In this document: one piece after another, positions 1 to 61,838 of the stretch
How the letters are laid out: every line of letters begins with the position of its first letter
How positions within the stretch are numbered: position 1 is the first letter of the stretch
Origin: Pseudomonadota bacterium
GTDB taxonomy: Bacteria > Pseudomonadota > Alphaproteobacteria > Rhodobacterales > Rhodobacteraceae
DNA length: 61,838 bases
Direction of reading: 5' to 3'
Assembly (NCBI GenBank): GCA_963205235.1
Contig: CAUJIP010000122.1
Location: 1-61,838, forward strand
Program-made: the position numbers and the translations under genes
The notes under the pieces: model-generated
What the model saw: only the letters and a program-made list of their open reading frames with translations
What the model was told of the DNA's origin: nothing
The model's database searches: none

Positions 1-112
1 CGCTTTGGTGTGAGCGGGGGCGCCTGTGGGTGGCACGTCGTTGGACGACGTCACCCCTCGCGCGGCGGGCCGAGGCGGCGACGAAGTCGAACGACGAGGG
101 TGGCCTGGGCGT

Positions 113-176
113 GGGGGGCGCTGCCCCCCAAGGGGCCATGCGGCCCCTCCCCCCGGGATATTTGGAGAAGAGAAAG
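113..176. repeat. REP-like extragenic hairpins downstream of the inositol operon
   Basis: Two adjacent perfect hairpins are visible: GGGGGGC/GCCCCCC (113-119 with 123-129) and GGGGCC/GGCCCC (132-137 with 142-147). They are followed by CCCCCGGGATATTTGGAGAA. This arrangement resembles the extragenic palindromes that recur after genes in many Rhodobacteraceae genomes; that comparison is from memory. It lies beyond the stop codon of the minus-strand aldolase gene and could help terminate that operon. No second copy was seen in this window, and bases 1-112 hold no gene I can support. Confidence 0.5.
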
Positions 177-210
177 CCATTTGAGGGCGGTCCCATACGT
201 CAGGGTGGCT

Positions 211-1053
211 TTATCCGCCCGTGCCATTCAGGTCGCGCAGGATGCGGCGCGTGGCGGTGACGAGGGGGGCTTCGGTGCGCGACAGGAGTTTGATCCGGTC
301 AAATTCATCCGGCTGATCGGCAAGGCTTTGGCGCAGCGCCGTGCCGAAGGTCTGGCGGAGTTCGGTGCCGATGTTGAACTTGCAGATCGGCGTCGTGCGG
401 GCAAGGCGCTGGCGGTCGGCTGAGGGCACCCCTGAGCCGCCATGGATCACCAAGGGCACCCGGCCCCGTGTGGCAATGGCAATGGCGGCAAGGGCGCGGT
501 CGTCGATTGCGCCGGTCTGGCCCTGTTGCAGATGAACGTTGCCGACCGAGACGGCCATGGCATCGACCCCGGTTTCAAGGGCAAACTCAGCGGCCTCGGC
601 TGGGTTGGTGCGGGCCGACATCGCGCCACCGGCATAGCCGACAAAGCCGATCTCGCCCTCACACGACACGCCATTGTCATGCGCCATGCGGGCGATGTCG
701 CGGGTCAGGCGGATGTTTTCGGCCAAGGGCAGGTCTGATCCGTCGAACATGACGGAGGTGAAGCCTTCGGCTATCGCGGCGCGCGCCTCATCGAGGCTGC
801 GGCCATGGTCGAGATGCAGGACGACCGGAACCGTCACGCTGTCGGCCAGGTGGCGGAACATGGCGCCAAGAACCGGCAAGGGGGTATGGGCACGGGCGCC
901 GGGACCGGCTTGCAGGATGACGGGGGCGCCTTCCAACTCGGCGGCGGTGACGAAGGCGCGGGCGTCCTCCCACCCCAGGCAGACAAGGCCCGCGACGGCA
1001 TGGCCTTGTCGCAGGGCAGGTTCAAGGACCTGAGCCAGCGTTGCCCGTGTCAT
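211..1053 (-). CDS. class II fructose-bisphosphate aldolase family protein, IolJ-like
   Basis: This 280-residue protein is a class II (zinc) aldolase of the ketose-bisphosphate type. Visible motifs are the HLDHG zinc-binding box (residues 80-84), a CEGEIG segment, HGGSG near the C-terminal half and KFNIGTELR, which in the family bind metal and substrate phosphate. It is the last gene of the minus-strand iolD-iolC-iolB run, 10 bases after iolB. In inositol catabolism the aldolase (IolJ) cleaves 2-deoxy-5-keto-gluconate 6-phosphate to dihydroxyacetone phosphate and malonate semialdehyde; that role is inferred from context. The start at 1053 was chosen because AAGGGG precedes it and the family begins near MTRATLAQ. 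An upstream in-frame extension into iolB is unlikely to be used. A tagatose or fructose bisphosphate substrate remains possible. Confidence 0.85.
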   Translation of the reverse strand: MTRATLAQVLEPALRQGHAVAGLVCLGWEDARAFVTAAELEGAPVILQAGPGARAHTPLPVLGAMFRHLADSVTVPVVLHLDHGRSLDEARAAIAEGFTSVMFDGSDLPLAENIRLTRDIARMAHDNGVSCEGEIGFVGYAGGAMSARTNPAEAAEFALETGVDAMAVSVGNVHLQQGQTGAIDDRALAAIAIATRGRVPLVIHGGSGVPSADRQRLARTTPICKFNIGTELRQTFGTALRQSLADQPDEFDRIKLLSRTEAPLVTATRRILRDLNGTGG

Positions 1054-1063
1054 GCCAGCCCCT

Positions 1064-1924
1064 TCATTTGAACTTGGCCACCATGTCGAGGATGCCGGGG
1101 ATCGTGTGGATCTGGTCGGCATGGGTGGGCTGGAAATACTGCTTCAGGCTGCGTTGGGAAAGCCCGCCGAGGATGGTGAAATAGTACATCTCATAGCCCG
1201 GCAGGACGGCGCAGGGGTGGTAGCCCTTGTCGATCAGGATCGTCGAGCGGTCCATGATGTGATAGGCGTCGCCGGGTTCGTTGTCCTGACGTTGCAGCAT
1301 CTGCAGGCCCGAGCCGTGGTTCGGGCGGAAGCGGAAGTTGTAGGTTTCGTCATGGCGGGTCTCGATCATCTCGCCCGTCGCGGGGTCCGTGCGGTCGGTG
1401 TCGTGCTTGTGGCTGGGAAAGCCGGACCAGCCGCCGGTGCCCACGGTGTAAAGTTCGCTGACCAGCAGGCGACCGACCCGGCCATGGTATTTGGTGCCAA
1501 GGATGTGCTTGATCTTGCGGTGGGTCTTGGTGTCGTCGGACCCGTACTGGATGCGGTCAATCTCATCCGCGCGGATGGCGAAGGGTTCCAGGGTCTGGTC
1601 GAACTTTGCGCCCGCGATGAAGATTTCGGCACTGTCGGACAGGCAGGTGATCTGCGCAGTGGTGCCGGTGGGGACATAGACGCCTTCGGGTTCGCCGTCC
1701 CAGACATCGGCGCGGCGCTGGCCAAGGTCGGTATGGGTCTGGCCGCCGACCTGAACCTTGATCGTGCCGGTCGCGGGGACGACGCAGGTTTCATAGCCGG
1801 TGAGGGAATAGCCGAAAAGCTCGCCCTTGGTCAGTTTGACGATGTTGAAATAGTTGAGCGGCACCAGCGGGTGACCCGCATCGACGATGGGCTGGTTCCG
1901 GTTGTCGTGGGGGGCGATATGCAT
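1064..1924 (-). CDS. iolB: 5-deoxy-glucuronate isomerase
   Basis: This 286-residue cupin-fold protein matches IolB, which converts 5-deoxy-glucuronate to 2-deoxy-5-keto-gluconate in myo-inositol breakdown. Recognisable parts are the N-terminal MHIAPHDNRN region, the central GGWSGFPSHKHD cupin metal-binding segment with paired histidines, a glutamate shortly after, and the C-terminal GYEMYYFTIL strand. The length is a little above the usual ~270 residues. It starts 9 bases after the iolC stop and is followed 10 bases later by the aldolase, so it sits inside a four-gene operon. Context and motifs agree, leaving little doubt about the assignment. Confidence 0.93.
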   Translation of the reverse strand: MHIAPHDNRNQPIVDAGHPLVPLNYFNIVKLTKGELFGYSLTGYETCVVPATGTIKVQVGGQTHTDLGQRRADVWDGEPEGVYVPTGTTAQITCLSDSAEIFIAGAKFDQTLEPFAIRADEIDRIQYGSDDTKTHRKIKHILGTKYHGRVGRLLVSELYTVGTGGWSGFPSHKHDTDRTDPATGEMIETRHDETYNFRFRPNHGSGLQMLQRQDNEPGDAYHIMDRSTILIDKGYHPCAVLPGYEMYYFTILGGLSQRSLKQYFQPTHADQIHTIPGILDMVAKFK

Positions 1925-1933
1925 GATGCGCTT

Positions 1934-2893
1934 TCAGGGATCGGGGTGGGTGGCGAGGAAGTGATCAAGGTCTTCGGTGGTCGGCATGGCGGGGGCGCAG
2001 CCGACCCGGGCGACGACCATGGCGGCATTGGCTGCGCCGTTTAGGGTGGCTTCGCGGGGGCTGCGGCCTTGGGCAAGGGCGGTCAGGAAGCCGCCCATGA
2101 AGGCATCGCCCGCGCCGGTGGGTTTCAGGGCGTTTGTGCGGTAGATGCCGGTGGTGAATTCCTTAGTCGGGGTAAGGGTGACAGCGCCAAGTTCGCCGCG
2201 TTTGTAGACGGCGATCTTGGCGCCTTCGGCGACGAGTTGGCGGGCGGTTGACAGGCCTTCGGCTTCGGTTCCGGCGAGATGGCCGAATTCGACGTCATTG
2301 CCGACGACAATGTCGCAGAGGCGCGCGGCGGTCAGGTTTATGTCGCGGGCCTCGGCTGTTGACGCCCAGGAATAGGGGCGGAAGTCGATGTCCATGATGT
2401 TGACAAGGCCCGCCGCTTTGGCCTTGGTCAGCGCGGCCATTGTGGCGCTGCGGGAAGGGTCCTGCGCCAGCGCGGTGCCGGTGATGATGAGGGAGTCGTA
2501 ACCGGTGAAGTCGGCTTGGGCCACGTCTTCGGGTGTGAGGGCGAAGTCGGCGGCGTTGTTGCGGTAGATGACGGACTGGCAGTTCTCCAGCCGGGTCTCG
2601 ACCACGGCAAGCGAGGTGCGGGTATCTGCGGCGGTCATTCGGACATGGGTGCGGTCGATGCCGTAGTGGTCAAGCTGGGCAAGGCAGAAGCGACCGACGG
2701 CGTCGTCGGAGAGGCGGGTGAGGAGGGCGGCTTTGGCTTCGTGGCGGGCAAGGGCGACGGCGATGTTGGCGGCGGACCCGCCAAGATGGGCTACAAAGCG
2801 GGTGGCATCGGGGATCTGGGTGCCGGGGGGATCGGCGTAGAGGTCCATCCCGGCGCGGCCAAGGACGAGGTGGCGGTTGCCCTTGAGGATCAT
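1934..2893 (-). CDS. iolC: 5-dehydro-2-deoxygluconokinase
   Basis: This 319-residue PfkB/ribokinase-family sugar kinase phosphorylates 2-deoxy-5-keto-gluconate. The N-terminal PfkB signature (GGSAANIAVALAR) and the C-terminal nucleotide-site motif TGAGDAF (residues 259-265, catalytic base D263) are present. The start at 2893 (MILKGNRHL) overlaps the iolD stop by one base (TGATG), indicating translational coupling. A longer reading frame upstream would run into iolD and is rejected. Position between iolD and iolB supports IolC over other PfkB kinases. Confidence 0.92.
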   Translation of the reverse strand: MILKGNRHLVLGRAGMDLYADPPGTQIPDATRFVAHLGGSAANIAVALARHEAKAALLTRLSDDAVGRFCLAQLDHYGIDRTHVRMTAADTRTSLAVVETRLENCQSVIYRNNAADFALTPEDVAQADFTGYDSLIITGTALAQDPSRSATMAALTKAKAAGLVNIMDIDFRPYSWASTAEARDINLTAARLCDIVVGNDVEFGHLAGTEAEGLSTARQLVAEGAKIAVYKRGELGAVTLTPTKEFTTGIYRTNALKPTGAGDAFMGGFLTALAQGRSPREATLNGAANAAMVVARVGCAPAMPTTEDLDHFLATHPDP

Positions 2894-4773
2894 CACACAC
2901 CCGGCCTTTGGTTTGCGCGGCCGGATTCCCAGTCTTCGTGGGCCTTGGTCACCTGCGGGTTGCTGGAGATTTGGGGCGTGCCGACTTCCCACCAGGCGTG
3001 GCCCTGGGTGGTCCAGCCCTCATAGGGGTCGACCTGCATGACGATGACTTGGGTGCGGTTCGCGGCCTTGGCGCGGGTGAAGGCTTCGGCCAGTTCGGCG
3101 GGGTTGGCGACGGTCTGCGCCTCGGCCCCCAGGGCGCGGGCGTGGGCTTCGAAATCGACGCTGAAGGGTTCTGGGACGGTGGGGCTGTCTTTGATCAGGT
3201 TGTTGAAGCTGGGCTGGCCGGTGTTGTTCTGGAGTTTGTTGATGACCGCAAAGCCGCCGTTGTCGAGGACGAGGATGATCAGCTTCTTGCCCGTCAGCGC
3301 GGCGGAGTAGATGTCGGAGTTCATCAGAAGGTACGAGCCGTCGCCGACGAAGACCACGGTGTCGCGGTCGGGTTCCTGTTCGCTTTGCGCGATGCGCGCC
3401 CCCCAGCCGCCGGCGATCTCATAGCCCATGCAGGAAAAGCCGAATTCCACATCGACCGTGCCAAGGCCAAGGGTGCGCCAGTTGGCGGTCACCTCGGCGG
3501 GCAGGCCCCCGGCGGCGGCAACGATGCGGTCGCGGGGGTGGCAAAGTGCGTTCACGGTGCCGATGGCCTGAGCGTAGGAGTTCGGGCGGTTGCCGGGGGC
3601 GGTGTTGGCGGCGACATAGGCATCCCAGTCGCGTCGGTGGGCTTGGGCCTGTGCCAGCCACGCGGCGGGGGCCTTGTGCGACCCAAGCGCCTTGCCCATG
3701 GCCAGAAGGCCAAGCTTGGCGTCGCCCACTACGGCCAAGGCCATGTGCTTGGCGGCATCGTGGCGTCCGACGTTCAGGGTGACGAGCTTCGCGTCCGGGG
3801 CGAAGGCGGTCCAGGAGCCGGTGGTGAAGTCCTGCAACCGGGTGCCGACGGCGAGGATCAGGTCTGCGGCTGCGGCGACGGCATTGGCGCTGTCCGAGCC
3901 GGTCACGCCGATAGGGCCGATGTTCAGGGGATCGGTCGCCAGCAGGTTTGCCCGGCCCGCGATGGTTTCCACCACGGGGATGGCGTGGGCGGCAGCGAAG
4001 GCCTGAAGCTCGGCAGTGGCGCGGGAATACTGGACGCCTCCCCCTGCGATGATGACCGGGCGCTGGGCGGTGCGCAGGGCCTGAACGGCGGCGGCGAGGT
4101 CGGTTTCATCGGCCGACTGGCGGCGGATGTGGTGGACCCGGCGGGCAAAGAAGGTGGCGGGGTAATCGTAGGCCCAGCCTTGCAGGTCTTGCGGCAGGCC
4201 GATGAAGGCGGGGCCGCAGTCGGCGGGGTCAAGCATGGTGGCAAGGGTCGCAGGCAGGGATTGCAGGATCTGTGCGGGATGGGTGATCCGGTCCCAGAAG
4301 CGGGTCACGGATTTGAAGGCGTCATTCACGCCAAGGGTCGGATTGCCGAAATGTTCAAGCTGTTGCAGCACCGGGTCGGGCAGGCGGGTGATGAACGTGT
4401 CACCGCACAACATCAGTATCGGCAGGCGGTTGGCATGCGCCAGTGCGGCGGCGGTCAGCAGGTTCGCCGTTCCCGGCCCGGCGCTGGCGGTGCAGAACAT
4501 GAAGCGCTGGCGCAGGTGATACTTGGCATAGGCGGCAGCGGCAAAGCCCATGCTTTGTTCGTTCTGGCCGCGATACAGCGGGAATTCATCGCGGACGGGA
4601 TAAAGCGCCTCGCCCAGACAGGGGACGTTGCCATGGCCAAAGATGCCAAAGCCGCCGCCGCAGATGCGGGTCTCGACACCGTCGATCACGATCCATTGCG
4701 CCATAAGCCATTTGACGATGGCCTGGGCGACGGTCAGGCGGATCACGCCGTTTGAGCTTTCGGTCGGGGTCAT
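2893..4773 (-). CDS. iolD: 3D-(3,5/4)-trihydroxycyclohexane-1,2-dione acylhydrolase (decyclizing)
   Basis: This 626-residue thiamine-diphosphate enzyme opens the inositol ring product 3D-trihydroxycyclohexane-1,2-dione to 5-deoxy-glucuronate. It has the acetolactate synthase-like three-domain layout: an N-terminal Pyr domain with the RGQNEQSMG glutamate region, a central domain, and a C-terminal PP domain. The GDG...DN thiamine-diphosphate/Mg motif lies at residues 477-505. Length is typical of IolD. It is the first gene of the minus-strand operon. Its start codon at 4773 faces the divergent dehydrogenase gene across about 105 bases that contain a LacI-type palindrome. Confidence 0.94.
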   Translation of the reverse strand: MTPTESSNGVIRLTVAQAIVKWLMAQWIVIDGVETRICGGGFGIFGHGNVPCLGEALYPVRDEFPLYRGQNEQSMGFAAAAYAKYHLRQRFMFCTASAGPGTANLLTAAALAHANRLPILMLCGDTFITRLPDPVLQQLEHFGNPTLGVNDAFKSVTRFWDRITHPAQILQSLPATLATMLDPADCGPAFIGLPQDLQGWAYDYPATFFARRVHHIRRQSADETDLAAAVQALRTAQRPVIIAGGGVQYSRATAELQAFAAAHAIPVVETIAGRANLLATDPLNIGPIGVTGSDSANAVAAAADLILAVGTRLQDFTTGSWTAFAPDAKLVTLNVGRHDAAKHMALAVVGDAKLGLLAMGKALGSHKAPAAWLAQAQAHRRDWDAYVAANTAPGNRPNSYAQAIGTVNALCHPRDRIVAAAGGLPAEVTANWRTLGLGTVDVEFGFSCMGYEIAGGWGARIAQSEQEPDRDTVVFVGDGSYLLMNSDIYSAALTGKKLIILVLDNGGFAVINKLQNNTGQPSFNNLIKDSPTVPEPFSVDFEAHARALGAEAQTVANPAELAEAFTRAKAANRTQVIVMQVDPYEGWTTQGHAWWEVGTPQISSNPQVTKAHEDWESGRANQRPGV

Positions 4774-4840
4774 TCATCATGCCTTGGTCTGTGCCTGCAA
4801 GAAAGGCAGTTGCGGGGCGATGGAAGACAGCATAAGGTTT

Positions 4841-4856
4841 TTGCAACCGGTTGCAA
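4841..4856. promoter_or_regulatory. putative LacI-family operator in the divergent iol promoter
   Basis: TTGCAACCGGTTGCAA is a perfect 16-base palindrome with a central CG step, the usual form of LacI/GalR-family operators. It sits in the 106-base divergent region between iolD (minus) and the inositol dehydrogenase gene (plus), where one dimer could control both arms. The LacI-family gene ending this locus (8114-9124) is the obvious candidate ligand. Binding is inferred. Confidence 0.7.
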
Positions 4857-4879
4857 TGTGCAATCTGCGGGGGGCTGGT

Positions 4880-5995
4880 ATGGCTGAGATCGGCATTGGC
4901 ATCATCGGTGGCGGCTATATGGGCAAGGCGCATGCCGTCGCTTATGCGGCGGTGGGCGCGGTGTTCGAGACGAGCCTTAAGCCGAGGCTGGAGATGGTGG
5001 CGGCGGGGTCGCTGGCTTCGGCGGAACGGTACAGGGATGCCTTCGGGTTCCAGCGGGCGGCGAAGGACTGGCAGGAACTGGTCGCGGACCCCAAGGTTGA
5101 GGCGGTGGTGATCGCCAGTCCGCAAGCGACGCACCGGGCGATTGCCGAAGCGGCCTTTGCCGCCGGAAAGCCGGTGTTCTGCGAAAAGCCGCTGGGGGCC
5201 TCGCTTGACGACGGCAAGGCGATGGTTGCGGCGGCGGAGGCCAGTGGCCAGATCAACATGATCGGGTTCAACTATGTGCGCACCCCCGCGACGCAGTTCG
5301 TCCGCAAGCTGCTGGCGGAGGGCGCGATTGGTCAGGTGACCTGGTTCCGGGGCGAGCATACCGAGGATTTCTTTGCCGATCCCGCAATGCCCGCGACATG
5401 GCGGACCCAAGGGCGGGCCAATGGCTGCATGGGCGATCTAGCGCCGCATCCGGTCAACTGCATGCTGGCGCTGATGGGGCCGGTTGCCGAACTTTCGGCG
5501 CGGATCGAGACGGTGCATGCCACCCGGCCCGGCGCGAATGGCCCGGAAGCGGTGACGAATGACGACCACGCCCAGATCATGCTGCGCTTTCAGGGCGGGG
5601 CGATGGGGCATCTGTACATCAGCCGCACGGCGACGGGGCGGAAGATGGGCTATGCCTATGAAATCCACGGCACCAAGGGCTCGATCCGCTTTGACCAGGA
5701 AGACCAGAACGTGGTGTGGCTGTATCGCGCCGAGGGACCCGAGGGAACGCGGGGTTTCACCCGCATCCTGACCGGGCCTGCGCATCCCGATTACCTCGCC
5801 TTCTGTCAGGGGCCGGGCCATGGCACCGGCTATCAGGACCAGATCATCATCGAGGCCAAGGATTTCCTGACCGCGATTGTCAGCGGTCGCCAAGTCTGGC
5901 CCACGTTCCGTGACGGGCTTGCCGTCAGTCAGTTGATCGAAACCGCGCACCAGTCGTCCGAGGACGGGCGCTGGCATGCTGTGCCCAAGACATGA
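4880..5995 (+). CDS. Gfo/Idh/MocA oxidoreductase, probable inositol 2-dehydrogenase
   Basis: This 371-residue NAD(P)-dependent oxidoreductase has a Rossmann start (GIGIIGGGYMG, residues 5-15), the family EKPL motif with lysine 103, and GDLAPHPVN carrying the usual catalytic-type Asp/His. In an inositol operon the expected activity is oxidation of myo- or scyllo-inositol to inosose (IolG/IolX-type). Which inositol isomer it uses cannot be told from the sequence. ATG 4880 was chosen because a G-rich Shine-Dalgarno stretch precedes it and it directly starts the Rossmann fold; an in-frame ATG at 4856 lies within the operator palindrome. It is the first gene of the plus-strand arm, 7 bases before iolE. 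Confidence 0.85.
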   Translation: MAEIGIGIIGGGYMGKAHAVAYAAVGAVFETSLKPRLEMVAAGSLASAERYRDAFGFQRAAKDWQELVADPKVEAVVIASPQATHRAIAEAAFAAGKPVFCEKPLGASLDDGKAMVAAAEASGQINMIGFNYVRTPATQFVRKLLAEGAIGQVTWFRGEHTEDFFADPAMPATWRTQGRANGCMGDLAPHPVNCMLALMGPVAELSARIETVHATRPGANGPEAVTNDDHAQIMLRFQGGAMGHLYISRTATGRKMGYAYEIHGTKGSIRFDQEDQNVVWLYRAEGPEGTRGFTRILTGPAHPDYLAFCQGPGHGTGYQDQIIIEAKDFLTAIVSGRQVWPTFRDGLAVSQLIETAHQSSEDGRWHAVPKT

Positions 5996-6002
5996 GGACC
6001 AA

Positions 6003-6893
6003 ATGACCATCCGTATCGGCAATGCCCCGTGCTCATGGGGTGTGGAATTCGCAAGCGACCCGCGCAACCCGGCGTGGGAGACAGTGCTGCAGGAATGCGC
6101 GGGCGCGGGCTACAAGGGGATCGAACTGGGCCCCATCGGGTTCATGCCCGAGGACGCGGGTGTCTTGGGCGACGCTTTGGCCCGCCATGACCTGACGCTG
6201 ATCGGCGGGGTGGTGTTCCGGCCGCTCCACGACCCTGCGGCCTGGGATGAGGTGATGGATGCCTCACGCCGCACCTGCAAGGCGCTGGTCGCGCATGGGG
6301 CAAAGCATCTGGTGCTGATCGATTCTATCTCACCCCGTCGCGCGCCGACTGCCGGGCGGGCCAGCGAGGCCGAGCAGATGGGGGCGGCGGAATGGGTGGC
6401 GTTCCGCGACCGGATCGCGACCGTGGCGCAGATGGGGGCCGAGGAATACGGGCTGACCGTTGGCATCCATGCCCATGCGGCGGGGTTCATCGACTTTGAA
6501 CCCGAGCTGGAGCGGTTGCTGGATGAGGTGGATGAGAAGATACTGAAGATCTGCTTTGACACCGGGCATCATTCCTATGCCGGGTTCGATCCGGTTGCCT
6601 TCATGCGCCGCCACATCGGACGGATCAGCTATATGCATTTCAAGGACATCGATCCGGCGGTGAAGGCGCGGGTGATCGCGAACCGGACTGGGTTCTATGA
6701 CGCCTGCGGGCAAGGGATTTTCTGCAACCTCGGGAAAGGGGATGTCGATTTCCCTGCCGTGCGGCAAATCCTGCTGGACGCAGGGTTTCAGGGCTGGTGC
6801 ACGGTCGAACAGGACTGCGACCCGACGCTTGACGTTCGTCCGATGGACGACGCAAAGGCGAACCGGGACTATCTGGCATCCATCGGGTTTTAA
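6003..6893 (+). CDS. iolE: myo-inosose-2 dehydratase
   Basis: This 296-residue xylose-isomerase-like TIM barrel matches IolE, which dehydrates 2-keto-myo-inositol to the trihydroxycyclohexanedione used by IolD. Typical landmarks are APCSWGVEF at the N-terminus, GIHAHAAGF in the middle, CFDTGHHSYAGFDP and MHFKDI (metal-binding Asp/His/Glu positions), and GDVDFPAV...CTVEQD near the end. The start at 6003 is preceded by GAGGA at 5994-5998. It follows the dehydrogenase by 7 bases and precedes another Gfo/Idh gene by 9, forming a three-gene operon. Confidence 0.93.
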   Translation: MTIRIGNAPCSWGVEFASDPRNPAWETVLQECAGAGYKGIELGPIGFMPEDAGVLGDALARHDLTLIGGVVFRPLHDPAAWDEVMDASRRTCKALVAHGAKHLVLIDSISPRRAPTAGRASEAEQMGAAEWVAFRDRIATVAQMGAEEYGLTVGIHAHAAGFIDFEPELERLLDEVDEKILKICFDTGHHSYAGFDPVAFMRRHIGRISYMHFKDIDPAVKARVIANRTGFYDACGQGIFCNLGKGDVDFPAVRQILLDAGFQGWCTVEQDCDPTLDVRPMDDAKANRDYLASIGF

Positions 6894-6902
6894 GGGGGCA
6901 TC

Positions 6903-8036
6903 ATGGCACGTCTGAAATGGGGAATGATCGGTGGCGGTGACGGCAGCCAGATCGGCCCGGCGCATCGGTTGGGGGCGCTGGCGGATGGGCATTTCGATCT
7001 GGTGGCGGGGGCGTTTGACCATCGGCCTGCCGAGGGCCGCGCTTTCGCGCTGAAGCATGGCGTGGCCGAGGATCGCGCCTATGGCGACTGGCGCGAGATG
7101 CTGGCGGGGGAAAAGGGCCGGGCGGATCGGGTTGACCTTGTGACGGTGGCGACGCCGAATTCGACCCATTTCGAAATTTCCAAGGCGTTTCTGGAGGCCG
7201 GTTTCCACGTATTGTGCGAAAAGCCGATTACGGTGACGGTCGAGGAGGGCGAAGAGATCGTCCGCATCGCGGAAAAGACCGGGCGGATTTGTGCGGTGAA
7301 CTATTGCTATTCGGCCTATCCGATGGTCCGTCAGGCCCGAGCGATGGTGCGCAATGGCGATATCGGCAAGGTGCGGCTGGTGGTGACGAATTTCAGCCAC
7401 GGTCACCACGGCGACGCGACCGATGCTGACAATCCGCGCGTGCGGTGGCGCTATGACCCGGCGCTGGCGGGGGTGTCGGGGCAGTTCGCCGATTGCGGCA
7501 TTCATGCGCTGCATATGGCGAGTTTCATCTGCGATGATGAGGTGGAAAAGCTGAGCGCCGATTTCGCATCCACCATCCCCAGCCGGGTGCTGGAGGATGA
7601 CGCGATGGTCAACTTCCGCATGGGCAAGGGTACGGTCGGGCGGCTTTGGACCTCGTCCGTTGCCATCGGGCGGCAGCATGGGTTTGATATTCAGGTGTTC
7701 GGCGAAACCGGGGGCCTGCGCTGGGCGTCGGAACAGCCGAACCAGTTGATCTATACCCCGGTCGGTGGCCGGACGCAGATCATCGAAAAGGGCGAGGGTG
7801 GTTTGTATGACGAGGCCAAGCGGTTGAGCCGCGTCGCCATCGCCCATCCAGAAGGCTTCCCCTTGGCAGTGGCAAACATCTATTGCGAGTTGGCCGATGC
7901 CATTCGCGGCACGGCGCGCGATGGGTTGCCGGTTGCCTCCGCCGGGGTGCGGTCGATTGCGGCGGTGCATGCGGCGGTCGCTTCGGCCAAGACAGGCGGC
8001 ACCTGGGTGGACGCGCGACCGCCGATGTATCGCTGA
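6903..8036 (+). CDS. Gfo/Idh/MocA oxidoreductase, second dehydrogenase of the iol locus
   Basis: This 377-residue enzyme has an N-terminal Rossmann motif (GMIGGGDGSQIG), EKPI with lysine 107, and DCGIHALHM with the usual Asp/His pair. It resembles the dehydrogenase at 24993-26162 (both read GM(I/V)GGG followed by an insertion and DLVAG) more than it resembles its neighbour at 4880. A second dehydrogenase in an iol operon usually broadens inositol isomer range (IolW/IolX-like) or feeds another cyclitol or sugar acid; the substrate is not determinable. It is last in the plus arm and is followed by a terminator hairpin at 8052-8069. Confidence 0.82.
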   Translation: MARLKWGMIGGGDGSQIGPAHRLGALADGHFDLVAGAFDHRPAEGRAFALKHGVAEDRAYGDWREMLAGEKGRADRVDLVTVATPNSTHFEISKAFLEAGFHVLCEKPITVTVEEGEEIVRIAEKTGRICAVNYCYSAYPMVRQARAMVRNGDIGKVRLVVTNFSHGHHGDATDADNPRVRWRYDPALAGVSGQFADCGIHALHMASFICDDEVEKLSADFASTIPSRVLEDDAMVNFRMGKGTVGRLWTSSVAIGRQHGFDIQVFGETGGLRWASEQPNQLIYTPVGGRTQIIEKGEGGLYDEAKRLSRVAIAHPEGFPLAVANIYCELADAIRGTARDGLPVASAGVRSIAAVHAAVASAKTGGTWVDARPPMYR

Positions 8037-8051
8037 ACGGGGTCGCTCATC

Positions 8052-8069
8052 GGCCCTGACGGGCCTTTT
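8052..8069 (+). terminator. intrinsic terminator after the iolE arm
   Basis: GGCCC-TGAC-GGGCC followed by TTTT forms a short rho-independent terminator 15 bases after the Gfo/Idh stop. A larger 10-bp inverted repeat (CCTGACGGGC at 8055-8064 with GCCCGTCAGG at 8087-8096) overlaps it. That repeat could serve the convergent LacI gene as well. Confidence 0.6.
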
Positions 8070-8113
8070 CACTGGAACCGAAGACCGCCCGTCAGGGAGG
8101 GATGAGGGGAGGA

Positions 8114-9124
8114 TCAGGCGCGGGGCTTCAGGGTGCCGCGTTCCACGACAGAACAGTCGAACAGGCGCAGGACCGGGGGCAGGTCCTCGTCTTCGACCGC
8201 CGCAACCACAAGGTCGATGCTGGCTGCGATGATTTCGGCAATCGGCTGGCGGATCGTGGTCAGGTTGATATTGGCCCAGCGGGCCATTTCCATGTCGTTG
8301 AAGCCGATGATGCCCACGTCTTGCGGAACTTTCAGGCCCGCATCGGCCAAAGCGGACAGGGCGCCGATGGACAGAACGTCGTCACCGCAGAACCAGGCCT
8401 CGGCCAAGGGGCCAGCGGCCAGAAGGCGTTGCATTTCGGCGCGGCCTGCGTCGAAGGAATAGGCTTCGGCGAAGCTGGCGGTGACCGTGACGCCGGGATG
8501 GCGGGCGGCCTCATCCCGGAAACCGGCGAGGCGATCTTCGGTCGAGGTGGCGCTTTCGGGGCCGCCAAGGAAGGCAATCCGGCGATAGCCGCGGTCGACA
8601 AGTGTCCGCGCGGCCAGCCCGCCACAGGCGCGGTTGTCGACGCCGACGAGGTTGACCAATGGCCGGTCGGCGCGGCGACCAAAGGAATGCACCACGGGAA
8701 TTCCGGCATCCCGAAAGCGCAGGGCCAATTCGGCGGGCAGGGTTGAACTGGCAAGGATCACGCCGTCAACGCTGTAGCGGCGAAGCATTTCGACGGCGGT
8801 CTCTCCGTCCATCCCGCCCGAAAGGTTGACCAGAAGCGGGCGCAGGCCGCGATCCTGCAGGCCACGGGTGAACTGGTCGAAGATTTCCAGAAAGACCGGG
8901 TTGTGGAAGTTGTTCGATACAAGGCCGATCATCTTGGTCCGCCCGGTGGTCAGGGCCGAGGCAAGGACGGAGGGCGAATAGCCCAATTCCGCTGCAGCCT
9001 TTTCGATGGCGGCGCGGGTGCGGGGCGATACCGAGGCCCCCGGCGTGAAGGCCCGCGACACTGCTGAACGCGATACCCCGGCCTGCAGCGCCACTTCTCG
9101 CAATGTTACGGGTTTGGCGGCCAT
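8114..9124 (-). CDS. LacI-family transcriptional regulator, probable repressor of the iol locus
   Basis: This 336-residue protein has an N-terminal LacI helix-turn-helix (VTLREVALQAGVSRSAVSRA) and hinge, then a periplasmic-binding-protein-like effector domain (GLVSNNFHNPVFLEIFDQF through IGFNDMEMARWA). Length is normal for the family. The start at 9124 is preceded by AAAGGA; an in-frame ATG eight codons upstream is possible. It converges on the plus-strand iol arm. The palindrome at 4841-4856 is its likely operator. The inducing ligand is probably an inositol intermediate, by inference. Confidence 0.87.
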   Translation of the reverse strand: MAAKPVTLREVALQAGVSRSAVSRAFTPGASVSPRTRAAIEKAAAELGYSPSVLASALTTGRTKMIGLVSNNFHNPVFLEIFDQFTRGLQDRGLRPLLVNLSGGMDGETAVEMLRRYSVDGVILASSTLPAELALRFRDAGIPVVHSFGRRADRPLVNLVGVDNRACGGLAARTLVDRGYRRIAFLGGPESATSTEDRLAGFRDEAARHPGVTVTASFAEAYSFDAGRAEMQRLLAAGPLAEAWFCGDDVLSIGALSALADAGLKVPQDVGIIGFNDMEMARWANINLTTIRQPIAEIIAASIDLVVAAVEDEDLPPVLRLFDCSVVERGTLKPRA

Positions 9125-9262
9125 TGGTCCTTTTGCACTTGCAGGCAAGACGGTGGAGGGGCGTTTGCAAAGCTTGATCCTAAGCGAGGATGACGCGGCG
9201 CGCTATGGTCTGCGTGATCGTGTGGTCTGTCGGGCTAGGGGATCGGGCCAAGGGATCAGGCT

Positions 9263-9526
9263 TTGGCGCGGCGCGCAGTCCGGTTGCCCTGGGGTTCGCA
9301 TCTGGATGTTCTGTTGCCCCGCCATGCCTTCGATCTTTCCATCGGTCGGGACGGGATCGTTTGCGAGAAGATCGCCTCGCCGAACTTCGCCAAAAGCGCC
9401 ACGAACAAGCGGGGGCTGGAAACGGTGAAGATGCTGAACCGGGGTCTGGCCGAAATGCGCGCGACCGGGGAGGGGTATGACATCGTGGCCAGCACTTTGG
9501 CCGAAGCAAGCAGCATCGCCCCATAG
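9263..9526 (+). pseudogene. possible remnant of a periplasmic solute-binding protein C-terminus
   Basis: The frame encodes a plausible protein tail (DLSIGRDGIVCEKIASP, then GLETVKMLNRGLAEMRATGE and a YDIVASTL-like end). This is the pattern of the last helices of family-3 solute-binding proteins. There is no ATG, no ribosome-binding site and no N-terminal lobe, so if real it is a truncated remnant. The rest of 9125-9651 shows no gene. The call rests on residue pattern only. Confidence 0.3.
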
Positions 9527-9651
9527 GACCTGTCGGCGAGCCATTGCCAAGGACCGCCGGTTGTCCCTGAAATGGCCACAATGATTGGCCTAAGGTGCCG
9601 GATGGTGCGCATACGGGATTCGGCGGGTTGAGGGTGAGCAAGTTCGGGTCC

Positions 9652-10593
9652 ATGCTTGATGGAGTGCGGGGGGTCTTCTCCTCGCGGTTTCGGTTGCGCG
9701 TGGTGTCGTCCATCGACAAGGGCGCGCGAACCTGGCTGAATCAGGCGACGGGGGCGGTTGTCCGGGCCTTTCTGGTCATGGTGGTGATCGTTCTGCCCTC
9801 GGTCATCCTGCCGGGGATCGGGACGGACACGCGGCAGATCGTGGCGCTGATGGCGCTGTTCGCGGGCGGGCTGGTCTTTGTGGAATACAATGCGATCTAT
9901 CCCAGCCTGATCGAATTTCGCGATGGCGCGCCGTTCAACCGGATCCGGTTTCTGATGCTGCTGGCCATCGTGCTGTTCGTGTCGGTCGCCGTTGCGGACC
10001 GCGAGCAGCCTTCGACGGTTTCGGGGCTTTTCCGCGCGCTGGGGGATGTGATCGGGCAGGCGCTGGATTTCCCCTATTCGCCGGTCAGGCTTGCCACGCT
10101 GATGCTGGATGACAAGGCCACGGCGCAGGATATTGCCGTGGTCCGGTCGGCGACGGGGACGGCCTATCTGATTTCGATCCTGTCGCTGGCGGTTTTTGTC
10201 ACGGTGCTGAAGCTTGCGGGCTGGCCATCGACGAAGACAGCGTTCAACGTCTGGGTCAATCTGCCGACGTTTGACCCTACGGCGGGCGGGGATGTGGTTG
10301 ACCGGCTGGAGCGGGACGCGCGGGTCAATATATCAGTCGGGTTCCTGTTGCCCTTTCTGGTGCCGTTGGTGATCTCGGCACTGACTTCGGGTCTGCCGAC
10401 ACAGATGATCGCCTCGCCTCAACCCTTGATCTGGACATCGGCGGCCTGGGCCTTTCTGCCGGCAAGCCTGCTGATGCGGGGGGTCGCGATGGGGCGGGTG
10501 GCGGACATGATCCGGGTGAAGCGGGATCGCAAGGTTGCCGCCGATGCCGCCGAAGCGGCAAGTAATCGCGACGACGACGAGGATCGGACCTGA
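9652..10593 (+). CDS. uncharacterised multi-spanning membrane protein
   Basis: This 313-residue protein has an N-terminal cytoplasmic stretch, then hydrophobic segments around residues 38-56, 64-85, 100-118, 170-190, 235-252 and 265-282, and a charged acidic tail (SNRDDDEDRT). I do not recognise the family. Start choice is uncertain: ATG 9652, GTG 9634 and GTG 9595 are all in frame, and AAGG lies before the first GTG. Its stop is 20 bases from the next ATG, so it may share a transcript with the endonuclease-like gene. Confidence 0.7.
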   Translation: MLDGVRGVFSSRFRLRVVSSIDKGARTWLNQATGAVVRAFLVMVVIVLPSVILPGIGTDTRQIVALMALFAGGLVFVEYNAIYPSLIEFRDGAPFNRIRFLMLLAIVLFVSVAVADREQPSTVSGLFRALGDVIGQALDFPYSPVRLATLMLDDKATAQDIAVVRSATGTAYLISILSLAVFVTVLKLAGWPSTKTAFNVWVNLPTFDPTAGGDVVDRLERDARVNISVGFLLPFLVPLVISALTSGLPTQMIASPQPLIWTSAAWAFLPASLLMRGVAMGRVADMIRVKRDRKVAADAAEAASNRDDDEDRT

Positions 10594-10613
10594 TCGCGCG
10601 GTCTGGTCTGCGG

Positions 10614-11666
10614 ATGGCGGCCCTGACGATGATGGGCCTTGTGTCTGCCAATGTGCTTGCCGCCGAGACGCTGCGCGTGGCCACCTGGAATGTCGGGCTG
10701 GATCGGGCCGGGCCGGGGCTTTTGGTACAGGATATCGTCGGGGGGGATGATCCGCAGATTGCAGCAATCGTGAAAGTGTTGGCGGCGCTGGACGCGGATG
10801 TCATCTTGCTGACCGCCGTCGACTATGACCGGCAAGGGGTGGCGCTGGGGCTTTTGGCGGATCAGGTCGGGGCGGCGGGGCAGGTTTATCCCTATCGCTT
10901 TGCCTTTCGCCCGAACACAGGCATCCAGACTGGGTATGATGTCGATGGCAATGGCCGGATTGGCGATGCGCGCGATGCGCAGGGGTTTGGGCTGTTTTCG
11001 GGCAATGGTGGGATGGCGGTCTTGTCGCGGCTGCCTTTCGATGAACCGGCCGCGCGGGATTTCTCGGGCTTTCTGTGGCGCGACCTGCCGGGGGCGATGC
11101 TGCCCGAGGGGATGGAGCCGGGGCTAATCGCCGTGCAGCGGCTTGCGACGACGGGGTTCTGGGATGTTCCTGTGGTCACCGGGAAGGGGCCGCTGCATCT
11201 TTTGGCCTGGCACGCGACGCCGCCGGTCTTTGACGGGCCCGAGGACCGGAATGGCAGGCGCAACCATGACGAGGCGGTGTTCTGGTCGCTTCTCCTGGCC
11301 GGGGGTTTGCCGATCGAGCCGCCGGAAGGGGCCTTTGTCCTGCTTGGCGACGGCAACCTTGATCCGGCGGATGGCGATGGGTTGCGCGATGGGATTGCCG
11401 CGCTGTTGGCTGATCCGGCCTTGCGGGACCCTGCGCCGGTGGGGACCCATGGGCGCAAGGAGCCGGATCAGGTGGGCGATCCGGCGCTTGATACCGCGAT
11501 CTATGACGATTTGGGCGGGCTCCGGCTGGACTATGTACTTCCGTCAGCAAAGCTGAAGGTCACCGCGTCCGGCGTTCTTTGGCCCGCTGCGGATGATCCG
11601 CTTTGGCCGGATCTGGTTGCGGCCTCGCATCACTTTCCGGTCTGGGTCGATATCGAGCTGCCCTGA
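10614..11666 (+). CDS. endonuclease/exonuclease/phosphatase-fold protein, probably exported
   Basis: This 350-residue protein belongs to the EEP (DNase I-like) superfamily. LRVATWNVGLD follows a hydrophobic N-terminus ending VLAAE, which looks like a signal peptide. Later motifs are a GDGNLDPADGDG metal/phosphate loop, LRLDYVLPS and SHHFPVWVD, corresponding to the family's DxN, LDYV and final His motifs. Substrates could be nucleic acid or a phosphodiester/phospholipid outside the cytoplasm. An in-frame CTG at 10590 would add a basic n-region (IARSGLR) and cannot be excluded. Its last 37 bases overlap the end of the convergent epimerase-like gene. Confidence 0.82.
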   Translation: MAALTMMGLVSANVLAAETLRVATWNVGLDRAGPGLLVQDIVGGDDPQIAAIVKVLAALDADVILLTAVDYDRQGVALGLLADQVGAAGQVYPYRFAFRPNTGIQTGYDVDGNGRIGDARDAQGFGLFSGNGGMAVLSRLPFDEPAARDFSGFLWRDLPGAMLPEGMEPGLIAVQRLATTGFWDVPVVTGKGPLHLLAWHATPPVFDGPEDRNGRRNHDEAVFWSLLLAGGLPIEPPEGAFVLLGDGNLDPADGDGLRDGIAALLADPALRDPAPVGTHGRKEPDQVGDPALDTAIYDDLGGLRLDYVLPSAKLKVTASGVLWPAADDPLWPDLVAASHHFPVWVDIELP

Positions 11667-12529
11667 ACGCCAGCGATCAGGCGGGTGATGACCTCTTCAA
11701 GGCTGGTCTCTTGAAACGCGGGCAACCACTGGCGCAGGGGGGCGGGATCAAGCTGGTGGGGCAGGCTGGACAGGTAAAGCATCTCGCGCAGTTCGCGGGC
11801 CAGTTCCCAGACCGGGCTGGTCACGGTGAACAGCCAGTTCGGGAAACGGGTTATCTTGATTGGTTTGCCAAGCTGGCGCGAAACGCGGGTGGCAAGGTCG
11901 GTGATGGTGAAGGCATGACCCGCAAAGGGGATGTCGGCAAAGGCGGGCAGGGCATCGCCAAGGTCGGCAAGTGCGACCGCCGCGCGGGCCATGTCGGGCA
12001 GGTAGGCATAGGCATGCAGGGCGTCGGGGTCGCCAAGCGAGGTGATCCTGCCTTTGGCAAGCTTGCCGAGGATGATCTTGTTCATCACGTTCTGGTCCGA
12101 GCCGGGAAGCAGGAAATCGCCGCCGCGCAACAGGATTGTGCGCTGACCTTGCGCTGCTGCCGCGCGATACTGAGCTTCCATCGTCGCGCGGATCGCACCT
12201 TTGCGGCTGGTCGGGCGGTGAGGGGTGTCGGCATTCCACGGCCCCGGTTCGGTGCCATAGGGATAGACGTTGCCGGGAACAAGGATCGTCGCCCCCGAGG
12301 CGCGGCCTGCGGCAAGGACCTGAGCGGTGATTTCGGGGATCAAACCGGCCCAGTTGTGATAGTTCGGCGGGTTCAGCCCATTGACGATCAGGTCCGCGCC
12401 TTTGGCCGCCGCGGCCATGTCGGTGCCGCGCTGATAGCGGGTGACCTGCCAGCCAGCGCTTTGCAGGGCAAGCGCCATCTGCCCGCCAAATCCGCCGGAT
12501 GCGCCAAGGACGAGTGCTGTGTTTGTCAT
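11630..12529 (-). CDS. NAD(P)-binding epimerase/dehydratase-like protein
   Basis: This 299-residue atypical SDR has an N-terminal VLGASGGFGGQ nucleotide-binding motif and an Asn-Val-Tyr-Pro-Tyr-Gly segment (PGNVYPYGTEPGP) where the catalytic Tyr would lie. There is no classic YxxxK. It is similar in layout to NmrA/epimerase proteins. The start at 12529 (MTNTALVLG) was chosen because it begins the Rossmann fold; a longer frame would cover the regulatory palindrome. It is divergent from a LysR regulator 86 bases away, a typical regulator-target pair. Its physiological substrate is unknown. Confidence 0.8.
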   Translation of the reverse strand: MTNTALVLGASGGFGGQMALALQSAGWQVTRYQRGTDMAAAAKGADLIVNGLNPPNYHNWAGLIPEITAQVLAAGRASGATILVPGNVYPYGTEPGPWNADTPHRPTSRKGAIRATMEAQYRAAAAQGQRTILLRGGDFLLPGSDQNVMNKIILGKLAKGRITSLGDPDALHAYAYLPDMARAAVALADLGDALPAFADIPFAGHAFTITDLATRVSRQLGKPIKITRFPNWLFTVTSPVWELARELREMLYLSSLPHQLDPAPLRQWLPAFQETSLEEVITRLIAGVQGSSISTQTGK

Positions 12530-12570
12530 GATGAAAACTCCTGTTTCCCGGTATATCGGGCGCTTTCGGT

Positions 12571-12586
12571 GCAATTGGAATTGCAT
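12571..12586. promoter_or_regulatory. putative LysR-type regulator binding palindrome
   Basis: TGCAATT-GG-AATTGCA is a perfect inverted repeat with a 2-base centre, in the divergent region between the epimerase-like gene and the LysR gene. It has the T...A dyad form typical of LysR boxes. Control of both genes from this site is inferred from position. Confidence 0.62.
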
Positions 12587-12615
12587 GAAAGAAAACGTTG
12601 GGTATTCATGGGTGA

Positions 12616-13491
12616 ATGGGCAATCTTGACTGGGCGCTGATCCGATCCTTTCTTGCCGTGGCTGATGCCGGGTCGCTTTCGGCTGCGGCGCGGGCGACGG
12701 GGATCAGTCAGCCGACGCTGGGTCGCCATGTGCAGGCGATCGAGGCGGCGCTGCGGGTGCAGCTTTTCGCGCGGATTGCGCAGGGGTTGGTGCTGACGGA
12801 TGCCGGGCACGCGCTGCTGCCTGCGGCGCGGGCGATGGGGCAGGCGGCGGCGGATCTGGCCATGACCGCCAAGTCGCAAAGCGCGGGGATTGCTGGCACG
12901 GTGCGGCTGACGGCCAGCCGGGTTGTGGCGCATTTCCTGTTGCCGCCGATCCTTGCGCGGTTGCGCGAGGCGGAGCCGGGCATCGAGATCGAGCTGGTTC
13001 CATCGGACACCTCAGAGAACCTTCTGTTCGGTGAAGCGGATATTGCGCTGCGGATGTATCGCCCGACGCAGCCCGATCTGGTGGCGCGGCATCTGGGCGA
13101 CCTGCCCTTGGGGCTTTATGCGGCCAAGACCTATCTGGATCGTCGGGGTCGGCCGCAGACCATTGCGGAGTTGATGACGCTGGACTTCATCGGGCAGGAC
13201 CGGATGGACCAGATCATCCGGGTGATGGCGGCCTTGGGGATGCAGGTTGACCGCGGCTTCTTTCCGGTCCGGTGCGATGACCCGCTGACCTATCAGGAAT
13301 TGGTCCGCGCGGGTGCCGGGCTGGGGGGTATCCTGCGCCGGGTTGGCGATGCCGATCCCGTGCTGGAGCGGGTTGATTTGGTCCCCGATCTGCCAAGTCT
13401 GCCAGTCTGGCTGACCGCCGCGCCGCGTTTGCGGCAGTCGCCCCGGCTGGCGCTGGTCTGGGATGCGTTGGCGGATGCCTTCACGGCTTGA
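12616..13491 (+). CDS. LysR-family transcriptional regulator
   Basis: This 291-residue protein has the LysR N-terminal winged helix-turn-helix ([20 protein letters not shown] followed by AAR...SQPTLGRHV) and a substrate-binding effector domain ([20 protein letters not shown] onward). Length is standard. ATG 12616 is the only sensible start. It is transcribed away from the epimerase-like gene, which it probably regulates through the palindrome at 12571-12586. The effector molecule is unknown. Confidence 0.9.
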
Positions 13492-13544
13492 AACTTAGCC
13501 AGCGAACGGCTAGGCGATCCCGGTCATTCGCTCAGGAGCTCGCC

Positions 13545-14651
13545 ATGGCCAATCCCTCGATCCTTATCCTTGCCGGTGACGGCATCGGCCCGGAAGTCAT
13601 GGCCGAAGTAAAGAAAATCATCTCGTGGATGGGGGCCAAGCGCGGCGTGCATTTCGACGTCAGCGAGGATCTGGTTGGCGGCTGTGCTTATGACGCACAT
13701 GGCAAGCCCCTGTCGGACGAGACGATGGCCAAGGCGCAGGCGGTGGATGCGGTGCTTTTGGGCGCTGTGGGCGGGCCGAAGTATGACAAGCTGGACTTCA
13801 GCGTGAAGCCCGAGCGTGGCCTGCTGCGCCTGCGCAAGGAAATGGACCTTTATTCCAACCTGCGCCCCGCGCAGTGCTTTGACGCGCTGGCGGATTTCTC
13901 GTCCTTGAAGAAGGAAGTTGTCGCCGGTCTGGACATCGTCATCGTCCGCGAACTGACCAGCGGAGTCTACTTTGGCGAGCCGCGCGGCATCTTCAAGGAA
14001 GGCAACGAGCGGGTGGGGATCAACACCCAACGTTATACCGAAAGCGAAATCGTCCGTGTGGCGCGGTCGGCCTTTGAACTGGCCCGCAAGCGCAACAACA
14101 AGGTCTGCTCGATGGAGAAGGCCAACGTCATGGAATCGGGCATCCTGTGGCGGGAAGTCGTGCAGGAAGTGCATGACCGCGAATACCCCGATGTCCAACT
14201 GACCCACATGTATGCCGACAATGGTGCCATGCAGCTGTGCCGCTGGCCCAAGCAGTTCGACGTGATCGTCACCGACAACCTGTTCGGCGACGTGCTGTCG
14301 GACATGGCCGCGATGCTGACCGGATCGCTTGGCATGCTGCCCTCGGCCAGCCTTGGCAGCCCGATGGCCAATGGCCGCCCGAAGGCGCTGTATGAGCCCG
14401 TGCATGGCTCGGCCCCCGATATCATGGGGCAGGGCAAGGCGAACCCGATCGCCTGCATCCTGTCGTTCGCGATGGCGCTGCGCTACAGCTTTGATCTGGG
14501 CGAGGACGCGACCCGTGTCGAAAAGGCGGTCGAAAAGGTGCTGGCCGATGGCGTGCGCACGGCGGACCTGATGGGTCCCGAAGGCGGCAAGCCGGTGTCG
14601 ACCAGCCAGATGGGCGACGCGATCCTGGCCGCGCTGGACGCAAGTCTCTGA
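13545..14651 (+). CDS. leuB: 3-isopropylmalate dehydrogenase
   Basis: This 368-residue enzyme catalyses the NAD-dependent oxidative decarboxylation of 3-isopropylmalate in leucine synthesis. Clear family blocks are [12 protein letters not shown] near the start, the substrate-loop region [33 protein letters not shown], and the conserved [11 protein letters not shown] and [10 protein letters not shown] segments that carry the metal-binding aspartates and the cofactor site. ATG 13545 follows AGGAG at good spacing; an upstream in-frame start is rejected. A strong terminator follows at 14661. Other leu genes are not in the window. Confidence 0.97.
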
Positions 14652-14660
14652 TTCCAATTC

Positions 14661-14694
14661 CTGACGGCGCGACCTTGCGCCGTCAGCCCTTTTG
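14661..14694 (+). terminator. rho-independent terminator after leuB
   Basis: A perfect 10-bp stem (CTGACGGCGC with GCGCCGTCAG, loop GACCTT) is followed by CCCTTTTG. It begins 9 bases after the leuB stop and ends shortly before the next gene. Confidence 0.85.
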
Positions 14695-14709
14695 TCGGGC
14701 AGACATTCC

Positions 14710-15576
14710 ATGGCGCTTTCATCCAAACTGACCGGAGCCGCGCTTAGCGTTCTGGCCTTCGGAGCCTATTCCGCCTATGACATGTCGGCCAAGTTTCTGG
14801 GCAGTGGCATCCATCCGTTGCAGATCATCGCCGTGTCAGGGCTGATCCATATTCCGCTGTTGCTGGCCTATGCCGCCTGGAATCGCGGGTCGCTTTGGCC
14901 GAACGCACCAAAGCTTATGGCGTTGCGGGCCATCGGCACGGTGATCAACTTCATTGCCGGGGTTTCGGCCTTCACCATGCTGCCCCTGGCCGAGGCCTAT
15001 GTCATCTTCTTCACCATGCCGCTGATGATTTCGGTTCTGGCGATTCCGGTCCTGGGCGAACGGATGGACCTGATCCGGGGGCTCGCTGTGGTTCTGGGGC
15101 TTGTCGGCGTGGTGATCGCGCTTGATCCGACAACCACGCCCTTGAACATCGGCCACGGGCTGGCCTTTGCCGGAGCAATCCTTGGGGCGATGAACTACGT
15201 CATCATCCGCAAGACCGGGTCGGTCGAACGCACGCCGGTCATGCTTTTGTGGCCCCAGCTTGCGCTTGTGCCGCTGGCCTGTGCCGCGACCCCGTTCGTC
15301 TATGCGCCGATGGGGCCGACGGATTTTGCTGTTTCGGCCTTCATGGCGACGGTGCTGTTTGTCGCGGCGATATCCATCGTTTCGGCCTATCGCAAGGCCC
15401 CCGCCATCATCATAGCCCCGATGCAGTATTCGCAAATCGGCTGGGCGGCGTTGTTTGGCGCCTTGATCTTCGGCGAAGAGATGTCCGGCGGCACGGTTCT
15501 GGGCTGCGTTCTGATCGCCTTGGCCGGGATCATGGTGGTGGCCCGGCAGGACCGTGTCCGGGCCCCGGCAAGCTGA
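14710..15576 (+). CDS. DMT-superfamily EamA-type transporter (copy 1)
   Basis: This 288-residue inner-membrane protein has about ten hydrophobic segments and the two-fold EamA repeat of drug/metabolite exporters. It shares many aligned residues with the gene at 16671-17636, for example FGAYSAYDMSAKFLG/FGLYASHDVVVKFLG and APAIIIAPMQYSQIGWAALF/APAIIVAPMQYSQIIWAAFY. The two are therefore paralogues separated by one gene. The substrate cannot be inferred; amino acids, nucleotides or S-adenosylmethionine are all known for the family. ATG 14710 is used; a TTG six codons earlier is unlikely. Confidence 0.88.
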   Translation: MALSSKLTGAALSVLAFGAYSAYDMSAKFLGSGIHPLQIIAVSGLIHIPLLLAYAAWNRGSLWPNAPKLMALRAIGTVINFIAGVSAFTMLPLAEAYVIFFTMPLMISVLAIPVLGERMDLIRGLAVVLGLVGVVIALDPTTTPLNIGHGLAFAGAILGAMNYVIIRKTGSVERTPVMLLWPQLALVPLACAATPFVYAPMGPTDFAVSAFMATVLFVAAISIVSAYRKAPAIIIAPMQYSQIGWAALFGALIFGEEMSGGTVLGCVLIALAGIMVVARQDRVRAPAS

Positions 15577-15651
15577 AACACGCTGAACTTTGTGCTTTGA
15601 GGCGGGCGGACTCATGGTCTAGCCTTCAATCCGTATTGATTGGAGGATTTC

Positions 15652-16560
15652 ATGGCCGCCCTGATCGCCCCGCTTCGCGCTGTCCTTCTTGCTGGCCTGT
15701 TGTCGTTGTCGGCGCTGCCTGCGCTGTGCGAAACGATGAAGGATGTCTTTCCATCCTATGCCGACTGGCTTGACCCGGCACTTGCCGAACGGTTCGCTGC
15801 ATTGGAAATCCATCGCGGCACGCAGGTCATGGCCGGGGGCGAATACGAGCTGCGGCTTGGCGAGGGTTATTACTCGCTGACGGGCAGTGATGCGCGCTGG
15901 GTGATGGAGACGCTGTGGCAGAACCTGCCGGACCCCGAGCTTCAGGGGCTGATCTTTCAGTCGGGAACCTCGCCGCTGGACGATTCCTGGGCGTCGACGG
16001 TCTATTACTTCGAGAACGGCCATATCTCGGACGACGAGGCGGCGACGATGGACTATGACGCCATCATCCAGTCGCTGAAGGAGTCGGATGCCGAGCAGAA
16101 CCGCCAGCGCCGCGAGGCTGGCCTGCCGGAAATCACCACGGTCGGGCTGGCAGGGACGCCGGGGTATGACCGGACCCAGCGCGCGCTGAAATTCTCGGTC
16201 CTGCTGATGCAGACGGGCTATGACGGCCAGATCCTGAACGCCAATGCCTGGATCCTGAGCCGGCACGGGTTCGTCAATCTTAACGTGCTTGGCGCGGCTG
16301 AGCAGGCCGTCGAGGTCGATGCCAGGATGCCCGACCTGATCGGGCTGGTCGCGATGGGCGCGGGCAACACCTATGCAGACTATATCCCCGGCGTCGATAC
16401 GGTGGCCGAAGGCGGATTGAGCGGGCTGCTTGGCGGTGGTGCGGGGCAGGTCGGGCTTGTGGTGGTCGCCTTGGCGCTTTTGAAGAAGTTCGGGGTGCTG
16501 ATTGCCCTTCCGGTGGCCTGGCTGGTCAACCGGCTGCGGGGCAAGCGCGGCCAGTCCTGA
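15652..16560 (+). CDS. DUF2167 membrane-anchored protein
   Basis: This 302-residue protein has a signal peptide (ending LPALCE), a conserved globular region, and a C-terminal transmembrane segment (VGLVVVALALLKKFGVLIAL) followed by a basic tail. The pattern LWQNLPDPELQGLIFQ, YYFENGHISDDEAATMDYDA, TVGLAGTPGYDRTQRALKF, LNANAWILSRHGFVNLN and NTYADYIPGVD is that of DUF2167, a family without an established function. GGAGG precedes ATG 15652. Family members are predicted to sit in the membrane with an extracytoplasmic domain. It lies between two paralogous exporters. Confidence 0.82.
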   Translation: MAALIAPLRAVLLAGLLSLSALPALCETMKDVFPSYADWLDPALAERFAALEIHRGTQVMAGGEYELRLGEGYYSLTGSDARWVMETLWQNLPDPELQGLIFQSGTSPLDDSWASTVYYFENGHISDDEAATMDYDAIIQSLKESDAEQNRQRREAGLPEITTVGLAGTPGYDRTQRALKFSVLLMQTGYDGQILNANAWILSRHGFVNLNVLGAAEQAVEVDARMPDLIGLVAMGAGNTYADYIPGVDTVAEGGLSGLLGGGAGQVGLVVVALALLKKFGVLIALPVAWLVNRLRGKRGQS

Positions 16561-16670
16561 TTTTCGCGCCGATTTGACCCGCGTGCCCTTGTGGCCGGGG
16601 CCGTTCCGGGCGATGAAGATAGCGCAAACAGCCGCTGTCCCTGACAGTCGGCAATCCCGGACCTGACATC

Positions 16671-17636
16671 ATGCAATCCCACCTGCGCGGGGCGCTTCTG
16701 TCGCTGGCCGCTTTCGGGCTTTATGCCAGCCACGACGTTGTCGTGAAATTCCTGGGGGGCACCTATTCCACCTTCCAGACGATGTTCTTTGCCGGACTGA
16801 TGGGGTTTCCGCTGATCACCCTGATGCTGCTCAGCGATCGGCGAGATGGAACGCTGATTCCGCGGCACCCGTGGTGGACGATCACGCGCACCGTGTCGTC
16901 GGTGGTGACCGGGGTCATGGGGTTCTTCGCGTTTTCGCAACTGCCCATGGCGCAGTGCTATGCGATCTTCTTTGCCATGCCGCTTCTGATCACGCTGATG
17001 GCCATTCCGATGCTGGGGGAAAAGGTCGGTTTGCGGCGCGGTCTGGCGGTGATCGTCGGGCTTGCGGGTGTCATGATCGTGCTGCGGCCCGGTGGCGAAG
17101 TGCCGCTTGGGGTCGGGCATCTGGCCGCCTTGGGCGCGGCGACGACGGGGGCGTTCAGTTCGGTCATCATCCGCAAGATCGGGCGCGCAGAACGGTCGGT
17201 CGTCCTGATGATCTATCCGATGGTGCTGACCTTTCTTGCCATGGGGCTGGCGATGCCCTTCGTCTACAAGCCGATGCCGGTCGAACATCTGGGGCTGACG
17301 GCGGTCATGGCGGCGCTGGGGCTTGTCGGAGCCTTGGCCAGCATCGCCTCATATCGCGTGGCCCCGGCGATCATCGTGGCTCCCATGCAGTATTCCCAGA
17401 TCATCTGGGCAGCCTTTTACGGTTGGCTGTTCTTTGGCGAGTCGGTCGATCTTTACACCGCCATCGGGTCGAGCGTCATCATCGCCTCTGGCATCTACAT
17501 CGTCCTGCGCGAGGGCACACCGACGGTGTCGCTGAACCGTCCGGTGCTGGAAAACCACTCGCGGATAGAAATCGGGGCCCAACCGCGCATTTCAAGCTGG
17601 CTGAAACGGTTCGACAAGGGTGGCGATCAGGTCTAG
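16671..17636 (+). CDS. DMT-superfamily EamA-type transporter (copy 2)
   Basis: This 321-residue protein has ten predicted membrane helices in two EamA repeats. It is a paralogue of the transporter at 14710-15576. It differs mainly by a ~35-residue hydrophilic C-terminal tail (VSLNRPVLENHSRIEIGAQP and beyond), which is absent from copy 1 and probably cytoplasmic. The substrate is unknown. The gap to the upstream DUF2167 gene is 110 bases, so a separate promoter is possible. Confidence 0.88.
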   Translation: MQSHLRGALLSLAAFGLYASHDVVVKFLGGTYSTFQTMFFAGLMGFPLITLMLLSDRRDGTLIPRHPWWTITRTVSSVVTGVMGFFAFSQLPMAQCYAIFFAMPLLITLMAIPMLGEKVGLRRGLAVIVGLAGVMIVLRPGGEVPLGVGHLAALGAATTGAFSSVIIRKIGRAERSVVLMIYPMVLTFLAMGLAMPFVYKPMPVEHLGLTAVMAALGLVGALASIASYRVAPAIIVAPMQYSQIIWAAFYGWLFFGESVDLYTAIGSSVIIASGIYIVLREGTPTVSLNRPVLENHSRIEIGAQPRISSWLKRFDKGGDQV

Positions 17637-17709
17637 GGCCACCTGAAACCGCTGCGGTTCCGAAGCCTCACAGACCATCTTGCATGGCATGAAATGGGGT
17701 CCCGCCAGA

Positions 17710-18399
17710 TCAGGCGGCTTCGGCATCCCAGTCGCCGTCTGACAATGTACGACACAGATCCGCCAGTGCGAATTCGGACATCAGATCCGGTCTGAACGCG
17801 CCATCGATAAGATAGTGGGACATGATTTCCTGCTTGATCCGCGATGCCCGGATCAGGTGCATTGTCCATTCCTTGAACAGCCTTTGGTTCACATCACCGC
17901 AAGAAACCACCTGAATCTGGTCGTGCCGATTGTCCATCATGATCCGGAAAAAGCACTGGCCGACGGCACATCGGCTGCCCTGAAGCAGTTGCATGAAGCC
18001 GTCCTCACTGATGACGAGCGCCCCCGTGATACTGTCGCGCGCGTTGTTTTCGCGGGATTTGCTGAGGATGTTGTCGAAGACTTCGATATCGAGATCAGAA
18101 TGGTGGGACGAATAGATCAGACGGGTAAGTGCCGTTGCGCTTCCTGACTGGGATACGGTTCGAAACTTGGTGTATCCGCCGGTGGTATCGGGAGCCGCGA
18201 CCATGCTGTCGCTGGGGAAACAGGGGGCGGCGACTTCGTTCGCGTTCAGCCAGTCGCCAATCTCGTCCCACAGATCGTCGGGGCGGCAATCCGGGTACAG
18301 CAAAGCGTCTGCCAAGCGAAGGGCAAGGTCCTTGGGCGCGCGGTCCGGCCAGGTTCCTGGGCAGTGATCATGAGTCCCATCTACGAGACCGTCAGTCAT
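17710..18399 (-). CDS. BLUF-domain blue-light photoreceptor with N-terminal extension
   Basis: Residues ~91-185 form a BLUF (FAD-binding blue-light) domain. All residues used by the family photocycle are present: Tyr96 (LTRLIYSS), Asn119 (NNARDSITGAL), Gln137 (FMQLLQG), Trp178 and Met180 (FKEWTM). About 90 residues precede it, including an amphipathic, acidic DLALRLADALLYPDCRPDDL region that I do not recognise, and about 45 follow. Single-domain BLUF proteins are usually ~140 residues, so the 229-residue length is notable. Downstream signalling is not evident because no GGDEF/EAL or B12 domain is attached. It is transcribed alone, opposite to its neighbours. Confidence 0.88.
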   Translation of the reverse strand: MTDGLVDGTHDHCPGTWPDRAPKDLALRLADALLYPDCRPDDLWDEIGDWLNANEVAAPCFPSDSMVAAPDTTGGYTKFRTVSQSGSATALTRLIYSSHHSDLDIEVFDNILSKSRENNARDSITGALVISEDGFMQLLQGSRCAVGQCFFRIMMDNRHDQIQVVSCGDVNQRLFKEWTMHLIRASRIKQEIMSHYLIDGAFRPDLMSEFALADLCRTLSDGDWDAEAA

Positions 18400-18951
18400 A
18401 TTTCTGTCTTTCCAGATATGTCCACATCAAGCGGGACAAGGCGATGGACGCCGTAAAGGCCACTCTGACGATACAAGGATCGTCGAATCGAGGACCGGCT
18501 CAGACAATCAAAGGTTGAAGCGTCTGCCGGAAAGTTCAAGTCTTGACAGGGCGAAAATCTGCAATTCGGCTACATTTCGCCATCGCGATACCCATTCTTG
18601 GAAGAAGAACGCAAGCCTTTGCAGGGTAGTTTCGGGCAAAGAAGGGCTGACTAGCGGCTGCGAATGCCGTCCAGAGGCCATCTTCATGGAAGCCGGTTCT
18701 TTGGCGTGACGCTCGATCATCAATACGCCCAGAGGCCCGCGGTTATCATCGCCTCGGGCAACTGCATTTTACTTCGCAAGGGCATTCCCCTGAGTCGCGC
18801 AGAACCTGCCAGTGCCAAAAAACCGATCAAGAATTAAGTTCGGCCCCCAGCCCCGGGCGTCGACCCCGCTGAAGCGTTTCGATCGGAGTGAGGATCAGGC
18901 GTGACCCCTCTTGCCAAAGTCGGAGAGAGGGTTTAACCCCCGCCACACGGT
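18400..18951. other. 552-base intergenic region with no supported gene
   Basis: Short open frames exist on both strands but none has a ribosome-binding site, family pattern or coherent composition. The left end holds the promoter of the BLUF gene and the right end the promoter of tRNA-Pro. I see no hairpin or repeat worth reporting. Confidence 0.5.
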
Positions 18952-19028
18952 CGGAGCGTAGCGCAGTCTGGTAGCGCACCTGCTTCGGGAGCAGGGGGTC
19001 GGAGGTTCGAATCCTCTCGCTCCGACCA
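18952..19028 (+). tRNA. tRNA-Pro(CGG)
   Basis: The 77-base cloverleaf has acceptor arms CGGAGCG/CGCTCCG, the tRNA-Pro-like AGCGCAGTCTGGTAGCGCA D-arm, anticodon stem CCTGC/GCAGG with loop TTCGGGA (anticodon CGG), GGTTCGAATCC T-arm, and an encoded ACCA end. No integrated element is visible beside it. Confidence 0.96.
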
Positions 19029-19168
19029 AATCAAAACATCCCGAAAAATCAAGAAACCAAGCTGTCTTTCGCAGCGGCGGACTGCACCGTGGCTTGCAGT
19101 CATGGCGAGTCGTGCGCGACACTGCGGGCCGCAGGGATCCCATGGGGTCAGGATGCAGGGAGGGGCGG

Positions 19169-20518
19169 GTGGCCGCTGACAGCAGCAGGGGGCAGCTTCG
19201 TTCGGGGCCTGTGCTGGCCGCCGTTCTGGGCCTGACGGTCCTGAGCCACCTGCCTGCGCTTTGGGGCGGGTTCGTCTATGACGATTTCGACGATGTGGTC
19301 GACAACCCTTCGGCAAAGGCGGCCACCTTTGCGGGGCGGCTTTGGGGGATGACGCGGCCGCTGTTGAAGGCAAGCTATGCCGTTCAGGACGCGGTTCACG
19401 GGCCATGTGCCCCAGCCTATCATCTGGTCAATCTGGCGCTGCATCTGGTGACGGTGGCGCTGGTGCTGGGGTTGGTGTGGCGGGCGGCGCGGCTGGCAGG
19501 GTATGCGGCAGAGCGGGCGATCTGGATCGGCGGATTGGCTGCGGCGCTTTGGGCCGTGCATCCGGCGGGAGTGGATACCGTGGGGCAGGTTGCCGGACGG
19601 TCGGCGGGGCTGTCGACCGCGCTGGTCCTGACGGCGCTGTGGCTTGCGACCGGGCCAAGGGCACATCCGCTGGGGTCAGGGCTGGCGGCGGGGCTGGCGG
19701 TGCTGGCGCGCGAGACGGCCTTGGCGGGGCCCTTGCTGCTGCTGGTCTGGCAGGTTTGTCTTCCCGCCGATCACGGGGCACGGAGGGCGCTGCCGGTCTG
19801 GATCGGGGCGCTGTTGGCGGGGATCGTGCTGGCCGTCCTGCCGCGCCACCGCGAGCTTGTGGAGTTCAGCCTGGATCAGCGCGCGCCGATTGATGCGCTG
19901 CGGGCCAATCTTTTCGCGTTGTCCGAAATGTTGCGGCTGTGGCTGACCCCGTGGCAGATCGGGGCCGTCCCTACGCAGCCGGTCGCCTATGGCTGGCTGG
20001 ACGGGCCGACGCTGGTCAGGGCCTCAGGTCTGGTCGGGGCCTTGCTGGCCGCGCTGACCCTGCGGCGGCGCTGGCCGCTTCTTGCGCTGGCGGTCCTGTG
20101 GGTGGGGGTGGCGCTTTTGCCTGCGAACAGCGTGATCTGGCGGGTGAACCCGGTGGCGCTGCGACCGCTGTACCTTGCGGGGATCGGGCTGGCGCTGCTG
20201 CTTGCGCTTGGCCTGTCGCGGCATGTGGCGGGGCGAGTGCTGGCGGGGGCGCTGATTGCGGGCTTGGGGCTGCTGACCTGGCAGCGCGAGATGCTTTATG
20301 CCGACCCGGTCGCCTATTTTGCCGATGCTGCCCGAAAGGCTCCGGGGCAGGCGGCGGCGCTGGTTCTGCTGGGTCTGACGCTGGCCAATGCTGGCCGGGT
20401 GGACGAGGCGCGCGCTACGCTGGAAAAGGCGCTGCAGATCGACCCTGGCAATTTCGAGGCGGCGAATGCGCTGCGGCTTGTCCAAGCGGGGTCGGTTTAC
20501 AGCCCATCCCCGCCATGA
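19169..20518 (+). CDS. polytopic membrane protein with C-terminal TPR, TMTC/GT-C-like
   Basis: This ~449-residue protein begins with a hydrophobic helix followed by GGFVYDDFDDVVDNP, an Asp-rich first loop as seen in TMTC/DUF1736 GT-C-like membrane proteins. Roughly ten membrane helices follow, with a short TPR unit near residue 395-435 (AALVLLGLTLANAGRVDEAR). By analogy it could transfer a polyprenyl-linked sugar, but no donor or acceptor is indicated. Start is ambiguous: GTG 19169 has AGGGAGGGG just upstream, and ATG 19142 is the alternative. The next two secreted-protein genes follow closely and may form one operon. Confidence 0.72.
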   Translation: MAADSSRGQLRSGPVLAAVLGLTVLSHLPALWGGFVYDDFDDVVDNPSAKAATFAGRLWGMTRPLLKASYAVQDAVHGPCAPAYHLVNLALHLVTVALVLGLVWRAARLAGYAAERAIWIGGLAAALWAVHPAGVDTVGQVAGRSAGLSTALVLTALWLATGPRAHPLGSGLAAGLAVLARETALAGPLLLLVWQVCLPADHGARRALPVWIGALLAGIVLAVLPRHRELVEFSLDQRAPIDALRANLFALSEMLRLWLTPWQIGAVPTQPVAYGWLDGPTLVRASGLVGALLAALTLRRRWPLLALAVLWVGVALLPANSVIWRVNPVALRPLYLAGIGLALLLALGLSRHVAGRVLAGALIAGLGLLTWQREMLYADPVAYFADAARKAPGQAAALVLLGLTLANAGRVDEARATLEKALQIDPGNFEAANALRLVQAGSVYSPSPP

Positions 20519-20559
20519 TAGCCTTTTCCTTGCGTCGCGACCTAGGGACGGTTGGCCCC

Positions 20560-21273
20560 ATGCGTTTGTTTTCCCACCTTTTCCTGTGTCTGGCAGTCCT
20601 GTTGATCGGGGGTCCTGCCGGGGCGGATGATCTGACCGACAAGCAGCCGTCCTATACCCGGATCGCAGCGAAATGCGGCGAAGATCCCTCTCGGCCAAGC
20701 TATTCGAGCGCGGATTATGCCAAGGCCATGGCCGACGCGGCAAAGGCATTGAAATCCGCCACGAAAGAGGGAAGTCGCCCCCGGATCACGGCGATCCAGA
20801 ATTCGGTGACTCGGATGAAGGAATGCATGGAAGAAGAAACGCGCAAGTTTACCACGCCCGTCATCAAGGACTGCGCTGACTTCCTGATACAATATTCCAG
20901 TTTCTCGGCGCGGGCCGATTATTTGATGCGATCCGCGAAGATCACGGCAGAGGAGCGGAATCGTGCGCGGGAAATGTTCCGCAAGCCGGCGATGGATTGC
21001 GTGCGGGACATGATGTCGAAATGCATAGACCCGACCGAAACGCGCACCGTGGATTTCGTCATCAACGTGATGCGGGCGGCAGCGGACCTGGGATTCATCC
21101 GATCCTATTCCGAGACAACCGGGCTGAGCCGGATGCTGATCACGGAGGACTCGTCGATTCCGAAGATGACGTTCTGCACCGACACCGACTATGCCTGCAG
21201 TGGCGATCCGGCGGCTTGCAACCGACGGATCAACCAGATCAAGCCCATAATGGAGACGTTTCTGGACGAATGA
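20560..21273 (+). CDS. small secreted cysteine-containing protein of unknown function
   Basis: This 237-residue protein has a clear signal peptide (MRLFSHLFLCLAVLLIGGPA, cleavage near GADD). The mature part is helical and charged, with several cysteines (AAKCGED, KECMEE, KDCADF, MDCVRD, SKCIDP, TFCTDTDYAC, AACNRR) suggesting disulfides in the periplasm. No family is recognised. Its stop overlaps the start of the next gene (ATGA), so the two are translationally coupled and probably act together. Confidence 0.75.
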   Translation: MRLFSHLFLCLAVLLIGGPAGADDLTDKQPSYTRIAAKCGEDPSRPSYSSADYAKAMADAAKALKSATKEGSRPRITAIQNSVTRMKECMEEETRKFTTPVIKDCADFLIQYSSFSARADYLMRSAKITAEERNRAREMFRKPAMDCVRDMMSKCIDPTETRTVDFVINVMRAAADLGFIRSYSETTGLSRMLITEDSSIPKMTFCTDTDYACSGDPAACNRRINQIKPIMETFLDE

Positions 21274-23567
21274 CCCTGATGCGCGCCGCCCTTGTCGTCT
21301 TGATGTTCCTGCCGGGTCCGGCCTTGGCCGAGGTCGATCCGCTGGCGTTTCTGGCCGAACGGGATGCAATCTGCGCCAAGGGGCCCGAACTGCCCGAATG
21401 CAGCCTGGCCAAAGGGCGGGCGGTCGCCTTGGTCACCACTGTGATTGCCGAGGCAGGGCAGACGCTGGACCGGGGAAGGTTCATCGATCTGGTGCGCCCC
21501 TATCTGCGGTCAGACGCACCAGAGCTGCGGGCGTCGGCGGCCTATGCGCTGGCCAAGCTGGTGCCGGATGCCACGGATACCCCTGTGCTGATCGCTCTAT
21601 TGCGCGACCCGGCATCGGCGGTGCGCGACGGGGCCTGGGCGGCGGCGAGGGCCTCGACCGACCCCGTGGCGCAGCGGGTGGCCGCGCGGTTCCCTGACCG
21701 GGTCGCGCGGAACGGATATTGGTCCGACCCTGCCGAGCCTTTCGATCGCGCGGCGCTGGGGCTGACGCTGCCCGACGGGTTGGAGTATCTGTGGCTTTCA
21801 GCTCCGCGCCGCGCGCTGGGTGAGGCGCAGTTTCTGGCAGATGGTGATCCGGCAGCGCTTTTGGCCGAGATGATCGGTGTGACCGGGCAAGATCCGATGA
21901 CACCGATGGAGGCCTATGAGCGTTGGCCCGCCGTGGCCGGGCGGCTGTTGGACTTTCAGGACGAGACGATTTTCGGGGCGGCACAGGTGGTGCCGGTAAT
22001 GCCGCCCGCTTCGGCATCGCCCACGCATTTCCTGGTGGTCTATGACGACCTGCTGTTCGCGGCGACCGGCCTGACGGTGATCTTGACCGAAGAGCGTGAT
22101 CTTGTGCCCGTGCCGGTTCCTGTATCAGAACCGCAAGAGGCCGCGCTTGCCCCGTTGGAGGATGTCGAGGCCTTTGATGCGGCGATGATGGCCCGCGCTG
22201 GCGTCAAGCCCGAAGCACCGGCGGACGAGACCGACCTTTACCTTGCCATCATGGCTTCGGGCGGGGCGGCGGCCGAGGACTATCTGGAAATCTACTCTGA
22301 CGGGGCCTATGCCGCCGAAGTGCAGGCGCTGATCTCGGCCCCGCGACTGGTTCTGGATGCGACCCGCTATATGGAAACCGGGCCGGTGATGGCCGAACTG
22401 GTGAATGTGCCCGAAGGAAGTTGGGCCGACCTGGTCGTGGCGGGACCGGAAGGCGACGTGGCAACTGCGCGCCTGCTTGAGGGCGAGCGGGGACCGGTGG
22501 CCATCGACATCGGGGGGAGGGTCACGCCGGGTACCTACCGGGTCCGGGCCGTGGTCACTGTGCCAGATGGTGATCTGCCGCTGTCCCTTTGGCGCGACTT
22601 CTCGGTCGAGCTGGCCTTTGCAGAGTTGCGCGTGACCAAGACCGAGTTCGCGCCGGGCGAGATGATCGATGTCGCGTTTCTTGGCATGTTGGGCAGCGAT
22701 CAGGATTATGTCGCCACCGTCGCGGCGGGGGCCTCACTGACGTCGTTTCTGGCCTATGCCTATACGGGCGGGCTGCGCGAGGGGCGATTGAGCCTGCCCG
22801 CCCCGACTGCGGCCGGGAGCTATGAGCTTCGCGCGTTCTTCAACGAGGATGAAACGGTCTTGCGGGCCAGCCTGGCCTTTACGGTGACAGGCAATGCGGG
22901 TGCGACCGCCACAACCACGACGACGACTGCGACGACAACTCCGGTGGGTCCGGACGACACTGCCCGTGCGACACTGGCGCTGGATGGGGCAAGCTATGCA
23001 CCGGGTGCCGCGATTTCAGTGACTTATGGCGGGATGTCCGGCTCGGCCAGCGACTATGTCTCGACCGCAGCGGCAGGTGCGCCGAACAGCAGCTATCTGC
23101 AATATACCTATACCAATGGCGCGACCGAGGGTGTGGCCACATTGACCGCCCCAATCGAGCCGGGAGCCTATGAGGTGCGGGCGTTTTACCGCGAGGATGA
23201 AACCATCCTGCGCGGCAGCGTCCCTTTCGTGGTCGAAGGCAGCGCGCCGGTGGTCATCCCCGTGACCCCGACAATCCCGGACGACAGCGCGCGGGCGACA
23301 CTGGCGCTGGATCGGGCAAGCTATGCGCCGGGCGCACCGATCACGGTCAGCTATGCCGGGATGTCGGGTTCGGCCAGCGACTATGTCTCGGTCGCGCCGG
23401 TGGGGTCGCCGAACAGCAGCTATCTGGAATATGCCTATACCAACGGCGCGCTGGAGGGGACGGCGACGCTGCATGCCCCGGTCGAGCGTGGAAGCTATGA
23501 GGTCCGCGCGTTCTTCCGCGAAGATGAAACCATTCTGCGCGGCAGCCTGGTCTTTACGGTCGAATAA
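21270..23567 (+). CDS. secreted HEAT-like plus triple Ig-like repeat protein
   Basis: This 765-residue exported protein has a signal peptide ending GPALAE and an N-terminal helical HEAT-like segment (SDAPELRASAAYALAKLVPD and the following unit). A middle region is unassigned. The C-terminus holds three tandem ~85-residue beta-rich repeats at about residues 453-537, 569-656 and 674-765. Repeats 2 and 3 are nearly identical around SYAPGA, MSGSASDYVS, PNSSYL and REDETILRG; repeat 1 is more diverged. Threonine/proline linkers (ATTTTTTATTTP) join them. The repeats resemble the SYAPGE-type Ig-like modules attached to VWA or caspase-like proteins in alphaproteobacteria. Function is unknown; surface or periplasmic binding is inferred. 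It overlaps the preceding gene by four bases. Confidence 0.78.
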   Translation: MTLMRAALVVLMFLPGPALAEVDPLAFLAERDAICAKGPELPECSLAKGRAVALVTTVIAEAGQTLDRGRFIDLVRPYLRSDAPELRASAAYALAKLVPDATDTPVLIALLRDPASAVRDGAWAAARASTDPVAQRVAARFPDRVARNGYWSDPAEPFDRAALGLTLPDGLEYLWLSAPRRALGEAQFLADGDPAALLAEMIGVTGQDPMTPMEAYERWPAVAGRLLDFQDETIFGAAQVVPVMPPASASPTHFLVVYDDLLFAATGLTVILTEERDLVPVPVPVSEPQEAALAPLEDVEAFDAAMMARAGVKPEAPADETDLYLAIMASGGAAAEDYLEIYSDGAYAAEVQALISAPRLVLDATRYMETGPVMAELVNVPEGSWADLVVAGPEGDVATARLLEGERGPVAIDIGGRVTPGTYRVRAVVTVPDGDLPLSLWRDFSVELAFAELRVTKTEFAPGEMIDVAFLGMLGSDQDYVATVAAGASLTSFLAYAYTGGLREGRLSLPAPTAAGSYELRAFFNEDETVLRASLAFTVTGNAGATATTTTTTATTTPVGPDDTARATLALDGASYAPGAAISVTYGGMSGSASDYVSTAAAGAPNSSYLQYTYTNGATEGVATLTAPIEPGAYEVRAFYREDETILRGSVPFVVEGSAPVVIPVTPTIPDDSARATLALDRASYAPGAPITVSYAGMSGSASDYVSVAPVGSPNSSYLEYAYTNGALEGTATLHAPVERGSYEVRAFFREDETILRGSLVFTVE

Positions 23568-23933
23568 AGTGTCAGCTGTCCCAGTCCTTTACGGCAAAGG
23601 AAGGACGCAGTTCGGGACCAGTTGGCAAGGCCTGCGCGACACCCAGTCGGGCAGTCAGTCTGGTTGGCGGGGCAGATGCCCCCTCTGGATGCTTCGGACA
23701 GCCAGAGTTTCGGGCCAAGGTGCCGACCCCGGATTGGGCAGGTCTCGCGATCGCTGGCACGGCGCGGATGAATTGCCGCGCGCAACGGACCGCCGGCAGC
23801 GGCGATCAAGGTCTGATGTGACTTTGTGCAAGTCTCCCAGGTCGTTTAGCGTGACGGATGCGCGCCTATTGCGACCTGTTTTAGGAACCTTGGCCGGCGA
23901 CAATCGGAAAGAAAGCGAAATCAGGAGGATGTG
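23568..23933. other. 366-base intergenic region
   Basis: No supported gene is present. A weak TCCTTT/AAAGGA hairpin at 23585-23601 lies just after the repeat-protein stop. The right end carries AGGAGG at 23923-23928 for the next gene. Otherwise I see nothing. Confidence 0.45.
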
Positions 23934-24989
23934 ATGAAGACGATCAAGGGGCCGGCGCTGTTTCTGGCGCAGTTCGCGGGGGATGCCGCACCATTCAACT
24001 CGTGGAAATCGATAACCGCATGGGCGGCAGATTGCGGCTATCGGGGCGTGCAGGTTCCCAGCTGGGACGGGCGGCTCTTTGATCTGGACAAGGCGGCCAG
24101 CTCGAAGGACTACTGCGACACCTTCAAGGGGCAGGCCGCCGAAAACGGGATCGAAGTGACCGAGATTTCGACCCACCTGCAGGGCCAGCTTGTTGCTGTC
24201 CACCCGGCCTATGACACGGCGTTTGACGGGTTCGCCGCCCCCGCTGTTCGCGGCAATCCGAAGGCCCGGCAAGCCTGGGCCGTGGATCAGGTCAAGAAGG
24301 CCCTGACCGCGTCCAAGAACCTTGGCCTTACCGCCCATGCCACGTTCTCGGGGGCGCTGGCCTGGCCCTATGTCTATCCGTGGCCGCAGCGCCCGGCAGG
24401 TCTGGTGGAAGAGGCGTTTGATGAACTTGCCCGTCGCTGGCTGCCGATCCTGAACCACGCCGACGAGTGCGGTGTCGATGTCTGCTATGAAATTCACCCC
24501 GGCGAAGACCTGCATGACGGGATCAGCTACGAGATGTTCCTTGACCGTGTGAAGGGTCACAATCGGGCGAACATGCTGTACGACCCCAGCCACTATGTCC
24601 TGCAACATCTTGATTATCTTGATAACATTGACATCTATCACGACCGTATCCGCATGTTCCACGTCAAGGATGCCGAATTGAACCCCACGGGGCGTCAGGG
24701 TGTCTATGGCGGGTTCCAATCCTGGGTGAACCGTGCAGGCCGTTTCCGCAGCCTGGGCGATGGCCAGGTCGATTTCGGCAGCATCTTCTCCAAGCTGACC
24801 CAATATGGCTATGAAGGTTGGGCCGTGGTCGAATGGGAATGCTGCATCAAGCATCCCGAAGACGGTGCCCGCGAAGGGGCGGCCTTTGTTGACGCCCATA
24901 TCATCCGGGTGACTGAAAAGGCCTTTGACGACTTCGCCGATGCGGGCACCGACCACGCCGCCAACCGCCGCATGCTGGGACTGGAGTAA
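23934..24989 (+). CDS. sugar phosphate isomerase/epimerase (xylose isomerase-like TIM barrel)
   Basis: This 351-residue AP endonuclease-2/xylose-isomerase-like barrel has the metal-binding pattern of the family: YEIHPGED (Glu/His), LYDPSHYVLQ (Asp/His), MFHVKDAEL (His/Asp) and a final VVEWE glutamate. AGGAGG precedes ATG 23934. It is three bases before a Gfo/Idh/MocA dehydrogenase. Such pairs usually interconvert and oxidise a sugar, inositol or 3-keto-sugar. The substrate is not defined, and whether it ties to the inositol locus 15 kb away is unknown. Confidence 0.87.
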   Translation: MKTIKGPALFLAQFAGDAAPFNSWKSITAWAADCGYRGVQVPSWDGRLFDLDKAASSKDYCDTFKGQAAENGIEVTEISTHLQGQLVAVHPAYDTAFDGFAAPAVRGNPKARQAWAVDQVKKALTASKNLGLTAHATFSGALAWPYVYPWPQRPAGLVEEAFDELARRWLPILNHADECGVDVCYEIHPGEDLHDGISYEMFLDRVKGHNRANMLYDPSHYVLQHLDYLDNIDIYHDRIRMFHVKDAELNPTGRQGVYGGFQSWVNRAGRFRSLGDGQVDFGSIFSKLTQYGYEGWAVVEWECCIKHPEDGAREGAAFVDAHIIRVTEKAFDDFADAGTDHAANRRMLGLE

Positions 24990-24992
24990 GCC

Positions 24993-26162
24993 ATGCCGAT
25001 CGATGCTGCCCATACCGCCCGCGAACCCCGACTGCGCCTTGGCATGGTCGGTGGCGGGCGTGACGCCTTTATCGGCGCGGTTCACCGGATTGCTGCCCGG
25101 ATCGACGACCAGTACGACTTGGTGGCGGGTTGCTTTTCCTCAAGCCCGGAAAAGGCCATGGCTTCGGCTGCCGACCTTGGCGTTGCCCGCGCCTATGCCA
25201 GCTTTGCCGACATGGCCGCCCGCGAAGCCAGCCGCAAGGACGGGATCGACGTGGTCGCCATCGTGACCCCGAACCACATGCATGCCCCCGTGGCGCTGCA
25301 GTTCCTGAAGCGGGGCATCCACGTCATCTGCGACAAGCCGCTGACCGCAACCCTGCCCGAGGCGAAAAGGCTGGCCAAGGCGGCGAAGGCCAGCGGTGTC
25401 GTCTTTGCCTTGACCCACAACTACACCGGCTATCCGATGATCCGGCAAGCCAAGGCGATGGTTGCCGCAGGGGACCTGGGCGATCTGCGCGTGGTTCAGG
25501 TCGAATACGCCCAGGACTGGCTAAGCGAACCGCTGGAGGCGTCAGGCCAGAAGCAGGCCGACTGGCGCACCGATCCTGTCCGCACCGGGGCAGGCGGGTC
25601 GACTGGCGACATCGGAACCCATGCGTTCAATCTGGCGAACTTCGTCACCGGCCTGACGCTGGATACTTTGTCCGCCGACCTGACCGCCTTTGTCGCCGGC
25701 CGCCGGGTTGATGACAATGGTCACGTGATGTTGCGCTACAAGGGTGGGGCAAAGGGCATGCTTTGGTGCAGCCAGGTGGCCCCCGGCAACGAGAATGCGC
25801 TGCGCTTGCGCGTCTATGGCACCAAGGGCGGGCTGGAATGGGCGCAGGAAGACCCGAACTACCTTTGGTTCACCCCGCTTGGCCAGCCTAAGCGGCTGAT
25901 CACCAGGGGTGGCGCTGGATCGGGCCCCGAGGCTGCACGGATGAGCCGCGTCCCTCCCGGCCATCCCGAAGGCTATCTTGAGGGGTTCGCCAATATCTAC
26001 GCCGAAGCTGCCCGCGCCATCCGCGCCGCAAAGTCCGGGACCGCCTTGCCTGAAGGCACAACATTCCCCGGCCTCAAGGAAGGGCTGGAAGGTGTGGCGT
26101 TCGTCGATGCCTGCGTGCGCTCGTCGGCGCGAAACAGTGCCTGGGTGGGTTTGAACCTTTAG
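24993..26162 (+). CDS. Gfo/Idh/MocA oxidoreductase
   Basis: This 389-residue NAD(P)-dependent sugar dehydrogenase has a Rossmann motif GMVGGGRDAFIG, the family lysine in CDKPL (residue 115), and GDIGTHAFNLANF with catalytic-type Asp/His. It belongs to the same subgroup as the enzyme at 6903-8036. It is co-transcribed with the isomerase three bases upstream. In the family, a keto-sugar intermediate and an isomerase partner are common (3-keto-glycoside metabolism, inositol isomers). Specificity cannot be assigned. Confidence 0.86.
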   Translation: MPIDAAHTAREPRLRLGMVGGGRDAFIGAVHRIAARIDDQYDLVAGCFSSSPEKAMASAADLGVARAYASFADMAAREASRKDGIDVVAIVTPNHMHAPVALQFLKRGIHVICDKPLTATLPEAKRLAKAAKASGVVFALTHNYTGYPMIRQAKAMVAAGDLGDLRVVQVEYAQDWLSEPLEASGQKQADWRTDPVRTGAGGSTGDIGTHAFNLANFVTGLTLDTLSADLTAFVAGRRVDDNGHVMLRYKGGAKGMLWCSQVAPGNENALRLRVYGTKGGLEWAQEDPNYLWFTPLGQPKRLITRGGAGSGPEAARMSRVPPGHPEGYLEGFANIYAEAARAIRAAKSGTALPEGTTFPGLKEGLEGVAFVDACVRSSARNSAWVGLNL

Positions 26163-26179
26163 AGCGTATCGCATTGCAG

Positions 26180-26205
26180 CGGGGCGGCGTCCGGCCGCCG
26201 CCCCG
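26180..26205. terminator. GC-rich hairpin between convergent genes
   Basis: CGGGGCGGCG (26180-26189) and CGCCGCCCCG (26196-26205) form a perfect 10-bp stem with a 6-base loop. It lies between the convergent dehydrogenase and RND permease genes. Neither side has a U-tract, so it is only a candidate bidirectional terminator. Confidence 0.45.
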
Positions 26206-26241
26206 TCTGGCAGTTGAAACCTCAAGGCGCGGCAGGGGCGA

Positions 26242-29200
26242 TCAATCCTGTTTCACCAGGGACCCGGGGCGGGACACGCCCTGGATTTCTTCCCAAAGCA
26301 TCTCGGATTCGGCAGCCCTGGATCGGGCGAACCCGGCAAACAGAAGATAGGCCACCGGGGTCACGTACAGCGTCGCCAAGGTGGCCAGCCCCAAACCCCC
26401 GACAATGATCCAGCCCAGAACCTCGCGGGCTTCGGCCCCGGCACCTTGGGCCAGCACCAGTGGAAGCCCCCCCAGCACTGTGGCAATCATCGTCATCATC
26501 ACCGGGCGCAGGCGCACGATGGTGGCTTCTTCGATCGCCTCGCGGACGGTTCTCCCACGTTCGCGCAGTTGATCGGCGAATTCAACGATAAGAATGCCGT
26601 TCTTGGCCATGATCCCGACCAGAAGCACCAGCCCGATCTGCGAATAGACGTTCAGGCTGCCACCGGTAAGCAGCAGCGCATAGACCGCGCATGCCAGTCC
26701 AAGGGGCACCGTCGCCATCACGATTGCCGCAGAGACAAAGCTTTCGAACTGCGCCGACAGCACCAGAAAGACGACCGCAAGTGCGATGCCGAAGGTGATG
26801 GTCAGACCCGACGAGGTTTCGCCCAATGTCGCGGCTTCGGCCAACGGCACCAGACGCATGTCTTCGGCAAGAAGATCGTCGGCCAGGGCCTGCATCTCGG
26901 TCAGGGCGGTCCCAAGGTCGATCTCGGGTGTCAGGCCAGCCGTGATCGGCACCGACCGTCGCTGCGCTTCGCGGCCAAGCTCGGGGGCAACGGCCCGTTC
27001 CGACAGGGTGGCGAAAGACGAGACCGGAACCATTTGCCCGTCGTTGGACGGCACGAAGATGCGCTCAAGATCGCCCGGATCGTTTACCGGGTCCGAGGTC
27101 GATACAATGCGGATGTCAAAGCTGTCGTCGTCGACAAACAGCGTGCCGACAGTGCGACCGTCAAGCACCGCCTGGAATGCCTCGCCCAGACCGTCAATCT
27201 GGACGCCCAGGTCCTCGGCGCGGGAACGGTCGATTTCCACAAAAAGCTGCGGTTGCGTGGTGTTATAGCCAAGCCGCACTTGCCCGAAGCGCGGGTCGGC
27301 TTCCATCCGTTCGACTAGGACACGCGCGACCTCGGCCAACTTGCCATAGTCGTCGCCGACCAGCGCCATCGACAACCCCTGACCCGCGCCCCGGATGCCC
27401 AGCGAATTGGGCTGGATCGCAATGGTGCGCACGCCGATCACGCCTTGCAAACCGGCGCTGATCTCTGCCGCGATCTCTTGCTGGCTTCGGGTCCGGGCGG
27501 CCCAGTCCGCCAGCGTCACCACGACAAAGCCGCGGTTGGCCTGCCCGCCCATCCCGGCGATTGCAAAGACGCTTTTCACTTCTTTCGACGCGCGCAGCGG
27601 CTCGATCAGCGCCTCGATCTCGCGCATCTTGCCATTGGTATAGTCCAGCGACACGCCCTGCGGGGCCTGAACCGAAAGCAGCACGACTGCCCGATCCTCG
27701 GCAGGCGTAAGTTCCTGTCGCAGCGAGGAGGCGCTGGCCACGGCTAGTGCAGCAAAAAGCGCTGCCCCCGCCAGAGTGACGAAAGGCGCCGCAAGACAAA
27801 GCCGAAGCGAAGCGGCGTAGAAACGGGCAAAGCCCTCTCCAACTTTTGTCAGAAGGCCCCGGCGTTCGGCATGCGGTCTTAACATGCGGGCGGCAAGCAC
27901 CGGGCACAGGGTAAGGGCAGTGATCGACGACAACAGGACAGCGATTGCCAGCGTGAACCCGAACTCGCGGAAAAGGCCGCCCGTCTGGCCGGGAAGGAAG
28001 GACAGGGGGACGAACACAGCCGCCAGCGTGGTGGTGGTGGCAAGGACGGCAAAGAAGACCTGTTGCGTCCCGAAGACCGCAGCCGCGCGGGCCCCCATCC
28101 CCTCGGATCGCCGACGCACGATGTTTTCCAGAACCACGATGGCATCGTCCACGACGATTCCAGTTGCAAGAACCAGGGCCAGCAAGGTCATGATGTTTAT
28201 CGAGAACCCGACCAGCCAGATCGCCGCCAGCGTGCCGATCAGCGAAACTGGCATGGCAAGGATCGGGATCAGCGTCGCCCGCGCGTCCCGCAGGAACAGG
28301 TAGATCACTGCCGTGACGACCAGGACCGACAGCATAAGCGCAATCTCGACCTCGTGGATCGCGCCTTCGATGAAATCGGCACTGTCCGAGGTGATGTACA
28401 TCTGGACATCTTCCGGCAGCAGGGGCTGAAGATCGGCCACCACTTGTCGCACCGCCTGCGAGATTGCCAGCGTGTTGCCATTGGCGGACCGGATGATCCC
28501 CAGCCCGATTCCCGTCTGGCCATTCGCCCGCAGCACCGACGCGCCCGGTTCCGGACCCAATGTCACCTGCGCCACGTCCCCAAGTTTCACATTGCCCGCA
28601 ATTGTCAGCGCCTCGATCTGTTCGACTGTCCGCAGCGCTGCGGTGGTGCGTACCTGCAGGCTTTGCCGTTCCGAACCCAGCGCCCCGGCCGGACTGTCGA
28701 AGGCCGCATTGCCAAGGACCGCGCGCAGATCGGCCAGTGTCAGACCCCGCGCCGCCATCTGCATCAGGTCGACATCCACCCGGAAGGCCAGTTCCCGGTC
28801 TCCGAATATCTGGATGTCGGCCACGCCCGGGGCAGACAGCAGCCGACTTTCGGCAATGTCGCGCACCAAGGTTGTAAGCTCATCCGCCGTGTGTCGGGAT
28901 GAGGTGACCGCGATGCGCAGGATTGCATCGGAATCCGCGTCCGACTTCACCACTCTTGGGGGATCAGCCTCGACTGGAAGCGCGTTTTCCACCCTTGCAA
29001 CCGCGTCCCGCAGGTCGGTCGCCGCCACGTCCAGATCGACGTCGTCCCGAAACTCGATGGTCACCCGGCTGGACCCGAAGCGTGAGGTGGAGGAGATCGA
29101 CTTGACCCCGGCAATCCGGCTGACCGCGCCTTCGATCACCGCAGTGACTTCGCGGTCGATCGTTTCGGGCGCGGCACCCGGATAGGACGTGCTGACCGAA

Positions 29201-29373
29201 ACGACGGGCCGGTCGACATCCGGCAATTCGCGCACATCCGCGCCCATCAGCCCGGCCAGTCCGGCAATCACGATCAAGGCATTCAGAACAAAGGCCAGGA
29301 TCGGCCGCCGAATGAAAAGCGCCGTGCCGTGTCCACCGGACATCTGGCCCGCCGCTTTGGGGCTGCGATCCAT
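26242..29373 (-). CDS. RND efflux transporter permease (HAE1-type)
   Basis: This 1043-residue inner-membrane pump has the standard RND layout: a membrane helix at the start, a large periplasmic loop, a six-helix bundle with GIVVDDAIVVLENI (proton-relay double Asp), a second periplasmic loop, and a final helix bundle with NGILIVEFADQLRERG. Length is normal. It starts two bases after its adaptor gene. The family exports hydrophobic drugs, dyes or metabolites with a TolC-like outer-membrane channel, which is not in the window. No regulator gene adjoins it. Confidence 0.93.
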   Translation of the reverse strand: MDRSPKAAGQMSGGHGTALFIRRPILAFVLNALIVIAGLAGLMGADVRELPDVDRPVVSVSTSYPGAAPETIDREVTAVIEGAVSRIAGVKSISSTSRFGSSRVTIEFRDDVDLDVAATDLRDAVARVENALPVEADPPRVVKSDADSDAILRIAVTSSRHTADELTTLVRDIAESRLLSAPGVADIQIFGDRELAFRVDVDLMQMAARGLTLADLRAVLGNAAFDSPAGALGSERQSLQVRTTAALRTVEQIEALTIAGNVKLGDVAQVTLGPEPGASVLRANGQTGIGLGIIRSANGNTLAISQAVRQVVADLQPLLPEDVQMYITSDSADFIEGAIHEVEIALMLSVLVVTAVIYLFLRDARATLIPILAMPVSLIGTLAAIWLVGFSINIMTLLALVLATGIVVDDAIVVLENIVRRRSEGMGARAAAVFGTQQVFFAVLATTTTLAAVFVPLSFLPGQTGGLFREFGFTLAIAVLLSSITALTLCPVLAARMLRPHAERRGLLTKVGEGFARFYAASLRLCLAAPFVTLAGAALFAALAVASASSLRQELTPAEDRAVVLLSVQAPQGVSLDYTNGKMREIEALIEPLRASKEVKSVFAIAGMGGQANRGFVVVTLADWAARTRSQQEIAAEISAGLQGVIGVRTIAIQPNSLGIRGAGQGLSMALVGDDYGKLAEVARVLVERMEADPRFGQVRLGYNTTQPQLFVEIDRSRAEDLGVQIDGLGEAFQAVLDGRTVGTLFVDDDSFDIRIVSTSDPVNDPGDLERIFVPSNDGQMVPVSSFATLSERAVAPELGREAQRRSVPITAGLTPEIDLGTALTEMQALADDLLAEDMRLVPLAEAATLGETSSGLTITFGIALAVVFLVLSAQFESFVSAAIVMATVPLGLACAVYALLLTGGSLNVYSQIGLVLLVGIMAKNGILIVEFADQLRERGRTVREAIEEATIVRLRPVMMTMIATVLGGLPLVLAQGAGAEAREVLGWIIVGGLGLATLATLYVTPVAYLLFAGFARSRAAESEMLWEEIQGVSRPGSLVKQD

Positions 29374-29375
29374 GG

Positions 29376-30515
29376 CTAGCTCCTTGGCGAAGTGACGGTG
29401 ACTTCCACGCCGGGGCGCAGTGCCTGGACACCTTCGGTCACGACCAGGTCTGCGGGTTCGAACGCGGCCTCGATCAGGACCGCCTCTGCCGTGCGCTGAA
29501 GAATGATGATCGGCACGCGCTCGGCCCTGCCAGCGCGAACGACCCAGACAAACGCCCCTTCAGCCCCCCACTGGATGGCAAGCGGGTCGACGGAAGGATA
29601 GTCCGCCCCGGTGAAGACCAGATTGATCTGGAACGCCATTCCCGCCCGCAGCCGGTCGTCGGCGTTGCCGATGGTGGCCTGCACCCGCAAGGTGCGACTG
29701 CCTTCGTCAACGCGGTTGTCCACCGCCACGATGCGGCCCTCTATCACCTCTCCGGGGGTCGAGATGGCGGTGGCCTCGACTGGATGACCGACTGCGACAA
29801 GGGCGGCGACCCGCTCTGGAACCCGGAAGTCGACGATCAGGCTCGACCGGTCCTCGATCCGCGTGATCTTGGTCGCCGACGAGACCAGATCGCCGACCTG
29901 AGGCTCGACCAGACCGACATAACCTGCCACGGGTGCCAGCAGCTTGTGGTCGGAAAGATCACGTTCCGCCGATTGCAGCTCCAGCTTGGCCGTCTGCAAG
30001 GCAAGGTCGGCTTCCTGACGCTGCAACGCGGTTGTTGCGCCGGATTGAACCAGTTGTCCCAGACGGTCGACAGTCTTTTGCCGATCCTCCAGCACCAGTC
30101 GGGCCCGGTCGACGGCAAGCCGTGCCGCCCCGGCGTCCAGTTCGGCGATCACATCCCCGACGGCCACCCGGTCCCCCGGTGCCACAAGGATAGCATCAAG
30201 TCGCCCCGTCACTTCAAACGACAGATCGACAGCCTGAACGCCACGCCCGGACCCGATTGCCGTGATCACGTCCCGCAGTGTCTCGCTTTTCACGTCGCCA
30301 GCGATCACGGCAACGCTGTTCCCGGCAGAATTTGTCGTCCATGAAGTGCCTGCGTCGACCGCCGCCTGCTCGGGAACAATCCCCGCAACGGTCAGCGGTT
30401 GCAGCAGCCCGATCCGGTCCAGCCACGGTCTGGTGCCCGGAACAAGGCGTGCCGACATTGGAATGGTGACCACCGCAATCAGGGCGACGACGACGATCTG
30501 CGTAACTGTCCTCAT
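29376..30515 (-). CDS. RND efflux periplasmic adaptor (membrane fusion protein)
   Basis: This 379-residue HlyD/AcrA-family adaptor has an N-terminal membrane segment (VVVALIAVVTIPMSARLV) and a split lipoyl/biotinyl-like domain (GDRVAVGDVIAELDAG and LLAPVAGYVGLVEPQVGD). A helical hairpin joins the halves (RLVLEDRQKTVDRLGQLVQ and the return helix), followed by a beta-barrel region. It precedes the RND permease by two bases, so the pair forms an operon. It links the permease to an outer-membrane channel. Confidence 0.92.
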   Translation of the reverse strand: MRTVTQIVVVALIAVVTIPMSARLVPGTRPWLDRIGLLQPLTVAGIVPEQAAVDAGTSWTTNSAGNSVAVIAGDVKSETLRDVITAIGSGRGVQAVDLSFEVTGRLDAILVAPGDRVAVGDVIAELDAGAARLAVDRARLVLEDRQKTVDRLGQLVQSGATTALQRQEADLALQTAKLELQSAERDLSDHKLLAPVAGYVGLVEPQVGDLVSSATKITRIEDRSSLIVDFRVPERVAALVAVGHPVEATAISTPGEVIEGRIVAVDNRVDEGSRTLRVQATIGNADDRLRAGMAFQINLVFTGADYPSVDPLAIQWGAEGAFVWVVRAGRAERVPIIILQRTAEAVLIEAAFEPADLVVTEGVQALRPGVEVTVTSPRS

Positions 30516-30574
30516 GCGGACAACCTTCTTTCATTGCGGACGGCTTGATGTGCCCGGAGTTTGCAAAACGCCTT

Positions 30575-30670
30575 CTTCAGTTTGTGCCGCGAAGCTTCGA
30601 AGTCAACGGGCCAAAGCATGCCGTAGGTCATGTGCTTACGCTTCAGGATGAAGAACACCTCGATTCCTTC
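30575..30670 (-). pseudogene. eroded IS3-family transposase C-terminal remnant
   Basis: A minus-strand frame reads EGIEVFFILKRKHMTYGMLW then PVDFE. This mirrors the conserved end of IS3-family OrfB integrases, where IEVFYNRxRRHSxLGYxSPxxFE is usual. The catalytic DDE domain and terminal repeats are absent, and several conserved residues have drifted. It is a dead scrap in the 315-base gap between the RND and type I secretion operons. The remainder of that gap shows no gene. Confidence 0.5.
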
Positions 30671-30830
30671 AAGTATATCGGGCGCGCATGACAGCGCGGA
30701 TGGCGATGGTCGCCCAGCAAGGCTCTCGGGCGCTCGGGGCGACATGCCGCACTTGTGGCGAACATCCACAGGATACCAATAGTCGTCAGCAACCTGTCAG
30801 CCCAGTTTCCGGGCCCCTGCATTTTTCGTC

Positions 30831-32135
30831 CTATGTTTCGCGCAAAGCCTGACGGAAGTAGTCGGTGAAGGGTTTGAGAAGATAGGAAAGTGGGGTGCGA
30901 TCCTCGGTTCGGATATAGCTTTCCACCGGCATGCCCGGAATGATCCCGGTGCCACTCAAGTCGGCAAGCGATTGAGCATCAATTGATATCTCGGCCCGAT
31001 AGTAACTGATGCCGCTGCGTTCATCGATCAGGGCATCGGCCGAGATCAGGACAACCGTCCCGTGCAACTCAGGCGTTGTGCGTGACGGAAGCGACGAGAA
31101 GACCAGGCGCACGTCCTTTCCGACTTTCACTTCATCAATATGGGTAACCGGAACCCTCGCCGCGACCAGCAACGGGCGGTCCTGGGGCACGATGAACATA
31201 AGCGTATCCGCAGGCCGAACGACGGATTGGGGCGTGGTCACCGAAAGACCAAGGACCAGACCCGATGTCGGGGCGCGGATATCAAGCCGCGCGATCTTTT
31301 CGGCAAGTGCAAGCTGGCGCTGGTTCAACTCGGTCTCTTTGGCCACGATATCACGAAGCTCGCTTTCGGCCTTTTCGCGCTGCTGGGTCGCAAGACCGGA
31401 AATCTCGATTTCAAGCTCGGTGATCCGACCGGCTGCCTCGGCCCGACTTGCCGTCAATTCGCCCTTCTGGCCCTGCAACTGCGCGATCTCGCGTTCAAGG
31501 GCCGAAATTCGCGGCGCCTCGGTCAGGCCTTCCGACAAAAGGCCCTGCTGCGTTTCAAGGTCGGCCTGACTAAGCGCGATCTGCCGATCCAGCGCCTGTT
31601 CTTCAGCGTCCAGTCCGGAAATCTGGCTTTGAATCTGCTCGATGCGGGTCTTGCGCTGATCGGTGACCTGCCGAAGCGCTTCGACATGTGTCGCAAACAG
31701 GTTGATCTGTCCCTGGATAAGTTCAGCGATCTTCTCGTTCGATTGCGCCTGCGCAAGAAGGTCCGGTGGAAAGATGATCTCTTCCGCGCCATCGCGCTCG
31801 GACTCAAGGCGCGCACGCCTTGCCGCCAGTTCAAGCAACTGGTTCTGGGCGATCACCAGTTCCGAACGAAGCTGATCGCCGTCAAGCCTGATCAGGATTT
31901 CGCCAGAGTCGACCGCTTCCCCTTCTTTCACCAGGATTTCTGCAACGATACCACCGTCAGGATGCTGAACTGTCTGACGGCTTTGCGACACCTCGACCTG
32001 ACCCTGGGCGACGATAGCCCCGGACAAGGTGGCCAGGACAGACCACGAGCCTAGGCCCCCGATCAGCAAGGCGAGAACAAGGTAACCCCAGAACAGAAGC
32101 CTGCCTGCGGATGGTGTGATGTCCTGATCGTTCAT
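30831..32135 (-). CDS. type I secretion periplasmic adaptor (HlyD/PrtE family)
   Basis: This 434-residue membrane fusion protein has one N-terminal transmembrane helix (residues ~12-35) and a lipoyl half-motif (HPDGGIVAEILVKEGEAVDS). A long coiled-coil hairpin spans roughly residues 80-290, rich in Gln/Glu/Ala heptads, and is followed by the second lipoyl half (LDIRAPTSGLVLGL) and a beta-barrel with the family ending GIIPGMPVESYIRTEDRT. It overlaps the ABC exporter stop (ATGA). With the exporter and a TolC-type channel (not in the window) it should export the RTX protein encoded divergently nearby. Confidence 0.93.
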   Translation of the reverse strand: MNDQDITPSAGRLLFWGYLVLALLIGGLGSWSVLATLSGAIVAQGQVEVSQSRQTVQHPDGGIVAEILVKEGEAVDSGEILIRLDGDQLRSELVIAQNQLLELAARRARLESERDGAEEIIFPPDLLAQAQSNEKIAELIQGQINLFATHVEALRQVTDQRKTRIEQIQSQISGLDAEEQALDRQIALSQADLETQQGLLSEGLTEAPRISALEREIAQLQGQKGELTASRAEAAGRITELEIEISGLATQQREKAESELRDIVAKETELNQRQLALAEKIARLDIRAPTSGLVLGLSVTTPQSVVRPADTLMFIVPQDRPLLVAARVPVTHIDEVKVGKDVRLVFSSLPSRTTPELHGTVVLISADALIDERSGISYYRAEISIDAQSLADLSGTGIIPGMPVESYIRTEDRTPLSYLLKPFTDYFRQALRET

Positions 32136-33868
32136 TTTTCCCCCGAAGGTGATGCGGTCTTCAGGATGTCGGTATTGTTCCGGACAAGCTCTCGCAGGAC
32201 CTGATCACGCGGTCCGAAACCCTTGCGAACACCTTGATCAAGGACCAAAAGCAGATCGCATTCCTGAATGGCCGCCGGGCGGTGCGCCATGATCAGCACA
32301 GACTTCCCTTCGGCCTTCATGGCCTTGATCGCGGCGTTCACGGCCATCGATCCGTCGTTGTCGAGGTTCGAATTCGGCTCGTCCAGGATCAAGAGGACAG
32401 GGTTGCCGTATAGCGCACGGGCAAGACCGATCCGCTGTATCTGTCCGCCTGACAACCGCCCTCCGGCAGCGGAAATGCGGGTGTCATAGCCTTTGGGCAA
32501 TTTGACGATCATGTCGTGCGCGTCGGCCCGCTTGGCGGCGGCCACGACGGCAGCGCTGTCAACTTGGGGATCAAAGCGGGCGATGTTGTCGGCGATGGTT
32601 CCGTCAAACAGGGTGATCCGCTGGGGCAAATACCCAAGCAGGCAGCCAAGAACGTCGGGATCATATTGATCCAGGGTTGCTCCATCCAACCGGATCTTTC
32701 CTGCCAGCGGACGCCAGACGCCCGTCAGCGCCTTGGCAAGGGTCGACTTGCCTGATCCTGACGGACCGATGACCCCCACCGCTTTGCCAGGCTCGACGCG
32801 AAAGCTGACCATGCTGAGGATGGTTTCCCTTTCCCCCGGAGCGCCGACCGTCAACGAGTCGACCTCAAGCAGCGCCGAAGGACGCGGCAAGGCGGTTCGG
32901 GGGGGCGACAGTGGCACCCTTGAAAGCAGAAGGGAAAGACGACGCGAGGCTTCAAGATAGCGTTGCGCGACCGACCATTGGCCCACAACCAGTTCGACCG
33001 GGGCCAATGCCCTGCCCATAAGTGTCGAACTTGCAACCATGGCTCCGGCGCTCAGCTGGCCCTGCAAGACCAGCCATGCCCCCAGACCCAGCATTGCCGA
33101 TTGCAGGAACAATCGGAAGGTCTTGGTAATCGACCCGAACGCCCCGATCGTTCCGCCGGCCAATACCGCCTTGGAAAGCGCCTTTTGCCGGGACGTCTGC
33201 CAGCGGTCAAAGCCTGCGTTCGACATGCCAAGCGCCTGCAGCGTCTCGGCCTCGGTCTTCAGCTGATCGGAGAACCGCTCGGCCTCGGCAGATGCCCGAC
33301 CGGCCTCTGCCTGCGCGCGCCGGGAAAGGACCTGGTTCAACCATGTGACAAACACAAGAAACGCGCCGCCGGCGACCGCCAGCCAGCCAAGCAGGGGGTG
33401 AAAGACGAAGACCGCCGCCATGAACAATGGGGTCCAGGGCATATCCATCAAGGCAAGCAAGACAGGAGATGCGATGAATGATCGGATCGCTTCCAGATCG
33501 CGCTGCGCGGTCGCGGCACCGGGGTCATTGGGGGCGACCGCAGCGACCTGCATCGCCGCACTGAACACCCGACGGTCAAGCTTCTCCTGTATCCGCGCCC
33601 CGACAATTCCCATGACCCTTACGCGGATGACGTCAAGCGCCCCCATGGCCAGGAAAAGGACAACCACCAGGATCGAAAGCGCCACCAGCGTTTCCTCTGA
33701 TCCGCTGCCCAGTACCCGGCCATAGACCTGCAACATGTAAAGCGGTCCGGTCAGCATCAGTGCATTCACCACGACACTGAACAACGCGACGGACAGGATC
33801 AGACGGCGGGACTCTCGCCGTGCCGAACTCAGCTCCCGCGCTCCCAGAGAAGTGTTCAATTCGGTCAA
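32132..33868 (-). CDS. type I secretion ABC transporter, PrtD-like permease/ATPase
   Basis: This 578-residue fused permease-ATPase has a six-helix ABC membrane domain (residues ~20-310) and a nucleotide-binding domain. That domain carries Walker A GPSGSGKST, a Q-loop near YLPQR, signature LSGGQ, Walker B LLILDEPNSNLD and an H-loop in MAHRP. The length and lack of an N-terminal C39-like domain fit the PrtD/serralysin-exporter class. TTG at 33868 is the best start: GGTGAG lies upstream, there is no in-frame ATG before the first membrane helix, and the protein begins normally for the family. The adaptor gene overlaps its end by four bases. Confidence 0.91.
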   Translation of the reverse strand: MTELNTSLGARELSSARRESRRLILSVALFSVVVNALMLTGPLYMLQVYGRVLGSGSEETLVALSILVVVLFLAMGALDVIRVRVMGIVGARIQEKLDRRVFSAAMQVAAVAPNDPGAATAQRDLEAIRSFIASPVLLALMDMPWTPLFMAAVFVFHPLLGWLAVAGGAFLVFVTWLNQVLSRRAQAEAGRASAEAERFSDQLKTEAETLQALGMSNAGFDRWQTSRQKALSKAVLAGGTIGAFGSITKTFRLFLQSAMLGLGAWLVLQGQLSAGAMVASSTLMGRALAPVELVVGQWSVAQRYLEASRRLSLLLSRVPLSPPRTALPRPSALLEVDSLTVGAPGERETILSMVSFRVEPGKAVGVIGPSGSGKSTLAKALTGVWRPLAGKIRLDGATLDQYDPDVLGCLLGYLPQRITLFDGTIADNIARFDPQVDSAAVVAAAKRADAHDMIVKLPKGYDTRISAAGGRLSGGQIQRIGLARALYGNPVLLILDEPNSNLDNDGSMAVNAAIKAMKAEGKSVLIMAHRPAAIQECDLLLVLDQGVRKGFGPRDQVLRELVRNNTDILKTASPSGEK

Positions 33869-34004
33869 GGTCGCTCACCATGCTTTCGTCTAAATGGCCC
33901 GGCGGTGCCGCGGACGCGGCTTCGGCAAGTCTGAAGGACCCGCTGCCTGCGCGGCTGTGTACTGGGTGCCCAGGATGGGGCGGCAGGCGCTGCGAACGGC
34001 CCCG

Positions 34005-35360
34005 TCATCGTGAAAGCTCCAGCTCGACGCCGACACAGGCCCCACCGAAGCGCGAGCTTTCGATCCACATCCGTCCGTCGTACAGATCGACAACGTCGCG
34101 CGCTATGGCAAGACCCAATCCCGAACCGGGTGCCGTCTCGTCCAGCCGCTCACCCGGCCGGAACGCGCGTTCATGCATGTCGGCAGGCATGCCGGGGCCG
34201 TCATCTTCGATCCGGATGATCAGGCTCCGCTCCAGGATTGTCACCGAAATCAGCACCTGTGTCCGCGCCCATTTCGCCGCGTTGTCGATCAGGTTCCCAA
34301 GCACCTCTTCCAGATCCTCGGGGCCGCAGGCGACCATGACGTCAGGGCCCGGCACGTCGATGCCGAATTCCAGCAGCCGGTTGTCAGGCAGGCGCCGGAT
34401 CGCTGCCACAACCGACTCGATGGTCGGGCCGATCCTGGTCGCCGCATTGCCTCCCGCCCGCGATGCGGTCGCGCGGGCGCGCGCAAGCTGGTAGTCGATC
34501 TGACGGCGAATGATGTTGCAATGCTCCTGAATGATCGCGCCGCTTGGATCCTTGTCCGCAAGTCGGTCGGCTTCGATCTGAAGATGAGCAAGAGACGTCT
34601 TCAACGCATGCGCCAGATTCCCGGCCTGCAGTCGGGCGCGCTGGATCATGGCATCGTTCTGGTCCAGCAATCCATTCAAGTTGTCGATCAGCGGTCTGAC
34701 TTCCGTAGGCAGGTCTTGCGGCATCCGCTTTGCGTGCCCCTGCTTGATTGCCTGCAGAGCGGTGTCGATCCGTGCTAGGGGGCGCAGTGCAAAGGTGATC
34801 TGCGCGACCGCAGCAAGGATCAGGCCACAGGCAAGGCAGGCCATGGCAATCGCAAGAGAGCCCTCCAACGCGCCGACATAGCCCGCGATCAGCCGCAGAT
34901 CGATTGCAATCGCGACCCTTGCCAAAGGCCCCGAAGGCGTGCCGACAGGGACCATCCTTTCCAGCATCATCGCCTGACCAGACGGACCGGCGACTTCGGC
35001 CTCGCGGAAGGGCTGCCCGGCGTCCCCACTCAGGTCCAGCGGCAGGCGCGAACTGCCCAAGGATGCCGAAGCCAGCGTCGTCCCGTCTGACAGTGTCACC
35101 TGCCAGTAATATCCGGATCGGGCGTCGCTGAACCGGCTGTCACTTAACGGTGCACGCATGACGATGCCGTCAATCGGATCAATTTCGACAAGCTCGGCAA
35201 GTTCGGATGCGTGGTGGTCCAACTCGCTGGTGAATTCATGCAGGACACGAGAGCGCAAGAGCGATGAAAGCACAGCCCAACTGACAAGAAAGCCAAGCAA
35301 TATCCACAGGACCGACCCAAGCAGAAGCCGCAGGCGAAAGCTGCTTAAGGACAGGGTCAC
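34005..35360 (-). CDS. sensor histidine kinase
   Basis: This 451-residue two-transmembrane sensor has helices near residues 10-32 and ~168-190 enclosing a ~130-residue periplasmic domain. HAMP-like, HisKA and HATPase regions follow. The phosphoacceptor box is NLAHALKTSLAHL, and the ATP-binding motifs are NLIDNAAKWA (N-box), EDDGPGMP (G1) and GSGLGLAIA (G2). The residue five after His, normally proline, is serine here. GTG 35360 overlaps the response regulator stop (GTGA). It lies between that regulator and the secretion genes, so it probably senses an envelope signal controlling the RTX locus. The signal is unknown. Confidence 0.9.
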   Translation of the reverse strand: MTLSLSSFRLRLLLGSVLWILLGFLVSWAVLSSLLRSRVLHEFTSELDHHASELAELVEIDPIDGIVMRAPLSDSRFSDARSGYYWQVTLSDGTTLASASLGSSRLPLDLSGDAGQPFREAEVAGPSGQAMMLERMVPVGTPSGPLARVAIAIDLRLIAGYVGALEGSLAIAMACLACGLILAAVAQITFALRPLARIDTALQAIKQGHAKRMPQDLPTEVRPLIDNLNGLLDQNDAMIQRARLQAGNLAHALKTSLAHLQIEADRLADKDPSGAIIQEHCNIIRRQIDYQLARARATASRAGGNAATRIGPTIESVVAAIRRLPDNRLLEFGIDVPGPDVMVACGPEDLEEVLGNLIDNAAKWARTQVLISVTILERSLIIRIEDDGPGMPADMHERAFRPGERLDETAPGSGLGLAIARDVVDLYDGRMWIESSRFGGACVGVELELSR

Positions 35361-36007
35361 ACAGCACCCATTCGGTAGCCAAGGCCGCGCACAGTTCGAA
35401 TGGCGTCATGCCCAAGCTTTGCCCGCAGCCGCGCGACAAAGACTTCGATGGTGTTCGACCCCGGCGCTTCCGGCCTTCCATAGGCTTGCTCTGCCAGCTC
35501 GGCCTGCGAGATCACATGTGAGGGGCGCTGCATCAGGCAGGCCAGAACCTTCCATTCGTGCGCCGTAAGGTCGACTTCCTGTCCGTCAAGGTAGGTGGCT
35601 TTGGCCACCAGACTGATGGCCACCCGCCCATGCCGAAGCACCCTTTCCTCACTGACTGGCACCCGTCTTGTGATGGCGTGAAGACGCGCGACGACCTCGG
35701 CCGCATGAAACGGCTTGGCCATATAGTCATCTGCGCCAAGGTTCAGCCCCTCGACCCGCTGGCTCCATTCCCCACGCGCCGAAAGGATGATCACCGGCAT
35801 CGTGCGGTGCTCGGCACGCCATGTGCGCAGGACCTCAAGCCCCGTCATGCCAGGCAGACCCAGGTCAAGAATCACGGCGTCGTAGTCATTGGCCAAACCC
35901 AGCTCCAGTCCCGAGGGGCCGTCGAAGGCCGTGTCTGCGGCAAAACCGGCCGCAGTGACAGCCTCTACAAGGCCCTCGGCCAGGGCCATTTCGTCATCAA
36001 TGATCAA
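35357..36007 (-). CDS. OmpR/PhoB-family response regulator
   Basis: This ~216-residue regulator has a receiver domain (IIDDE acidic pair, phosphorylated Asp in DAVILDLGLPG, conserved Lys in AKPF) and a C-terminal winged helix ending in IRTVRGLGYRMG. The end given is the first TTG. Aligned to the family start MRILIxDDE, the true start should be three codons further upstream at 36016, where the codon is ATC. GGAGGG at 36024-36029 is seven bases from that ATC but 16 from the TTG. It is first in the minus-strand operon and faces the RTX gene across the regulatory region. It probably controls both. Confidence 0.88.
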   Translation of the reverse strand: MIIDDEMALAEGLVEAVTAAGFAADTAFDGPSGLELGLANDYDAVILDLGLPGMTGLEVLRTWRAEHRTMPVIILSARGEWSQRVEGLNLGADDYMAKPFHAAEVVARLHAITRRVPVSEERVLRHGRVAISLVAKATYLDGQEVDLTAHEWKVLACLMQRPSHVISQAELAEQAYGRPEAPGSNTIEVFVARLRAKLGHDAIRTVRGLGYRMGAV

Positions 36008-36109
36008 AATTCGGATTTCGAAGCCCTCCGATCAACACGCAATTCCGGGATACAGTTCGGTAAACGCATTATGATCAGCAGGGCAATGCTGTCCAGATGG
36101 CAGCGCTTG

Positions 36110-36131
36110 TTCAGGTTGTATTCAGATTCAG
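36110..36131. promoter_or_regulatory. putative response-regulator direct repeats
   Basis: TTCAG-N6-TTCAG (36110-36125) has an 11-base period, one helical turn, as preferred by OmpR/PhoB-family regulators. A third TTCAG lies at 36127-36131. The repeats lie in the divergent region between the response regulator and the RTX gene. Around them the DNA is unusually AT-rich (36121-36240), consistent with promoters. Binding by the local regulator is inferred. Confidence 0.55.
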
Positions 36132-36337
36132 TTAATGCGCAATTAAGGATGATAATTTTTGTTTATAAACAATGGATTAAAATGCCGCATCAGCGTAAGC
36201 GTATCTTATAACTTGGGTTTAGAAGCCAGTTTCTTGGCACTTACACCCTGAGTTGATTGTCGCCGCAACCGGCGCGTGGCTACCGGATGGTCAACCAACC
36301 ACCCTTCCATCGCAGCTTTCAACTTACGGGACACGAA

Positions 36338-39300
36338 ATGACCGCCATCACCGAAAACACCGGAACGTCGCAGAACTTGGCAAACGCACTGCTGGCGCCG
36401 AACTCCGGCATCGAGATCGTGCCGTCGTCGGTTGTCCTGAACGCCTCATCCGCTGCCGCGGTCGGAACCTACGACGGCTCCCTGGCACCTCTGGAAATCG
36501 GCGCGGGCATCGTGCTGACCACCGGGACAATGCCCGGCACGACGAACACCGACACCGGTTTTGGGCAGGACAACAACGCTGCCGGCAACGCCCTGATCGA
36601 CCAGGCGATCACCCCGGTGTTCAACACCGCCTCCTATGACGCCACGACGCTGACCTTCAACTTCACCGTGACCGACCCAACGGCCACATCCGTAAGCTTC
36701 AACGTCGTCTTCGGATCAGACGAATATCCGGAATGGGTCGATGCCTTCGTCGATGCGGGCGTTGTCTATGTGAATGGCGTCAACTACGCGGTGTTCAACC
36801 ACGACCCCAACAATCCGCTCAGCGTCATCAGCCCGAACACGCAGGCCGGATATTTTCAGGACAACGCCACCGGCACCTTGCCCATTGAGTATGATGGCGT
36901 CTCGAAGGTTCTGACCATCGTCGCGCCGATCATTCCGGGCGGACTCAATACGATCACGATCGGGGTCGCCGACTGTGGCGACCATATCCTTGACAGTGGT
37001 CTTTTCGTGTCAGGCCTGCAGGCGGGCACTCTGCCGGGGTCAGGCGTGGTGATCGGCAAGACGGATACCTCGACCAGCGGGAATGACACCGCCACGGGCT
37101 CCGACATGTCAGAGATGTTCGTCATGGGTGACGGTCTGGACCTGGTCTTCGCCGGAGGGGGTGATGACATTGTTTCGGGCGAGGCCGGGGATGACAGCCT
37201 TTTTGGCGGATCGGGCGACGATGCGTTGATGGGGGGTGACGGCAACGACGACCTGAACGGCGGGGCAGGGGACGACGTGGCGCAGTATGCCGGGGCAAGC
37301 ACGGACTATTCGGTCAATTACGATGCAGCTTCCGGCACCTACGCCGTCGCGGCCACCGCAGCCCCGGTATCGGCGGAAGGAACGGATACGCTGACCGACA
37401 TCGAGACTTTGACCTTCAGCGACGGGACCTTCTATCTGACGCAGACCGGCCTGACCAAGGTCGCTCCGGTTGCAACTGGGGGCAACGCAGCCGGTACGGC
37501 TGTCATCAGCGGCATCGCAGCCGAAGGCAATGTCCTGACAGTCAGCATTTCGGACGCTGACGGTGCCCCGGCCGACAGCGCGATTGCCTTCGACTGGCAG
37601 GTCTCGCTGGATAACGGGGTGACCTGGTCCTCGACCGGCGCTACGGGCAGCGGGTACACGGTGCAGGCAACCGATGCCGGGGCGATGTTCCGCGTCCTTG
37701 CCAGCTATACCGATGCAGCGGGCGGCGCCGAACTGGTGACCAGCCTGCCCAAGCTGGTTCCGGCCCCGGCGGTGAACACCCTGGTGGTCGACCTGATTGC
37801 CCTTGATGCTCCGGTCGGGTCCACCACCATGAACCCTTTGACCACCCTTGTCGCCAGAGCCGTCGAACTGGGCATGTCCCCCAATGCTGCCGAGGCGGCA
37901 ATCAAGGCCGGTCTCGGCATCGATCCGGGCGTCAATCTGCTGTCCTTCGATGCCTATGCCGCCGTTGTCGCCAACCCGTCCGATGCTGTGGCGCTTGGGA
38001 TTGAAACAATCACCGTGGAGGTTGCAGTCCTGACGTCGCTCAGCAACGACGACACGGGTGCAAAACTTGCGCTTGCCATCATCGAAGCCGCCGCCTCCGG
38101 CGTTGTGCTGGATCTGACCGATCCGGATGTCTTGTCGGCCTTGGTCGGCGTTCCGGCTGTCATTGACCCCGTGACCGGCAAATACCCGGAACCGATGGGC
38201 GAAATCTATGATCGCATCATAAATCTGTCCGAGGCGGCAAGCTTGGCCGACATCGAGAAGGAATGGCAGGATCTGCTGTCCATTCAGGACCAGATTTCGT
38301 CAACGTCGATCTCGGATCTTTCGGTGCATATCAATCAGGCCCCGACCGGTCTTCCGCTTGGCGCGTTGATCGGTGCGCAGGGTCAAGAGACGACGATTGC
38401 CGAGACGGACTTGCTGAACGGCCTGACCGACCCGGAAGGCGCGGCCCTGGCGGTGTCGGATATGGTCGCAGACCAACCCGGCACAGTCACCCACAATGCA
38501 GACGGCAGCTGGTCCTTTGTCGCCGCGCCGGGGTATTCCGGTCCAGTTGAGCTCAGCTATACCGTGGTTGACCCGCAGGGGGCGTCCCTGACGGTGACCA
38601 AGCTTCTGATCATCGAACCGGCGGCCATCGTGGTCAATACCGCACCGGTGGTCAGTGGCCCGGTCGAGGTGTCGCTGGCCGAAGGTGGCTATGTGCAGGT
38701 CGACCCGCTTGCCAACGCGACCGACGGCAACAACGATCCGCTTTCCGTGGTGCAGCCCGTCACGCTTACTGCGGGCTTTGCCTATGATGCCACCTCGGGC
38801 CAGATGATCTTTGATGCCGCTGATCCGGCCTTTGACTCGCTGGCCGAGGGCGAGACGCTGGTCGTCAGCCAGGACTATGAGGTGACTGATGGAACCCTCA
38901 CAACTGCCGCGTCGATTGCCGTCACCATCACCGGCACCAATGATGCGGCGGTGATCGACGGGGCGAACACCGGCACCGTGACGGAAGACCGCGCCCTGGT
39001 TGCCAGCGGTGTGCTGACAGTCACCGACGTTGACGCAGGAGAAGCCGCGTTTGTCGCCGGGACCCTGGCGGGAACCTATGGCTCTGCCACCCTGGCCGCT
39101 GACGGGACCTGGACCTACACGCTGGATACCGGCGCCGCCGACTTGGCGACGCTCAACTCTGGTCAGACCCTGACAGATACCATTGTCGTGCAATCGCTTG
39201 ACGGGACGACGGCCACCTTGTCGATCACGATCAACGGTCTGGACGAAGCCTTGGGTGGTCCTGCCATCTATGGCACCGTTGTCGGCGATGCCATCACCGG

Positions 39301-41056
39301 CACAACCGGCGCTGACGTGATCTTCGGGCTGGACGGCAAGGACACGATCTACGGGCTGGAAGGAAACGACATCATCGACGGCGGGGCCGGGGCCGATCTG
39401 ATCGACGCAGGCGCTGGCGACGACACGATCTTCATCGGCAGCGGCCTGATCGAAAGCATGGCCGACATCTCGAAGAAGATTCAGTTCGAAAGCGTCATGG
39501 GCGGAACCGGCTATGATACGGTTGTCGTTGACGGCCCCAGCACCAACTATGTGATCACGACGATGATCGTTTCGCCGACGGTCGTGCAGCGGACCATCAC
39601 CAACCTGACCTCGGGCAAGCACAGCACGATGACCGGTGTCGAGGCGTTCGAATTCTCGGACGGGGTGCGCGTCGAACTCGAGCCCGCCAACCAGGCCCCG
39701 ACTGGCACGGCCACGGCCACCCTGACCGGAACTGAAGACAGCAGCCGTCTGATCACCCTGGCCGAACTGGTCGAGGGCTTCACGGACAGCAATGGCGACG
39801 TGCTGACCGTCTCGGGATTGACGACCAGCGCGGGTACGGTCGTCGACAATCTGGACGGCACCTGGACGTTTACCCCCGACGCCGATTTCAACGGCCCCGT
39901 GACGCTGACCTATCAGGTCGAAGACGGGAAGGGCGGCAGCATCGCAGGCACGAACACGTTGACCATCGCCGCAGTGAACGACGCCGCCAACATCGCCGGT
40001 CAGGCCACCGGCACGGTGACCGAAGATGGTGTCCTGCAGGCAAGCGGCACCTTGACGATCAGCGACGTTGATACCGGCGAAGCGGCCTTTGTCGCAGGTG
40101 TGCTGGTGGGCACCTACGGCTCTGCTACCCTTACCGCCGCCGGGGACTGGATCTATTCGCTCGACAATGCGTCGACGGCGGTGCAGGCCCTCGGGGGTGG
40201 GGTGGCAGTGCAGGATACCCTTACGGTCACCGCCCTGGACGGCACGACCTCGACTCTGGTGATCACGATCAACGGCGCGGCAGAAAGCGGTGTCGCCGGA
40301 ACCACCTTGACCGGAACGGCCATCGCGAACTGGCTTGCGGGCGGCAACGGCAACGATACGCTTCTTGGCCTGGGCGGCAACGACACGCTGTTCGGCAACG
40401 GCGGTGATGACATCCTGCGGGGTGGTATCGGTGCCGACCGGATGACCGGCGGTACTGGCAACGACTCCTACTATGTCGACTCCAAGTACGACGTCGTTTC
40501 CGAAGCCGCGGGCGAGGGCACGGACACCGTGCTTACGACGCTTGTCAAATACACCTTGGGCAATGACGTTGAAAACCTGACCTATCTTGGTGCGCTGAAA
40601 TTCACCGGCATCGGCAATGCGCTGGACAATCAGATTACCGGTGGCACGGGCGCAGACGTGCTTTTCGGCGGGGCAGGCAACGACAATCTGAACGGCGCGC
40701 AAGGACAGGATTCCCTGTACGGCGGGGCAGGAAGCGACATTTTGACCGGAGGTGCAGGCGCAGACTTCTTCATTTTCAAGACCTCCGCGGAATCGTCCGA
40801 CACGATCACTGACTTTGAACACCTGAATGATCGTATCGACCTGCACCTTATCGATTCCGATGCGACCTGGGCGGGCAATCAGGCCTTCAATTTCATCGGT
40901 GACGCCGACTTTGGCATGAAAGCTGGCCAGTTGCGCTTTGATGTCGCATCGGACGGTGTCCATGTTCAGGGCGACACGAACGGCGATGGCGTTGCGGACT
41001 TTGACCTCTTCCTCGAAGGGGTTACGACACTCACCTCGGCAGACTTCATTCTGTAA
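36338..41056 (+). CDS. giant RTX/VCBS/cadherin-like secreted protein with choice-of-anchor L domain
   Basis: This 1572-residue protein has no Sec signal. Order of parts by residue: choice-of-anchor L-type domain ~15-235 (IEIVPSSV, GIVLTTG, VFGSDEYPEWVDAF); RTX calcium repeats ~264-316 (GGxGxDxLxGG); an Ig-like and linker region; cadherin-like unit ~666-760; VCBS repeat ~865-968; RTX block ~982-1034; cadherin-like unit ~1118-1215; second VCBS ~1215-1315; RTX blocks ~1325-1380 and ~1428-1478. A serralysin-type C-terminal domain ends in DFIL, a typical type I secretion signal. The divergent ABC exporter and adaptor should secrete it. No protease motif (HExxH) was seen, so adhesion or matrix formation is more likely than proteolysis. 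ATG 36338 is the chosen start. Confidence 0.92.
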   Translation: MTAITENTGTSQNLANALLAPNSGIEIVPSSVVLNASSAAAVGTYDGSLAPLEIGAGIVLTTGTMPGTTNTDTGFGQDNNAAGNALIDQAITPVFNTASYDATTLTFNFTVTDPTATSVSFNVVFGSDEYPEWVDAFVDAGVVYVNGVNYAVFNHDPNNPLSVISPNTQAGYFQDNATGTLPIEYDGVSKVLTIVAPIIPGGLNTITIGVADCGDHILDSGLFVSGLQAGTLPGSGVVIGKTDTSTSGNDTATGSDMSEMFVMGDGLDLVFAGGGDDIVSGEAGDDSLFGGSGDDALMGGDGNDDLNGGAGDDVAQYAGASTDYSVNYDAASGTYAVAATAAPVSAEGTDTLTDIETLTFSDGTFYLTQTGLTKVAPVATGGNAAGTAVISGIAAEGNVLTVSISDADGAPADSAIAFDWQVSLDNGVTWSSTGATGSGYTVQATDAGAMFRVLASYTDAAGGAELVTSLPKLVPAPAVNTLVVDLIALDAPVGSTTMNPLTTLVARAVELGMSPNAAEAAIKAGLGIDPGVNLLSFDAYAAVVANPSDAVALGIETITVEVAVLTSLSNDDTGAKLALAIIEAAASGVVLDLTDPDVLSALVGVPAVIDPVTGKYPEPMGEIYDRIINLSEAASLADIEKEWQDLLSIQDQISSTSISDLSVHINQAPTGLPLGALIGAQGQETTIAETDLLNGLTDPEGAALAVSDMVADQPGTVTHNADGSWSFVAAPGYSGPVELSYTVVDPQGASLTVTKLLIIEPAAIVVNTAPVVSGPVEVSLAEGGYVQVDPLANATDGNNDPLSVVQPVTLTAGFAYDATSGQMIFDAADPAFDSLAEGETLVVSQDYEVTDGTLTTAASIAVTITGTNDAAVIDGANTGTVTEDRALVASGVLTVTDVDAGEAAFVAGTLAGTYGSATLAADGTWTYTLDTGAADLATLNSGQTLTDTIVVQSLDGTTATLSITINGLDEALGGPAIYGTVVGDAITGTTGADVIFGLDGKDTIYGLEGNDIIDGGAGADLIDAGAGDDTIFIGSGLIESMADISKKIQFESVMGGTGYDTVVVDGPSTNYVITTMIVSPTVVQRTITNLTSGKHSTMTGVEAFEFSDGVRVELEPANQAPTGTATATLTGTEDSSRLITLAELVEGFTDSNGDVLTVSGLTTSAGTVVDNLDGTWTFTPDADFNGPVTLTYQVEDGKGGSIAGTNTLTIAAVNDAANIAGQATGTVTEDGVLQASGTLTISDVDTGEAAFVAGVLVGTYGSATLTAAGDWIYSLDNASTAVQALGGGVAVQDTLTVTALDGTTSTLVITINGAAESGVAGTTLTGTAIANWLAGGNGNDTLLGLGGNDTLFGNGGDDILRGGIGADRMTGGTGNDSYYVDSKYDVVSEAAGEGTDTVLTTLVKYTLGNDVENLTYLGALKFTGIGNALDNQITGGTGADVLFGGAGNDNLNGAQGQDSLYGGAGSDILTGGAGADFFIFKTSAESSDTITDFEHLNDRIDLHLIDSDATWAGNQAFNFIGDADFGMKAGQLRFDVASDGVHVQGDTNGDGVADFDLFLEGVTTLTSADFIL

Positions 41057-41105
41057 AAGCTCGCTCTATGGCACCTGGGCTTTCCTGAGGCCCATTGAAC
41101 CGGAA

Positions 41106-41140
41106 TGCGCCGCCTTGGAGCTTCTTTCCAAGGCGGCGCA
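41106..41140 (+). terminator. hairpin terminator after the RTX gene
   Basis: A perfect 13-bp stem (TGCGCCGCCTTGG with CCAAGGCGGCGCA) around a 9-base loop lies 49 bases after the RTX stop. There is no long U-tract, so efficiency is uncertain. The rest of 41057-41523 shows no supported gene. A short CTCGGC/GCCGAG hairpin lies near 41180, and the region presumably contains the promoter for the Lon-like gene. Confidence 0.6.
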
Positions 41141-41523
41141 ACAGCCTGCCGCACGTCGACGGGCCGCGCAAAATGCTCGGCTGAAAAAAACCCCGCCGAG
41201 GAAATCGCCGAGAGCGTTGCAATCGGAACTTGAGTTAACATTCCCCTAACGTCCACAACCAAGCCCTTGATTTCATGGGCCCAGAATCTCTGTCCCGCGT
41301 GGACACCCACCCGGCCAGCGCCCGAAGACGGCCCGAGGGCCGACCCCCATCCCCTTCCCGGCCCCGCTACCACCCCCGACACGGTCAAGCTGCGGAACTG
41401 GCTCGGGGCCAGGCAGGTGCTGACCTATCCCCCGCCCTCAAGACCCTTGACCTCGACGGCCCCACTGCCGAAGTCTATAGCCATGTGTCAGCAGACCAGT
41501 CCTTCAGCGAAGAGGTCCGGCCA

Positions 41524-43950
41524 ATGGCCGAAACAGTTCTATCTCACGAAAAGCTCCGGGTTGTCTGCAGCCCGTCCGCTCTGCCGTTCGAGACGACCGC
41601 CGATCTTGCTCCTCTGGACGGACCGGCTGGGCAGGACATCGCTGTCGAGGCCATTCGACTGTCGGCAGAAATGCAGCACCCGCGCTTCAATCTTTTTGTC
41701 TTCGGACCCGAGGGGTCGGGGCGGCATTCGACCGTTCTGCGGATCCTGCAAGAGGTTGCCACCGCGCGCCAAGTTCCGAATGACTGGGTCTACGTCAACA
41801 ACTTCGCTGAGCCGGACAAGCCCATGGCCATCTGCCTTCCGCCCGGCGAGGCGCCGAGGGTTCGCGATGTGGTTGCGGGCCTGATCGAGGATCTGGCCAC
41901 CCGGATTCCGGCCGTCCTGGTATCGGAGGACTGCCAGACCCGCCGCACTGCCATCGAACAGGAATTCTCGATGCGACACGAGGCTGCCTTCAACGCCCTG
42001 GTTGACGGTGCGCGGCAGCGTCACGTGGCGATCATGCGGACGCCGATGGGGTTTTCCTTGGCGCCGATACAGGATGGCGAGGTTTTGAAGGCCGAGGTCA
42101 TGGCCGCCATGCCCGAGGCCGACCGCGTCAGGATCGAAGCCGACATCGAGGCTATCCATGAGGAACTGGAGGATTTCCTGGGATCGCTGCCCGAACTGGG
42201 CCGCGAGCAGCGAGAGGCCATGGCAGCGCTGAACGCGCGCGTGGCAGAAAGCGCCGTGAAGTCGGCGATGTCGCGCATGAACCGGAGTTTCCGGCAGATC
42301 CCGGTGCTGCAACCGTTTTTCGAGGCATTGCGGAAGGATCTGATCCTGAACGCAGACCTGTTCCTGGCCTGGGAGAAAGCCAGCGCCGAGGGGCCTTTTC
42401 CCCGCGGGACCGCCGCCCTGCACGACGACCCCCGGTTTCACCGCTATGCCGTCAACGTCATGGTGACGCATCAGAACGGATCGGGCGCCCCGGTCATCGT
42501 CGAGACGATGCCGACGCTGGCCAATCTGACGGGCCGCATCGACTATATGTCGCAACAGGGGGCTCTGGTCACCGATTTCACCTTGCTGAAGGCGGGCGCA
42601 CTGCATCGGGCGAACGGTGGGTTCCTGGTGCTGGATGCCAGACGCATCCTGACCGAGCCTTTCGCCTGGGATGCGCTCAAGCGCAGCCTGGAGACCAAGG
42701 CGATCCAGATCACCACGGCGGCCGACCGACTTGGCCTGATCGCAACCACGACGATGGAACCCCAGCCGATTCCGTTGGCGGTGCGGATCGTTCTGGTCGG
42801 CGACCAGGACCTGCTTTTGCTTCTGTCAGAGTTGGACCCCGATTTCGGCCAGTTCTTCCGCGTAGCTGCGGAATTCGCAGACGACATGACCCGCGATGCG
42901 GGCTCGATCGAACTGTTCGCCCGGGTTCTTGCGACGGTTGGCGCACAGGAAGGCCTGCGCCCGGTCGCGCGCGATGGCGTGGCCGCCCTGATCGATGCAT
43001 CGTCCCGCGCGGCAGAGGACCAGCGCAAGCTGTGCCTGCGGACCGGCGAGGTGCTGGACCTGCTGCGCGAGGCCGATCACCGTGCCGCCAATGACGCATC
43101 AAGCGCCATCACCGGAGCGCATGTCGCCGCCGTCATTGCCGCGCGCGACCGCAGGCTGGGCCGGACCCGCGAACGCCTGATGGAGATGGTCCGGGACGAC
43201 AGGATTCTTATTGCGACCACCGGCAGCGTGGTCGGGCAGATCAACGGTTTGACGGTGGCCGAGATCGGCGAACTGCGGTTCGGAATGCCGACCCGGATCA
43301 CCGCAAGGGTCCGTATGGGGTCGGGTCGCGTCGTCGATATCGAACGCGAGACCAAACTGGGCGGGCCGATCCATTCCAAGGCGGTCCTTATCCTGTCGGG
43401 TTTCCTGAGCGCGCGATATGCGGCGGATGTGCCGCTGTCGCTTTGGGCGTCACTGGTCTTTGAACAGAGTTATGGTCGCGTCGAAGGGGATAGCGCGTCG
43501 CTGGCAGAGCTGTGCGCGCTGATGTCGGCGCTGGCCGAAGTGCCCATATCGCAGTCCTATGCGGTGACGGGGTCGGTCAACCAGATGGGCGATGTGCAGC
43601 CGGTCGGCGGCATCAACGAAAAGATCGAAGGGTTCTTCCGGATCTGTGCCGCGAAGGGCCTGACCGGCCGACAAGGCGTGCTGATCCCGCGTGCGAACCT
43701 GGCGAACCTGATGCTGCGGGACGACGTGGTTCAGGCAGTGGCCGCCGGCCAGTTCCAGATCCACGCCGTTTCGCATGTCGATGAGGCGATTGCCCAGCTG
43801 ACGGGTCTGCCTGCAGGTCGGCGATCCGTGAACGGCGAGTTCGAGACGGGCTCGATCAACGCCAATATCGAGGTACGGTTGCTTGATTTCGCAGACGCGC
43901 GGTTCGGGCATGCCGATGGTCAATCTGACCCCGAGCAACCCGATGGCTGA
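41524..43950 (+). CDS. Lon-family ATP-dependent protease (AAA_32/LonB-like, YcbZ type)
   Basis: This 808-residue protein has an AAA-type ATPase region with a modified Walker A (GPEGSGRHS, residues 61-69), a helical insertion, and a C-terminal Lon protease domain. The catalytic dyad is visible as Ser657 (EGDSAS) and Lys700 (GGINEKIEG), 43 residues apart as in Lon. The Walker A lysine is arginine, as I recall is common in this Lon-like branch. ATG 41524 is chosen because the family starts just before the substrate domain (LRVVCSPSALPFETT). Upstream in-frame sequence is Pro/Arg-rich and looks non-coding. It overlaps the permease start, implying one operon. Confidence 0.87.
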   Translation: MAETVLSHEKLRVVCSPSALPFETTADLAPLDGPAGQDIAVEAIRLSAEMQHPRFNLFVFGPEGSGRHSTVLRILQEVATARQVPNDWVYVNNFAEPDKPMAICLPPGEAPRVRDVVAGLIEDLATRIPAVLVSEDCQTRRTAIEQEFSMRHEAAFNALVDGARQRHVAIMRTPMGFSLAPIQDGEVLKAEVMAAMPEADRVRIEADIEAIHEELEDFLGSLPELGREQREAMAALNARVAESAVKSAMSRMNRSFRQIPVLQPFFEALRKDLILNADLFLAWEKASAEGPFPRGTAALHDDPRFHRYAVNVMVTHQNGSGAPVIVETMPTLANLTGRIDYMSQQGALVTDFTLLKAGALHRANGGFLVLDARRILTEPFAWDALKRSLETKAIQITTAADRLGLIATTTMEPQPIPLAVRIVLVGDQDLLLLLSELDPDFGQFFRVAAEFADDMTRDAGSIELFARVLATVGAQEGLRPVARDGVAALIDASSRAAEDQRKLCLRTGEVLDLLREADHRAANDASSAITGAHVAAVIAARDRRLGRTRERLMEMVRDDRILIATTGSVVGQINGLTVAEIGELRFGMPTRITARVRMGSGRVVDIERETKLGGPIHSKAVLILSGFLSARYAADVPLSLWASLVFEQSYGRVEGDSASLAELCALMSALAEVPISQSYAVTGSVNQMGDVQPVGGINEKIEGFFRICAAKGLTGRQGVLIPRANLANLMLRDDVVQAVAAGQFQIHAVSHVDEAIAQLTGLPAGRRSVNGEFETGSINANIEVRLLDFADARFGHADGQSDPEQPDG

Positions 43951-45163
43951 ACCTGGCCTCAGGCGGCGACTTGGGCTGGTTCAGGTCGTTCTTTACGGGC
44001 TGGGCGTCACGATCGGGGCGGGGATCTATGCCCTTGTCGGCAGCACGATTGCCCTTGCGGGCGTTCATGCGCCCATGGCCTTTGTCGTGGCGGCGCTGAT
44101 CATGGTCTTTCCGGCGGCCTGCTTTGCCGAACTGACCGGGCGCTTTCCCTTTGCTGCGGCCGAGGCCCGTTTCGTGCGCGAAGGCTTTGGGTCGCGGGCC
44201 CTGTTCCTGGCCGTCGGTCTGGGCGTGGCACTGGTCGGGGTCGTTTCGGCCGCGGCCATCGCACATGGTGCGGTCGGCTACCTGTCGCGCGTGGTGGATC
44301 TGCCAGAGACCCTGCTGCTTTGTCTGGTGATCATCGGCTGTTTGCTGGTCGCGTCGCTGGGAATTCAATCCTCGGTCGGTATCGCTGGCACCCTGACGGT
44401 CGTTGAAATCGGCGGCCTGCTGTTGATCATCGGCGGTGGCTTCTGGGCGGGGCGGGATTTTGTCGGCCAGGTCTCGGTCGCAGTGCCCGCCACCCTGTCC
44501 TTGCCGGTGTGGACCGGGGTGATGGCCGCCAGCCTTCTGGCCTTCTTCGCCTTCATAGGTTTCGAGGACATCGACTCCATCGCCGAGGAAACCAGGAACC
44601 CGCAGAAGACCCTTGCGGCAGGGATATTCTTGACCCTCCTGATCACGACGGTCCTGTACATCGGGGTTGTTCTGACCGTTCTTGCCACCAACGATCTGGC
44701 CGAGATTGCATCCCACCCATCTGCGCTGACCCTCACCTTCACGCGCAACACGGGTCTGCCGGAAATCGTGCTGGTCGTGATCGCCTCTGTCGCCACGCTG
44801 AACGGTGTCATCGTCCAGATCCTGATGGCCGGTAGAGTCATCTTCGGCATGGCAAGGGACAAGGAGTTGCCGGGCGCACTGGCCCATCTGTCCCCCCGCA
44901 CGTCAACGCCCGTTCGCGCTACCGCCCTTTGTGCCGGTCTGACCCTGGCGATGGCCCTGTTGCTGCCCATCGTCGAACTGGCGGAAGTGACCTCGGCAGT
45001 CACGCTTGGGGTGTTTGCCCTGGTGTGCCTTGCGCTTGCCCGCATCCATGCGCGGGGCGACCCGGCCCCCGAGGGGACATTCCTGGTGTATCGCTGGGTC
45101 CCTGCGACTGGCGCGGTTGCCTGCCTTGGTCTGCTTGCAGCCGGTCTCTTTTCGGGGATGTAG
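43943..45163 (+). CDS. APC-family amino acid permease
   Basis: This ~406-residue inner-membrane transporter has about eleven or twelve hydrophobic helices. The APC helix-1 unwound motif GLGVTIGAGIYALVG and the helix-6 motif FFAFIGFEDIDSIAEETRNP are clear, so it imports or exchanges an amino acid or amine. Start is uncertain among ATG 43943, 43916 and 43910; the first gives an eight-base overlap with the protease gene. At ~400 residues it is slightly short, with the last helix close to the C-terminus. Coupling with a Lon-like protease suggests use of released amino acids, but that is inference. Confidence 0.85.
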   Translation: MAEPGLRRRLGLVQVVLYGLGVTIGAGIYALVGSTIALAGVHAPMAFVVAALIMVFPAACFAELTGRFPFAAAEARFVREGFGSRALFLAVGLGVALVGVVSAAAIAHGAVGYLSRVVDLPETLLLCLVIIGCLLVASLGIQSSVGIAGTLTVVEIGGLLLIIGGGFWAGRDFVGQVSVAVPATLSLPVWTGVMAASLLAFFAFIGFEDIDSIAEETRNPQKTLAAGIFLTLLITTVLYIGVVLTVLATNDLAEIASHPSALTLTFTRNTGLPEIVLVVIASVATLNGVIVQILMAGRVIFGMARDKELPGALAHLSPRTSTPVRATALCAGLTLAMALLLPIVELAEVTSAVTLGVFALVCLALARIHARGDPAPEGTFLVYRWVPATGAVACLGLLAAGLFSGM

Positions 45164-45232
45164 GGTCGGCATAGACGGCACGGGCGCGATGGAAGCGGTT
45201 ATGCAGGGTCGGTGTGCGGGCTGCGACCCGGC

Positions 45233-45246
45233 ATGACCTGCATCAA
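45233..45246. promoter_or_regulatory. possible FNR/CRP-family site upstream of the acyl-CoA synthetase operon
   Basis: ATGAC-CTGC-ATCAA matches the FNR consensus TTGAT-N4-ATCAA at eight of ten fixed positions, with the second half perfect. It lies about 107 bases before the synthetase start codon, within the 189-base gap that must hold the operon promoter. Control by oxygen through an FnrL-like protein is inferred; no fnr gene is in the window. Confidence 0.5.
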
Positions 45247-45352
45247 AGACCCCTGCGCAAGGGCGGTGCAATTTTCATGGATGAGTCCTTTCGGCACTGC
45301 CTGTCGCAGGCACCGGCGGGCAGGCAGATGATCCTCGCACAGGGAGGGGAAG

Positions 45353-47074
45353 ATGCCCGACTTGATCGCAGCAACGGCAGCACGGGCGGGGGGTGCCGCT
45401 CCGCTGCCGACCGGATGGGCCGCGGCACGGGCGCGACTGGACGGATTGCCCGGAGGCGGGCTGAACATCGCGCATGAGGCGGTCGACCGGCACGTGACGG
45501 CGGGCCATGGCGCGCAGGCCGCGCTGATCTGGCTGGGGCGCGAGGGGCAGCGGCGGGTGCTGACTTACGGTGATCTGGCAGCCCAAGCTGCGCGCTTTGC
45601 CCATGTGCTGCAAGCCCACGGAATCGGTCCGGGCGCGCGGTTGTTTCTTCTGTCGGACCGCGTCCCCGAGTTGTACGCCGTCACCTTGGGCGCATTGAAG
45701 GCCGGCGTGGTTGTCAGCCCGCTCTTTGCCGCTTTCGGCCCCGACCCGGTGCGGGCGCGCATGGAGATCGGCGGGGCTTCCGTTCTGGTCACGACCGAAG
45801 CCCAGTACCGTCGCAAGATCGCAGCCTGGCGCGACCAGATGCCTGGGCTGAAGCTGGTCCTGATCATCGGCGACGGGGCAACCGAAGGCTGCGTGGCGCT
45901 TGGCCCGGCGATGGCGGCGGCCCCGGACACCTTCGACACCCACCCGACGCAAGCAGAGGACATGGCGCTTCTGCACTTCACCTCGGGCACCACCGGCCTG
46001 CCGAAGGGGGTCGTGCATGTGCACGAAGCGGTCGTCGCCCATGCCGAGACCGGGCGCCTTGCGTTGGACCTGCAGCCCGGCGACATCTACTGGTGCACCG
46101 CCGATCCCGGCTGGGTGACGGGGATGAGCTATGGCATCATCTCGCCGCTTTGCAACCGCGTGACCATGGTAGTGGATGAGGCCGAGTTCGACCTTGAACG
46201 TTGGTATTCGATCCTGGAACGCGAGAAGGTTCAGGTCTGGTATACCGCACCGACTGCGATCCGCATGATGATGCGCTCAGGCGATCAGGCGGCACAGGGG
46301 CACGACTTCGGCGCGTTGCGTTTCCTGGCCTCGGTGGGCGAGCCGTTGAATGCCGAATGCGTGCTTTGGGGGCAGCGCGTCATCGGACTGCCGTTCCATG
46401 ACAACTGGTGGCAGTCGGAAACCGGCGGGATCATGATCGCCAACACCGCCGACATGGACATCAAGCCCGGTGCGATGGGCAAGCCCTTGCCGGGGATCGA
46501 GGCGGGGATCGTCACCCGCGAGGGGGATACGGTCACCGAACAGCCCGACGGCCAGATCGGCGAACTGGCGTTGCGGCCCGGTTGGCCCTCGATGATGCGG
46601 GCCTATCTGGGACAGCCGGAGCGGTATGCGAAGTGTTTCGCGGGCGGCTGGTATCTGACCGGCGACCTCGCGATGCGCGACAGCGACGGCTATTTCTGGT
46701 TCGTCGGGCGGGCGGATGACCTGATCAAGTCCTCGGGCCACCTGATCGGCCCGTTCGAGGTGGAAAGCGCGCTGATCGAACACCCCGCCGTGGCCGAGGC
46801 CGCAGTGATCGGCATCCCGGACGAAACGGCGGGCGAGGTGGTCAAGGCCTTTGTGACGCTCAAGGCCGGGTTCCAGGCGGATGAGGCGCTGGAGCGCGAG
46901 TTGCGCGGTCATGCGCGGAAACGCCTTGGTCCCGCCGTCGCCCCGCGTGAGATCGTGTTCCGTGATACCTTACCCCGGACGCGATCAGGCAAGATCATGC
47001 GGCGGCTTCTGCGTGCACGAGAGCTTGGGCTGCCGGAGGGCGACCTGTCCACGCTGGAAGGGGATTCGAGATGA
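45353..47074 (+). CDS. AMP-forming acyl-CoA (acetyl-CoA-like) synthetase
   Basis: This 573-residue ANL-superfamily ligase activates a carboxylic acid to an acyl-AMP and then to a thioester. Visible motifs are the phosphate loop [60 protein letters not shown] and the C-terminal catalytic lysine [11 protein letters not shown]. It most resembles acetyl/propionyl-CoA synthetases but is shorter (573 against ~650), lacking some N-terminal sequence. AGGGAGGGGAAG lies directly before ATG 45353. Its stop overlaps the dehydrogenase start (ATGA), tying it to the E1-E2-ACP genes. Whether the acceptor is CoA or the operon's ACP is open. Confidence 0.87.
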
Positions 47075-49062
47075 CCAAGGTCAAGCTGGACCACGCCCAT
47101 GCCCGCGATCTTCTGCAAGGCATGATCCGCATCCGCCGGTTCGAGGAGAAGTGCTACGAGCTTTACACGCAGGAAAAGATCCGCGGCTTTCTGCATCTAT
47201 ACGACGGTGAGGAGGCGGTGGCCGTGGGGGTTTCCGCCGCGCTGGAACCGCGCGACCGGGTGGTATCGACCTACCGCGAGCATGGCCATGCGCTGGCGCG
47301 CGGCCTGTCCATGGAATCGGCGTTGGCCGAGATGTACGGCAAGGCCACCGGCTGCGCGGGCGGACGTGGCGGGTCGATGCACCTGTTCGACGCCGAGACC
47401 AACCTTTACGGCGGCAATGCCATCGTGGGTGGCGGGCTGCCCCTGGCCGTGGGTCTGGGCCTTGGTGACCGGATGCAGGGGCAGGACCGGGTGACGGTCT
47501 GCTTCTTCGGGGACGGCGCGCTGGCCGAGGGCGAGTTCCACGAGGCGATGAACCTTGCCGCGCTTTGGAAGCTGCCGGTCGTCTTCGTGCTGGAGAACAA
47601 CCTGTACGCCATGGGATCGGCGGTGGCCCGGGTGCAGGCCAATACCGATTTCGTCCCCCGCGCCGCCAGCTACGGGATGCCTGCCGAAAGCGTGGACGGC
47701 AATGACGTGGTGGCGGTCGAGGCGGCGGCGCGGCGGCTGGTCGAGGCGGCGCGGGCGGGCGAGGGTCCGCAGTTCCTGGAATGCCGGACCTACCGCACGC
47801 GGCCGCATTCGATGTTCGACGCCGAGAAATACCGCGACAAGGCCGAGGTCGCGGAATGGCGCAAACGCTCGCCCATCGCCCGCTTCCAGTCCTGGCTTCT
47901 GGACAACGGGCTGATGCATCAGGCGGAAGTCGATGCCATCGAGGCCGAGGTCGAGGCGCAACTGAGAAACGCCGTCGCCGCCTGCGAACAGGCGCCATGG
48001 GAGCCGGTCGCGGACCTGACCCGCCACGTCGTGGCCGAGACGCGGCCCGTGCCGCCTGTGGTGCCCGCGCCCGACCGGATGCTGGACAGCACCTACCGCG
48101 ACTGCTGCCGCGTGGCCATCACCGAGGCGATGCTGCGCGATCCCCGCGTCTTCATGATGGGCGAGGATATCGGAGCCTATGGCGGCTGCTATGCGGTGTC
48201 GATGGGGCTGTTGAAAGAGTTCGGCCCCGACCGCATCCGCGATACGCCGCTGTCGGAATCCGCCTTCACCGGCGCGGGGATCGGCGCGGCGCTGGTCGGC
48301 ATGCGACCCATCGTCGAGATCATGACGGTCAACTTCTCGCTTCTGGCGCTGGACCAGATCCTGAATACCGCCGCCACGATCCGGCACATGTCCTCGGGCC
48401 AGTTCGGGGTGCCGCTGGTTATCCGCATGGCGACCGGCGCGGGTCGGCAACTGGCCGCGCAGCATTCCCATTCGCTTGAGGCGTTCTTTGCCCATATTCC
48501 GGGCATCCGCGTGCTGGCCCCCGCCACGCTGGAGGACGCGCGGGGGATGCTGGCCGTCGCGCTGGAGGACCCCGACCCGGTGATCATCCTTGAGCATGTC
48601 ATGCTTTACAACATGACCGGGCAGATCGCCGCCAACGCGGGCGCGGTGGATATCGACCGTGCCGTGATCCGCCGTCCGGGCCGCGACGTGACGCTGGTGG
48701 CGTGGTCCTACTGCCTGTGGAAGGCGCTGGAGGCCGCCGAGGCGCTGGCCAAGGACGGGATCGAGGCCGAGGTGATCGACCTGCGCTCGCTTCGTCCGCT
48801 GGATGAGGCGACGCTGACGGCCTCGATCACCCGCACCCGCCGCGCGGTCGTGGTGGATGAGGGCTGGCGCACCGGCTCGCTGTCCGCCGAGATCGCCGCG
48901 CGCGTGCAGGAGGCCTGTTTCTGGCACCTGGATGCCCCGATAGCCCGCGTCTGTGCGGCAGAAGTGCCGGTCCCCTATCCGAAGCACCTTGAAACCGCCG
49001 CCCTGCCGCAGGTGGCCGATATTTTAGCCGCCGTGAAAGCCCTGCCGGGGATTGCGCGATGA
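47071..49062 (+). CDS. fused 2-oxoacid (pyruvate) dehydrogenase E1 alpha-beta
   Basis: This 663-residue protein joins E1 alpha (residues 1 to ~325) and E1 beta (~335 to 663) in one chain. The alpha half has [32 protein letters not shown] and the thiamine-diphosphate motif [15 protein letters not shown] starting at residue 147 and ending in ENN. It also has [14 protein letters not shown], like the phosphorylation-loop region of E1 alpha. The beta half has [29 protein letters not shown] and [12 protein letters not shown]. It should decarboxylate a 2-oxoacid and acylate the lipoyl group of the next gene's product. Typical alphaproteobacterial enzymes keep alpha and beta separate. Both junctions in the operon overlap by four bases. 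Confidence 0.92.
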
Positions 49063-50252
49063 CGATCTTCCCCATGCCCTCGCTTGGCGCTGACATGGAA
49101 GCGGGCAAGCTGGTCGAGTGGCTGGTCAAGCCCGGCGACCGGGTGCAGAAGGGCGATGTCGTCGCGGTGGTCGAGACCCAGAAGGGCGCCATCGAGATCG
49201 AGATATTCGAGGCGGGCGAGATTGCCGAACTGATCGCCGAGGTCGGCCAGACCTTGCCCGTCGCTGCCCCCCTTGCTCGGCTGGGTGATGCGGCAGAGGC
49301 CACGGGGTCCATTAGGGCCACCACGCCCGCCCCAGAACCTGTGATCGCCCCCGTTCCACCTGTGATGCAAAAGCCCCTTGTGCAAGCGCCAACACCTGCC
49401 CGACCCGTAACCGACAACGTGCTTGCCTCGCCCGCAGCGCGGGCGCGGGCCAGCAAGCTTGGGGTGGCGCTTGCCGGGATCGTGGGTAGCGGCCCGGGCG
49501 GCGCGGTCCTGCTGGCGGATGTCGACCGCGTGGCGGCGGTCCTGCCTGCAACCGCACCAACGGCAGCAAAGGGTAGAACCGGCCTGGACATGGCCGAGAT
49601 GCGCCGCGCCATTTCTGCCGCGATGACCCGGTCCAAACGCGAAATCCCGCATTACTACCTGACGCATGAGATCGACCTGCAAGCAGCGCAAGACCGGGTG
49701 ACCGCCATCAACGCCACACGCATGCCGGACCAACGTATTCTGGTGGGGGCACTGCTGATCCGCGCTACGGTCCTGGCATTGGCAAAGGTGCCGGACCTGA
49801 ACGGCCGGTTCGAGGCCGACACCTTCACGCCGTCCCCGGTCGTGCATTGCGGCCTCGCCATCGCCCTGCGTGGCGGTGGGCTGATCGCACCGGCGATCCT
49901 GAATACGCAAACCCTGAACGTCGACCAGATCATGGATGCGATGCGCGACCTCGTCGCCCGCACCCGCAGCGGGCGCCTTCGCAACAGCGAGATCACACAA
50001 GGCACGATCACCATCTCTTCCCTCGGCGAAACCGGCGTCGATGCCCTGACAGGCGTGATCTACCCGCCACAGTTGGCGCTGGTTGGTTTTGGCACCCCAC
50101 GCCTCAAACCCGTGGTCCGGGACGGCGGCATCAAGGCCCGTGTTTGCGTGACCGCCACTCTGGCCGCCGACCACCGGGTCAGCGACGGCCGCCGCGGCGC
50201 GCAATTCCTGTCTGAAATCGCCCGCTTGCTAGAGGAGCCCGAGTCCCTATGA
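49059..50252 (+). CDS. dihydrolipoamide acyltransferase (E2)
   Basis: This 397-residue E2 has one lipoyl domain (residues 1-77; lipoylated Lys42 in [11 protein letters not shown], Gln replacing the usual Asp or Ser before Lys), a Pro-rich linker, a peripheral-subunit binding domain (~120-157, [14 protein letters not shown]), and a catalytic core. The core holds the conserved His and Asp of the CAT-like active site (DHRVSDGR near residue 370). It normally moves an acyl group from lipoamide to CoA. No lipoamide dehydrogenase (E3) gene follows. An acyl carrier protein gene starts at the overlapping ATGA, suggesting an alternative acyl acceptor. Confidence 0.92.
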
Positions 50253-50497
50253 CTGACCTACGCGCCGCTTTTCTGGAGGAACTGATGGCAGTCGCCCCTG
50301 ATCTCGATGCCGCGACAATTGCAGATGACGACCATCTGCAGGAAGATCTGGGCTTGGACTCGATGGATTTCCTCAACCTCGTCGCAAGGCTCCACCGCCG
50401 CTTCGGCCTGCCGATCCCCGAAGCCGATTACCCGCGCCTTGCAACCGCCAGGAAAGCCGCGGCCTACCTTGCCGAGAAACTGGCCGATCAGTCGTGA
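50249..50497 (+). CDS. acyl carrier protein
   Basis: This 82-residue four-helix ACP has the phosphopantetheine attachment motif DLGLDSMDF with Ser38, and acidic helix 2. It is not expected to be the housekeeping AcpP, because it is embedded at the end of the synthetase-E1-E2 operon rather than beside fabF. Its start overlaps the E2 stop by four bases. It probably receives an acyl group from the synthetase or the E2, which is inference. No acyltransferase, ketosynthase or thioesterase accompanies it here. Confidence 0.9.
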   Translation: MTDLRAAFLEELMAVAPDLDAATIADDDHLQEDLGLDSMDFLNLVARLHRRFGLPIPEADYPRLATARKAAAYLAEKLADQS

Positions 50498-51007
50498 TCC
50501 TTCACGCGGTCGGCTGGTTCCAAGGCCAGCGCACGTACTACGCCCAGTATCGCCAAGGGCCTGCCGCCCCAAGGTGAGCCAAAGGCGTTTGGATGAAAAG
50601 GGGTTGGATCACTTCCGTATTGCTTGCGAATGGAATTCGAGAACGGTTATCCTTTGGAAGCTCAACGACGGACGTTGCTATGCGGATTGGGAGGCAGCAG
50701 GTGCCTTGTCATTTGTGGCTGTCGGCGAATAGTAGCTTGATGCATTTCGACCGCAATCGCAGTAGAGGCCAAACGGAACTCAGTGCTGAAGCTGTTCGGT
50801 ATCGACGAATTATTGAATAGAAACATACGATTGCGACTCTGAACTAATAGAGGTCAAGTTGACGGCTCTGGAGAATGTCGGCCTTGAGAGACCGCTTCCG
50901 ACCCTTCGGGCAGCAAGGCCAGTTCACAGCCGCACCCGCATAACCCCCCAAAACAACGAGAAAATCCGGCCGCAGCCGGATCGGGAGAACACTTTCGCTG
51001 GGGCAAG
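50498..51007. other. intergenic region between the ACP gene and the integrated element
   Basis: This ~510-base stretch shows no gene I can support. Short frames lack ribosome-binding sites and recognisable families. Composition drops in GC toward 50800-50860, unlike the preceding operon. It is chromosomal flank up to the left repeat at 51008. Confidence 0.4.
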
Positions 51008-51022
51008 TGGCGGAGGAGGTGG
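51008..51022. repeat. left attachment-site repeat of the element
   Basis: TGGCGGAGGAGGTGG is identical to the last 15 bases of tRNA-Ser, read on the opposite strand, at 57582-57596. The identity ends sharply at both sides. Confidence 0.78.
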
Positions 51023-51094
51023 CCGCCATGATGCCGATTTTTCCTTGTGCTATCATATGCATAAGGTGAGGCTAGCCCCTTGTTTGCAAGGCTA

Positions 51095-51103
51095 TACCCC
51101 ACA
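51095..51103. promoter_or_regulatory. inverted arm-type integrase site
   Basis: TACCCCACA is the exact inverse of the TGTGGGGTA at 51154-51162 and of the one at 57530-57538. The position between the left repeat and the integrase fits an arm-type recombinase site. Confidence 0.55.
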
Positions 51104-51150
51104 TTGGGCCTATGCGACCTTGCGCAATCCAATGCATCCAGTTACCTTTC

Positions 51151-51162
51151 CTTTGTGGGGTA
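51151..51162. promoter_or_regulatory. arm-type integrase site, left end
   Basis: CTTTGTGGGGTA recurs exactly at the right end of the element (57527-57538). It lies just before the integrase start codon and may also affect integrase expression. Confidence 0.58.
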
Positions 51163-51180
51163 GTATGTAGGATAGACAGG

Positions 51181-52476
51181 ATGCCAAGGGTTGCCGAGGA
51201 ACTAACTGCGCTAGACGTAAAACGCTTGATCCATCCGGGCGGCAAGCGGAACGTGCTGTTTTCGGTCGGCGGGGTTCCTGGACTTCACTTGCAGGTCACC
51301 CCAAAGGACGGGCGGTCTTGGGTCCTGCGCACCACTGTTGGCAGCTTGCGCCGTGATATCGGCTTGGGCAGCTTTCCCGGCGTGACACTCTCTCAGGCAC
51401 GCGACAAGGCCCGCGACGCCCGCGCCATGATCGAGGGCGGTATTGACCCGGTGGAGCAACGCAAGGCCGCCAAGGCGGCTCTGGTGGCCGCGCAGCGCCG
51501 TGGGATGACCTTTGCCAAGGCGGTGGAGAATTACCTTGGCGCAAAGCTGGACGCCTTCAAAAACGCCAAGCATCGCCAGCAATGGGAAAACACGCTTGCC
51601 GCCCATGCTATCCCTGATCTGGGAAAAATGCTGGTGCAGGATATCGCAACCCAAGACGTTTTGCGGGTTTTGCAACCGCTCTGGACCGACCGCACGGAAA
51701 CCGCTTCCCGACTGCGCGGTCGGATTGAGGCGGTCCTTTCATGGGCCACGGTTGCAGGCCACCGGACAGGCGATAACCCGGCGCGCTGGGCGGGCAACCT
51801 GAAAGAATTGCTTCCTGCCCCGTCAAAGGTGGCGACAGAGGGCAATCACCCCGCCTTGGCCTTGGATGATGCGCCCCGCTGGTTTGCCGCCTTGCAGACC
51901 CGTGAAGGGTTCGGCGCGCGGGCGCTGGAGTTTCTGGCCCTGACTGCCACCCGGTCGCAAGAGGTTCGGGGGGCGCTTTGGGATGAAATTGATCTGGACA
52001 AGGCGCTTTGGATTATCCCCGGCGCGCGCATGAAGATGGGCAAGGAACATCGCATTCCCCTTTCCGCCCGCGCCGTGGCGTTGTTGAAGGCGCTTCCCCG
52101 GTTGAAGGATAACCCGCTGGTGTTTCCGGCAGCACGGGGCGGGATGCTTAGCGACATGACCCTTTCGGCCACCATGAAGCGGATGCACGAAAGCGCCGTC
52201 GCAGAAGGCGGGGCAGGGTTCATCGACCGCACGTCCAAGCGCCCCGCCGTGCCACACGGAATGAGAAGCTGTTTCAGGGATTGGGCGGCTGAAAAGACCA
52301 ACTTCCCCGGCGAGATGGCAGAAGTCGCGCTGGCCCATCGTATTAGCAACGCGGTCGAGGCCAGCTATCGGCGCGGCGACCAGATCGAAAAGCGCCGTGC
52401 AATGATGGCGGCTTGGGCGGATTTCATGGCCGATTCGCGGGGCGGTCCGACTGTGATTTCATTGCGCCGAGGCTAA
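51181..52476 (+). CDS. P4-type tyrosine recombinase/integrase
   Basis: This 431-residue integrase has an N-terminal DUF4102 arm-binding domain (ALDVKRLIHPGGKRNVLFSV), a core-binding domain, and a C-terminal catalytic domain. The domain shows the Arg of ATRSQEVRGALW, HGMRSCFRDWAAE and HRISNAVEASYRRGD with the final tyrosine. It recombines at the 3' end of tRNA genes, here tRNA-Ser. ATG 51181 starts the arm-binding domain; in-frame upstream sequence overlaps the arm site and is not used. It reads inward from the left end of the element. Confidence 0.93.
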   Translation: MPRVAEELTALDVKRLIHPGGKRNVLFSVGGVPGLHLQVTPKDGRSWVLRTTVGSLRRDIGLGSFPGVTLSQARDKARDARAMIEGGIDPVEQRKAAKAALVAAQRRGMTFAKAVENYLGAKLDAFKNAKHRQQWENTLAAHAIPDLGKMLVQDIATQDVLRVLQPLWTDRTETASRLRGRIEAVLSWATVAGHRTGDNPARWAGNLKELLPAPSKVATEGNHPALALDDAPRWFAALQTREGFGARALEFLALTATRSQEVRGALWDEIDLDKALWIIPGARMKMGKEHRIPLSARAVALLKALPRLKDNPLVFPAARGGMLSDMTLSATMKRMHESAVAEGGAGFIDRTSKRPAVPHGMRSCFRDWAAEKTNFPGEMAEVALAHRISNAVEASYRRGDQIEKRRAMMAAWADFMADSRGGPTVISLRRG

Positions 52477-52838
52477 AGCGCCCGATCAATCGAAAGATTT
52501 CAGTGGATTAATTGTGGGCTAATTGTGGACAGGCTTGGGGATAGGCCCCCTTTTTCGGCTATATGATGCAAAGCCTTACAAAATATGGTGTCCCGCTCTC
52601 ACTGTGGATCAAGCTGTGGTAGAATCGCTATTTGCAAGGATGATGCCGGGCCGGTATTGACGGTTGCATTCGTTTGCCCGTTACTACCCCGGACCAGACT
52701 CAATCGTGTTGATTGGTTGCCCCGCGCCGCTCTAGCAAGCGAACGCAGGGCGGGTGTCCTCGCAGACCCCTTTATTCAACACGGCCTACCGGGCAACGCA
52801 ACGATTCTGTTGCGCCCCTCTCGCTTGAAAGGGCAAGC
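52477..52838. other. 362-base non-coding stretch after the integrase, with direct repeats
   Basis: No supported gene is seen. TAATTGTGG occurs at 52509-52517 and again at 52520-52528, an 11-base period. This may be a binding site for the integrase, the AlpA-like protein or a replication initiator. The right end contains the ribosome-binding site for the AlpA-like gene. Confidence 0.45.
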
Positions 52839-53027
52839 ATGGCCGAAATCTATCTTTCGAACCGCCAAATTGGTGCGCGTTACGGGGTTCACCCCTTAAC
52901 CCCGCGCAGATGGGTCAGGGATGACCCCACGTTTCCTCGCCCGGTCAAATTGACCCCCGGCTGCACTAGGTGGCGTCTTTCCGAGATTGAGACTTGGGAA
53001 GCGTCCAAAGCCAAGACCGTAGCTTAA
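52839..53027 (+). CDS. AlpA-like excisionase/regulator
   Basis: This 62-residue protein matches the AlpA/MerR-like helix-turn-helix pattern: YLSNRQIGARYGVHPLTPRRW, then FPRPVKLTPGCTRWRLSEIE, which ends in the wing typical of these small factors. Such proteins act as excision or integrase-control factors in P4-like elements. ATG 52839 is preceded by AAAGGG; longer reading frames upstream lack coding character. It lies between the integrase and the replication genes. Confidence 0.85.
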   Translation: MAEIYLSNRQIGARYGVHPLTPRRWVRDDPTFPRPVKLTPGCTRWRLSEIETWEASKAKTVA

Positions 53028-53131
53028 GGAAACCGCCACCCGGCGGGGCGGCGGCCTATTTGTCTTGGCGATCTGTGAGGCCAAAACATTAGCACTCCCT
53101 GCCCGTGGCCGCAATTGCCAAGGGGCAAATC

Positions 53132-53416
53132 ATGACCAAACAAGACCGCTGGTTTTCCGGCGAAACCCAAGTTTATTGGGCCTGCGATGCACTGATCAAG
53201 GGGCGCGAAATCTCCCACAAGACCGAAATCAGGGAAGCGAAAGGATGGCGTCTTGGCGCAATCATCCATCGCCTGAAGTCGGAATATCACTGGCCAATCA
53301 TCGCCGAATACAAAGGGCCGGAGAATGTCGCGTACTATCGTTTGCGCCCCGGCACTGACCCGGCCCGCCTGATCTATCCGCCCAGCGCAAGCGGGCTTTC
53401 CGAGGGGGAAGCGTGA
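53132..53416 (+). CDS. small winged-helix-like protein of the element
   Basis: This 94-residue protein has a TQVYWACDALIKGREISHKTEI segment and KGWRLGAIIHRLKSEYHWPI, a layout like phage-encoded helix-turn-helix proteins. It then has a basic/aromatic AYYRLRPG segment. ATG 53132 follows AAGGGGCAAATC, a good ribosome-binding site. Its stop overlaps the start of the next small gene (TGATG). The role may be transcriptional control or replication assistance; this is uncertain. Confidence 0.7.
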   Translation: MTKQDRWFSGETQVYWACDALIKGREISHKTEIREAKGWRLGAIIHRLKSEYHWPIIAEYKGPENVAYYRLRPGTDPARLIYPPSASGLSEGEA

Positions 53417-53520
53417 TGCTGACCCTCTTGCTTTTGCTGGGCTACCAACCGGGCGAAGCGGTATTGCTGGCCACTGTTTTCTATTCCGGGCTTGTCCTGA
53501 TTTTGTGGGGGGATGCATGA
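53416..53520 (+). CDS. 34-residue hydrophobic peptide
   Basis: MLTLLLLLGYQPGEAVLLAT continues to VFYSGLVLILWGDA, giving one or two membrane-spanning stretches. Its ATG shares a base with the upstream stop, and its TGA overlaps the next gene's ATG (ATGA). The peptide is thus translationally coupled on both sides. This is the main evidence it is real, since it is too short for a homology call. It may only serve to couple translation, or act at the membrane. Confidence 0.55.
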   Translation: MLTLLLLLGYQPGEAVLLATVFYSGLVLILWGDA

Positions 53521-54647
53521 TGGCAAATCGCGCCCAGCGCCACGAAAACACCCTGCCCGATGATTTCCGCAACGAGCTTGCCCGCCTTGTGCGGGCGGGC
53601 TTCCCCCTCTTGCCACTTGGCGGGGGGGCCGATGGCAAGGCCCCTCTGGTCGGGGGATGGGTTGGCCCCAAGATGACCTTGGCGCGCGTCCTAGGCCCGC
53701 TCTATCGGTCGGGGGTCCCATTCTTTGGCATTCGCCTAGACGGCCTTGCCGTGATCGATTGCGACACCGATGACCCCGAACTGGTCAAGGCCCTGGAGGC
53801 CCGCTTTGGCCCTTCCCCCGTGCATGTGAAAACGCCACGCGGGCGGCACCTCTACTATCGCGCGACCGACAAGGCCCCGAACCTGCGCGGCGAGGGTTTG
53901 CTGGTCGATATCAAGACTGGCGCGAGTGCCTATGTCGCTGGCCCGTGGTCTGTCCGGCCCGATGGGGGCTGCTACACGCCCGCCAAGGGGGTCTTAGGGG
54001 TCGATGCCCTGCCACCCCTGCGCGCGCCTGTTACGCCCGCCAGAAAGGCGCTGGGCCAGCCTATCCCGGTCGGTCATCGCCACGCGGCGCTGGTCAGAGA
54101 GGCAATGCAGATGCTTGAACTTGTGGACAGCGCCGAGGAACTGGCGGCGAACCTTGCGGGGGTCAGGGATGACCTTTGCGAAGGCCCGGCCACCATGCCC
54201 GACAGCGAGTTGCGCGGGATTGCCGAATGGGCTTGGAAAGCCCGACTGGAGAACCGGATTTACAGGGGTCGCGATAGCGCCTTTTCGGTTCACCGACTGG
54301 CCCTAGATGCCTTGCGCCGATGCGATAACGACAGCGACGCAATCGGGCTTTTCATCCTGTTGACCGACATGCACGGCCACGCCACCGGCAAGCGCTTTGC
54401 GCTGGACTTCAAGGCAATGAGGGAAGCGGGGTTGACCCGTCTTTCCATTCCCAAGCTGCGCGCGGCCCGTCGCACCTTGCAGGCGGTCGGGTTGCTGAAA
54501 CTGGTGGGAAAGCATCGGGCGGGGTCGGTTCATCAGACTTTCGCCCTGACCCGCCTGCGCCCTGATCTGATTGACGCCCCGAACATCACCCGGTTGCCGC
54601 CAATCAAGGCCCCTAACCCTCCGGGGAAGAAAGGGGAGAGGGGCTAA
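53517..54647 (+). CDS. bifunctional DNA primase/polymerase (Prim-Pol) of the element
   Basis: This 376-residue protein has an N-terminal Prim-Pol domain: LARAGFPLLPL-like start, GIRLDGLAVIDCDTDDPE with the metal-binding aspartates, VHVKTPRGRHLYYR and LLVDIKTGASAYVAGP. The C-terminal half is helical, with winged-helix-like LTRLSIPKLRAARRTLQAVG. Such enzymes prime replication of plasmids and satellites. No separate helicase is encoded, and a helicase domain is absent here. ATG 53517 or 53520 could be the start; the first overlaps the peptide gene. Confidence 0.85.
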   Translation: MMANRAQRHENTLPDDFRNELARLVRAGFPLLPLGGGADGKAPLVGGWVGPKMTLARVLGPLYRSGVPFFGIRLDGLAVIDCDTDDPELVKALEARFGPSPVHVKTPRGRHLYYRATDKAPNLRGEGLLVDIKTGASAYVAGPWSVRPDGGCYTPAKGVLGVDALPPLRAPVTPARKALGQPIPVGHRHAALVREAMQMLELVDSAEELAANLAGVRDDLCEGPATMPDSELRGIAEWAWKARLENRIYRGRDSAFSVHRLALDALRRCDNDSDAIGLFILLTDMHGHATGKRFALDFKAMREAGLTRLSIPKLRAARRTLQAVGLLKLVGKHRAGSVHQTFALTRLRPDLIDAPNITRLPPIKAPNPPGKKGERG

Positions 54648-54655
54648 GGTTACAT

Positions 54656-55330
54656 ATGAGGAACGAAATCGACTGCACAAATCCGCCACCGAAAGGCAAG
54701 AACGCAATGACTGACACCCCGCCCAAAGACATGACCCCGGCCCTTGATGCACTGGACAGCCTTCCCGATGCCCAGCGCACAAAGGTGACTGAAACCGCGA
54801 AAGCTGCGGCGGCGCTTGCACCTGCGCCGTCAATGCGCCTGACCTTGAAGGGCGACACGCTTGAAATCGGGTTTAAGGGCGTGCAACCGGAAGTCGCATC
54901 GGCTTTGCAGATGGCCGACATGGGAACTGCGGACAGCGATTTTCATCAGGGCTTGGTCAGGCAAATCGCCTGCTTGGGGTCGCAGAAGGTCAGTGTGGAC
55001 AGTGCCGCTTCCAACTTTGTGATGGCTGTTATCCGGTCGGTTGCCCCGCGCGATGGCCTTGAGGCGATGCTTGCGACGCAAATGGGGGCGATCCATTCCG
55101 CGACCATGATGCTGGCAAGGCGGCTAAATCATGCGGACACCATCGCGCAACAGGATGCCGCCGAGAGGGCGCTAAACAAACTGAGCCGGACCTTTGCCAT
55201 GCAGATGGAAGCCTTGAAGCGATACCGGACAGGCGGTCAGCAAAGGGTCACGGTCGAGCATGTGACGGTTAACGCGGGCGGGCAGGCGATTGTCGGGGCA
55301 GTCGAGACAGGGGGAGGGGGTAGGAAGTGA
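54656..55330 (+). CDS. uncharacterised element protein (gene A)
   Basis: This 224-residue protein has an acidic N-terminus (LDALDSLPDAQRTKVTETAK), a middle block (MRLTLKGDTLEIGFKG, FHQGLVRQIACLG) and a basic, Gln-rich helical end (ALNKLSRTFAMQMEALKRYR). Families of this type occur in alphaproteobacterial prophages without known function. ATG 54656 follows AAGGT; an internal ATG at 54707 is also possible. It shares a GTGA overlap with the next gene. A 50-base exact fragment of it recurs at 55645-55694. Confidence 0.65.
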   Translation: MRNEIDCTNPPPKGKNAMTDTPPKDMTPALDALDSLPDAQRTKVTETAKAAAALAPAPSMRLTLKGDTLEIGFKGVQPEVASALQMADMGTADSDFHQGLVRQIACLGSQKVSVDSAASNFVMAVIRSVAPRDGLEAMLATQMGAIHSATMMLARRLNHADTIAQQDAAERALNKLSRTFAMQMEALKRYRTGGQQRVTVEHVTVNAGGQAIVGAVETGGGGRK

Positions 55331-55611
55331 AATCGACCGTCAACCCGATGCGCCCCGCCCAGCGCCTTGCGGACGCGCCCCGCTGCAAGGCCACGGCCAA
55401 GACCACCCGTTGCCGCTGCAAAGGCCCCGCCGTGAAGGGCTGGTCGGTCTGCCGGATGCATGGTGCAAGAGGGGGCGCACCTTTCGGCCCCGCCAATGGC
55501 CGATGGCGTCACGGGAACCGGACAGGGGAAGTCGAGGCGATGCGCCGCGAGTTGTGCGAACTGATGGCAGATGCCCGATTGACCGCCAAGCGGTCTACTT
55601 CTGTGGGGTGA
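55327..55611 (+). CDS. HGGAR-motif small basic protein (gene B)
   Basis: This 94-residue basic protein has Cys pairs (CKATAKTTRCRCKG, CRMHGARGGAPFGPANGRW) typical of the small HGGAR-motif proteins found on mobile elements and prophages. GTG 55327 overlaps the preceding stop (GTGA), so it is translationally coupled to gene A. Function is unknown; a zinc-ribbon-like or nucleic-acid role is possible. A second, partial copy lies at 56708-56932. Confidence 0.68.
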   Translation: MKSTVNPMRPAQRLADAPRCKATAKTTRCRCKGPAVKGWSVCRMHGARGGAPFGPANGRWRHGNRTGEVEAMRRELCELMADARLTAKRSTSVG

Positions 55612-55629
55612 GAACTTAAGTGCAAAAGT

Positions 55630-55797
55630 TTGCCACGGAAGTGGCTGGACAGCCTTCCCGATGCCCAGCGCACAAAGGTGACTGAAACCGCGAAGGCGCT
55701 TGCTTCGACGCCGTCAATGCGTTTCAGTTTCAATGATGGCACCCCGCCCGATGCCAAAGCGCTGGTGGCAATTTTGACATTGGAGGGAATTTCATGA
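55630..55797 (+). pseudogene. truncated duplicate of gene A
   Basis: Bases 55645-55694 are identical to 54752-54801 inside gene A. After that the reading frame drifts (KALASTPSMRFSFNDGTPPD) and reaches a stop at 55795-55797. Only the N-terminal third is retained, and no proper start is visible beyond a TTG at 55630. Its stop overlaps the ATG of the Sel1-repeat gene (ATGA). It marks a duplication of the A-B gene pair in which the middle was replaced. Confidence 0.75.
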
Positions 55798-56711
55798 ACC
55801 GGCTTATTCGTTCCGCAGCTTTCGCTCTGATGCTGATGCCCGCGATGGGTTCGGCGCAAGATTTTGACGTCGGGCTGGCCGCTGCCGAAGCGGGTGATTT
55901 TGCCACGGCGCTGCGCGAATGGACGCCCCTTGCCGAGCAGGGTGACATGGTGGCGCAATACAACCTCGGCATCATGTACAACAACGGCGACGGCGTGTTG
56001 GAGGACGACGCCGAAGCGGCCAAGTGGTACCGGCTGGCGGCAGAGCAGGGCTACGCGGACGCGCAATTCAACCTCGGCCTAATGTACGACAGCGGCATAG
56101 CAGTGCCGCAGGACTATGCCGAGGCGGTGAGGTTGTACCGGCAGGCGGCGGAGCAGGGCCAAGCGTCGGCGCAAACCAACCTTGGCGCCATGTACGAGAG
56201 CGGCCAAGGCGTGCCGCAGGACTATGCCGAGGCTGTCAAGTGGTACCGGCTGGCCGCCGACCAGGGCAAGGCTTTGGCGCAATCCAACCTCGGCCTGATG
56301 TACTTCAAAGGCGACGGCGTGCCGCAGGACTATGCCGAGGCAGTCAAGTGGTACCGGCTGGCCGCCGAGCAGGGCGACGCGTCGGGGCAGTCCGACCTCG
56401 GCGCCATGTACGCCCTCGGCATAGGCGTGCCGCAGGACTATGCCGAGGCGGTCAAGTGGTCCCGGCTGGCCGCCGAACAGGGCGACGCGTCGGCGCAATT
56501 CGGCCTCGGTATCCGTTACGAATTCGGCCAAGGCGTGCTGCAGGACTACGTGACGGCTCATATGTGGTACAACATTGGAGCTGCGAACGGCGATACCGAT
56601 GGCGCAACCAGTCGGGACAGAGTTGCGGCGCAGATGTTACCCGCTGACATATCCGAAGCGCAACGGCGCGCCAAGGTCTGCATGGCTTCGGGGTATCAGG
56701 ACTGCGATTGA
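55794..56711 (+). CDS. secreted Sel1-repeat protein
   Basis: This 305-residue exported protein has a signal peptide (LIRSAAFALMLMPAMGSAQ). Seven Sel1-like repeats of 36 residues follow, each resembling DYAEAVKWYRLAAEQGDASAQ and the next ..LG.MY..G.GVPQ, then a short cysteine-containing tail. Sel1 repeats mediate protein binding. The signal peptide places it in the periplasm or outside the cell. GGAGGG precedes ATG 55794. The repeats are highly similar to one another in DNA, so copy number could vary by recombination. It is the best cargo candidate of the element. Confidence 0.88.
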   Translation: MNRLIRSAAFALMLMPAMGSAQDFDVGLAAAEAGDFATALREWTPLAEQGDMVAQYNLGIMYNNGDGVLEDDAEAAKWYRLAAEQGYADAQFNLGLMYDSGIAVPQDYAEAVRLYRQAAEQGQASAQTNLGAMYESGQGVPQDYAEAVKWYRLAADQGKALAQSNLGLMYFKGDGVPQDYAEAVKWYRLAAEQGDASGQSDLGAMYALGIGVPQDYAEAVKWSRLAAEQGDASAQFGLGIRYEFGQGVLQDYVTAHMWYNIGAANGDTDGATSRDRVAAQMLPADISEAQRRAKVCMASGYQDCD

Positions 56712-56932
56712 CTGGGACGCTGGTGGTCCCGTTGATCAGCAACAGCGGCCCTTCTGTCAAGGGTTGGAGCGTCTGCCGGATGCATGGGGCAAGAGGGGGC
56801 GCGCCGCTTGGCCCCGCCAATGGTCGGTGGCGACATGGCAACAGGACAAGGGAGGCCGAGGCGATGCGCCGTGTGTTGTCCGATCTGGTCAAGAATAGTC
56901 ACGTCGTCGCAAAATTGATCATGGATTATTGA
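56708..56932 (+). pseudogene. partial duplicate of gene B (HGGAR-motif protein)
   Basis: The frame encodes VKGWSVCRMHGARGGAPLGP and NGRWRHGNRTREAEAMRR, the C-terminal half of gene B at about 80% identity, then a different tail. The N-terminal Cys-containing part is missing and replaced by sequence without pattern. A TTG overlapping the Sel1 stop is the only start. It may be a degraded copy or a short functional version. Confidence 0.6.
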
Positions 56933-57036
56933 GGGTTCGGAGTTCAAGCATTGGCAAGGTTTCCGTCGGCGGTGCTATCTGGAAATGTCATGCTGATGAC
57001 CAACCGAAACGAACGCAGACCAAAATGAGGTGTAGG

Positions 57037-57471
57037 ATGAGGATGGCAGGGGTTTTTGCGTTTGGGTTGATGGTATGCGTGTTCTCTCCGCAGGCTTGGG
57101 GCGAAACAATCATTGAGTGTGACGGAGGTCAGGGGAAGGCATTCTACTATGACAACGACCCGGAGACTGGCGCACAAATAGGGTGGATTGATGATGGCAT
57201 GACTGACGGAGCGATTGTCTTGGTCACCAACGGTGACAGTGCTGACATCATCATAAAGGACGCAATTGGCACCATTTCGGCTAGTGCCGAGGGAGCGACC
57301 GTAACGGTCTTGGACGTGCATGAACCATTCGTTGATGTCTTGGTAGCTTACCCTCAGGGTCCCAAGGAACTTTACACCTTCGATCTAGACTTGCGCCGAG
57401 TCGCATGGTCGCAGCACAAGTTTGGCGTAATGTTCGACAAGGCGCAGACATTCGTCGCTGACTGCAAGTGA
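57037..57471 (+). CDS. small secreted protein of the element
   Basis: This 144-residue protein has a signal peptide (MRMAGVFAFGLMVCVFSPQA, cleavage near WGE). The mature part is beta-rich with two cysteines (IIECDGG and VADCK), suggesting a disulfide-linked domain in the periplasm. GAGG before ATG 57037 supports this start; ATG 57025 is an alternative. No family is recognised. Its lower GC and position next to the right end mark it as accessory cargo. Confidence 0.6.
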   Translation: MRMAGVFAFGLMVCVFSPQAWGETIIECDGGQGKAFYYDNDPETGAQIGWIDDGMTDGAIVLVTNGDSADIIIKDAIGTISASAEGATVTVLDVHEPFVDVLVAYPQGPKELYTFDLDLRRVAWSQHKFGVMFDKAQTFVADCK

Positions 57472-57517
57472 AGTGCCACCGCCGGTGGATTGCCGGTCCG
57501 GCCAAGCGTTTTTTCTA

Positions 57518-57538
57518 TGTGGGGTTCTTTGTGGGGTA
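57518..57538. promoter_or_regulatory. paired arm-type integrase sites, right end
   Basis: TGTGGGGTT (57518-57526) and CTTTGTGGGGTA (57527-57538) lie head to tail, about 45 bases from the tRNA end. The second is identical to 51151-51162 at the left end. Matching motifs at both ends are what an integrase with arm-binding domains requires. Confidence 0.62.
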
Positions 57539-57581
57539 TTGATTCGAAAGCGCCATTTTTCGCAATGAAATCAAAGGCCAT

Positions 57582-57596
57582 TGGCGGAGGAGGTGG
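57582..57596. repeat. right attachment-site repeat within tRNA-Ser
   Basis: TGGCGGAGGAGGTGG forms the 3' end (acceptor and T-stem portion) of tRNA-Ser and matches 51008-51022 exactly. The tRNA gene is intact at this end. Confidence 0.78.
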
Positions 57597-57671
57597 GATT
57601 CGAACCCACGGTAGAGTTACCCCTACGTCGGTTTTCAAGACCGGTGCGATAGACCACTCCGCCACTCCTCC
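57582..57671 (-). tRNA. tRNA-Ser(TGA)
   Basis: The 90-base gene has acceptor arms GGAGGAG/CTCCTCC, the long variable arm (ACGTAGGGGTAACTCTAC) expected of tRNA-Ser, an anticodon loop CTTGAAA (anticodon TGA), GGTTCGAATCC T-loop and an encoded CCA. The element described above is inserted at its 3' end. Confidence 0.95.
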
Positions 57672-57917
57672 GACGGCACCCGAATAGGCTGACCGGAATG
57701 ATTCTGAAAGGGAAGCTGTTGCCGTTTTCCGCTGATCGTGAGCGGGGTGATCTGCCTCGGCCCTTTCCACGAGCCCGCGAAGCCGATATGATGCATGCCA
57801 AGGCAGGAAGACCCGACGTGGAATGGGCAGAAAATGGCCCAGGTGAAAGCGCCGCCGGTTCGGGCGTAGTGGCAAGAAAGCGCGACGTGCAGATCGCGCA
57901 GGGATTGAGGGCAAAGC

Positions 57918-59060
57918 ATGGCACGGATCATGGGTTGGCGCATCATTCTGGGCCTTGCAGCCTCAGGATTTCTTGCCGCATGCGTCGAGACTTCCGGCAC
58001 AACCGAGGGCGGAACGGCAGGTGCGACTGGCGCAAGCACGAAGGTTCGCGCGGGTGCCGAGGTCGAAGCGCCCGAGGTCTTTCAGGCCACCGATAGCGCA
58101 CTTTGGGATGGTCGCCCGTCACTGGGGGGAATCTGGGTGGCATCGCCTGATGCCGTCGATCCTGAACGGGTCGTGATGTACAACCCGGCGACTGGCAAGA
58201 CGGTCAAGGGCGCGCTGTTCCGCCGTGAGCGCGACAATCCCGGTCCGCGCTTGCAGCTTTCTTCGGATGCGGCAGAGGCGTTGGGTGTGCTTGCCGGAAT
58301 GCCGACCGAAATTCAGGTGACAGCCCTGCGCAAGCAGGAAGTGGTTGAAGAGACTGTGCCAGAGGCCGTCGCGCCGATCGAAGCCGATGCCGTTGCAGCC
58401 GAGGCTGAACCGGCTGCCGGTGCCGAAGCGGGCAAGGATGCGGCGGCTGTCGCTGCGGCCGCGCTGGATGCCGTGGATGCCGGAGCAGGGGCTGGGGCGG
58501 ACGCTGTATCTGCCGCAGACCCGGCTGCTGCTGCGGTGACGGCGGAAGAACCGCCCAAGCGCAAGACCTGGAAGGAAAAGCGGGCCGAGGCCAAGGCCGC
58601 CCGTGAAGCGAAGAAGGCGGCGGCTGCCGCCGAGGCTGCCGCAGCGGCAGGGGAAGCGCCGGTTGCCGAGGGCGTTGAAGCTCCGACAGCCGAGACTGCG
58701 GGGGTGACTGCAATCGAGTCGGCCCCGCTTGACGCGCGCAAGCCCGAGGTCGCTGCAGGCAACGACCCCGATCCCAAGCCCGCGAAAGCCGAAGCTGCGG
58801 ATGAGGCCGTCGCAGCCCCGGCGGAACCTGCGCCTGTCGAAGCCGGTGGCGCGACCCGCACGATCCAGATCGCGTCGTTCTCGAAGGATGACAACGCCAA
58901 TCGCGCCGTCGAAGCGCTGTTGAAGATCGGGATTGCTGCGCGTGCGCAGAAGCTTGAAAAGGATGGCAAGGCCGTCTGGGGAGTTGTGGCCACGGGCGAT
59001 CAGGCCATGCTGAACAAGATCAAGGACGCCGGGTTTGCCGACGCCTATTTCCTGAAGTAA
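57918..59060 (+). CDS. SPOR-domain lipoprotein
   Basis: This 380-residue lipoprotein has a signal with lipobox LAAC (Cys ~22) and a short conserved domain (LWDGRPSLGGIWVASPDAVD, GKTVKGALFRRE) like the N-terminal domain of RlpA/SPOR proteins in Rhodobacterales. A long Ala/Glu/Pro/Lys low-complexity stretch (~140-300) follows, then a C-terminal SPOR domain (TIQIASFSKDDNANRAVEAL onward) that binds denuded septal peptidoglycan. It is 13 bases before a D,D-carboxypeptidase, fitting a cell-division wall role. Confidence 0.86.
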   Translation: MARIMGWRIILGLAASGFLAACVETSGTTEGGTAGATGASTKVRAGAEVEAPEVFQATDSALWDGRPSLGGIWVASPDAVDPERVVMYNPATGKTVKGALFRRERDNPGPRLQLSSDAAEALGVLAGMPTEIQVTALRKQEVVEETVPEAVAPIEADAVAAEAEPAAGAEAGKDAAAVAAAALDAVDAGAGAGADAVSAADPAAAAVTAEEPPKRKTWKEKRAEAKAAREAKKAAAAAEAAAAAGEAPVAEGVEAPTAETAGVTAIESAPLDARKPEVAAGNDPDPKPAKAEAADEAVAAPAEPAPVEAGGATRTIQIASFSKDDNANRAVEALLKIGIAARAQKLEKDGKAVWGVVATGDQAMLNKIKDAGFADAYFLK

Positions 59061-59073
59061 CGGACGGACCTTC

Positions 59074-60249
59074 ATGCTTCGACATCTGCGCCAGCTTGTG
59101 TGCCTGACCTTGGTCGTTCTTGCAGCGTCGGTCCTCGCGCCTGCCGCGAGGGCTTTCGAGACGGCGGCCACGGCGGCATGGGTCTATGACATGACGACCG
59201 ACACCGTGCTGATGGACAAGAACGCCGATCAGTCGCTGCCCCCGGCTTCGATGTCCAAGCTGATGACGATCAACATGCTGTTCGAGGCCTTGCGCGATGG
59301 GCGGGTCACGATGGACACGACCTTCGCTGTTTCGGACAATGCCGTGCAGATGACGCGCGACGGCGGATCGACCATGATGTTGCAGCATGATGATCGACCG
59401 ACGGTTGAAGAACTGATCCACGGCATGATCATCAATTCGGGCAATGATGCCTGCGTCGTTGTGGCCGAGGGTCTGGCTGGTTCGGAAGCGGCCTTTGCCA
59501 CACTGATGACCGAACGGGCGGCGGCGCTTGGGATGACGGCATCGACCTTTGCCAATGCATCGGGCTGGCCCGACCCAAATCACCGCATGTCGATGCGCGA
59601 TCTGGGCATTCTGGCCAAACGGTTGATCACCGAATTCCCCGAATATTATCCGATCTTCGCGCAGACCGAATTCAGCTACAAGGGCCGGTCACCGGACAAT
59701 CGGTTCAACCGCAACCCGCTGTTGAAGCTGGGAATTGGTGCGGACGGGCTGAAGACGGGCCACACGCAAGAGGCAGGCTATGGCCTGGTCGGTTCGGCGG
59801 TTCAGGGTGACCGGCGGATCATCTTTGCGATCACGGGCCTGCCATCCGAAAAGGCGCGCGCCGAAGAAGCTGAACGGATTGTCGGCTGGGCCTTCCGGCA
59901 GTTCTCGGAAAAGACGGTTGCCAAGGCGAATGTGCGGGTCGCCGAGGCGGACGTGCATCTGGGCGATGTCGAGACGGTGGGACTTGTCCCCGCCGTAGAC
60001 GTGCGGCTTCTGGTGCCGTCACAGGTTCAGGATACCGTGACCGCGGAAGTCACGTACCGGGGCCCCCTGATGGCCCCGATCGCGAAGGGGACAGAAGTGG
60101 GAGAGCTCGTGATCCATGTTCCCGATCTGCCTGACCACCGCGTGCCACTGGTGACCGAGGGCGAGGTTGGCAAGGCCGGGTTCATCAAGCGGTTCTTGAC
60201 GGCGACCGATACGCTTTATGCGCGCTATCTTGGATCTCCGGCCAGTTGA
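59074..60249 (+). CDS. D-alanyl-D-alanine carboxypeptidase (S11, PBP5-like)
   Basis: This 391-residue periplasmic enzyme has a signal peptide ending AARAFE. Penicillin-binding motifs are SMSK (SxxK nucleophile, near residue 64), SGND (SxN) and KTG (LKTGHTQEAG). A C-terminal PBP5-like beta domain follows (DTVTAEVTYRGPLMAPIAKG). It trims D-Ala from peptidoglycan stem peptides. It follows the SPOR lipoprotein closely, and tmk starts directly after its stop, so the three form an operon. Confidence 0.93.
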   Translation: MLRHLRQLVCLTLVVLAASVLAPAARAFETAATAAWVYDMTTDTVLMDKNADQSLPPASMSKLMTINMLFEALRDGRVTMDTTFAVSDNAVQMTRDGGSTMMLQHDDRPTVEELIHGMIINSGNDACVVVAEGLAGSEAAFATLMTERAAALGMTASTFANASGWPDPNHRMSMRDLGILAKRLITEFPEYYPIFAQTEFSYKGRSPDNRFNRNPLLKLGIGADGLKTGHTQEAGYGLVGSAVQGDRRIIFAITGLPSEKARAEEAERIVGWAFRQFSEKTVAKANVRVAEADVHLGDVETVGLVPAVDVRLLVPSQVQDTVTAEVTYRGPLMAPIAKGTEVGELVIHVPDLPDHRVPLVTEGEVGKAGFIKRFLTATDTLYARYLGSPAS

Positions 60250-60873
60250 ATGGCGGGGCTTTTCCTTAGTTTCGAAGGCATTGACGGCTCGGGCAAGTCG
60301 ACGCAAGCACGCCTTTTGGCAGAAAGCTTGCGGGCTGTGGGGCATGCCGTCACCCTGACGCGCGAGCCCGGAGGAAGCGCCGGGGCCGAGGAAATTCGAC
60401 GTCTGGTGCTGGAAGGGGCAACGGACCGCTGGTCTCCCGAGACGGAAATCCTGCTGTTCACCGCGGCGCGGCGCGATCATCTGGAAAAGACGATCCGACC
60501 GGCGCTGGCGCGGGGTGAGATCGTGATCACCGACCGGTTCGCCGATTCAACGCGGGTGTTTCAGGGCCTGACGCGGGGTGATCTGACGGCGACGGTCGAC
60601 CAGTTGCACGTCTTGATGATTGGGGTCGAGCCGGACCTGACGCTTCTGTTCGACCTTGATCCCGCCAAGGGTCTGGCGCGGGCCGTGGCGCGCCCCGGCA
60701 AGGAGCTTCGGTTCGAGGATATGGGGCTGGCGTTTCAGGAACGCGCACGCGCGGGGTTCCTTGGCCTTGCGGCGCGCAACGACCGGTTCCGGGTGATCGA
60801 CGCGGATGCCGATCCCGAAACCGTGGCATGCCGGGTCATGGCGGCGGTGGGCCCGCATCTGCCAAAGACCTAG
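60250..60873 (+). CDS. tmk: thymidylate kinase
   Basis: This 207-residue P-loop kinase phosphorylates dTMP. Motifs are FEGIDGSGKST (Walker A, residues ~8-18), TREPGG, and DRFADSTRVFQG with the conserved DR(Y/F) segment. A lid region (ARPGKELRFEDMGLAFQERA) follows. Length is normal. Its ATG directly follows the carboxypeptidase stop with no gap. The usual neighbour holB is not visible here; a glycerate kinase gene converges instead. Confidence 0.95.
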   Translation: MAGLFLSFEGIDGSGKSTQARLLAESLRAVGHAVTLTREPGGSAGAEEIRRLVLEGATDRWSPETEILLFTAARRDHLEKTIRPALARGEIVITDRFADSTRVFQGLTRGDLTATVDQLHVLMIGVEPDLTLLFDLDPAKGLARAVARPGKELRFEDMGLAFQERARAGFLGLAARNDRFRVIDADADPETVACRVMAAVGPHLPKT

Positions 60874-60877
60874 GCAC

Positions 60878-61838
60878 TTAGAACTGGCCTTTCGGTCCCA
60901 GCATCAGGATTTGCACATCGGCGACATTGGTGCCGGTCCCCCCGGTGATCAGCAGATCGCCTGCCATGGAAAGCGCAGGATTGCTGTCGTTGTCGGCAAG
61001 AAAGGCTTCAGGATCGCCGCCAGCCTTGCGGATGCGCAAGACGGTTCCCGCGTCCACCACCCCGCCAGCCGCCTCTGTCGGGCCGTCGCGGCCATCGGTG
61101 CCGCCCGACAGAAAGGCCCACTCGCGGCCAAGGTCTGGCATCGCCATGGCAACCCGCAGCGCCAGTTCCTGATTTCGCCCGCCTTGGCCCTTGCCGCGCA
61201 GGGTGACCGTGGTCTCGCCACCAAAGACAAGGCAGGCCGGGGCGGACTGGGCGCTGGTTGCCGCCGTGATGATTTCCGCGGCGGCCGCTTCGACATCGCC
61301 GACCAACTGGTCATTGCTGATCCTTGCGGTCGGGCCAAAGGCCTCTGTCATCGCAGCAAGGCTGACACGGTTCGAACCGATAAGGTAGTTATCGGCAGAC
61401 GCTGACGGCAGGGCAGGCGGTTCAGCCGCCTCAAGATGTGCTTGGACCGGCGCGGGCAGATCGTCCCACAGGCCTCGCGCTTTCAGAAGGTCGCGAGCCT
61501 TGGCCCGCGTTCCCAGTGGCGCAACCGTCGGGCCTGAAGCGATGGTCCGCAAGTCGTCGCCGATCACGTCCGACAGGATGAAGCCGGTGACTGGGGCAGG
61601 GGCCGCAAGGCGCAACATGCCTCCCCCTTTGAGCCGGGAAAGCTGTTGCCGGATCAGGTTGATCTCGGTGATCTCGAAGCCGTTGGCCAGAAGCAGCCGG
61701 TTGACGGCGGCCTTGTCCTCCAGCGTCAGGCCGGGGGCGGGTGCGGGCAGAAGCGCCGAGCCACCGCCGGAAATCAGGGCAATGACCCGGTCACTTTTGC
61801 CCGCACTTTCAAGAAGATCGGCCACCGCCTGACCCGCC
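60878..61838 (-). CDS. glycerate 2-kinase, MOFRL family (5' end cut by window)
   Basis: At least 319 residues are visible and the N-terminus lies beyond the window. The family blocks are present: SGGGSALLPAP, LKGGGMLRLA, ILSDVIGDD, SGPTV and, in the MOFRL domain, GKGQGGRNQELAL, GTDGRDGPTEAAGG and LLITGGTGTNVADVQI. The enzyme phosphorylates D-glycerate, usually to 2-phosphoglycerate, linking tartrate, hydroxypyruvate or glyoxylate catabolism to glycolysis. It converges on tmk with a four-base gap. Confidence 0.9.
   Translation of the reverse strand, partial: AGQAVADLLESAGKSDRVIALISGGGSALLPAPAPGLTLEDKAAVNRLLLANGFEITEINLIRQQLSRLKGGGMLRLAAPAPVTGFILSDVIGDDLRTIASGPTVAPLGTRAKARDLLKARGLWDDLPAPVQAHLEAAEPPALPSASADNYLIGSNRVSLAAMTEAFGPTARISNDQLVGDVEAAAAEIITAATSAQSAPACLVFGGETTVTLRGKGQGGRNQELALRVAMAMPDLGREWAFLSGGTDGRDGPTEAAGGVVDAGTVLRIRKAGGDPEAFLADNDSNPALSMAGDLLITGGTGTNVADVQILMLGPKGQF

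Follow-up and report, generated by a model that had tools for sequence, protein, structure and literature searches.

We studied a stretch of 61,838 nucleotides (the window) from a member of the Rhodobacteraceae (assembly GCA_963205235.1, contig CAUJIP010000122.1), in which four genes lie in the order ACS, E1, E2, and ACP (Table 1). Adjacent genes overlap by four bases (ATGA, at positions 47071, 49059, and 50249). An earlier note on this DNA had claimed such an overlap at every junction, and the coordinates of the operon (45353–50497) bear this out. That note had also named the genes as an AMP-forming synthetase, a fused E1, an E2, and an acyl carrier protein with Ser38, and profiles from Pfam and NCBIfam agree. 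ACS has the Pfam domains AMP-binding and AMP-binding_C and scores 845 bits against the NCBIfam model of acetate--CoA ligase (PRK04319; cut-off 729). E1 combines the alpha and beta parts of a pyruvate dehydrogenase (PDH) and their thiamin-diphosphate domains in one chain (E1_dh, Transket_pyr, and Transketolase_C in Pfam). In NCBIfam it is above the cut-offs for both PDH_E1_alph_y (TIGR03182; 425.8 bits, cut-off 393.85) and the PDH E1 beta subfamily (PRK09212; 398.8, cut-off 321). NCBIfam's transketolase models are far below their cut-offs on this chain; Pfam's Transketolase_N passes weakly (27.8 vs. 22 bits, as compared to 287.6 bits for E1_dh).

Table 1. Features of the operon and of the region upstream of it.
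Feature	Position	Strand	Details
FNR-like box	45233–45246	+	ATGACCTGCATCAA; 120 bases upstream of the ACS start; agrees with the consensus at 8 of 10 positions
ACS	45353–47074	+	573 aa
Fused E1 alpha-beta	47071–49062	+	663 aa
E2	49059–50252	+	397 aa
E2 domains			One lipoyl domain (Lys42); subunit-binding domain, residues 121–155; acyltransferase domain with H372 and D376
ACP	50249–50497	+	82 aa

In E2, Biotin_lipoyl, E3_binding, and 2-oxoacid_dh all score above Pfam's cut-offs (the subunit-binding domain passes PF02817), and as in a PDH, it has both the lipoyl lysine and an acyltransferase with the H-x-x-x-D-G motif. The ACP scores 44.1 bits against PP-binding (Pfam; cut-off 20.8) and has the attachment motif DSMD. 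It falls short of the acyl_carrier equivalog (TIGR00517; 38.2 vs. a cut-off of 70.45) and so does not classify as an AcpP of fatty acid synthesis. In public annotations, such genes are labeled, for example, as acsA, pdhA, E2, and acyl carrier protein, and nothing further is said.

The operon does not encode a lipoamide dehydrogenase (E3), and a Pfam scan of 28 proteins from the window did not find one either. The earlier note was right to describe the operon as lacking E3, but this does not hold for the genome, which encodes two lipoamide dehydrogenases above cut-off on other contigs. Housekeeping PDH genes are also encoded elsewhere in the genome. The scan of these 28 proteins also found no peptide synthetase and no MBOAT beside the cassette.

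The same four-gene order had been suggested as something to look for in other genomes, and the cassette does recur. A search with E1 alone gave 394 loci. We retained the best 80, and 69 of these extend beyond E2. Among these best 80 of 394, the ACP is immediately 3' of E2 at 68 of the 69 loci that could be assessed, and the two genes have a 4-base overlap in 65 of those 68, which makes this the most constant junction. (For the overlaps, a script chose among the possible start codons the one closest to where the window's protein starts in the alignment.) The ACP is fused to E2 at 0 of 68 loci. Just one of the best 80 of 394 loci (L023) has a match to lpd at 1e-20, and it is 30% identical. Within 198 genomes from the family (our genome included), all 22 with the cassette's E1 have a match to the ACP at 1e-12 or below, as compared to 0 of 13 with a more distant E1 (506–580 bits). 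We also compared the gene order at 30 loci from a sample of 398 genomes from across the phylum. Where the ACP match had at least 40 bits, E1 and E2 adjoined it in 13 of 13 cases, one of which is the window itself; below 40 bits, they did so in 1 of 17. Mirror-tree correlations were 0.77–0.89 (n = 66), but these are uncorrected for species history and we do not use them as proof. Cultured environmental bacteria that carry the cassette include Celeribacter neptunius (L074) and Alloyangia pacifica (L057). The flanking genes differ widely, and the commonest cluster among them, a plain ABC-transporter ATPase, is present at 15 of 81 loci. Given the co-occurrence and the gene order, a partnership of the ACP with E1-E2 or with ACS is strongly supported.

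Split cassettes also bear on this. The ACP is with E1-E2 in two of them (L028 and L041) and with ACS in three (G062, G125, and G600), so the ACP looks like a hub for both sources of acetyl groups. ACS-ACP pairs with no adjoining cassette E1-E2 are at L165, L166, and L227. Of 116 loci searched, 3 (L050, L166, and L227) have an MBOAT close to ACS and ACP, together with a companion gene. We considered L028 and L041 as cassettes that lack ACS and L051 as one that lacks the ACP. We rejected all three: ACS is elsewhere in the genomes of L028 and L041 (where the surrounding 4.7 kb contain no ACP), and in the genome of L051, the ACP adjoins ACS elsewhere.

The lipoyl motif of the window's E2 is VETQKG. 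The earlier note saw ETQK as an oddity of this protein, but it is a family trait, with Q at that position in 59 of 66 cassette E2s. Lys42 is present in 65 of 65 aligned letters (4 of 69 rows have gaps), H372 and D376 are present in 68 of 69 E2s, and the D-H-R and Asp of CoA-using E2s are retained. The docking residues are another matter. Position 149 is Arg in just 1 of 70 cassette E2s and position 152 is basic in 1 of 70, while both are so in 31 of 31 housekeeping E2s (the 30 best-scoring matches, including the genome's own E2p, plus its own E2o, so this set leans toward canonical E2s). Position 128 is still basic (Arg in 60 and Lys in 7 of 69). In the E2 cube of E. coli, CoA is reported to enter from the inside through an entrance of about 30–40 Å (excerpts of PMC8421416), which is probably wide enough for an ACP. 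As for the ACP itself, D37, S38, and D40 are invariant (69 of 69), an argument that the arm is loaded. Helix II of the ACP ranges from neutral to basic, with a mean net charge of +0.41 (n = 69, including rows with odd values such as +11 from broken or mis-started frames), and the charge is +2 in the window's ACP as compared to –5 in the AcpP of this genome, the sole comparator.

The FNR-like box was scored against the consensus TTGAT-N4-ATCAA. A single match is weak evidence, as the window contains 9 such matches versus 3.5 expected, and we found no sigma-70-like promoter near the box upstream of ACS. Among the cassette loci, 56 of 72 have boxes that match at 8 or more of the 10 positions within 250 bases upstream of ACS, versus 80 of 436 control upstream regions. 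(A control with random windows gave 12% at this threshold versus 74 of 97, but we prefer the stricter upstream control.) The signal drops once relatives are thinned: such boxes are then present at 9 of 19 loci (thinning at 80%) or 3 of 8 (72%). In Bradyrhizobium, targets of FixK2 include ppsA and phaC2 (excerpts of PMC10888616), and there is a ppsA-like gene at 13 of 81 cassette loci and a phaC-like gene at 9 of 81. In this respect the cassette loci resemble the low-oxygen regulons of FixK2 and FnrL. In Rhodobacter capsulatus, FnrL is said to favor ordinary flux from pyruvate to acetyl-CoA (PMC9603517, in part), and the main text of a paper on the low-oxygen (lxa) locus of Burkholderia (PMC6127331) does not contain acetyl-CoA, pyruvate, carrier, or acsA.

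Our tentative reading, which we hold at a little short of even confidence, is that the cassette is mobile and serves as an accessory module, probably one for low oxygen, and that its two acetyl-forming enzymes share a single dedicated carrier. E1-E2 would obtain acetyl groups from pyruvate via thiamin diphosphate and then lipoyl, and ACS would obtain them from acetate via acetyl-AMP. The thiol of the 4'-phosphopantetheine on Ser38 of the ACP would replace or supplement CoA as the acceptor, and the product, acetyl-ACP, would be an acetyl pool of its own. Either a housekeeping E3 or some other oxidant would reoxidize the dihydrolipoyl group. We infer the acceptor, the induction at low oxygen, and the use of acetyl-ACP from comparisons of genomes, which suggest that acetyl groups are loaded onto the ACP, perhaps under low oxygen. 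In favor of acetyl-ACP are the position of the ACP after E2, its presence in all genomes with the cassette's E1 versus none with the distant E1, the split cassettes, the charge of helix II, the width of the entrance to the E. coli E2 cube, the Dlt-like set with an MBOAT at 3 of 116 loci, and the precedent of the Qnc proteins (see below). Against it are the D-H-R and Asp of CoA-using E2s, which the cassette's E2 keeps, the score of ACS, the variable flanks, the absence of E2-ACP fusions, the drop in the FNR-like signal on thinning, and the preference of R. capsulatus FnrL for acetyl-CoA flux. The earlier note's idea that an acyl group is handed to the ACP gains from the tie of the ACP to E1-E2 and ACS, but its corollary, a bypass of acetyl-CoA, is less certain, as the catalytic His and Asp of E2 are intact and ACS passes as an acetate--CoA ligase. 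The fuller version, a widespread, horizontally moved, FNR-controlled module of primary metabolism that loads one ACP from both pyruvate and acetate, whose E2 has no usual E3 docking and whose acetyl-ACP would be a low-oxygen pool apart from acetyl-CoA, seems doubtful to us.

It is somewhat unlikely that the cassette is an ordinary second PDH that makes acetyl-CoA under low oxygen with a borrowed E3, with ACS recovering acetate and the ACP as a structural or regulatory subunit or a scaffold. The conserved catalytic residues of E2, the scores of ACS and E1, and a genome that also encodes two lipoamide dehydrogenases and a housekeeping PDH are in favor of this, but the invariant residues that argue for a loaded arm, an ACP that is with ACS and away from E1-E2 in three genomes, and the loss of basic docking residues speak against it. 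Rather less probable is that ACS alone loads the ACP (acetate to acetyl-ACP, much as for DltA and DltC) and that the neighboring E1-E2 makes acetyl-CoA. This would explain the ACS-ACP pairs without E1-E2, two of which have an MBOAT nearby, but not why L028 and L041 keep E1-E2-ACP while their separate ACS has no ACP near it, nor why, of all the junctions, the overlap between E2 and the ACP varies least. Octanoyl-ACP is the usual precursor of lipoyl groups and the genes for E2 and the ACP are coupled, so the ACP might supply octanoyl groups for the lipoylation of E2. We think this very improbable: the acidic residues of helix II, where enzymes of fatty acid synthesis bind ACPs, are missing, and there are ACS-ACP pairs that have no E2 with them. 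Finally, the diverse flanking genes might hint at an ACP for an unrelated pathway that is only co-transcribed, which is hard to believe given the perfect co-occurrence and the near-fixed overlap with E2.

We know of no case in primary metabolism of a 2-oxoacid dehydrogenase that loads a carrier protein rather than CoA. If the ACP is the acceptor, then this would be the first to our knowledge, and it could explain why some bacteria keep a second PDH that has no E3 of its own. Because the cassette is compact, the question of the acceptor is open to a direct test. Among the matches listed from the open-licence literature, the excerpts gave no account of an ACS-E1-E2-ACP operon, which is weak evidence of absence.

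The cassette can also be compared to known enzyme systems. It shares with the alpha2-beta2 PDH complex (E1-E2-E3) the domains of E1 and E2, the lipoyl lysine, and the catalytic His and Asp; unlike that complex, it has an ACP and no E3 gene, and two basic positions of the subunit-binding domain are lost. It shares with DltA, DltC, DltB, and DltD an AMP-forming ligase and a carrier, and an MBOAT with a companion gene near these two makes a Dlt-like set, but this is found at the 3 of 116 loci mentioned above, and the cassette's ligase scores as an acetate--CoA ligase. In quinocarcin synthesis, QncN, QncL, and QncM transfer an acyl group from lipoyl to an ACP, and NapB and NapD are a similar system for naphthyridinomycin. 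The Qnc proteins are said to direct how a C2 glycolicacyl unit is made and attached (excerpts of PMC6335953). The Qnc and Nap systems and SclQ1-4 (scleric acid), which we compared by their descriptions, draw on ketose phosphates for the assembly of non-ribosomal peptides, while NCBIfam classes the cassette's E1 as a PDH alpha and not as a transketolase-type E1 for ketose phosphates; the acetate--CoA ligase is an addition as well. Nevertheless, like the cassette, these systems have clustered genes for an E1-like protein, an E2-like protein, and a discrete ACP.

The gene coordinates and profile matches bear out the earlier note's description of the operon: the order ACS-E1-E2-ACP, a fused E1, an ACP with Ser38, and ATGA overlaps at the junctions. 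ACS matches the acetate--CoA ligase profile PRK04319 (845 bits versus a cut-off of 729, NCBIfam). E1 is pyruvate dehydrogenase (PDH) E1 alpha and beta fused in one chain (TIGR03182 and PRK09212 both over cut-off), E2 has one lipoyl, one subunit-binding, and one acyltransferase domain, and the ACP has 82 residues. The note also held that there is no lipoamide dehydrogenase, which is true of the operon but not of the genome: two, on contigs C77 and C130, score over cut-off. Among the genome's housekeeping genes, an E1 beta relative and an E2 are on C30 and an E1 alpha relative is on C64.

Features discussed, by position in the window or in the named locus
Feature	Position	Strand	Remark
GFO/IDH/MocA dehydrogenase and xylose-isomerase-like genes	4628-8036; 23931-26162
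RTX/cadherin-repeat protein	30831-41056
LonB-like protease	41275-43950		upstream of cassette
FNR-like box	45233-45246		ATGACCTGCATCAA; 120 bases before ACS
Four-gene operon ACS-E1-E2-ACP	45353-50497	+	overlaps at 47071, 49059, 50249
Tyrosine integrase	51112-52476		~600 bases 3' of ACP
Prim-Pol gene	53505
Phosphoenolpyruvate-synthase gene	L028:2860-5283; L041:309-2777		E1 starts 5280; 2774
Second E1 pair	L165:1308-3629; L166:1106-3325; L227:6053-8268; L050:2-1834
MBOAT acyltransferase and companion	L166:4694-7195; L227:2137-4550; L050:3311-5718

ACS-E1-E2-ACP is a conserved cassette. We searched with E1 alone, so the ACP was absent from the query, against one genome from each of 84,980 species. 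We kept the best 80 of 394 loci, a choice that favors close relatives. Two bins carry two copies of the cassette and are represented by two loci each (L005/L030 and L008/L010). Among these best 80, ACS lies directly 5' of E1 in 76. The ACP follows E2 in 68, or 68 of the 69 assessable loci; 11 of the remaining 12 end inside or before E2. Of the four loci without ACS upstream, L030 is cut by a contig end, and L051, whose contig begins 930 bases before E1, has neither ACS nor ACP beside E1-E2. In L028 and L041, ACS is replaced by a phosphoenolpyruvate-synthase gene (identified by Pfam and by similarity, respectively) that overlaps E1 by 4 bases. Overlaps of 4 bases are found at 65/68 E2-ACP, 65/76 ACS-E1, and 38/79 E1-E2 junctions. 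The ACP-bearing loci include many Rhodobacteraceae, Halomonas, Ectothiorhodospiraceae, an Actinomycetota bin, and an Acidobacteria bin. One genome labelled Altererythrobacter (L009) has a cassette E1 88% identical to the window's, by horizontal transfer or because the contig is misplaced.

The cassette is also found on plasmids. The ACP query matched 24 plasmid records, and 8 of the 11 that we inspected have an annotated ACS-E1-E2-ACP (Burkholderia, Sulfitobacter, Rhodococcus, two Leisingera, Methylocystis, Tropicibacter, and Cupriavidus); E1 alpha and beta are separate genes in Burkholderia, Cupriavidus, Rhodococcus, and Methylocystis. One Leisingera record has E2 in pieces and the ACP, with the remainder cut by the record start, and two records are unannotated at the match. 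In the window, a tyrosine integrase and a Prim-Pol gene follow the ACP and may mark the boundary of a mobile element.

The ACP tracks this E1 closely. Among 198 genomes of the family (the window's own included), 22 encode this E1 (at least 973 bits), and all 22 have the ACP at E = 1e-12 or better, versus 0 of 13 further genomes whose E1 scores 506-580 bits. (At 1e-3, 57 of the 198 have some ACP match; 23 are strong and the other 34 are at about 31 bits or less.) Among 30 ACP loci mapped in a sample of 398 genomes of the phylum, E1 and E2 adjoin all 13 at 40 bits or more (window included), versus 1 of 17 weaker ones. The cassette's distribution is sporadic: G191, the one other genome of the window's genus among the 198, lacks both E1 and the ACP. 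The cassette can also be split. ACS-ACP and E1-E2 are on separate contigs in G062 and in G600 (the genome of L051), and G125 is the one genome of the family sample with ACP and ACS but not this E1. Conversely, L028 and L041 keep E1-E2-ACP together, with ACS elsewhere and no ACP within the 4.7 kb around it. Thus, the ACP accompanies either acetyl-forming enzyme, as we would expect of a shared acceptor.

By its sequence, this ACP is not the ACP of fatty acid synthesis. A16, P17, D37, S38, D40, E58, and Y61 are invariant in 69 of 69 (D18 in 68). Helix II has a mean net charge of +0.41 (n = 69, range -2 to +2; +2 in the window), versus -5 in the genome's AcpP, the one comparator used. LipB and the enzymes of fatty acid synthesis recognize an ACP by its acidic helix II, so a role in lipoylation is unlikely.

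Cassette E2s keep the lipoyl lysine and the catalytic H372 and D376. The lipoyl motif ETQK, which the earlier note called non-standard, does differ from housekeeping E2s (D in 30/30 letters), but it is a family trait, with Q in 59/66 letters; A, S, and V occur too in ten chosen relatives. Within the subunit-binding domain, all 31 housekeeping E2s have Arg at position 149 and a basic residue at position 152, versus 1/70 cassette E2s for each, and the domain's mean net charge is +2.19 versus -0.59; Arg128 is mostly retained. A review, as excerpted, states that binding of peripheral subunits needs the domain's basic residues (PMC6270654). Cassette E2s must therefore dock E3, or E1, in another way, which is compatible with E3 still being used.

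The cassette is likely used at low oxygen, judging from its upstream regions and neighbors. FNR-like boxes with at least 8 of 10 consensus positions lie within 250 bases of ACS at 56/72 loci, versus 80/436 of the remaining upstream regions at those loci. Thinned by E1 identity, the counts are 37/50 (90%), 9/19 (80%), and 3/8 (72%), the last indistinguishable from control. The genome encodes a Crp-family protein (L235) whose cysteines follow the FNR-type sensor pattern CxxC-x7-CxxC. Genes flanking the 81 loci (window included), with no control counts, encode ABC-transporter ATPase (15), PEP synthase (13), P-type ATPase (11), PHB synthase (9), response regulator (9), Lon-like protease (6), FtsH (5), CBS protein (4), and universal-stress-like protein (4); one representative per cluster was confirmed by Pfam, except for the ABC and stress clusters. 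According to excerpts, FixK2 targets in Bradyrhizobium include ppsA and phaC2 (PMC10888616), and FnrL favors pyruvate decarboxylation to acetyl-CoA in Rhodobacter capsulatus (PMC9603517).

The window's own LonB-like protease has relatives near the cassette in L042, L045, L046, L054, L072, L169, and L177. Further upstream, a very large RTX/cadherin-repeat protein adjoins HlyD and ABC transporter genes; it may be adhesin-like and secreted by a type I system. The GFO/IDH/MocA dehydrogenase and xylose-isomerase-like genes are repeatedly neighbors, as in inositol-type sugar catabolism.

In four of the 116 loci searched, ACS-ACP or a full cassette adjoins a second, divergent E1 alpha-beta pair. These four pairs share over 80% identity with one another and about 32% with the cassette E1. 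By eye, three have a twin-arginine-like start (L050 is cut); Pfam TAT_signal matches L165 alone, below cut-off (19.7 versus 22.7 bits), with none in L227. Small CxxC(H) cytochrome-like genes lie beside them by eye, with no Pfam match in the two scanned. This is perhaps an exported pyruvate-oxidizing enzyme.

Our leading interpretation, held tentatively, is that the cassette forms acetyl-ACP. CoA inserts its arm into E. coli E2 from the interior of the cube, and the cube's entrance is about 30-40 Å wide (PMC8421416, in excerpt), which an ACP could pass. The main rival, which we consider less likely, is that the cassette encodes a PDH of the ordinary kind, used at low oxygen, to which the ACP is an accessory; the conserved catalytic residues of E2 would suit it. 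A limited literature search found no description of the acetate-ligase combination, its spread, or its likely low-oxygen setting.

Acetyl-ACP formation would have parallels. Three of the 116 loci have an MBOAT acyltransferase near ACS and ACP (by Pfam in L166 and L227, by similarity in L050), with a conserved companion that has no Pfam match; this set recalls Dlt (ligase, carrier, and MBOAT). The cassette's parts and one precedent, of the Qnc type, are already known. In the original Nap/Qnc work, the acyl group reportedly passes from lipoyl to ACP. As excerpted, a paper says that QncN (E1-like), QncL (E2-like), and QncM (ACP) direct how a glycolicacyl unit is made and attached, with the same role proposed for SclQ1-4 (PMC6335953), so the Qnc proteins are a precedent for a clustered E1-like, E2-like, and ACP set such as the cassette's.
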